In this document: piece by piece, positions 1 through 30,506 of the stretch
How the letters are laid out: the number at the start of each line of letters is the position of its first letter
Position numbering within the stretch: the stretch's first letter is position 1
Source: a virus
Virus record (IMG/VR): IMGVR_UViG_3300017991_001621
Span: 1-30,506 of that record
Strand: one strand, 5' to 3'
Length of the DNA stretch: 30,506 nt
The notes under the pieces: generated by a model
What the model was told of the DNA's origin: nothing
The model's input: only the letters and a program-made list of their open reading frames with translations
Databases searched by the model: none
Translations under genes and position numbers: made by a program

Positions 1-348
1 AGAAAGGGCATCAGTATCATAGCAGACAACCGAATAATCACCGCCCTGGATCGTGAAGGCATCATATATCTGCTCAACGGTAGTAGCTCGGATCTCCTCT
101 CCGGCAATATCGCCGGACAGGTCTGTCCCATCGATCCCGGAACTTACTACATCCAGATCATCGGAATCGTCCCTGATATAGATGATACAGACCGTATCCC
201 ACATTGTAACGGCAAACTCCCCGTTAGGATCGGTATGTACTTCCTCTGTGTCCACCACAGTAGAAACATCGCCATCAGCTGCGATCAAGGCTATCCCGGT
301 GAAAACAATCAGAAGCCAGGCAAAGACGAGTATTTGTAGTCGCCTCAT
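1..348 (-). CDS. Secreted hypothetical protein, 3' end beyond window
   Basis: The reading frame is open from an ATG at 348 to the left edge, giving 116 residues of an incomplete protein. The start is supported by AAAGGAGG nine bases upstream, which overlaps the end of the preceding fibre gene. The N-terminus is Met-Arg-Arg, then a hydrophobic stretch (about residues 6-22), then Ala-Ala-Asp, which reads as a Sec signal peptide with cleavage near residue 24. The mature part is acidic, rich in Asp, Val, Thr and Ile, and probably beta-structured. It follows two other signal-peptide proteins without a gap, so the three probably form one transcriptional and functional unit. I do not recognise the family. 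A virion-associated or host-envelope role is inference only. Confidence 0.75.
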   Translation of the reverse strand, partial: MRRLQILVFAWLLIVFTGIALIAADGDVSTVVDTEEVHTDPNGEFAVTMWDTVCIIYIRDDSDDLDVVSSGIDGTDLSGDIAGEEIRATTVEQIYDAFTIQGGDYSVVCYDTDALS

Positions 349-352
349 GGCG

Positions 353-2008
353 CTATTCCTCCTTTATGAAGCTCTTGGGAGTGAAGTAGATCATATTCGG
401 CTTGACTGCATATCCGACCCAATGAGTAATGGTCTCAGATCCAGACGGCGCTGCTTGAGTCAGCTCTCCGGTGGTCTCACTCAAATATATGGGATACTCG
501 TTTCCCACGGTCCAGGACCAGCTGTCGTCCCTGATCCAGCCGTATACCAGGATCATTCCCACCTCGTTGGCATTCTTGGATTCCAGGGCCATGCCGATCA
601 CCGGCGCTTCGGTTGAATCCGTGGCGTCTGCCTGGTAGTATTCCCCATCTCCATCGTTGAACAGGAAATCACCGTAAACCACTGATTCCCCCAAGGTATC
701 AATCACTACATCACCGCAAGCCTCATGGTCTGCCAGGTATGAAGCAACTCTGGCGTCATAGATAACCCGATATTTGATAAATGCCTTATCAAATCTCAGC
801 GTGTTCGATCCCAGGTCTGCCCCATCGTCAGCGTCAGGGAGCAGGGCATTATTGACGATCATGGTGTCTGCGGTAGGCTTGTCCAGTCGCCCCAGATGAA
901 CATTCAGGGAGTCATCGACATTGTCCAGTCGCCCCAGATGGACATTCAGGGAGTCATCGACATTGTCCAGCCGCCCCAGGTGGACATTCAGGGAGTCATC
1001 GACATTGTCCAGCCGCCCCAGATGGACATTCAGGGAATCGTCGATATTATCCAGTCGCCCCAGATGGACATTCAGGGAGTCATCAACATTGTCCAACCGC
1101 CCAAGGTGGACCTGAAGGGAGTCATCGATGTTATCCAGCCGCCCCAGGTGGACCGCCAGGGAATCGTCCAGGTCGTCCACGGTTAAAAGTTCTGCGTCAC
1201 TGATCGACCCGTCACTCCCATAGGCCGTACCAGAAATCTGAACCCAGTTGGCCAACACCCCTCCAATGGCGGTCCCTGTTCCGTCTGTCAGTGTGTCCGC
1301 GGTCAGTTTAATGGGTCTCAAATTGCCAGTGGGAGTAATATAGGCCCTGACGTCAGAGCCAGGCGTGACGTTCTGTCTCCACTCATAATTGTCGTTATTA
1401 TCCCCTCCGGCGTCATGGTTCGGCCCTGCGTACCAATGGCTTTCCGACGCAGTGCTTGGATCAAAAAAAATGAACCCATCATCACCAACAATCTCTGTAA
1501 AGCTATTCACCTCCAGGGTCCCTGCGACGTCCAGCCCGTTGGCTGACAGGCTGATGTACCCAAGAGTCATGTCAAGCTTTATGATTTTACCACCGTCATC
1601 GGTCATATATATTTCGTCGTTATCAATCATGACACAGGCGGTATCAACGAGTTCATTGAGTGTGGACCGATTAAGATTGACGGTGGTGTCCACAATGGCT
1701 ATCCAGGCCGTATTGTTTCCAGACCCTTCGAACGTGGCCATGTGGGACGTTAGGGTGTCCACATCCAAAGACGTAATAAGGAGGGGATCCCCGACCATAA
1801 AAAACTGATCCCAGGACGTGCCAGTGCCCACATAGCACCCTCCTGAATAGCGCATAGTAAAGCCTGCTCTGTGGGTCCAGGGACCACTGGAAGAGTCGGC
1901 CACAAGGGGAAAATTGGGCATTCTGAGGCCGAACGGCCTTATATCCTGCTGCGCGAACAGCCCCGACACCACCAGGAGGAAAATCAGAGAAAATAGCAGT
2001 TTTTTCAT
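353..2008 (-). CDS. Tail-fibre-like protein with signal peptide and 14-residue repeats
   Basis: This encodes 551 residues from the ATG at 2008, which has GGAGG five bases upstream; an ATG four codons earlier lacks such a site and touches the upstream stop. Residues 1-20 form a classical signal peptide (Lys-Lys, a Leu/Phe/Val core, Ala-X-Ala-like end at FAQ). A beta-rich region of about 260 residues follows, then seven tandem copies of a 14-residue unit of the type DDSLNVHLGRLDNV, whose Leu/Val spacing suits a coiled-coil stalk. The C-terminal 170 residues contain NTLRFDKAFIKY and a compact Gly/Tyr/Trp-rich domain resembling phage fibre tips. The gene sits between two other signal-peptide genes. 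Stalk-plus-tip architecture supports a host-binding fibre. A signal peptide on a fibre is odd. The alternative is a secreted or surface protein. Confidence 0.7.
   Translation of the reverse strand: MKKLLFSLIFLLVVSGLFAQQDIRPFGLRMPNFPLVADSSSGPWTHRAGFTMRYSGGCYVGTGTSWDQFFMVGDPLLITSLDVDTLTSHMATFEGSGNNTAWIAIVDTTVNLNRSTLNELVDTACVMIDNDEIYMTDDGGKIIKLDMTLGYISLSANGLDVAGTLEVNSFTEIVGDDGFIFFDPSTASESHWYAGPNHDAGGDNNDNYEWRQNVTPGSDVRAYITPTGNLRPIKLTADTLTDGTGTAIGGVLANWVQISGTAYGSDGSISDAELLTVDDLDDSLAVHLGRLDNIDDSLQVHLGRLDNVDDSLNVHLGRLDNIDDSLNVHLGRLDNVDDSLNVHLGRLDNVDDSLNVHLGRLDNVDDSLNVHLGRLDKPTADTMIVNNALLPDADDGADLGSNTLRFDKAFIKYRVIYDARVASYLADHEACGDVVIDTLGESVVYGDFLFNDGDGEYYQADATDSTEAPVIGMALESKNANEVGMILVYGWIRDDSWSWTVGNEYPIYLSETTGELTQAAPSGSETITHWVGYAVKPNMIYFTPKSFIKEE
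875..1168 (-). repeat. Seven tandem 42-bp repeats inside the fibre gene
   Basis: Seven in-frame 42-bp units encode seven 14-residue repeats. The inner units are nearly identical at the DNA level. The first unit (AV instead of NV), the second (QV) and the last (ending LDKP) differ. The mix of identical core and diverged edges suggests expansion by recombination or slippage. There are no unique spacers, so this is not CRISPR. Confidence 0.95.
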
Positions 2009-2019
2009 AATGCCCTCCA

Positions 2020-2562
2020 TTAAAAAATGACGTGACCGATTCCCCGGAGCCTGAACTTATTGTCTCCGGTCTGGATCCGGTGGCCAGTCAGTGCGATTAT
2101 TTCCATGTAATAGTACCTGTACCCGGGATAGGTAAAGTCGTTGGCCATGGACCAGTAGTACCCGTCAGCGGTGATATTGGTCGCTGTCGTGCCGTCCTTT
2201 CTCCAGCTCAGATTTCCGATATAGTCAAAAGTCGAAGTGTCGGTGGAGTGTCCAGCGTAAAATTTTGCATACAATTTAATGCTGTCCGTGGCTGCCGTGT
2301 CCAATGCCTGTCCTTCAAAGAACTGATAGGGCCAGAGCCGATACACGCACGTTGCCAACGTGTCACCAGCATTAATATCCAGAAACCATGTGCTGTCTGA
2401 GTAGGCCGTATGCCCATATAAAAAATGATACCAGTCGTCCTTTGGCCAGCCCTTTTCGTAGGCATCTCGGTCCTGTTTGATGTTTGACTGCCCCAACGCA
2501 CCGGCCATGGTGGCCAGCATAAAGACCGCCATAACGAACAGGGTTTTGATGTGGTTTCGCAT
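2020..2562 (-). CDS. Secreted hypothetical virion-region protein
   Basis: This 180-residue protein starts at an ATG with AGGAGG five bases upstream. Residues 1-24 form a signal peptide: basic MRNHIK, a hydrophobic core, and a small-residue end around AGALGQS. The mature part is rich in Trp, Tyr and Asp, has no clear repeats, and looks like a compact beta domain. It is the first gene after the giant ejection protein and ends twelve bases before the fibre start, so it is probably co-expressed with the fibre. I do not recognise the family. It could be a fibre-associated or periplasm-targeted protein. The signal peptide is what the sequence shows; the role is unknown. Confidence 0.75.
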   Translation of the reverse strand: MRNHIKTLFVMAVFMLATMAGALGQSNIKQDRDAYEKGWPKDDWYHFLYGHTAYSDSTWFLDINAGDTLATCVYRLWPYQFFEGQALDTAATDSIKLYAKFYAGHSTDTSTFDYIGNLSWRKDGTTATNITADGYYWSMANDFTYPGYRYYYMEIIALTGHRIQTGDNKFRLRGIGHVIF

Positions 2563-2581
2563 TCCTTCCTCCTGTGAATTG

Positions 2582-2594
2582 TCTGTGTGTCTTA
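2582..2594 (-). promoter_or_regulatory. Copy 1 of a repeated leader motif
   Basis: On the minus strand the bases read TAAGACACACAGA, directly after the stop codon of the giant gene and about 20 nt before the RBS of the secreted protein. Near-identical copies lie in two other leaders, at 14639-14651 and 23757-23768. The function is unknown. Confidence 0.35.
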
Positions 2595-2595
2595 C

Positions 2596-5500
2596 TTAAA
2601 AGACATACGATTCCCGGCGCTTCTCCGTACTGCTCCGCCTGGCCGGCACGTCGGGCTTCTTACTTTCCATGTGATCAACTGCTTTTTCTATCAGCTCCAT
2701 AACCTTTTTGTCCTTCCTCTCGTCCGGGTAGTTCGATCTTCTGCGGACCGCTACAATCTTCTTATAGGTATTCTCAAGCAGATTATGGTAGGGATGCCTG
2801 TTCTCTGAATGCTGCCGTTTCATGGCGTCTGAATAGGCAGAGAAAAACCGGGCCGTCAGCCGGTTGTTCATGGTCGAAGGCCGGGCGAACAGATCTCCAA
2901 TAATGGGGATGTCCCAGAGTCCTGCAGGACGATCCTTGACGTTCTTTCCCATAAGATTTTTGATAATCAGTCGATCTGCAGCCCCAATTGTCCTCCGGTA
3001 GAAACCTCCGGTGGTCTGGTTCACAAAGTATTCAAATTGAGCAGGAGAGATGCCCGTACTTCTCAGTGGTTTAAACGCCATGATTGACTTTGATAGTTCA
3101 GTGGTCCATTCATTCGCGATGGTCCAGGCTTCCTGGGTTTGTCGGGCATACTTCGGTTCGATGGGGCGACCACTCCAGGATCGATTTGCCTTGATCTCCA
3201 TGATAGTCGAAACAAACGGCCAGCTGGTGGGGAGGGGAAGCAGCTCAGAAAAGTGTTGATCCCAGAGAAACCGCAGATATTCCTCGTCTGCCTGCCGGTC
3301 TCCGATCCCCTCGAGCAGAGCAGCATGTAGACCTCCATGGAAAACAGCGCCCAAGAGGAACGGTGTCACGACCTTTAGATGGTCGCCATTGACCCAGAAA
3401 TGGAAATAATTGGCTCTTTCCCAGTCGTTTAGCTTCTCCCATTCCTCGTCATCTCGGAGAAAATAAGAGAGAAGGGATAGTCCGGTAATCCACCCCAGGG
3501 CCTTGGCCATACGCTTTCCGGCGTTCTTCCTGGAGGATTCCGCCTGGTACTTGCCATGATATCCTGTTATTTCCTTTCCGAAGAAGCCACGAATAAACTT
3601 GCTGAACCCCTGCACATTCGCATTATAGAAGGGAATGATCTGGTTCAGCTGCCTTCCCCAGTATCCGGCCCGGGCAAAGTCTGTCGTAATATCCTGACTG
3701 GCCCTCGCTGCCCGGATAAACGCCTCCTCGGGATCTCCGGTCTGATTCATGACCTTTTCATAGACAGCCTTGAATTCCGGGATTCTGTTGGTGTTCTCAA
3801 AGGCAGAGAATAACAGGCGCAACCCTTCAATGGGATGCTGCAGCCCGAACTGGATGGTTTTACCTTTAATATTGGATTCTGCCAGCCTTGCCATTTTTTC
3901 CAGCTTTGTCCGGTCAAAACCGGCCATGGTGGACACGACGCCTCCGGCCTTCATATACAGATCTGCATACTCGGGATCCACTCCCAGTTTTTTTAGGGCT
4001 ACAGGTAGAATGTCTTTGTCCTTATAGATCTCAGCCAGAAGTCCTTGAATACTACGGAACGGATGTGCTTTCCCGGATTCACTCATGACCGTTGCTTCTA
4101 TGGCATCCCGGATTACATTTCGAAGAAGGATGAAATTCGGGTTCAGACCAGTGGCGCCCAGGCGGATCCCCCTACAGAACGGAGCCATTACCTTGGCAAT
4201 TCCGACCAGGGGAGCAGCTTCAATAGATTGAATGAAGTTGAACAGATCCGGGTGCAGCTCGTAGAATGCTCGTTTCCCATTCCTCCAGACAGACACGATG
4301 GGACGACCTTTCTTGACGTGGACGCCATTATGCCAGAACTCAACCAGGGTATCGCCCTCGATCTCAAGCATCTGATTCTTATTAGAAATGTCTGCACCCA
4401 TCTTTGTAAGGAGGCCCACGATCTCTTTCACGCTATGTTTGGTCACCTCGGGAGGTGGATCTGTTTCACGGATCAGCGGAGCCATGCCCTGTAGGTGAGC
4501 AAAAGAGGCGAACGCATTCATGACCCTGGCCTTGGTAGCCCAAAGAACAACCCGTTCCGTGTGTTTGATCCATGCATCCATGTAATACTGCCATGGATAA
4601 TCGGATCCTTTCGCTCTCATATACGGTTTATTCTGATTGGCCATGCCTTTCTTTCCGTGTCGGCTCTCCCAAACTACATCGTGGGCGATTTCCCGGAGGA
4701 AAGGTACGTAGTGGGGATGACGCCAGCGGAAATATTTCAGAGTGGCATTAGAGACTCCACCTTCATGGTACACCAGCTGCATGAGCTGGTCGAAATAGTT
4801 GTTGATCTCGTCTCCCCAACGTTCAAAATGAGAATTCCCTAACCGTTCCACCACGGCCTTGGCCTGAGCCAGCGAAATACCCGGATTCTTCGGTTTGAGC
4901 ATTTGAACCTTACGCCTCGCCTCCTTGAAAATCTTAATTCTTTCTTGCTCGTCGAGAAAGCCAAGGTCCGTGTCACCGTTGACAATATCCACATTCTCGT
5001 CCAGCTCGGGGTGGTGGATCCAGTCGATCGCATGTCTGGCATACAGATAGGTGATCAGGTCCTGAATTTGATACCCCTCCTGGTCGCATTCCCGCAGCGT
5101 CTGAACCGCTCCTTTGGACAGATCCATGCCCATGCCGGTGCGAATGTCATACACACCATGGTTCAGCATCTGTTCGGCCATAGCGCCAGCCTTCATGTTA
5201 TAGGCTCTGAATACGGTTATAGGATTCAGCCTGGCCGGGAGAGAATGATATCTGTCTCCCAGGGTGGATTTCAACAGGTATTGAATCTCCGCTGCAGAAT
5301 CAGAGAATTTCGACTTAAACTTGGACCATGCTGAACCGACCTTCTTTTTCCGTACCTCTGAAGGCGCCTGCTTGAACTGCCTTACTTTCTCTTTGGTCCT
5401 GGCAGCATTCGTTCTCGGCCGGTGGAAACCCAATTGGGACTTGGTGAACTCAACCGCGTCTTGAGCCACGAAACTGCCAACCATCTGCTTGGCCTTCCAG

Positions 5501-8500
5501 AATCGTCCACTCTTGTCGTATTCAGGGAGAACAGACGTTTCGAAATACCTTGTAAACATGGGAGCAAAGGCCTCGGCTCCTGAATCCGAAATCCAGAGCC
5601 TGACGAACTCCGCAAATCCTTCTCCTGTCCGGCGCTTGTTCTGGTCGTAATCCAGGTCCCGCAGTTCGTTCATCATGTCCGGGGTGGCTCCCTTTTCCAG
5701 CCACCGGAGTTCATTATCTCTGTAATCTCCGAATATTTGATTTTGGAACCAGTGAGCTGTTTCGTGAAAGTCAGCGACAGGACTGGCAAAATTCCGCCCT
5801 TTTATCATGTTGCGGTCGCTGTTGATTTCACCCATTTTGTCCCGCCTCCACCGGTCCTGCATCTTAGCCCTAAAGGTGATTTCAGGAAAGAGGGCGCGAA
5901 ATCCACCAGCCAGGTCATTGCTGCTCATTCCCTTAGCACCAGTTCTGTCCTGGTGATAGTCGATCAGCTCCGAAGATCGATACATATCCTGCCGCGGCTT
6001 TTTTGTTTCCATGTCACTATGCCGCAGATCTGAAGCCCCTTTCGGTCTCGGCTGTCCCTGTCCCAGGTCGGATGCGGGGATCCGTAGCATCGATGTAGAA
6101 CCAAAGGAGGGAGAGGACTGGTTCGCAACCGCCCACCGATCAGTGAGTTTTTTAATGATGTCCAGAGCCTTTTCTTCCACTCCGGGGATATAGAACATAT
6201 CCTTGAACTGCACTCGTTCATATAGAATGCCCAGTTTGCGGAGGGTATCGCGCATAGGAGTTTTTGTCCCGATTAGCTCGATGATGTCGCCACCCTGCCA
6301 GTATCTCCGCATCAGCTGAATACCATTTTCCAGCTCCACCGGCTTCCTGGAATTCATAACCGCATTATAGACCTGTTCCGGCGTCTCCAACTTCCGGTTT
6401 ACTCCAATAGCTGAGAGAACCGCGTCTACGGCCTTGTTTGGGATCCGAACACCAACAAATCGCTGCCCATCTACGGTCGTGGCCCGGACGATCTTTAGAG
6501 GCGCACCGTGTACATTACTCTTCATCCGGTTCCACAAGGGGAGGATCATGCCTGCAATCAAATGAACCTCCTCTGTTCGAATGGCTGGATACTCTTTGAC
6601 GTGTTTCTCCCACCAGGCCTTAAAATCCTTGTTTTCCTTCTTAACGGGTTTGAACTTAGCCTGCAGGTCTGCATGGCTTGTGATCTCGCGGGCCCCCGTG
6701 TATCGATATTCATAGAACCGGCGCTGGATCCGGCCCGTCTCCGGATCCGTCTTTGTGGCTGCCTCCTTGGTGATGACATAATGGCCAGAGTGTGTATTTT
6801 TGTGTACATCGAAACCGGCCTGCAGCATCTTTTCTGCATCTTCCCACTTCAATGGAGTGGTCTGAACGTCCCGCTCCATTTCTATGTGTTCGGTTGTGGC
6901 GCCCACGGCTTTGTCTTTACGGATCTCCGTGCGGTTGATCAGCCGAATTTGCTTCGAAACCAGATCCTCTACGCCATCATCAAACACGCCCTTCTCTTTG
7001 GCATCCTCCACCAGGGCAGAAAAAATCTCATGATAATGTTCATGAAGCGCATTTTGCTCGTCTGCATCCAAAACAAGTATTCGGTTTAAAAACTTATTTA
7101 TATTTGTTTTATCTCCTTCATTTATTTTGTATGATCCATATTCATCCATGTAAACAACATTCATATTGAGAAGGGTCTGGATCGGATTATCAATACCGGG
7201 AACCTCCTGGCCGTTCAACAGGCTTGTGTATAGGGCAGCCACGGCCAGAGAACCATAATCGGAACTGTAATCATATTTATCCAGAACGTCACCGCTACCT
7301 GCGGATCCACGCTGGCCTCGGGTCAGTGCGCCCAGAGATCCCAGGCGCTTGGCGATTGTAGAACTAAACCGGGATTCTCCGCCCAGGTCCATAGTCAGAA
7401 TTATATATTCCGGGGGTTGAGCTTGATTGCTTCGGTGACCACGGCCAAACTGTTGCATCTGCTGATCTGCGGACCAGGACAGTTCCATGGTGATAAACAC
7501 ACGCTTCTGCTGGTTTTTCGCCCTCCTGCTGGCATGGAGAGAAATACCCTGGCTGGCAGCTGCAGAAACGATGGCAATTCGTTTCTTCCCACTCTGAAAG
7601 TTTTCCTCCTCCCATTTCGATGCACTCTGGCTACCGGCAGGTCCACGCCGTACCCATTCCTTCTTTCCTGTGTTTTTGTTTACCCGAAGGACCTTCTTCC
7701 TACCTGTAAGCTCAGCCACACGCCAAGTTTCATCCCCTGTCTTGTCGGCTTTGTCGTCAAAATACTTGATAATCTGATCCATGGGGTTGTCTGGAAGATT
7801 GAGGTCTGACAATGAATCCATAAGTCTTTGTCTCAGCTGTAAAGCCAACTTACTCTGTACGGGCTTCCCGTCTGGCCCTATCACTGGTTTGTGGACCACG
7901 TTGCCATTTGAGTCTTGTTCCTCTTGGAACAGGTTTACAGGAAAACAGTTTTCCAAATAATTGCCGATCATCTGTCTGGGAGTCAGGTCCAGGGCTTCAA
8001 GATCTTCCCCCTGCTCCAGGCGCTCCTGTACGGCTCTTTTCAGGGCTGCTTCACCAGTCCCGAACAAACCAATAATAACAGAATTCTCCTTCTTTAGCTG
8101 GGCTTCTGTCTGTTTAATGATAGTTGGAACCTTAAATGCCATAATCATCTGCCGGGCAAATCGCTGGTGGTTTCCCCATAACATTCGTATGGCCAAGGAT
8201 CGCTGCTTTTTCCCTGCATTTGTGGCCTCGATAGCTGCACCAATATTATTTACAATGGTTCTCCAAATCTCTGCTGAACTATTCCAAACCTCTCTCTGTT
8301 TGGGGGTCATTTTACCTTTAACTTCAGTATATTTAACACCTTCGTAGCTCAATGACCGGGCCAGATATTTGCCTTGGGCCTTAAGATCCCGGGCCACCAT
8401 TTCCATGGCGCCCATACCTCCGGTGTTCACTTCACTGATAAAGTCCTCAAATGAATCGAACTGAGTGCCTTCTCCCCAGAGTCCCAGGCGAACCATATAG

Positions 8501-11500
8501 CCCATATTGGCCAACTCTGTGGCGCCAGTAGCAGAAGCATAGAGGACACGGGCCTTGGGGAGCAGGTTCTCCTGCAGATCAACCACCGTAAGACCGGTCT
8601 GGGTAGGCTTCTTCAATCCCTTGCCAGTGAACGCATTCTTGGCCTTGTGGCCTTCGTCGAAAACAATAACACCATCCGGCCCGAGCCATTCCACCAGCTG
8701 ATCCAATCGATTCTTCTTGATGAGAGTGGCGTAAGTACAGAAAATACAACCGTCACCCATTTGTACCGGGCCCTTGGAAGGCGCGACTTTTTTATCATTC
8801 AGGACGCCCAGGGGAATGATATGGTCAATTCCCAAACCTTCCTTTTCTCCAAAGTCTCTCGCTGCGTCATCGGCCAGGTCCTTACTGTATGACAGCCATA
8901 CGGCACGACGACGACCATGATTCCAGTTATCAAGGATTGTGGCTGCAATCTGAATCCCTTTACCTACACCGGTCCCATCACCCAGGGAAAAGCCCATACG
9001 GTGCCCGCTTGGAAGCATAATATCGTGACATTGGCCAGCCAGAGACACGGCTTCTAACTGCAGGGCAGAAATAATGGGATTTTTCATCCCTTTCAGGTCG
9101 GGTTTGTATTTGATGTCCGGGGTTTCAATGGCAGCCATGGAAGAAGATTCCACGATCTTGCCAGGGTGGGCTTTACCGCCTTTTAACTTGGAAGGAACAT
9201 AATCGACGAATTTACCAGCGGATTCCTCTTGTCGCTTCTGCCTGCGCTCGTAATCCGTCTCAAACTGTACATTTACTCCAGGCCCGCCAGGGCTGCCAGT
9301 AGGTTCTGGGCCAGGCGCAGCTGGTTCTGCTTCTGGTTCTTCAACAGATTCGGATCGTTCAGCGGACTCTGATCCACGTTCTGTGCCAACTGCAGGACTT
9401 GGCGCTTCAGGGACGGATCGTTCTCCAGGTTCTCGATCCACCTGTCCACCACGTCCAGGGGAGGTAGTTGAAGTTCCTCCGCCTCCGCTTCCAGCTGTGC
9501 CGGATCCTCCTCCGCGACCGCCTGATACGCGCTCTTTAGGAGATGCCACAGGTTCTGTTCCAGCCTTGTCAGTGTCACTTTCTTCTGTGGCTGCTGTTGC
9601 AGGCTGGGCTGCAGCGGAGATGGCGGCTCTTGTTGGGATGTTTTCGATACTTTCAAGGACTTCCTCCAGACTCTGGTGTTCAGCGACATAGGTTTCGTCA
9701 GATATTGCCTCTGAGAATCTTGAACGCTGAACTTTGTCGATTACCAGATAAATTGTACCAAAATTCGTGCCATATTTACGATACGCCTCTTTGGGATTTT
9801 TTATCATCGCCTGGACGGTGTACTCTTTCCCCAGGTTGTTATACCAATCTTGTGCGATCTGTCTGTCTGGCCATGCGGATTCACCCAGAATGGCCACCAA
9901 ACGGCCCCCGGGAGCCAGTCGGCGCAATGCTTGGTCTATATGGCGGAATCCATACTTGGCGCTGTTTTTGCTCTTGCTGAGACGACCACCAGTAGAGGAG
10001 AAGGGAGGATTCATAATAATGGCCGTTGGCCGAACATCATCCGGAAGGACATCGTCAAGAATTTCTGCGTCGAATCCTGCGTTCTTTTGGTAAAGCGGTT
10101 TCAAGTTTAGTCTGTCCAGAACGGCTGTACGTGATTCGTCAATCTCGTTGGTTATGACATCGGCAAACGGCTGAACGGTTACGGCCAGATTCCCAGTACC
10201 AGCTGAAGGTTCCAGGATAATATCGTCTTTTTGTACGTCCAGCATAAGACCGGCTGCATAGGCCATGGCCGGGGGAGTGCTAAACTGTTGAAAATCATCC
10301 TTTTCGGCTGTCCGGTGTGTTTGAGTTGGAATGCGTTTTTGTAGATCTATCAGTTTGTCAAGAAGTTCTTTTCTTTTCTCTGGGCTTATTTTCTTCCGAA
10401 TCCGGTAGAAAGTATTGTCCACTTCTTCAACACTGGGTTCATGTTCGGTTATCAGCTCCCGGACATACTTATTTACCCCTTCTTCCAGGGCATTATACAT
10501 ATCCTGGCTCTGGAAGATGCCGTCAGCTCTCTTTCCTCCGAATGCTCTCTCGGCCATTCTGTTGAGAGCTGGATTGTCTTTAATGACGCCTCCGGCCTTC
10601 ATCAGTTTATAAACTTCGTCAGCAAGGATGCCTTGAGGGTTATTGTATTTGTCTATCAGAGCTTCACCCTCTCCCTTCTTCGGGATCACAGATCCACGAT
10701 CCTTTGTCAAGTCGGAAGGTTTGAACCCTTCTTCTGGCTCTTGGCTTTCTCCCTTCTCAACATTCTTGACAATGTTGTTTATTTTCCCCTGGGAACCCCA
10801 ATCTATATTGTCCCAATACTCTACTGCGAGTTTCATTGCTTCATTGGACGTTTTTGCTTCCCCAACAACTGTTTCTTTGTCGCCTTCTTGGTGGATAACC
10901 TTAACGACTTGGTCTTTCGTTCCGGCATTAAACTTGGATATATAAACCGCATTATCAACTATCTTAGGATCAAAATCATCCAGCCACGCATAGGGAGTCT
11001 GAGGTAAAGCCTGGGGGTCGAACGTAAAACGATGCTTATAATTCGTCTCTACCGGCGCCTCGGCTTTCACTTCCGGGATCTGTGGACTTTCTTCCTGTTT
11101 CGGCTGCTCGGGACGCTGCTTCTGTTTTTCTGTCTCCTGGGCATGCTGTTTGGCCTCAGATAATGAAGACAGCCAGTCCTGCATGGCTGTTTCTTCTTTT
11201 TTCTGGCCTGTCTGCTGGAATGCTCCGGCCAATCGCTGCATTACAGAGGTGTATTCTTGTTCACCATATAAGATTTCGCCTAATGCCTCTGCTCCCTTAA
11301 AAAACTCTCCCCTGCCTACATTTCGATGATGTCTATACATCTGCTGTCTGGCACTGGGAATCATCTCGTTAATCTTGCGCTGCTCTCTTGTCCCTTTCTT
11401 TTCCAGGTCTGCAAGAATACTATAAAGCCTATCTTTAGCCTTTGGATCTCCGCGCCATCTATTGTGAAGCTGTTGGAGTTCATTGATGGGATTCTGCTCC

Positions 11501-12729
11501 TGGATGGTCATAGCTTCTTCCCACCAGTCTACATATTCCTGTCTCTCTGCAGGAGACATTTCATAAAGAACATCCCTAAGAGTATCCCAATCCTCCTCTG
11601 ACGGCTCGATTTCCTCCCATTCTTCACGCTGGTACGCATCGCCCAGGACGTCCTGAATATCCGCATTGATCTTCTTTTGTGAATTCTCCAGAATCTGTCG
11701 GGTTATTTCTTCCGGAACTCCATGCTGACGCAGGTCTGAGACACCCTTGTCGATCGCGACGGACGTGCCACCACCGACGATCGCGCCGATCAGCCCTTCG
11801 TAGAGTACGTTTTTGATGATTTCCCACGCAGATTCCGATCGAATCCCGGCAAAGTTGGCAATTCCTGAGTCAGCTGCAGACTGCAGCATTTCCTGAATAG
11901 CCTCCTCTGCCGTCTTGATCAGAGTACTCCGCAGTACGCTTCCGTATGATTTTAAGAAGATATCCAGGCCGACCTTTTCCAGAGCGCCTTCGGCAAAGCC
12001 AGAACCAGAAGATATGTCTCCGGCCTTCTCAGGATCCATGCCTGTTGCCCGGGCCTCCTGGTACATCCGTGATTTCTGCATCACACCGAACAGGGCAGCT
12101 GCAGCCATGGGGCTTTTTGTGGCTGCAGAAATACCCACGGCCATGGCCAAAGACGCGCCTCCAGATCCAATATCCTCAAAAAATCGCTGATATCGTCTGT
12201 CACCCCTGGGGAACATAGAGGAGACCTTTTCCAGGTTCTTCTGGGCCACTTGAGTTCCCATCTGAACCATGGATTCATCCAAGGAGGACCGTTTCGCAAG
12301 GGAGGCAATGCCCTTTCTGGCCAGAACGTAGCTCTCTCCAATGAACGGTACGACTTTCGAAACTGCAGATGGAACGGCCGTGTCCGGATCCAGCTCCGCA
12401 CGTTCTCCCATTTCCTGCAGGATCCCACCGGCCACAGAGGGGAGGGAGGCGAACATTCTGCCTGCGCCCCTGCCGAGACTGGTTCCGGCTTCTCCTACGG
12501 TCTTGGCCACATCCGCAATGCCCCTGCCCATCTTCCTGGCCATCATATTGAGTGGACCGCCTTCCGGCCTCGCCTGCGGAGAAAAACGGGTTTCCAGAGC
12601 CTCAGAGAGCTGCTCATCGTCATATTGCGCATAGGACGGATACTTAGTCCTGATTGCCTGCAAGATCTTGGCATCTGGATATTTAGAATACTCTGGATGC
12701 GCGTTTTTGAACTGGGTTAAAGGCTTCAC
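2596..12729 (-). CDS. Giant polyvalent ejection protein: methyltransferase, SBNO helicase, metallopeptidase, LPD38-like
   Basis: This encodes 3377 residues from a GTG whose bases overlap the upstream TGA (GTGA), with GGAG upstream. Domains in order: an N-terminal start typical of polyvalent virion proteins (YSKYPDAKILQAI), then Gly/Ala-rich amphipathic segments to about 340; an N6-adenine methyltransferase (LEPSAGTGN 839-847, NPPF 907-910); a Gly/Pro/Ser/Glu-rich linker, about 1014-1152; a Strawberry-notch-type SF2 helicase (GTGVGKG 1252-1258, DEGH 1358-1361, QFGRGHR 1760-1766); an HExxH peptidase (His2322, Glu2323, His2326, likely third ligand Glu2371 or Glu2374); and an LPD38-like region, about 2470-3110. 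The methyltransferase plus helicase pairing is known from P1 DarB, an injected antirestriction protein. Its place after two smaller virion-like genes fits a T7 gp16-like ejected protein. Motifs are seen; delivery and protection are inferred. Confidence 0.9.
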   Translation of the reverse strand: MKPLTQFKNAHPEYSKYPDAKILQAIRTKYPSYAQYDDEQLSEALETRFSPQARPEGGPLNMMARKMGRGIADVAKTVGEAGTSLGRGAGRMFASLPSVAGGILQEMGERAELDPDTAVPSAVSKVVPFIGESYVLARKGIASLAKRSSLDESMVQMGTQVAQKNLEKVSSMFPRGDRRYQRFFEDIGSGGASLAMAVGISAATKSPMAAAALFGVMQKSRMYQEARATGMDPEKAGDISSGSGFAEGALEKVGLDIFLKSYGSVLRSTLIKTAEEAIQEMLQSAADSGIANFAGIRSESAWEIIKNVLYEGLIGAIVGGGTSVAIDKGVSDLRQHGVPEEITRQILENSQKKINADIQDVLGDAYQREEWEEIEPSEEDWDTLRDVLYEMSPAERQEYVDWWEEAMTIQEQNPINELQQLHNRWRGDPKAKDRLYSILADLEKKGTREQRKINEMIPSARQQMYRHHRNVGRGEFFKGAEALGEILYGEQEYTSVMQRLAGAFQQTGQKKEETAMQDWLSSLSEAKQHAQETEKQKQRPEQPKQEESPQIPEVKAEAPVETNYKHRFTFDPQALPQTPYAWLDDFDPKIVDNAVYISKFNAGTKDQVVKVIHQEGDKETVVGEAKTSNEAMKLAVEYWDNIDWGSQGKINNIVKNVEKGESQEPEEGFKPSDLTKDRGSVIPKKGEGEALIDKYNNPQGILADEVYKLMKAGGVIKDNPALNRMAERAFGGKRADGIFQSQDMYNALEEGVNKYVRELITEHEPSVEEVDNTFYRIRKKISPEKRKELLDKLIDLQKRIPTQTHRTAEKDDFQQFSTPPAMAYAAGLMLDVQKDDIILEPSAGTGNLAVTVQPFADVITNEIDESRTAVLDRLNLKPLYQKNAGFDAEILDDVLPDDVRPTAIIMNPPFSSTGGRLSKSKNSAKYGFRHIDQALRRLAPGGRLVAILGESAWPDRQIAQDWYNNLGKEYTVQAMIKNPKEAYRKYGTNFGTIYLVIDKVQRSRFSEAISDETYVAEHQSLEEVLESIENIPTRAAISAAAQPATAATEESDTDKAGTEPVASPKERVSGGRGGGSGTAGSGGGGTSTTSPGRGGQVDREPGERSVPEAPSPAVGTERGSESAERSESVEEPEAEPAAPGPEPTGSPGGPGVNVQFETDYERRQKRQEESAGKFVDYVPSKLKGGKAHPGKIVESSSMAAIETPDIKYKPDLKGMKNPIISALQLEAVSLAGQCHDIMLPSGHRMGFSLGDGTGVGKGIQIAATILDNWNHGRRRAVWLSYSKDLADDAARDFGEKEGLGIDHIIPLGVLNDKKVAPSKGPVQMGDGCIFCTYATLIKKNRLDQLVEWLGPDGVIVFDEGHKAKNAFTGKGLKKPTQTGLTVVDLQENLLPKARVLYASATGATELANMGYMVRLGLWGEGTQFDSFEDFISEVNTGGMGAMEMVARDLKAQGKYLARSLSYEGVKYTEVKGKMTPKQREVWNSSAEIWRTIVNNIGAAIEATNAGKKQRSLAIRMLWGNHQRFARQMIMAFKVPTIIKQTEAQLKKENSVIIGLFGTGEAALKRAVQERLEQGEDLEALDLTPRQMIGNYLENCFPVNLFQEEQDSNGNVVHKPVIGPDGKPVQSKLALQLRQRLMDSLSDLNLPDNPMDQIIKYFDDKADKTGDETWRVAELTGRKKVLRVNKNTGKKEWVRRGPAGSQSASKWEEENFQSGKKRIAIVSAAASQGISLHASRRAKNQQKRVFITMELSWSADQQMQQFGRGHRSNQAQPPEYIILTMDLGGESRFSSTIAKRLGSLGALTRGQRGSAGSGDVLDKYDYSSDYGSLAVAALYTSLLNGQEVPGIDNPIQTLLNMNVVYMDEYGSYKINEGDKTNINKFLNRILVLDADEQNALHEHYHEIFSALVEDAKEKGVFDDGVEDLVSKQIRLINRTEIRKDKAVGATTEHIEMERDVQTTPLKWEDAEKMLQAGFDVHKNTHSGHYVITKEAATKTDPETGRIQRRFYEYRYTGAREITSHADLQAKFKPVKKENKDFKAWWEKHVKEYPAIRTEEVHLIAGMILPLWNRMKSNVHGAPLKIVRATTVDGQRFVGVRIPNKAVDAVLSAIGVNRKLETPEQVYNAVMNSRKPVELENGIQLMRRYWQGGDIIELIGTKTPMRDTLRKLGILYERVQFKDMFYIPGVEEKALDIIKKLTDRWAVANQSSPSFGSTSMLRIPASDLGQGQPRPKGASDLRHSDMETKKPRQDMYRSSELIDYHQDRTGAKGMSSNDLAGGFRALFPEITFRAKMQDRWRRDKMGEINSDRNMIKGRNFASPVADFHETAHWFQNQIFGDYRDNELRWLEKGATPDMMNELRDLDYDQNKRRTGEGFAEFVRLWISDSGAEAFAPMFTRYFETSVLPEYDKSGRFWKAKQMVGSFVAQDAVEFTKSQLGFHRPRTNAARTKEKVRQFKQAPSEVRKKKVGSAWSKFKSKFSDSAAEIQYLLKSTLGDRYHSLPARLNPITVFRAYNMKAGAMAEQMLNHGVYDIRTGMGMDLSKGAVQTLRECDQEGYQIQDLITYLYARHAIDWIHHPELDENVDIVNGDTDLGFLDEQERIKIFKEARRKVQMLKPKNPGISLAQAKAVVERLGNSHFERWGDEINNYFDQLMQLVYHEGGVSNATLKYFRWRHPHYVPFLREIAHDVVWESRHGKKGMANQNKPYMRAKGSDYPWQYYMDAWIKHTERVVLWATKARVMNAFASFAHLQGMAPLIRETDPPPEVTKHSVKEIVGLLTKMGADISNKNQMLEIEGDTLVEFWHNGVHVKKGRPIVSVWRNGKRAFYELHPDLFNFIQSIEAAPLVGIAKVMAPFCRGIRLGATGLNPNFILLRNVIRDAIEATVMSESGKAHPFRSIQGLLAEIYKDKDILPVALKKLGVDPEYADLYMKAGGVVSTMAGFDRTKLEKMARLAESNIKGKTIQFGLQHPIEGLRLLFSAFENTNRIPEFKAVYEKVMNQTGDPEEAFIRAARASQDITTDFARAGYWGRQLNQIIPFYNANVQGFSKFIRGFFGKEITGYHGKYQAESSRKNAGKRMAKALGWITGLSLLSYFLRDDEEWEKLNDWERANYFHFWVNGDHLKVVTPFLLGAVFHGGLHAALLEGIGDRQADEEYLRFLWDQHFSELLPLPTSWPFVSTIMEIKANRSWSGRPIEPKYARQTQEAWTIANEWTTELSKSIMAFKPLRSTGISPAQFEYFVNQTTGGFYRRTIGAADRLIIKNLMGKNVKDRPAGLWDIPIIGDLFARPSTMNNRLTARFFSAYSDAMKRQHSENRHPYHNLLENTYKKIVAVRRRSNYPDERKDKKVMELIEKAVDHMESKKPDVPARRSSTEKRRESYVF
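9273..9656 (-). other. Candidate overprinted ORF in the linker of the giant gene
   Basis: In a second minus-strand frame there is an open stretch ending with TAA at 9273. It opens at an ATG at 9689 without an evident RBS, or at a TTG at 9656 with GGAGG six bases upstream (127 residues). The product is Leu/Gln/Glu-rich and reads like amphipathic helices, for example LEQNLWHLLKSAYQAV and VVDRWIENLEND. It covers almost exactly the low-complexity linker of the main frame. The region is GC-rich and built of Pro, Ala, Gly and Glu codons, which yields Leu, Gln and Asn codons when shifted, so chance is a real alternative. Confidence 0.3.
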
Positions 12730-13760
12730 TTAGTCTCCAGCAGGTCCAGGATCCCGAACGGATCCTCCTCTTTTTGTTTGGACTTTGATTTTTTGCCTGC
12801 CATTCTGCCCAATGAAGAAGGCTTTGTTTTTGGTGCAGCTCCGGTGACAGCGTCAAGCTGCAGTTTGTTTTTTCCTTTTCGGCCCTTAGACCCTCCATAG
12901 TCGGCCATGGTGGAATTCATGGGCACAGACATTGGAACACGGCCTTGATTTTCTTCGTGGTACAGCATAAAATTACTCAGATCCCGGAACAGCTTCTCGT
13001 CCTCCTCCGTCCACTGGCCGGATGCAATCTGTTTTTCCAAGTGGTCCACGGCCTTTAAATACTCTTGGAGCAATTCTTCCTTATAAGGTTCCAGGCTGGA
13101 AATCTCTCCGAATTCGTCATAAGTGGGGAACCCGCCCTGGTTGGCTATGGCTGCAGCTCCCTGGCGATACCTGGCTAAAATCTCTCCACGTTGTTTCAGT
13201 CTCGGTTCGTCTGTTTTTGAAGTACTCCGGCCTCTGTTTTGGCTATTGATCCTCGCCACTTTTTCCCGGGTTTCCAGCTCTTTGCCTTTGTATTCCTTCT
13301 CCCATTGCCGGTCTCTCTCTTGGTCATACAGCGTCTTAAAACGCATATACTGACTGGCAGGAAGGTGGGATTTTCCGGATCTGGAGAAAAAACCTCCCAT
13401 GGCCTTGTCCCACTCCGGAGGAACGGGATACATCTCCCTCTCAACATTTTGTGGATTGATTTCCACGTTCGGATCAGCAATCAGGTCCATCATTCGACCC
13501 ATAATGTTTGTTCGGGATTCGGGAGTAATATCAGGGGTGTTGCCCATGGCCTCCAGAACACTGAGCTTTCGATTGGTCATGTCCCGTCGATCCTGGCGTT
13601 CCACGGTATTCTGGTATCTCTCATCCTCCCTTTGCCATGCCTCGTCTCTCCACTGCTTTTGACGCATTTCCTCTTTTCGACGAAGGATGTCACCTGCAAT
13701 CATGTCAGACGCCTGGGCCATCATGGTCAAGGCTGAATTCTGCCAGTCTCTCTGTGCCAT
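12726..13760 (-). CDS. Coiled-coil internal virion (ejection) protein, probable
   Basis: This encodes 344 residues from an ATG preceded by AAGGA nine bases upstream. Residues 20-65 are a highly charged Arg/Glu/Gln helix, probably a coiled coil. The middle (about 145-200) is again Lys/Arg/Glu-rich. The C-terminus is Lys/Ser-rich and ends in an acidic LLETK. No enzyme motif is visible. The stop overlaps the GTG of the giant gene by four bases, so translation is probably coupled. In T7-like phages the ejection proteins are encoded as a row of three with the largest last. By position and helical composition this would be the middle one (gp15-like). Sequence homology to T7 gp15 is not evident to me. 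Confidence 0.6.
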   Translation of the reverse strand: MAQRDWQNSALTMMAQASDMIAGDILRRKEEMRQKQWRDEAWQREDERYQNTVERQDRRDMTNRKLSVLEAMGNTPDITPESRTNIMGRMMDLIADPNVEINPQNVEREMYPVPPEWDKAMGGFFSRSGKSHLPASQYMRFKTLYDQERDRQWEKEYKGKELETREKVARINSQNRGRSTSKTDEPRLKQRGEILARYRQGAAAIANQGGFPTYDEFGEISSLEPYKEELLQEYLKAVDHLEKQIASGQWTEEDEKLFRDLSNFMLYHEENQGRVPMSVPMNSTMADYGGSKGRKGKNKLQLDAVTGAAPKTKPSSLGRMAGKKSKSKQKEEDPFGILDLLETK

Positions 13761-13772
13761 GGATAGGAATCC

Positions 13773-14270
13773 TTATTTCGGTAGTTCGGCCTGTTGCCCC
13801 TGTTCCGGTGTCAGCATCCCGGACTGATACAGCATCATAGCCCTGGTCAGAGATCCTATTTCCGGGGTAAAATCAAACTGGCCATGCTGGAACTGTGCCT
13901 GGGCATTCTGTGAGCCCATGAGCATATTGTGATAATTTAGCAGCTGGTTATGACGTTCCTTTTCCAGACTCACGTCCAGGTCTGCTGTGGCCCGTCCTGC
14001 TTTACTGGCAAATCCATGAAGGCCGGACGTTACCATGCCAGCTGGCATTTTATTCGCTGCAGCCCATGAACGGAAGGAGGCCATTGGAGCTGCCATGCTC
14101 TCCTGGATCCGGCGCTGTCCCTGTCCGCGGAGCTGCGCCATGTCTCCCGGACTCATAACCAGTTCGTCTTTGTGCTTCCTGGGATCATACATTTTTCCAC
14201 CGCCAAAGCCCAGGACCTTGTTCAGAGCGCTTACGCCTGTACCTATGGCCATCATTGCAAGCGGTCCCAT
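13773..14270 (-). CDS. Small internal virion (ejection) protein, probable
   Basis: This encodes 165 residues from an ATG with AGGAG six bases upstream. The N-terminus is hydrophobic and Gly-rich (MGPLAMMAIGTGVSALNK, then LGFGGGK), resembling the membrane-active N-terminus of small ejection proteins. The middle (about 90-125) is a helix rich in Ala, Gln and Asn, and the C-terminus is Gln/Met-rich (LTPEQGQQAE). It lies twelve bases before the 344-residue gene and two genes before the giant. That order suggests a T7 gp14-like member of a three-protein ejection set. The call rests on composition and context, because no diagnostic motif is visible. Confidence 0.55.
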   Translation of the reverse strand: MGPLAMMAIGTGVSALNKVLGFGGGKMYDPRKHKDELVMSPGDMAQLRGQGQRRIQESMAAPMASFRSWAAANKMPAGMVTSGLHGFASKAGRATADLDVSLEKERHNQLLNYHNMLMGSQNAQAQFQHGQFDFTPEIGSLTRAMMLYQSGMLTPEQGQQAELPK

Positions 14271-14289
14271 AAAATTCTCCTTTTAAAGT

Positions 14290-14320
14290 GGGTGACGGAC
14301 CCCTGCGAAGCCCGTCACCC
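14290..14320 (-). other. Intergenic 9-bp stem-loop
   Basis: A perfect inverted repeat, GGGTGACGG / CCGTCACCC, has a 13-base loop and lies in the leader of the small ejection protein. No T tract follows on the minus strand, so it is not a standard terminator. It may slow transcription or protect mRNA. A smaller hairpin (CCGGC / GCCGG, 14347-14360) spans the stop codon of the gene before it. Confidence 0.45.
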
Positions 14321-14352
14321 GGGGTACTGGAGGCAGCGTGCAGGGTCCGGCG

Positions 14353-14622
14353 TTAGCCGGGTAATTCGGGCAGGGCGAATCCGCCTTCCTCTGCGGCATC
14401 CTCACACTGTTTGATAAAGAGATTCAGAGCCATGTCGTCGTACGGCGTTGACGAACTGTGGACCAGTTTTTCGAGCCAGATCTTGGCCTCGATATAGCCT
14501 GACTGAATGGCCTTGATCTGGGTTTCATTCAGTTCTTCACCCTTGACAATGGAGTCCAGGGCTGCGGAAGCCAGCTCTTTAATGCTTCCAATGACCATCG
14601 GTAAAAATACGGAAAAGTCCAT
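14353..14622 (-). CDS. Small hypothetical protein in lysis-like cassette
   Basis: This encodes 89 residues from the ATG at 14622, chosen because GGAGG lies five bases upstream; a TTG four codons earlier has no site. The protein is mildly acidic and helical. Residues 3-12 (FSVFLPMVIG) are hydrophobic but too short for a confident membrane segment. The remainder contains charged helices and ends FALPELPG. I do not recognise the family. It follows the holin-like gene, with the repeated AAGGCACACAGA motif in its leader. It could be a lysis accessory or a small virion protein. Confidence 0.7.
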   Translation of the reverse strand: MDFSVFLPMVIGSIKELASAALDSIVKGEELNETQIKAIQSGYIEAKIWLEKLVHSSSTPYDDMALNLFIKQCEDAAEEGGFALPELPG

Positions 14623-14638
14623 TTTTGCCTCCAATCTG

Positions 14639-14651
14639 TCTGTGTGCCTTA
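14639..14651 (-). promoter_or_regulatory. Copy 2 of the repeated leader motif
   Basis: On the minus strand the bases read TAAGGCACACAGA and begin at the TAA stop of the holin-like gene. The motif lies about ten bases before the GGAGG of the next gene. It matches 2582-2594 with one change and the core of 23757-23768 exactly. Confidence 0.35.
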
Positions 14652-14960
14652 GTTGTTCTTCTTTTCTTTGCGCCGTTCCCTTCTTTCTTCCCGGCGTTTT
14701 AGACGTTCTTCTTTACGGAGAGCCTTTATCAGCTCCCGTTCGTGTTCAGTTACTACTGCGACCATCTTCGTGCCCTTTGGCGCCTTCGCTGCGCGGATTC
14801 CTTTTGCCACCAATCCGGCAGCTGACAGTCCCAGTCCGGTCTTTACCATAAAGGCGCTGACCGGCTGCAGGAAGGGAACTTGTCCAACGGCGCACCCTGC
14901 AACCGCCACTGCGATACCTCCCAAGAACTTGGGGATCCGCTTCAAAAATCCCAGTTTCAT
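14649..14960 (-). CDS. Holin-like small membrane protein
   Basis: This encodes 103 residues whose ATG overlaps the stop of the NlpC/P60 gene (ATGA). Two hydrophobic segments (about residues 12-31 and 35-52) are separated by a short Pro-containing turn. The last 30 residues are a strongly basic and charged tail, rich in Arg, Glu and Lys, ending KKNN. Two membrane spans, a charged C-terminus, a size near 100 residues and a position beside a peptidoglycan hydrolase are the usual marks of a holin. No family-specific motif is visible, so a membrane-associated virion protein remains possible. Confidence 0.5.
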   Translation of the reverse strand: MKLGFLKRIPKFLGGIAVAVAGCAVGQVPFLQPVSAFMVKTGLGLSAAGLVAKGIRAAKAPKGTKMVAVVTEHERELIKALRKEERLKRREERRERRKEKKNN

Positions 14961-15430
14961 GACTCTGCCTCCTGTAACTTTTGTGCTTTAAATGGATCAT
15001 ATATGCCCAGAAGATCATCCCTTCGATCAACAGGACGGATCTTCATAAACGCATTATATTTACTGGCCTCAGACTCCGTGTCAACTGAACGGCGCCCGTC
15101 TCCTGCTTCGATCATTAAATCCATGTGATAACAGATTCCTACGTGTGTAGCCCTTCCTTCTCTGCCATAAAAGACCAGTGCGCCTTGTTTGGGCTCTGTA
15201 AGAACCAGATGAGGCTTCCCAAACTTCTTGAACAGCTGGTTCGCAGTCAGATAGGCATAAGGCCCCAGTTTTCCCACAGCCCGGAGCATTTCACACGCCA
15301 GATTGGAACAGTCAAATCCTTCCATAGGATCGTTTCCTCCCCAATGATAGGGGAGGCCGATAAAACGGGAAATATAGCCGACTGCCAGAGCTGCCAGCTG
15401 GTCATTCCTCGAAGAAGTCTGATTCATCAT
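14957..15430 (-). CDS. NlpC/P60-family peptidoglycan hydrolase (endolysin)
   Basis: This encodes 157 residues from the first of two adjacent ATGs, with GGAGG six bases upstream. The NlpC/P60 core is visible: PYHWGG, then GFDCSNLACEML with the catalytic Cys near residue 40, and a Gly/His block, ATHVGICYHMDLMIEAG, that carries the catalytic His. Members of this family cut the peptide stems of peptidoglycan (gamma-glutamyl or murein-peptide bonds). There is no signal peptide, so release would need a holin; the next gene is holin-like. The start overlaps the preceding one-TM protein by 29 bases. The alternative is a virion-borne wall hydrolase, but the neighbours favour lysis. Confidence 0.8.
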   Translation of the reverse strand: MMNQTSSRNDQLAALAVGYISRFIGLPYHWGGNDPMEGFDCSNLACEMLRAVGKLGPYAYLTANQLFKKFGKPHLVLTEPKQGALVFYGREGRATHVGICYHMDLMIEAGDGRRSVDTESEASKYNAFMKIRPVDRRDDLLGIYDPFKAQKLQEAES

Positions 15431-15719
15431 ACAATACCTCCACTCCCAATTTTTCAGACATGGCCTTCATCTGCTTCAAAAGCGCCCGCATACATTTCCG
15501 GGTTTGAACCATCTCTGTGCAGTTTGCTTCCACCTTACTTACTACACCGTCCCATTCCCTGTATATCTTCCTGGCCTTACCGAATGCAGAGGCAATGCTG
15601 AATACAATAGCCACGATCCAGAGAAGCGTACCCAGCCCCAAGGTAATTTTTACGGATCCGGGCTTGAACTTGGGCAGATGAATGGTAGATCCTCCATTTC
15701 CGTCAGCTGAGAGCTTCAT
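15402..15719 (-). CDS. Single-TM coiled-coil protein, spanin-like or holin-like
   Basis: This encodes 105 residues from an ATG with AGGAG seven bases upstream. One long transmembrane segment (about residues 24-46, containing LGLGTLLWIVAIVFSIASAFG) is followed by a charged helix containing Lys, Glu and Met heptads and an acidic end (DFFEE). Type II membrane topology with a helical outer part is typical of inner-membrane spanins and some holins. The gene sits between a coiled-coil peptide and the NlpC/P60 hydrolase. I see no companion outer-membrane lipoprotein, so a two-component spanin is not demonstrated. Confidence 0.5.
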   Translation of the reverse strand: MKLSADGNGGSTIHLPKFKPGSVKITLGLGTLLWIVAIVFSIASAFGKARKIYREWDGVVSKVEANCTEMVQTRKCMRALLKQMKAMSEKLGVEVLYDESDFFEE

Positions 15720-15729
15720 TTAAGCACTC

Positions 15730-15894
15730 CTATGCACTTTCCAGGGTTTGAATTCTGTTTTCAAGGGCATTTATCTGTTCTTGTAGCGATCGAATCGATT
15801 GCTGAAAAGCAGAAAATTGGCGCTCCAGGTTAGAAGCGGATATATCGCTGTCCTGCTCGAACCGAAATGCCCGTTCTGCTTGTGACTCGCTCAT
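15730..15894 (-). CDS. 54-residue coiled-coil peptide
   Basis: This short gene starts at an ATG that overlaps the nozzle stop (ATGA) and ends in TAG ten bases before the next ATG. The product has no Cys and no membrane segment. Its second half shows heptad spacing of Ile and Leu (IRSLQEQINALENRIQTLES), a parallel coiled coil by appearance. The tight spacing on both sides and the maintained frame argue that it is real. It may be a small virion component, a trimeriser, or a chaperone for the neighbouring membrane protein. I do not recognise a family. Confidence 0.65.
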   Translation of the reverse strand: MSESQAERAFRFEQDSDISASNLERQFSAFQQSIRSLQEQINALENRIQTLESA

Positions 15895-18689
15895 GCGTTC
15901 ACTCCAAAGACATTGATTGTGGGAGTCAACCTACGGACCTGTATCGAAAGATCGTCTGCTGAATCCGTTTCCAGGATCAATAAGAGATTGCGGAACAGAT
16001 ATAGAGGCCGATCGATTTTCAGGTCCACGGCTGCAGAGTTCAGGGTCATGGTAGACGTGGTCTTGTCCGCTACGTCGGCTGCCCATAACACAGGATCCTT
16101 GGCCGAGATAGTCACATCACAGTTGCCTTTTGCCATCAACTCTAATGATTCCAGTTTGTTATACCGTTCCGGGTCAGACATAATCAACTCTGTGATGAAT
16201 GACGCCTGCACGGTTTCGTCGAACGTCGTCTGGTCATGGTTGAACCGGAATAGCGTGGATATAACCATTCCCATAGGACCGGATTCTTGGGCCAAAAGAA
16301 TCAGATGTCCGTCGTACAGGTTAAATGCCTGTATCGGCGTAAGTCCAGTGGACCGTATATACCAGTGTTTGTAATCCACTTGAAAGGCCATGATCGTGTT
16401 AGACAGGACCAGCCATAATTCCCGGTCGATGCGGTTCCATGCGAAGAACGAATCTGTATCAACATGAGCCTGGTAGTATTGTCTCATGCGATGGGATCCA
16501 AGCATAGGCTGAGCTGCGCCTCCGGAGAAAGTGTAAACCTCATCCTTGTCCATGAAATACAGGACGCCCTCAATAACGATCCAGCCATTATCGGTATAAA
16601 GGCCAGCCTGGGTGAGAGCTACGTCTGTATAGAAATTTGTGCCTGAATACTGCATCTGAGTGATAGAGTGCCGTTTCAGGAACATGATCTTATTGTCTCT
16701 TTCACACACAACCCGGACGCTATCAGCTCCTCCGAACTGGGTCTGAGCAATATTCCCATTGGGAAACACGTCATATTGACTGGGGAGGCTGTATCTCGCT
16801 GCGTCTGCCTCATTGTTCTCTGCAGAATTACACCAGGCCCGGCCCTCTGCAATACAATAATGGGTATAGTCTGGGTTCGTGTCCAGGGTCCCGGTCGGAA
16901 TCCCTGTATATGATTCAAATGTCGTGGAAGGAAGATCCAGCAGATTGACGCAGAGAGTAAAGACCAGATAACGGGTTCCTGAATCATAGGCCTCGACCGG
17001 CTCCATGTAAAACTTCAACCATACCCAGTCTGACGGAGCATTAATGGCCGAAGATAAATCATCTTCAAAGTAATACTCGTTACTTATGTCGTTCGGATTT
17101 CCTACTGGATCCACCTTGCCGTAATAGGTTTCCTGTTGGTGTACCCGGGTAGAAACAACTCCATCACTTCCAATTACATCCACTCGACGACCAGCTGCAG
17201 CCCTGGCCCGGATTATCATCTCGCGACCCAGGTCGTCCACTTGTGACTGAATTGTATCGTCAAAGGTGTTGCCAATACACTGTTTCCAGTAAATATTTGC
17301 GTTATCTTCGTGATAATTATCGTTTGTTGCTGTTCCTGCATTATAAGCAGCTACGACCGTGTATGCTGAAAGCAGCTTTTTAGGATCCACATCCTCCATG
17401 ACATCGATCACATCGGCCACAATCCATGGGATTTCTGGATCCGCTGGATTATTCCCAGATGCAGACTGATACACCAGAAGCCCTACGCCTGTAACCCGGA
17501 CCCCTTCATTCCCGTCGAACCAGTTGGAATCTTCCAATTCAACCTGGAAGCGCCTGGCCAGACCCGTATAATCGTCTACATCGCCGATCTGGTCCATGGT
17601 ATCAAGAGGGATGGGGAGAGAGTATTGTCCGTTATCGAATATGAAAAATATTGCATAATAATAGCTGGACCGATCTCCGCCTCCTGCTCCTTCCTCACAT
17701 TCGAACAGTTCCGTAGTCACCGAATATGAGGGCCAGTCAGTGACTTCGGCCTTAAACAGATACCATTCGGACGAAAATATCCTTTCTCCGTCCTCCTCGA
17801 TGATGATTAAGTCGAAATAGCCGGTGTTCGTGCCGGACCCAGAGTCTGGGGAGAGAGTAATAACCAGAGATTGTGCAGAGGCCGGAGTAAAGGAAACCTC
17901 CAGCTCTTCCCAGGACCCACCGGCCGTATTGACTGTGTCACTGCCAAATGCCGAACTATCCGCAACAGCTCCACACTTTAGAATCGGATCATAGGCAGGA
18001 CCAGATGGAAGTAACACCCTGGCTTTGACTGTGTAAGCATAACCAGCCTTCATGGTGAATGCCGTTCGATAGACATACCCGGCGCCGGTGGTCTTGATAA
18101 CTTTCAGGCTGTACTGCCCCTCTGCAGCTGCGACACCCAGGCCGTCAGCATCTGCCTGTTGATCATATTGCGAAATAGTCGCATTGGATCCGGTGTATTC
18201 TGCAATCCCCCCGGAGAGGTCGTCATATAGGGGATAACACGCCAGGTCTGAGTTGATCGTCTTGTCACAATACCCGTACCACATGGGATGCGAACCGCCA
18301 GTGATCCGCAGCACACCCTTGAAGTAGTGAAATTTCAGAGTCACGTTGCCGATCGTCACGCCGGAAGGGAGGGTCAATGTCGTGGGTGTTTCGTTCTCGT
18401 AGCCGTCTCCGTCTCCGTCGTCATAGAGCAACCGTTTAACACAGTTGGCTCCGTAGCCGTCCTGATAGATGATACACCGGCCTCCGTCGTCGTTGGAAAT
18501 CTCGATTGCTGTCCGAATCTCACAGAAAGACTTTGAGAAAGACTCCACATAGCCCCGTACGGACTCAAACTCGCCCTCCTTGCCCATGCGAAAATTTACC
18601 ACTTCCTTGAACCGATTGTGTCCCAGGGCGTGTTCAGCGATATCCGAATACATGCTGCCAGGGAGAATGTCAAATTGTGCCCGCGGCAT
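15891..18689 (-). CDS. Tail nozzle-like structural protein with a carbohydrate-binding-like insertion
   Basis: This encodes 932 residues. The ATG overlaps the preceding stop by one base (TAATG). The N-terminal segment (HNRFKEVVNFRMGKEGEFES) and the C-terminal beta-strand repeats (FMDKDEVYTFSGG, WNRIDRELWLVLS) resemble nozzle or tail-tubular-B proteins of podoviruses, which close the neck below the adaptor. Residues about 160-300 interrupt this with a compact Gly/Thr/Ser-rich stretch containing GQYSLKVIKTTGAGYVYR and GSWEELEVSFTPASAQSLVI, the pattern of a CBM4/9-like jelly roll. Three adaptor-like genes precede it and support the neck role. The fold assignment is by pattern only. A structural protein is near certain; the exact class is less so. 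Confidence 0.75.
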   Translation of the reverse strand: MPRAQFDILPGSMYSDIAEHALGHNRFKEVVNFRMGKEGEFESVRGYVESFSKSFCEIRTAIEISNDDGGRCIIYQDGYGANCVKRLLYDDGDGDGYENETPTTLTLPSGVTIGNVTLKFHYFKGVLRITGGSHPMWYGYCDKTINSDLACYPLYDDLSGGIAEYTGSNATISQYDQQADADGLGVAAAEGQYSLKVIKTTGAGYVYRTAFTMKAGYAYTVKARVLLPSGPAYDPILKCGAVADSSAFGSDTVNTAGGSWEELEVSFTPASAQSLVITLSPDSGSGTNTGYFDLIIIEEDGERIFSSEWYLFKAEVTDWPSYSVTTELFECEEGAGGGDRSSYYYAIFFIFDNGQYSLPIPLDTMDQIGDVDDYTGLARRFQVELEDSNWFDGNEGVRVTGVGLLVYQSASGNNPADPEIPWIVADVIDVMEDVDPKKLLSAYTVVAAYNAGTATNDNYHEDNANIYWKQCIGNTFDDTIQSQVDDLGREMIIRARAAAGRRVDVIGSDGVVSTRVHQQETYYGKVDPVGNPNDISNEYYFEDDLSSAINAPSDWVWLKFYMEPVEAYDSGTRYLVFTLCVNLLDLPSTTFESYTGIPTGTLDTNPDYTHYCIAEGRAWCNSAENNEADAARYSLPSQYDVFPNGNIAQTQFGGADSVRVVCERDNKIMFLKRHSITQMQYSGTNFYTDVALTQAGLYTDNGWIVIEGVLYFMDKDEVYTFSGGAAQPMLGSHRMRQYYQAHVDTDSFFAWNRIDRELWLVLSNTIMAFQVDYKHWYIRSTGLTPIQAFNLYDGHLILLAQESGPMGMVISTLFRFNHDQTTFDETVQASFITELIMSDPERYNKLESLELMAKGNCDVTISAKDPVLWAADVADKTTSTMTLNSAAVDLKIDRPLYLFRNLLLILETDSADDLSIQVRRLTPTINVFGVNA

Positions 18690-19342
18690 TAATACTCTCC
18701 GTAGTCGTCCTCTCTTGGTCCGGGAGTCCCGGATCCTCCTGCAAACAGGGTAGTAATGTCCTGATCACCGGCGCCCAGTTTGAATAGCTCGATTTTCAGC
18801 TCCTCAAATCTCAGCCGGTCCTCCTGGTACATGGGATATTCATTGCTTAACTCTATGGCCGTCCCGTAAAGGAGAATCTCATGAATATGCTCCCATGGCC
18901 ATTCAGGAGACTTGGCTTCCGATGCTGCAGCGTCTCCATCCTTGTCCACCAGGGTCAGCCCTGAAGCGTAGTACCAGAGAGTGATAACCGTATCGTCTGC
19001 GATGTTCGCGAAATAAAATTTCCCTCCGAACTGGGTGAACGTCCGGTAACCAGCGTTCAGCTCCTCGTCGTCCAGGTTCATTTCGTCTGGGTGTTTGTAC
19101 ACATACACAGGCTCGATGCGGAATGCCTTGACGTAGTCAGTCGGCACGGACCAGTATTGAACCAGGGGATCCAGTGTGGAAAAATCCATTTCCAGCTCTT
19201 TGACCAGGGCATTTGTTTTCCGGTTCAGGTCATGATAGACCCGGTTCATGGCCCGGATAATGGCTGGCTTAATCGCCCTGGCCTTATCGATCTCGTTTCC
19301 CAGGCGAAAAGCCACATCGAAAGCCAGATCTTTTACAGTCAT
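18689..19342 (-). CDS. Adaptor / head-completion-like protein 3
   Basis: This encodes 217 residues. The ATG overlaps the previous stop by four bases. An N-terminal helical part (DLAFDVAFRL, then IRAMNRVYHDLNRKTNAL) is followed by beta strands with a Trp/Pro patch (YWSVPTDYVKAFRIEPVYVY) and a C-terminal helix (IHEILLYGTAIELS). This is the general layout of podoviral adaptor (gp7- or gp11-like) proteins that sit between portal and nozzle. The C-terminus is acidic and Gly-rich. It is the third of three adjacent proteins with this layout. Confidence 0.65.
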   Translation of the reverse strand: MTVKDLAFDVAFRLGNEIDKARAIKPAIIRAMNRVYHDLNRKTNALVKELEMDFSTLDPLVQYWSVPTDYVKAFRIEPVYVYKHPDEMNLDDEELNAGYRTFTQFGGKFYFANIADDTVITLWYYASGLTLVDKDGDAAASEAKSPEWPWEHIHEILLYGTAIELSNEYPMYQEDRLRFEELKIELFKLGAGDQDITTLFAGGSGTPGPREDDYGEY

Positions 19343-20160
19343 TCCACCAATCCGTTTGTTTTCAAAATAGCAGCCAAACGATTGTCCAGGGCGCTCAGAT
19401 CACTTCCCCCCTCTCCTTCAATGGCCCTGGCCTTTTTCAGCTCGATCATCCCTGCATCCACGATCAAGTTATGATATTCCTCGGGGACAATAGGGATAAT
19501 GGCATAGTGATATTCCTTTGTGTTGTCGAAAATACCAGATCCTTCCAGGGTAATAACTTTGGTGGATCCGACATAATCACTGCACTTATAAATCCCCTGA
19601 AGCGTAAACGTATTGCCTCCGGTGATTTCGTATATCGCCACATCGTAGCTGTTATACACATCATTGTCAGGGGAGGAGTTACCAGCAAGCGTGGCCGTTG
19701 TCGCGCTGGCGTATGTGGCCTTTCCCATGGTCAGATCCACCACACGACGACGATAACGGATTCTGACATCTGAACTGCTGGGCGCAGGATAAATGTAAAT
19801 TTCCCTTCCTTCCAGGCAGTACAAAGGTTCGGACGCGGCAGATTTAGCGTTAGGATCCGCATCGATATGGCTCCGGTCCTCTACTTCGATCTTTCCGGCA
19901 GGACGCCACACATCCCCTGAATCTTTCCGCTCCACTGAGATTAAGCGTAATGCCTCGCCGGGAAAGTCAATAGAAGCTGCCGACACACTGGCTTCCTCGA
20001 CGGTTGTTACCAATAATTCATGGTAGATTGGATAAAGAACCTGTGCGACATAGTGCATCCCCATATTGGCATACCTACGGAGAAGCATTGTTGGAATATC
20101 GCTTTCATTCTTGAGTTTAGCGTAATTCCTGATCGTGGATAGGATCTCAAAGGTATCCAT
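19339..20160 (-). CDS. Adaptor / head-completion-like protein 2
   Basis: This encodes 273 residues from an ATG with AAAGGA ten bases upstream. The N-terminal helices (ILSTIRNYAKL, then LLRRYANMGMHYVAQVLYPI) are followed by FPGEALRLISVERKDSGDVW, a strand block (LEGREIYIYPAPSS), and a C-terminal helix (YHNLIVDAGMIELKKARAI). The layout matches the genes on both sides. It is longer because of a beta-rich stretch (about 150-220) between the strand block and the last helix. Likely role: a neck ring joining portal and tail. It could instead be a tail terminator. No enzyme motif is visible. Confidence 0.65.
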   Translation of the reverse strand: MDTFEILSTIRNYAKLKNESDIPTMLLRRYANMGMHYVAQVLYPIYHELLVTTVEEASVSAASIDFPGEALRLISVERKDSGDVWRPAGKIEVEDRSHIDADPNAKSAASEPLYCLEGREIYIYPAPSSSDVRIRYRRRVVDLTMGKATYASATTATLAGNSSPDNDVYNSYDVAIYEITGGNTFTLQGIYKCSDYVGSTKVITLEGSGIFDNTKEYHYAIIPIVPEEYHNLIVDAGMIELKKARAIEGEGGSDLSALDNRLAAILKTNGLVE

Positions 20161-20163
20161 GGT

Positions 20164-20808
20164 TTATTGATCCTTTCGCTTGGAGGAACCAGGAACCAGG
20201 CGTTCAAGCTCCTCCTGATAATAGCCGAAAAATTCTTTCTGCAGCCCCAGAGAGTTGCCCTCGATGGTGGCAGACAGAGAGGTGGCATAGAAAAGCAGCA
20301 AGTTCCGTAAATTAGGCCAGAGCAGACAAGGCTGCGTGTTGGATATGTCCGGGAGTTGATACACGTACCTGCATCGCTGTCCGTCTATCACGTCCGCGGT
20401 CGGAATAGGGCGTATATGATAGCCCCCTTCCAAGTCTGTGGCTACGGCTGGATAATCAGTCGTAGGAAGCAGGTCCACGTTGGAGTCATCGAACAGAGCA
20501 GCCGACTCTTTGACTTCCCGGGCTGGTCGGCCAGGATTTGTTTCAGTGATGGGATCTGAATAATTCAGTTCCAGGGAAACAAAGCGGATATAGTCAGCTG
20601 GCCATTGATACTGTGCAATGTCTTGTACCAGCTTCCATCTCCACGTCCGTATGGCGTTGGCAACCAGGCGCGTGGGAAGAATATTGAGCAGGTGCAGCTG
20701 TGCGCGGTTTAGGGCAGACAATGTCTGATATTTGTCCGTATCGCCGGTGTTGATCTGCAGAAAACCAGTAATTTCAGCCTCTAATCCGGCTTTCGTCATC
20801 GTAGCCAT
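20164..20808 (-). CDS. Adaptor / head-completion-like protein 1
   Basis: This encodes 214 residues from an ATG with GAGG close upstream. The sequence opens with helices (LEAEITGFLQ, then YQTLSALNRAQLHLLNIL), then WPADYIRFVSLELNYSDP and strands, and closes with a helix (LRNLLLFYATSLSATIEG). It is the first of three consecutive proteins with the same helix-strand-helix plan. It starts 22 bases after an acidic unknown protein and ends four bases before the next gene. A neck adaptor role is inferred from layout and position. Confidence 0.65.
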   Translation of the reverse strand: MATMTKAGLEAEITGFLQINTGDTDKYQTLSALNRAQLHLLNILPTRLVANAIRTWRWKLVQDIAQYQWPADYIRFVSLELNYSDPITETNPGRPAREVKESAALFDDSNVDLLPTTDYPAVATDLEGGYHIRPIPTADVIDGQRCRYVYQLPDISNTQPCLLWPNLRNLLLFYATSLSATIEGNSLGLQKEFFGYYQEELERLVPGSSKRKDQ

Positions 20809-20829
20809 GCCACCTCTCTAACAGGATAA

Positions 20830-21402
20830 TTATTCTGGAAAAGGTCCGGTGTCGTCAAACTCCGAACCATCCTCGTCCTCCGTATCCGGGGGAGGAGGAC
20901 CGTCATCATCCTTGCCATTACTCCCGTTGACCATGGCGTCCATGGGGCTGGTCCGGGGTGGTCTGGCCGGTTTTTTGGCCTTGTCGTTGCCGTCATCGAT
21001 CTCGGCGTTCAGGTCTTCCTCAACGATTTCCTCTTCCACGATATCGGTATCGGGAACGGACACAGCTTCTTCTCTGCGTTTGATTCTGGCCTTGCGCCCG
21101 AAAATGGGCTGTTCTGCAGGACCGGACTGAGGAACGCCGGACGCACCGGACATACGCCGTTCCTCGTCCCTGCGCTGCTGTTCCTTCCTTCTGGCCCGGG
21201 TAATGACCCGATCCTTGTCATTATCGAAATCGCCGATATGATCAGGATACTTCTCCCGGAGCTTTGTGGCGTCGGGTTCATTAACCTCTGTTCCCCGGTC
21301 AGGATAAAGCCGGGCAACGTGCCGGACGGACTGCTTGGGACCCTCTCGAAGCCCAAAGGTCTGGCCTGTGGGCAGCCATTTCTTCAAATACAGTCGAGGC
21401 AT
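20830..21402 (-). CDS. Charged, probably disordered hypothetical protein
   Basis: This encodes 190 residues from the ATG at 21402, chosen because GGAGG lies eight bases upstream. The frame is open further upstream, but that part runs back through a terminator-like hairpin and codes for Pro/Phe/Tyr-rich nonsense. The N-terminus (MPRLYLKKWLPTGQTFGL) is ordered. The rest is very charged: a basic block (RARRKEQQRRDEERR), then acidic stretches (VEEEIVEEDLN) and an Asp/Pro-rich tail. Such proteins are often assembly chaperones or DNA-contacting virion proteins. I do not recognise it. Confidence 0.7.
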   Translation of the reverse strand: MPRLYLKKWLPTGQTFGLREGPKQSVRHVARLYPDRGTEVNEPDATKLREKYPDHIGDFDNDKDRVITRARRKEQQRRDEERRMSGASGVPQSGPAEQPIFGRKARIKRREEAVSVPDTDIVEEEIVEEDLNAEIDDGNDKAKKPARPPRTSPMDAMVNGSNGKDDDGPPPPDTEDEDGSEFDDTGPFPE

Positions 21403-21420
21403 GGTTAAAACCTCCAGTTT

Positions 21421-21460
21421 GAAATAAAAGTAAAAGGGGAGGGGGGGTGGTATCCCCCCC
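21421..21460 (-). terminator. Terminator-like G7/C7 hairpin with downstream T-rich tract
   Basis: On the minus strand seven G (21454-21460) pair with seven C (21441-21447) across a 6-base loop. CCCCT-like bases and then a T-rich run (TTTTACTTTTATTTC, 21421-21435) follow. The T run begins five bases after the stem, so it is an imperfect intrinsic terminator. It lies between the 95-residue gene and the acidic gene and may reduce expression of the neck genes relative to the capsid. Confidence 0.55.
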
Positions 21461-21486
21461 TGAAACCAGTTCAATCGTTCAATCGG

Positions 21487-21774
21487 TTATGTGATGTCTC
21501 CGATTTCCGCCCAGGTCGTACCCGTGACGGTCATCATATAGATCATGGGCGTACTCTTGTCCACCAGGAGGGATCCGCCCATAACGTTGGTCCCATCGTC
21601 GTGTGCAAGGAAATGGGCAGTATTGACGGCATCCTCAGCAATGAGAATGGACCAGTCAATAGTCCTGTCCTGGGATTCATAGCCCAAAAAGCCCACATTG
21701 CCGGTATGGCTGGAGAAATCTGTGGGACCTTTCTCCAGTCGGGTTTTCTGAACCATCAGTTTCATGGTGGCCAT
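21487..21774 (-). CDS. Small virion-region protein
   Basis: This encodes 95 residues from an ATG with AGGAG nine bases upstream; a second ATG three codons later is a weaker option. The sequence contains short strands and turns (GFLGYESQDRTIDWSILIAE, GGSLLVDKSTPMIYMMTVTG) and ends WAEIGDIT, a compact beta protein by appearance. It has no signal peptide, unlike the gene before it. Its position two genes after the major capsid protein would suit a capsid cement or head-fibre protein, but no diagnostic motif supports that. A terminator-like hairpin follows. Confidence 0.65.
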   Translation of the reverse strand: MATMKLMVQKTRLEKGPTDFSSHTGNVGFLGYESQDRTIDWSILIAEDAVNTAHFLAHDDGTNVMGGSLLVDKSTPMIYMMTVTGTTWAEIGDIT

Positions 21775-21803
21775 ATGATGTGTCTCCTATGTTCGAACCA
21801 GAC

Positions 21804-22346
21804 TTAGATCTTGTTCTTAATCCGGCTCTGTTTGCTCAGGACACGGCCAACTTCGGGCTTGGTAAAGGTCATAAACCAATACACATCGACCTCATCCATA
21901 TTGGTGGCCTGTCCATCGAATTTCAGTCGGACCCAAATCCCACCCTGGTAAAGTGGATCAGGAACGGTATCCGCGACGTTTAGTGAATCGCTCTGCAGCG
22001 TCCCGCCGTTCAGGTTGTCCACAACCTTCCCAGAGTTGATCGTGGCCAGCTTCCAAGTCTCCCGGTCAAAGCTGTACTGCGCGTACACGTCCACGTCACA
22101 CGTACCGCCGGCATTATCGTATGCGGTGATAATCGCGTTGTACACGGAATGGCAATCAGCGATATAGATACACTGGGTATAAAAATTCCCAGTGCTGTCC
22201 GTGGAGAAGTCAATGGTTCCATAGGCCAGAAGGGAGTAAGGATCCTCCCGAACGCTGACGGTCTGATCGTAGGTATCCCCTGCAAAAACAGGCACGGAGA
22301 GCAGAATCAGAGACAGCAAGAGAAAGCTGAAAACTCGTCGGATCAT
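21804..22346 (-). CDS. Signal-peptide protein next to the capsid gene
   Basis: This encodes 180 residues from an ATG with GAGG ten bases upstream. Residues 1-22 are a textbook signal peptide (MIRRVF, a Leu/Ser core, PVFAG). The mature part is about 158 residues, beta-rich (YAQYSFDRETWKLATI, GGIWVRLKFDGQATN), with a basic end. The 'sum of data values with error' style of sequence resembles small beta-sandwich decoration domains found near capsid genes. It lies between the major capsid gene and a small virion-region protein. A capsid protein with a Sec signal is unexpected, so either the signal acts as a membrane anchor during assembly or the protein works in the periplasm. Confidence 0.75.
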   Translation of the reverse strand: MIRRVFSFLLLSLILLSVPVFAGDTYDQTVSVREDPYSLLAYGTIDFSTDSTGNFYTQCIYIADCHSVYNAIITAYDNAGGTCDVDVYAQYSFDRETWKLATINSGKVVDNLNGGTLQSDSLNVADTVPDPLYQGGIWVRLKFDGQATNMDEVDVYWFMTFTKPEVGRVLSKQSRIKNKI

Positions 22347-22386
22347 TGTTTTTTTACCTCATGTTTGATCTTTCTCGTTACCAAGG

Positions 22387-22416
22387 CCCGGAGGCAGCGT
22401 TTAAGCCGCCCCCGGG
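22387..22416 (-). other. Strong GC hairpin after the major capsid gene
   Basis: On the minus strand a 12-bp stem with two G-U wobbles closes a 6-base loop (arms 22405-22416 and 22387-22398). The two mismatches pair only in minus-strand RNA, which fits a structure acting on that transcript. No T run follows, so attenuation or 3'-end protection of capsid mRNA is more likely than full termination. Confidence 0.5.
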
Positions 22417-22439
22417 GTCAGTAATGGAGGAGAAGATGA

Positions 22440-23690
22440 TTACATGGACGGTTCTTCCGCCCAGGTCACGAATACGGCGGATCCGTAGTTCTTGACATAG
22501 GCCCCACGGGTTCCGTCGTCGTCGTTCCAGGAATCAGCCCGGGAGTAGCCTTCGACCACACGGTAGGCAATACCCAGGATTTCCTCATAGTCCCGGGTGC
22601 GCTGCTTGTACTCAAAGGCGTTCCCGGTCGCCTTGTACAGGGCGTTATTGCCGATAACCACACCTGCGAACTTCTGGTAGGTGCTGTAAGACCGGAAAGA
22701 CTGGAGATTGGTGATGGTGCTGGGTCCCCAGATCGGCTTGCCGGTCGTCCCGCTGACAGACACGGGCCAGGCTGCGGTATCGCTCACGAAAATGGCGAAT
22801 CCTCCCCAGAAGTATTTGCAGCCGGTGATCATCGGGTTGTCCTTGGCCATTTGCTGTGCATACACCGTAGCAGCTGGCACGTTGAACTTGGGATCCTGCT
22901 CCAACGTGTGGATCTGATAGGGATGCACAACCATCAGCCAGAACTCATTCCCGTCCTTGGCGATAATGGGATCAATCTCCTGCATGGTCTGGTGTGACTT
23001 GAGACCGGACAGGAAATTGGTGTCATAGATGTTGGTATCGTTCATGGCATTGAGTGCCGTGCCGATATTCGTCTCGTAGTTGGCGGTTCCGGGGTAGTCC
23101 GAGACGCCATAGCTGACTTTCCCCTGTCCGGCCAGGAAAATGTGGGGATGGCTGATCGCCTTGATCGTCGAATGGCCGGAGAAACGAACAGACCCAAGGA
23201 TATTCCGGCTGAAGCCGTAGAATAGGGACCATCCGCAGCCGAGAAATTCTTCGACCTGCGCATAGTGACGGACCAGCTGAGGTTTGGAGTTGAGAATAAA
23301 CTGGTAATCCTTGGTGGTCTGCGTCATCATAATGCCCTCTTGGGGCTGGACGGCATGGCGAACGATGTCGATAGGCACGACGGCATGATTGACAAATTGC
23401 TCCTCTTCGAAGCCTTCCATCTGATCGCGCCCATAGGTGGGCAGATTGACAAGGTTCCGAAGCATGGGAATTTTCATTTCGTCGCCCATCGTCCGTTCCA
23501 GTTCGTGCTGCATGACAATGGGAGAGGCAATAGGCTTGGGGATATTGCCTTTGCGGACCACCACTTTGGCCTTGGGCGCATTGAACTTGGCGAATTTGCC
23601 CCAGAAGTGATGCTCCAGCACTTCCCACTTCATCTGTGCAGCCAGTATTTTCGGAACATTCCCGGTGAAGGAACGATCTATAATGGCCAT
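22440..23690 (-). CDS. Major capsid protein, N4-gp56 family
   Basis: This encodes 416 residues from an ATG with AAGGAGG seven bases upstream, the strongest such site in the window. The N4-gp56 family pattern is visible: GDEMKIPMLRNL (69-80), a G-x-MEGFEEEQ block (91-98) and a PIDIVRHAV strand (106-114). A long beta-rich body follows, with the C-terminal block QRTRDYEEILGIAYRVVEGY. This family has the HK97 fold and forms the icosahedral shell. The protein sits directly after the scaffold gene, as is usual. Its leader (126 nt) holds a repeated motif and a CAGCTGG/CCAGCTG stem. No N-terminal delta domain or cleavage site is obvious, consistent with a separate scaffold. Confidence 0.85.
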   Translation of the reverse strand: MAIIDRSFTGNVPKILAAQMKWEVLEHHFWGKFAKFNAPKAKVVVRKGNIPKPIASPIVMQHELERTMGDEMKIPMLRNLVNLPTYGRDQMEGFEEEQFVNHAVVPIDIVRHAVQPQEGIMMTQTTKDYQFILNSKPQLVRHYAQVEEFLGCGWSLFYGFSRNILGSVRFSGHSTIKAISHPHIFLAGQGKVSYGVSDYPGTANYETNIGTALNAMNDTNIYDTNFLSGLKSHQTMQEIDPIIAKDGNEFWLMVVHPYQIHTLEQDPKFNVPAATVYAQQMAKDNPMITGCKYFWGGFAIFVSDTAAWPVSVSGTTGKPIWGPSTITNLQSFRSYSTYQKFAGVVIGNNALYKATGNAFEYKQRTRDYEEILGIAYRVVEGYSRADSWNDDDGTRGAYVKNYGSAVFVTWAEEPSM

Positions 23691-23756
23691 GAAGTGTCCT
23701 CCTTACGATTTCGAACGGGAGGACAGAAAAAGGCGAAGGGGGATGAAGCTCCCATA

Positions 23757-23768
23757 TCTGTGTGCCTT
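23757..23768 (-). promoter_or_regulatory. Copy 3 of the repeated leader motif
   Basis: AAGGCACACAGA on the minus strand lies in the leader of the major capsid gene, about 65 bases before its ATG. A 7-bp inverted repeat (CAGCTGG 23774-23780 / CCAGCTG 23798-23804) lies just upstream. Confidence 0.35.
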
Positions 23769-23816
23769 TCTTTCAGCTGGCGGTCTGCCAGGACGGACCA
23801 GCTGTACAGTCAGAGA

Positions 23817-24800
23817 CTATCCTGTCTCCCCGTTGAGTTCTTGTTTGAGCCGTTCAGCAAGCGCCTCTGGCCCCAGGCTGTTTATTTCTACCTGAGAGAG
23901 GGATGCTGTCGGCCTGAATTCACCACCCTTCGGGCCTTCACCTGCAGGAGCGCCTTCTAACTTGGATCCGGCTCCGGCTGCATTATTGATAGAACTGATT
24001 GCCTCCTGTCTGCCTTGGCGTATTTTGCCGGACAGAACCTTATTCTTGTTGTATCTCAGATACAGAGTTGAGAAGGTGTCGTAGGTTACGGATCCGTCCT
24101 GTTCCTGAAACCTGGAAGGATTCGCCTCGATCGCCTGACGCACCTTAGCAAATTCAGGAGAATTGAAGACTTGTTTCACGTTCTCCGGCTGCTGGTCCCA
24201 GGGAATACCGGGATCCACTTGAATACCCAGGTCGTCATTGACAAATTGCAGGAAGCTGAGAGAAGTGGTCTGATAGGCCAGCTGTGCAGCCTGAGCCTCC
24301 TCCTTCTGAACTTCTGCATCATAGCTTGCCTGATCGACCTTGTATTGGTCCATCGCACGGACAGCCTTTACGTATTCGTCTGGATCCTCGTCTCTCAGTT
24401 CCTGCAGCTCCGCTTCTGAATATTGCCGCGGCTGCACCGGCTTTTTCATCTCGCGCATCTGTCTTCGAAGCTCGGCATTCTCCGCTCTGACGGTTGCCAG
24501 CTCCTGTGATCTGGCATGAAAAGCCCGTTGGGTGTTGCTCAGCCTATCATCGGATTCTTCGCCGGGTTTGCCTTCGGGAGTTCCTTCCGGAGCCTCGGGC
24601 GTACCGTCACCAGAGGGCGAACCTTTGTCCGCATCCGATTCCTCTGGCTCTTTAGGAGCCTTTTGGAGAGTTCCATCGTCATTGATAACCATGGAGTCCA
24701 ACGTCTCCTTATCCAAATCGTTGACATTCTGCCCTTCCAGTCCGGGAGTTCCGTCTTGTTCGGAGCCGGGCTGTTGCTGGTTGTTATTTTCACCAGACAT
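23817..24800 (-). CDS. Scaffold / head assembly protein
   Basis: This encodes 327 residues from the ATG at 24800, which has GGAGG five bases upstream; the ATG four codons earlier has only a weak site. The N-terminal 100 residues are acidic and disordered, rich in Gly, Pro, Glu and Asp. A coiled coil follows (about 100-135, RSQELATVRAENAELRRQM), then a charged helix region to about 200, and a Gly/Ala-rich C-terminus ending in a helix (ALAERLKQELNG). An acidic tail, a coiled coil and a helical C-terminus directly before the capsid gene are the usual marks of a phage scaffold. No protease motif is visible. Confidence 0.8.
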   Translation of the reverse strand: MSGENNNQQQPGSEQDGTPGLEGQNVNDLDKETLDSMVINDDGTLQKAPKEPEESDADKGSPSGDGTPEAPEGTPEGKPGEESDDRLSNTQRAFHARSQELATVRAENAELRRQMREMKKPVQPRQYSEAELQELRDEDPDEYVKAVRAMDQYKVDQASYDAEVQKEEAQAAQLAYQTTSLSFLQFVNDDLGIQVDPGIPWDQQPENVKQVFNSPEFAKVRQAIEANPSRFQEQDGSVTYDTFSTLYLRYNKNKVLSGKIRQGRQEAISSINNAAGAGSKLEGAPAGEGPKGGEFRPTASLSQVEINSLGPEALAERLKQELNGETG

Positions 24801-24859
24801 TATTGCCTCCATCTTTGCGGGTCCACGTAGGAGAGTCCGCTTATGATTATGCAGGAATA

Positions 24860-26782
24860 CTAATTCTTGTCGAGATTGGCCTTCTGGCCTGCTGCACCAC
24901 CTCCTTGTCTTCCGTTCGGCGTTCCGACCGTCGCCGGATCTCCTGCAGCATTGGCCATGGCCTGACCAGCCTGCATGATCTGTTGCATCTGCATGGCTGC
25001 CCGGTCTTCTTCTGAGGCAATGCCCATGGATGCCTGAACGGCTTTGATTTGATCTATGAGAAGTTGAATCTTTTCGTATGGCGCATCCTCCAGCCAGAAT
25101 TCTACATTCACACCACCAGGACCGAACAGCTCAGCCACCAGACGGATCAATTCCGTGTTTTCTAAGAATTTCGCTGCCCTCATGGTCGGGTTTGCATCAT
25201 CCGCGATGGGAACCACCTGGAAATCACCATGGAGGATGTTATTGAAGACCTGATCACCAATACGCATATTGACAATCAATTGCTCTGTTTCCTGAGAGCC
25301 TATCTTCGGGAAATACCAGGCTTTATCGTAGGGAGTGTATCGCTGCAGCAGCTTTAGGGATCGTTTACACACTTCTTTGCCAACTCTACGGAATACCCGT
25401 TCTGTGGGGATCAGTGACTTGGACGCCTCCTGTACTCGCTGCGCAAACAGAGTAGCATTCTCCTGGGCGGTCTGGGTTTCGCCTCTCATGTTCTCCGTCA
25501 CGCCAATGATCTGCTCCAGGAGCATCTTGGACGTTTCAGAGAGCTGTTGGTTGGCATACGGATTCTTGGGAGGATCAAAGACCTTGATAGAGTCCTCGAT
25601 CTGGGCGTCTTTATTCACCTTTACGACCAAACCGGGCTCTGAAATGTGCCGCTCAACGTGCCGGACGTTCTGTATGTTCTGAGGTTTCATGGCTGTCAGG
25701 GCGCTGGCAGCCTTATTAACGATATCCAGCATCCGGTTGCGTTGATCATTGAAGTCCTTCTGTGGTCCCATGGCATTTTGCATCAACCCGAAGTAGTCCA
25801 TGACACGCTTCATGTTCTGGTAGGCAGACATCACGAAGTAGTCAAAATTCCCGTCCTGGATCTCCTGGTCCTTGGTTTCCAGCAGGAAATTCAACCCCGG
25901 GACGAATGTGGCAATTCGGATCAACTCCGCCCGGTTTGTGTGGACCAGCTGTACATCGGGATTCGTCCGGAGGAACAGCTCTCTCTTCTTTCCTTCCAGA
26001 ATGAGAATTTCGCTCTCATTGGCGGTAACGTTGTAAGCAACATCTGCAGACTGATCATAATCCCGGTAGAGGAATTCCACCACTTTGTATTGGCCATGGT
26101 ACTCGTCTGAGAAATGGGGGCTGCGCATCATGTCAGCCATTTCAGTGTCTACACTGGACCAGAATTGAGATTCATCCTTGTCCTTCATGATCCCCTTGAG
26201 CTTGGTGCGATGATTCGGCCAGATTGACAGGATCTGTGGAACAGTCATCCACCGCATACGGGCTTGATACTGGGCGTCGCGTAACAATTCGTGCCTGGCC
26301 CTGGAATCAAACAGGATATCGAACTCGTCCACGTTCGTAATGGCCAGATCGCCTTCCAAACTGAGAGAATTTGAGATATGGGGATAGATCACACCACGAC
26401 GGACCAGTGTAGCGAAGATTGTTTTTGCGAATTCATCCCGATATTCGGAGTGTATGGCCACGGCCTCCCATTTCTGCTGCAGGGCTGCAGCTCCATCGGG
26501 GCTGGCGCCATTAATGGGATAGATGCGCTCAGTCAGCTGGTTGAGATAATAATCTCCCAGTATACGGTTGAAAATGGGGAAAATGAGGTTCCAAACATTG
26601 GTGGGCCTGCGAAGTCGTTTGTAGTAGGCTTTTTGGGAGGGAGTATACTGTTCTCCGGCATACCATAAATAGCCTTGCCGGTATTTCTCATACTCTGACT
26701 GAAATACGTCCAGCTCATTGCGGACAGTGGTGGTGAACTTCTTGACTATCTCGTCGCGCTTCCGCTGGCTCGATGGGAGCAT
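24860..26782 (-). CDS. Portal protein, P22-type
   Basis: This encodes 640 residues from the ATG at 26782, which is preceded by AAGGGG at six bases; the open frame reaches back to a TTG nine codons earlier without a site. The N-terminus has the P22-portal pattern (YLWYAGEQYT, then RPTNVWNLIFPIFNRILGDY). The central part contains ITNVDEFDILFDSRAR and a long helical stem (about 380-430). The C-terminus is Gln/Met/Ala-rich (QMQQIMQAGQAMANAAG), the helical barrel and tail. The portal is the ring through which DNA is pumped and ejected. A promoter with a perfect -10 box precedes the gene, and an inverted repeat includes its RBS. Confidence 0.85.
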   Translation of the reverse strand: MLPSSQRKRDEIVKKFTTTVRNELDVFQSEYEKYRQGYLWYAGEQYTPSQKAYYKRLRRPTNVWNLIFPIFNRILGDYYLNQLTERIYPINGASPDGAAALQQKWEAVAIHSEYRDEFAKTIFATLVRRGVIYPHISNSLSLEGDLAITNVDEFDILFDSRARHELLRDAQYQARMRWMTVPQILSIWPNHRTKLKGIMKDKDESQFWSSVDTEMADMMRSPHFSDEYHGQYKVVEFLYRDYDQSADVAYNVTANESEILILEGKKRELFLRTNPDVQLVHTNRAELIRIATFVPGLNFLLETKDQEIQDGNFDYFVMSAYQNMKRVMDYFGLMQNAMGPQKDFNDQRNRMLDIVNKAASALTAMKPQNIQNVRHVERHISEPGLVVKVNKDAQIEDSIKVFDPPKNPYANQQLSETSKMLLEQIIGVTENMRGETQTAQENATLFAQRVQEASKSLIPTERVFRRVGKEVCKRSLKLLQRYTPYDKAWYFPKIGSQETEQLIVNMRIGDQVFNNILHGDFQVVPIADDANPTMRAAKFLENTELIRLVAELFGPGGVNVEFWLEDAPYEKIQLLIDQIKAVQASMGIASEEDRAAMQMQQIMQAGQAMANAAGDPATVGTPNGRQGGGAAGQKANLDKN

Positions 26783-26787
26783 AAAAA

Positions 26788-26861
26788 CCCCTTGCGATTC
26801 ACTACACAAATGGCCGGATTTACGCCATATTATACGCTATATGTAGTATAAGCGCAAGGGG
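26788..26861 (-). repeat. 9-bp inverted repeat spanning portal RBS and promoter -35
   Basis: CCCCTTGCG at 26788-26796 and CGCAAGGGG at 26853-26861 are perfect inverted copies. The left copy contains the portal Shine-Dalgarno sequence; the right copy contains the -35 box of the promoter upstream. Pairing would be possible only in RNA starting upstream of the promoter. Confidence 0.5.
26829..26857 (-). promoter_or_regulatory. Sigma70-like promoter for the portal/capsid operon
   Basis: On the minus strand a -10 box TATAAT (26829-26834) is a perfect consensus match. It lies 17 bases from TTGCGC (26852-26857), a weak -35 that matches the first three positions. Transcription would begin near 26822, about 40 bases before the portal ATG. 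This is the only such spacing I noticed in the intergenic regions. Confidence 0.6.
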
Positions 26862-26869
26862 ACGGTGCT

Positions 26870-26914
26870 ACATTTGGACAACTTTACGAATTTCTCGCCA
26901 TTTTGTCCAAATGT
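26870..26914 (-). repeat. 12-bp inverted repeat, possible operator or stem-loop
   Basis: ACATTTGGACAA (26870-26881) and TTGTCCAAATGT (26903-26914) are perfect inverted copies around a 21-base spacer that holds the stop codon of the NrdR-like gene. No T run follows. As DNA it could be an operator for a dimeric regulator just upstream of the portal promoter. As RNA it is a 12-bp stem ending the regulatory cassette. Confidence 0.55.
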
Positions 26915-27060
26915 GTACCTTTTATTCGGTCCACACGCTCCTCAGTGGTGAATCTGTGGCCACATTCCAGGCAGCGCCGGTATCTTAGGACCATGTGCTT
27001 AAACTGATAGAGCCGGGTTTTATATACCTTGGTCTTGCCGTCACACTTTGGACAGAGCAT
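26884..27060 (-). CDS. 58-residue NrdR-like zinc-ribbon protein
   Basis: This short gene starts at an ATG with GGGGAG five bases upstream, overlaps the end of the preceding gene by 20 bases, and ends in TAA. It encodes two CxxC knuckles, MLCPKCDGKTKVY and RRCLECGHRFTTEERV. The second is close to the N-terminal zinc ribbon of NrdR, the repressor of ribonucleotide reductase genes, which ends CLECGxRFTTxER. The ATP-cone domain that follows in NrdR is absent; after the ribbon only about 17 charged residues remain. It could bind nucleic acid as a stand-alone regulator or serve as a packaging or RNA-polymerase cofactor. The sequence shows the ribbon; the function is unknown. Confidence 0.75.
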   Translation of the reverse strand: MLCPKCDGKTKVYKTRLYQFKHMVLRYRRCLECGHRFTTEERVDRIKGTHLDKMARNS

Positions 27061-27298
27061 CTTGCTCCCCCTCGTCCTCGACGATCAACTCGTACCAGAT
27101 CCCGTATCCTGGAGGAATGACTGAATAATGAGGATTTTGTGCGTCTCTGGCTCTGATCGTGCCGTCAGGATCGATCTCCACGTATAGGACGTGCATTTTT
27201 TTGGCTTTTCTGTCCTTTCTGAAACCGTACAGGTCCGGCCACGTCGGAAGGCTGATCCGCCGGTACTCTCCCGTCTCCTCCCATGGATCCGGCTTCAT
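27041..27298 (-). CDS. Small hypothetical protein, start uncertain
   Basis: This encodes 85 residues from the ATG at 27298. The frame is open upstream to 27391, but that part reads as the shifted frame of the gene before. The product (PDPWEETGEYRRISLPTWPDL, YGIWYELIVEDEG) looks like a genuine folded protein. The ATG lacks a good ribosome site, having only GGAAAAAG about nine bases upstream. It overlaps the preceding gene by 134 bases, the largest such overlap here apart from the linker ORF. It may be translated by coupling, or it may be the C-terminal part of the preceding protein joined by a frameshift. I do not recognise a family. Confidence 0.6.
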   Translation of the reverse strand: MKPDPWEETGEYRRISLPTWPDLYGFRKDRKAKKMHVLYVEIDPDGTIRARDAQNPHYSVIPPGYGIWYELIVEDEGEQDALSKV

Positions 27299-27692
27299 GG
27301 ATGTCTTTTTCCGTAGGTTTGAGACGAGACTTGAAAGAAACACCAGGAACCACTTCCATGTCTTTGACGACCAGGTCGCGAATCGTCCCATCCTTAATTT
27401 CCTCCAGATATTTTGATATAATGAGTAGCTGCCGCTTCACTTTGTCTCTGCCCTCCTGTAGCAACCGTTCGCGCCTCCGTTCCCTCCGTTTTCCTTTCTT
27501 GCAGAGGCGTTTTGGGATATCAACCTCAATGTACGCTCCGCTGCCAACACTGACCTGTGTCTCTCCTTGAAAGTACAACAGGAAGCCACGGACCATGTGC
27601 CGGATCTTCGGTTTTTTCTCACTCAGATAGTCCGGTGTCTTAAACTGGGGAGACAGAACCAGGGTGTCAATCTTGATCTTTTCGATTATCAT
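27165..27692 (-). CDS. Hypothetical basic protein, possible frameshifted C-terminus
   Basis: This encodes 175 residues from the ATG at 27692, with GAGG five bases upstream; a GTG two codons earlier is less likely. Residues 1-65 have a strand-rich pattern (IIEKIKIDTLVLSPQF, VRGFLLYFQGETQVSVGSG). A very basic block follows (KKGKRRERRRERLL) and then a helix. The last 40 residues (from about GSMGGDGRV) look non-coding in style, whereas the alternate frame there reads like real protein. The start overlaps the zinc-ribbon gene before it. Either the two genes overlap or one longer protein is broken by a frameshift near 27300. Function unknown. Confidence 0.55.
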   Translation of the reverse strand: MIIEKIKIDTLVLSPQFKTPDYLSEKKPKIRHMVRGFLLYFQGETQVSVGSGAYIEVDIPKRLCKKGKRRERRRERLLQEGRDKVKRQLLIISKYLEEIKDGTIRDLVVKDMEVVPGVSFKSRLKPTEKDIHEAGSMGGDGRVPADQPSDVAGPVRFQKGQKSQKNARPIRGDRS

Positions 27693-27852
27693 TTTCACCT
27701 CTTTTCAGTTGAAAACACAGATCACACAGGTAATGACCGGCCCGTTTCGGTACAAATTTCCGTCCACAGCGACACGTCTTGACGGCTGGTTCGCTCCGGC
27801 GTCCGGCCAGGGCAGGAAGAAAAAGCCTTAGAAAGTCGATGTTTGGATCCAT
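27667..27852 (-). CDS. 61-residue zinc-ribbon-like protein
   Basis: This starts at the ATG at 27852, four bases after the HTH gene's stop, with AGGGTG nearby; an in-frame ATG 51 bases upstream lies inside the HTH gene and is less likely. The protein has a hydrophobic N-terminal helix (FLRLFLPALAG) and one Cys4 site: CRCGRKFVPKRAGHYLCDLC, followed by a charged tail. The spacing C-x-C-x13-C-x2-C suits a zinc ribbon. It ends inside the next gene by 26 bases. A DNA- or RNA-binding or protein-adaptor role is plausible. No specific family recognised. Confidence 0.65.
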   Translation of the reverse strand: MDPNIDFLRLFLPALAGRRSEPAVKTCRCGRKFVPKRAGHYLCDLCFQLKRGENDNRKDQD

Positions 27853-27856
27853 GGCG

Positions 27857-28399
27857 TCACCCTGCCACATCGATATACTCATCATCGCCGAGCCAGTGGC
27901 CATGAAGGATAGCCAATATCAACTGACGCTTCTTGGCAAGGTTTGCCATGCTGAAGTTTTCAGGAAAGATCTCCTCCTTGATTGTGACCATCGTTTCAGC
28001 GGTGGTAATTAAATACTTTGGTTTTTCCCCACCGGTCTTTTTGGCATAACCTTCCATAAGCTTCGTAATTGTTTGGCCGAGTGCAATCCGCTTCATATCT
28101 CCCTTTGAGAGTTCAAAGCCTCCGTGCGTTTCTTTCTTGGCAGCATTTTCTCTGGTATACTGCCTTTTCATCTGCTCGAAGGTGTGGTAGAAGTGTCTCA
28201 GGTCTGGAATAATTGCCTTGGTAAAACAACTGCCAATTCTTCCATTTTCCAGATTTGATATCGATTTTAGGGAATAGTGTGTGATTTCGGCCACAAGCTT
28301 CTGGGGAAGCCCCAGGTTCAGGCGTTGAAGTCTCAGCTCCTTGCCGATCGAGATTAACCTCTCCCTGGTGATATTTTTGGTCAGACTTGGCCTTGCCAT
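27857..28399 (-). CDS. XRE-like helix-turn-helix DNA-binding protein
   Basis: This encodes 180 residues from the ATG at 28399, chosen because GGAGG lies seven bases upstream; an earlier ATG eleven codons away has no site. Residues about 13-56 fit an XRE/HTH_3 fold (IGKELRLQRLNLGLPQKLVA, then SLKSISNLENGRIG). The remainder is helical with a Lys/Glu-rich region and no enzyme motif. It follows the large terminase by about 35 bases. Two readings are possible: a transcription regulator for the structural operon, or a small-terminase-like DNA recogniser, since no other TerS candidate is visible here. I favour the regulator. Confidence 0.7.
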   Translation of the reverse strand: MARPSLTKNITRERLISIGKELRLQRLNLGLPQKLVAEITHYSLKSISNLENGRIGSCFTKAIIPDLRHFYHTFEQMKRQYTRENAAKKETHGGFELSKGDMKRIALGQTITKLMEGYAKKTGGEKPKYLITTAETMVTIKEEIFPENFSMANLAKKRQLILAILHGHWLGDDEYIDVAG

Positions 28400-28434
28400 G
28401 GTTCTGCCTCCATTGGTTTGAACGTTATACAACC

Positions 28435-30096
28435 TTACACAAAATCAGCTCCTTCTCCTCGTTCTCCTATTGCCTGGGAATCCCTCCCTTCGTAATCGTA
28501 GTCGTCGCCATACGGGGATTCCCGTTCTGGCATTGGGAACCACTTATAATCCACTACTGCAGCATATCGCAGTAGATCCGGAAAGTCCTTGCCGATCTCC
28601 CGGACCTTAAGGGACAAATCTCTCTTCTCTGCTGCTCTTCCTGTTGGCTCTGGTTCGTAGGCGTAGGTCCTCATACCCCAATCGCAATTTCTACAAGCCC
28701 TCGATATTGCCAGCTGGCTATCTCCATATTGATTAGGCTTTAACATATCCTTCACCGCCTGGTGGCCGGTGGCCAGATCATCAACGGCATCCAGAATAAA
28801 CCCTCTTGGTCTGCCGAACTTCCTGAATGCTTCCTCATACTCCTGGAACAGCTTCTTCCCGGTTTTTAGGTTTGGCTTTAATCCATAATTGGGATCTATT
28901 ATTGACTGGATCCTGTCAATGGGTATTCTTAGCTCCTCCTCGATCTCACACCAGAACCGAACAAAATCGTCCAGAACGTAGGGCGCTGCATCCTTGATCT
29001 TGTGGAAAGGAAGATGATGATACTGCGGATCAGACCTGGACGGCCATTCGCGGATCACTCGATGGCGCTGCCATTGGTCGATACGGATCCAGACACAGGC
29101 CGGAGGTCTCCGATCATGGGGATCCAGGACGAACTTGTACACGAATCGCCTGGGATCATGCTGCACCTTGAGGTTGACAAAATGCCGGGCCGAATCATAG
29201 GTCTTATAGACCAGACCGGATAGATGCTGGAATTTACCATGGATCCGGGCCTCCATCTCGTCAGGATCACAGTTGCGGATCATGAACTCGATATCTCTCT
29301 GGAATAAGACGCCCTTCGGCTGCAGGCCATAATCCGGTCCCAGGTCCCAGTTTCCGCACGTTTCCCGGCAGTTGTCCCACATGGACACAGTTTGGTGATA
29401 TTTGTCATTGTCCAGCTTGACCCGGTCGATGATCTCATCCACGAACCAGGCTGCAGTAATCAGAGGTGTAGCCGGTATGATGATGATCCCGCCCTTGCGC
29501 AGCCGGAATAGAGCTGCACGGAACAAAGCCAAGGGAGGAGGTTCGTCGAAGATGACCATGGAGATATTGGCGCTTTCAAAGGTCTTTGAATCCTGGTCGA
29601 CAGTCTTGAAGTAGAGCCGGAAGTCAGTCCCTTTGAATGCCACTTCATCCACATGGGTCTTGCCGTTCTTGGACCACTTCATCAGCCTTTCAGGGATCCA
29701 GACCTTGAATTCATCCCAGATGGCAGACAGAGAGTCCCGGTTGGACACGTACCAGATGTTCTTTGGCCACCCAGAGGGAAAATGCTGGTATAGGGGATAA
29801 TCAAAGAACCCAGACGGGAATTCGTTTCCTGTGTCTGGGTCCTTTACGTTCCTGAATATGTTTTTGGCGTCAAATACTATATTGGCGATGATATTGATCG
29901 TGGCCGATGTCTTGCCGGTCCCGTTTCCGGATGTCATGAGAAAGATGCGCTTATCGTTATACTGCTCTCCGATCACACGGATAATGTCTGCCTGTGGCCG
30001 GTTCGGGACAAAGAACAGCCAGGGGAACCGCTTTCGCAACCACATTAGTTTCCATCGTTTTTTCAGGCTTAGGTTGGTACGTGTGATCAGAAACAT
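28435..30096 (-). CDS. terL: Terminase large subunit
   Basis: This encodes 553 residues. The ATPase domain has Walker A GNGTGKT (57-63) and Walker B VIFDEP with Asp184 and Glu185. The C-terminal RNase H-like nuclease half shows acidic positions at FVLDPH (Asp325), IIDPNYG (Asp401) and LDAVDDLATG (Asp436, Asp439, Asp440). TerL cuts concatemeric phage DNA and pumps it through the portal. The ATG overlaps the preceding gene by ten bases, and its GAAGGG site is unusually far away (13 bases), so translation may depend on coupling. The C-terminal 30 residues are Asp/Gly-rich. Confidence 0.92.
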   Translation of the reverse strand: MFLITRTNLSLKKRWKLMWLRKRFPWLFFVPNRPQADIIRVIGEQYNDKRIFLMTSGNGTGKTSATINIIANIVFDAKNIFRNVKDPDTGNEFPSGFFDYPLYQHFPSGWPKNIWYVSNRDSLSAIWDEFKVWIPERLMKWSKNGKTHVDEVAFKGTDFRLYFKTVDQDSKTFESANISMVIFDEPPPLALFRAALFRLRKGGIIIIPATPLITAAWFVDEIIDRVKLDNDKYHQTVSMWDNCRETCGNWDLGPDYGLQPKGVLFQRDIEFMIRNCDPDEMEARIHGKFQHLSGLVYKTYDSARHFVNLKVQHDPRRFVYKFVLDPHDRRPPACVWIRIDQWQRHRVIREWPSRSDPQYHHLPFHKIKDAAPYVLDDFVRFWCEIEEELRIPIDRIQSIIDPNYGLKPNLKTGKKLFQEYEEAFRKFGRPRGFILDAVDDLATGHQAVKDMLKPNQYGDSQLAISRACRNCDWGMRTYAYEPEPTGRAAEKRDLSLKVREIGKDFPDLLRYAAVVDYKWFPMPERESPYGDDYDYEGRDSQAIGERGEGADFV

Positions 30097-30506
30097 GTAG
30101 TATAAAAATCCCTTCTCATCTTATATACAGCTCTCCAGTTAATTATTTGCCATTTAAGTTTTGCGTCTATACCAAAAAAACAATATCTCCAACGGAGTTC
30201 TCTCTCATTCGGTTCTCCATATCCCCTCAACATCTGTTCTGCGGTCGGACGTCTGAAAAATCGCCTCAATACCCCTCGTTTCGATAACCCCCATTTGATA
30301 GCTAAAAGACACACAAGGTTTCCGTGGAGAGGAGGCGGACACCTTGTAGGTCGTGGATCATCCGCTGGCCATGAAACCATCCATTTCGCCGTTGGATGTC
30401 GCAGCCAATCAGCTACAACGGGCTTCCGAATATATCTCCTTTGAACACCACACAAAGGGCATTTATGAAAATTTCGATATAAATAGCGCCGTATTTTAAC
30501 CTTTAA
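30087..30506 (-). CDS. Small Cys-containing protein, 5' end beyond window
   Basis: The frame is open from the right edge to a TGA at 30087. A TTG at 30455 is the first in-frame start inside the window, but translation of the bases upstream of it gives FHKCPLCGVQRRY, a plausible CxxC knuckle, so the real start may lie outside. The remainder is basic and Trp/Arg-rich (ADWLRHPTAKWMVSW, RRFFRRPTAEQM, ELRWRYCFFG). It overlaps the terminase start by ten bases, as expected for a coupled gene. A small terminase or an HNH/zinc-ribbon protein cannot be excluded. No family recognised. Confidence 0.6.
   Translation of the reverse strand, partial: LKVKIRRYLYRNFHKCPLCGVQRRYIRKPVVADWLRHPTAKWMVSWPADDPRPTRCPPPLHGNLVCLLAIKWGLSKRGVLRRFFRRPTAEQMLRGYGEPNERELRWRYCFFGIDAKLKWQIINWRAVYKMRRDFYTTCF

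Follow-up and report, generated by a model that had tools for sequence, protein, structure and literature searches.

A giant phage protein joining a methyltransferase to a Strawberry-notch helicase as a probable DarB-like virion protein

We describe here a phage protein of 3377 residues in which an N6-adenine methyltransferase (MTase) of the gamma class and a helicase of the Strawberry-notch (SBNO) family are combined with a metallopeptidase of zincin type and an LPD38-bearing C-terminal part. The protein is probably (we put this at about 0.68) an SBNO-type, DarB-like polyvalent virion protein that would be packaged, ejected and methylate the entering DNA while its motor moves, and would thereby serve antirestriction. 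The reading as an ejected, DNA-methylating antirestriction protein is based on the precedent set by JC1 gp69, P1 DarB and the analysis of Iyer et al. (2017). If correct, the DarB-like strategy, in which the virion carries an MTase together with a DNA motor, extends to an SBNO form, which is found at 200 or more viral-contig loci and is barely represented among GenBank phages. New here are the extent of this form in viral contigs, its frequent place behind P22-type portals, the recurrence of the MTase-SBNO-HExxH-LPD38 order at several loci, and a cultured host, Sporomusa ovata DSM 2662, with a prophage-like locus of this kind.

The window, that is the whole stretch of DNA analysed, comprises 30,506 bases and is an entire virus record. 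Its largest ORF lies on the minus strand at 2596..12729, and a frame of this length has a chance probability of log10 P about -63 from base composition alone, so the single 3377-residue frame of the initial annotation is borne out. The ORF starts with GTG, and because this start overlaps the stop codon of the upstream 344-aa gene in a GTGA, coupled translation of the two genes is suggested. From the N- to the C-terminus the protein consists of a variable N-terminus, the MTase, a linker, the SBNO helicase, the metallopeptidase and the C-terminal part. A motif scan of the 3377 residues found each motif once: STPP at 817, LEPSAGTG at 839 (EPSAGTG at 840) and NPPF at 907 in the MTase; GTGVGKG at 1252, DEGH at 1358, SATGAT at 1399 and QFGRGHR at 1760 in the helicase; HETAH at 2322 and GEGFAEF at 2369 in the metallopeptidase. 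The catalytic motifs are thus intact. Pfam recognises AAA_34 (1187-1483, E 3e-105), Helicase_C_4 (1669-1922, E 1e-75) and LPD38 (3094-3254, E 6e-19), all over the cut-off, while the protein has no match in NCBIfam and a sequence search of the PDB with the whole protein returned 0 entries. The domains read earlier from the letters were in this way confirmed, the MTase and SBNO helicase by motifs, Pfam, PHROGs and a model of the MTase, the HExxH site by a modelled domain that aligns with zincin peptidases, and the LPD38-like end by Pfam. Near the N-terminus, aa 186-350 (11680..12174, minus) are weakly similar to the N-termini of the phage giants Skulduggery, VvAW1, Vibrio 1.232.O and D274 (domain E values of 5.6e-6 to 9.3e-11 by phmmer among 17 proteins). 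Residues 4-50 resemble the N-termini of D478, BA3 and L044, and a shared N-terminal capsid-targeting motif was considered; a profile built without the window protein failed to recover it at E <= 1 among 23,656 ORFs, and the motif is unsupported.

The MTase with a helical lead-in occupies aa 715-1035 (9625..10587, minus). It has no Pfam match; PHROGs DNA methyltransferase families match within 802-1035, and the sole PADLOC match of the giant protein is mad2 over 782-989. An AlphaFold2 model of aa 700-1060, built from 44 sequences, reached a mean pLDDT of 86. Its best solved matches include the M subunits of type I restriction-modification systems (EcoKI, StySJI), M.BseCI and M.TaqI, with TM-scores of 0.37-0.46 on the query; RNA methyltransferases appear further down the list, among many other methyltransferases. 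A sequence search of the PDB with the MTase profile found 4 sequences. The domain is an EcoKI/TaqI-like N6-adenine MTase with TP and NPP(Y/F) motifs, and NPPF is kept in all 75 MTase-bearing rows of an alignment of distinct loci, BS-TP4 and two plasmid proteins. The Pfam scan detected no LPD36 N-terminal to the MTase, where a conserved helical lead-in is present, and no target-recognition domain was recognised in the giant protein. A Gly/Pro/Ser/Glu-rich linker, defined by its composition, follows (aa 1036-1170; 9220..9624, minus) and leads into the SF2 helicase, which is fused C-terminal to the MTase.

The helicase (aa 1172-1970; 6820..9216, minus) is of the Strawberry-notch type, with AAA_34 and Helicase_C_4 and with Walker A, DExH and motif VI intact. 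Motif conservation extends to distant relatives: DExH and GR..R are each present in 77/77 SBNO rows (distinct loci, BS-TP4 and two plasmid proteins), and Walker A reads GK[GST] in 76/77 (L096 differs), a figure that is biased, the scan pattern having used the same motif. The SBNO profile found 0 sequences in the PDB. Behind the helicase, aa 1971-2196 (6142..6819, minus) resemble MTase-SBNO proteins encoded on plasmids of the Methylomonas type. For Strawberry-notch helicases Iyer et al. (2017) give a winged helix at the C-terminal end.

The metallopeptidase (aa 2270-2407; 5509..5922, minus) contains HETAH at 2322 and a glutamate at 2374. In a model of aa 2230-3377 (26 sequences, pLDDT 69) HETAH is helical, and the GEGFAEF glutamate sits on a helix further along the chain. 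Residues 2268-2407 of the model align with zincin peptidases in VIA-align (best Z 8.7, 130 residues, rmsd 3.8), with PPEP at Z 7.2-7.4 (120-123 residues, rmsd 3.3-4.0) and with ArdC at Z 4.7 (110 residues, rmsd 4.6); Foldseek alone gave no match at E <= 0.001. Judged from the model, the HExxH domain has a zincin metallopeptidase fold. HExxH and the glutamate are each kept in 21/26 alignment rows; two of the five exceptions are L028 and L042, whose slice had been cut below their HExxH. Of the 27 relatives that possess a C-terminal part, 23 have an HExxH between it and SBNO; two of the 27 (L042, L121) share identical SBNO stretches, and the four without the motif are L045, L123, L125 and L130.

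The C-terminal part (aa 2600-3340; 2710..4932, minus), within which LPD38 covers aa 3094-3254 (2968..3450, minus), is common to phage giants without a Pfam enzyme domain and matches 46/50,697 phage records. Among nine LPD38 phage proteins scanned with Pfam, four (PTXU04, Palmer, ct8d5349, HTVC034P) have no enzyme domain. The others carry an MTase only (D478, BA3), an MTase and ParB (ARM81mr), a helicase followed by an MTase (D274) or an MTase followed by SNF2 (VvAW1). Because LPD38 giants bear such differing cargo or none, we read the C-terminal part as the carrier: it may be a constant virion or ejection module, with the dyad and the rest as exchangeable cargo. Mapped on the SBNO tree, the LPD38 label changes at least 12 times, a count that undetected divergent C-termini would inflate; the pattern is in line with repeated joining or loss of the LPD38 part. 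The C-terminal profile found 0 PDB sequences. In BFVD the C-terminal fold has 79 matches at E <= 0.001, and many of the 50 listed are phage proteins named 'large polyvalent protein associated domain-containing', a label uninformative as to function.

A second contig, IMGVR_UViG_3300018080_000260 (G001, 46,622 bases), derives from the same phage, with 2 mismatches in 29,476 overlapping bases. Window positions 1-77 and 1031-30506 correspond to G001, and because the far end of G001 carries the window's first bases, the phage genome is circularly permuted and about 47.6 kb long. G001 contains genes of the integrase, ERF, RusA and terminase-small-subunit families, hence the phage is probably temperate. 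The window has neither a tRNA nor an Rfam match. No close relatives of the phage, in which a loss of the motifs might show, turned up in the collection: single-protein scans with the SBNO part, the C-terminal part, the portal and the gene at the terminase position found only the same phage, and the capsid query found the same phage plus one match of 24% identity on a 5-kb contig.

The giant gene stands in a late phage gene context, as the last gene of a P22-type portal/head/tail block. All members named here lie on the minus strand and were assigned by family matches: a P22-type portal protein (24860..26809), a major capsid protein (Phage_capsid_3, 22440..23690), three consecutive SU10-adaptor family genes (18689..20808; 18689-19342, 19339-20160 and 20164-20808), all over the family cut-off, and an NlpC/P60 cell-wall hydrolase (14957..15430). 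The usual number of adaptors per phage is one. A 165-aa gene (13773..14270, minus) and the 344-aa gene directly upstream of the giant (12726..13760, minus) take the positions of a small and a second ejection protein, and neither has a family match. None of the 20 other window proteins matched, at 0.01, any of 32 proteins with ejection, tail or head functions from other phages, and comparison of window proteins with the ORFs of 80 viral loci gave no match outside the same phage at 0.001, both being single-sequence searches and insensitive. Since the neighbouring proteins match no known ejection proteins in this low-sensitivity test, the 'ejection set' around the giant gene is positional only. 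Of the gp16-like slot in an ejection set that the initial annotation assigned to the protein, the place at the end of the portal/head/tail block therefore stands, but not the identity of the neighbours.

This arrangement recurs in other viruses. The context search covered 50 SBNO-type viral records hand-picked from 80 viral loci, near-duplicates, some short contigs and others being omitted. A P22-type portal is encoded in 28/50 (27 over the cut-off; this phage counted) and matched in none of the remaining 22, and a T7-type portal matched once among the 50. Portal and giant share one strand in 28/28 cases, and the giant lies downstream in 25/28, at a median of 15.1 kb; in L070, L071 and L085 it precedes the portal on the contig, an order to which a permuted contig could give rise. 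LPD38 was recognised by Pfam in only 15/50 records, this phage counted, and is therefore unnecessary for a phage-borne dyad.

The closest precedent for a virion location comes from the Burkholderia podophage JC1. Its gp69, and with it the DarB-like gp75 of Bcep22, is, like the window giant, a late-module podophage giant with methylase, helicase and LPD38 near the C-terminus. According to the JC1 report, gp69 has 4515 aa, LPD38 at 4195-4401 and methylase- and helicase-type domains, is called DarB-like by the authors and was identified in CsCl-purified virions by 51 unique peptides; JC1 also has a pfam13252 protein, the window's capsid family (PMC9144972). Unlike the window giant, gp69 has a COG4646 and HepA helicase instead of SBNO, an N-terminal transglycosylase-like domain and LPD3; it is likened here by description. 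The giant of Vibrio phage VvAW1 (3640 aa, 'DarB-like antirestriction' in RefSeq) shows the same order of MTase, SF2 helicase, HExxH and LPD38 and follows tail and putative DNA-transfer genes; it differs in a ResIII/SNF2-type helicase and is only about 22% identical over the matched C-terminal part. It is the helicase family that sets the window giant apart from the JC1 gp69 and VvAW1 giants.

The protein had been suggested as possibly a distinct class, a view that we do not retain. Iyer et al. (2017) describe the MTase-helicase dyad, its SBNO form 'in a few instances', the metallopeptidase and LPD38, and in their proposal the ATPase translocates along injected DNA, which the dyad modifies, and the metallopeptidase processes the protein (PMC5512222). 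The class is hence known, and the SBNO form was noted in the accessible text of that paper without the present combination being singled out. Among the papers listed in a literature search linking strawberry notch to phage, it alone appeared relevant; Parlo (PMC6606913) and Atu_ph08 (PMC6630229) are described as further podophages with giant DarB-like proteins, and the accessible parts of PMC11924767 and PMC11318856 mention DarB-like or polyvalent proteins and hold nothing further on SBNO.

P1 DarB indeed has the MTase and helicase pair ascribed to it, in the Pfam scan an N6-MTase followed by an SF2 helicase as in the window giant, but the helicase is SNF2 and LPD38 was not found in the same scan. 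It is reported as a virion protein of an antirestriction system, and its N-terminal 30 residues are able to target a reporter to the capsid (PMC9024508). The two proteins have no BLAST match at 1e-3, and hhalign gives E values of 1e-4 and 3e-4 with probabilities of 57% (179 MTase columns) and 39% (57 helicase columns), so that by sequence the relation to P1 DarB itself appears distant and falls short of recognisable homology over the dyad. T7 gp16 resembles the window giant by position, as the large last protein of the late block. However, the window giant has no Pfam match to a transglycosylase domain, and a separate NlpC/P60 gene lies upstream. Bacteroides phage BS-TP4 gp3 (5391 aa) is likewise a phage giant in which an SBNO-like helicase comes after an MTase, but it shares only 24% identity, sits on a long branch and is encoded directly before the portal gene.

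The SBNO form is widespread in viral contigs. A pattern scan of 2.9 million IMG/VR viral contigs gave 282 stretches, of which at least 200 are relatives, and the best 80 relatives were used (74 distinct, this phage included). An MTase precedes SBNO in the same frame in 72/74 distinct loci, the other two (L047, L073) being cut by the contig start, and the C-terminal profile matches 20/74. Uncut viral frames (n=55, stop to stop) range from 1494 to 6544 aa with a median of 3952. Among GenBank phages, tblastn with the window SBNO region matched 1/50,697 records (BS-TP4, 24%) and two other SBNO queries from viral loci matched 2 (including Acinetobacter phage MD-2021a, 24% over 45%) and 0 of 50,697; with none of the three queries did a GenBank phage match cover 80% of the query. 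A depletion of the SBNO form among isolates is nevertheless unsupported, because 200 loci in 2.9 million contigs, a lower bound, predict only about 3.5 matches in the GenBank set, compared with 1, 2 and 0 found.

Cellular relatives are also frequent. The best 80 of 209 relatives in a scan of bacterial genomes include 75 with an MTase and 8 with a match to the C-terminal profile. Stand-alone MTase-SBNO proteins of about 1,500 aa (L138-L181 and similar) are common among its alphaproteobacterial loci. Plasmid proteins of Methylomonas and Methylotuvimicrobium have MTase and SBNO in the same order as the window giant, with 41-42% and 34-35% identity. They differ from it in that conjugation genes adjoin on MEALZ_p, the window C-terminal part has no match and they form a separate SBNO group; a Methylomonas SnoC-wHTH protein is cited by Iyer et al. 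2017 (PMC5512222). A plasmid origin of the dyad, which such matches raised, was rejected on a quick SBNO tree (FastTree only; 123/157 rows, with 34 of 52 short cellular rows dropped), where the window falls outside the clade of Methylomonas plasmids and clusters, at 97% local support, with one Blastocatellia locus and two viral ones. The nearest viral relatives by this tree are L024 and L025. L024 (3864 aa) combines the dyad with InPase and GGDEF, and L025 (4817 aa) with ddrB-ParB and PBECR1. Two further loci, L121 from the cultured Sporomusa ovata DSM 2662 and L042, encode 3915-aa MTase-SBNO-LPD38 giants with identical SBNO stretches. The Sporomusa giant sits on a prophage-like locus, and the L042 record has a below-cut-off portal match 13 kb upstream on the same strand. 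With L121 in a cultured strain, packaging and protection become directly testable.

As an antirestriction protein the giant would be made late together with the head and tail genes, packaged, and ejected with the genome, and its own metallopeptidase possibly cuts it. The MTase-helicase dyad would then methylate adenines on the entering phage DNA as the SBNO motor travels along the duplex, and restriction systems would meet modified phage DNA. The conservation of the catalytic motifs also fits a regulatory or remodelling role. A translocase-type ATPase fused to a module in the last late-gene slot might, alternatively, be an entry motor: the C-terminal part would stay at the membrane while the SBNO ATPase pulls in or clears the duplex as it enters, and methylation would be secondary or mark DNA that is already inside. 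We consider this unlikely. Relatives keep a hydrophobic stretch near aa 3080 of the C-terminal part (in 22/23 rows with letters there the 15-residue Kyte-Doolittle mean is >= 1.3), but no 19-residue stretch of the giant protein reaches 1.6, the usual membrane-helix threshold. For the modelled C-terminal region, structural comparison gave a weak match to T7 gp16 (9jyy chain I; Z 5.6, 205 residues, rmsd 5.2), yet this score is within the range common for helical arrangements, there is no gp16 signal by sequence, and Foldseek finds no PDB match for the C-terminal fold at E <= 0.001; we treat the gp16 link as a lead only. Moreover, the four LPD38 giants scanned without a helicase imply that entry needs none. 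The T7 genome is pulled in by RNA polymerase. A self-powered entry machine, in which the SBNO motor pulls or clears the genome while the tethered MTase marks it, would be another enzyme-driven mode of genome entry and would make internalisation and protection one processive act; this more ambitious idea we find rather improbable.

It is likewise rather improbable that the giant is no virion protein at all and acts as a late intracellular MTase-remodeller, with progeny or host DNA as its substrate. In favour is the frequency of SBNO relatives outside phages: the window SBNO region matches 639/72,556 plasmid records, and among the best 80 bacterial loci the SBNO frame is shorter than 1,800 aa in 52, a number that includes frames truncated at contig ends. 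Against this stand the late-block position, the LPD38 end and the detection of the LPD38-bearing, DarB-like JC1 giant in virions. Related giants that join the dyad to effector-type domains (InPase and GGDEF in L024, ParB and PBECR1 in L025) could point to an offensive effector, which once injected would turn its dyad and metallopeptidase against DNA-bound complexes or proteins of the host, with antirestriction being incidental. The Pfam scan of the window giant, however, finds no nuclease or toxin domain, and we regard such a function as very unlikely.

Some minor observations concern other genes. Three window genes in or beside the structural block (353-2020, 2020-2562 and 21804-22346, minus) have starts that read by eye as secretion signal peptides. 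A signal-peptide-like start is also seen in a 1008-aa fibre-like protein (L012:14477-17503, minus), which has lectin-like and S74-chaperone matches below the cut-off. Such starts are odd for virion proteins. Finally, window positions 879-1153 contain 6.5 copies of a 42-base repeat, corresponding to a 14-residue repeat in a 555-aa protein.
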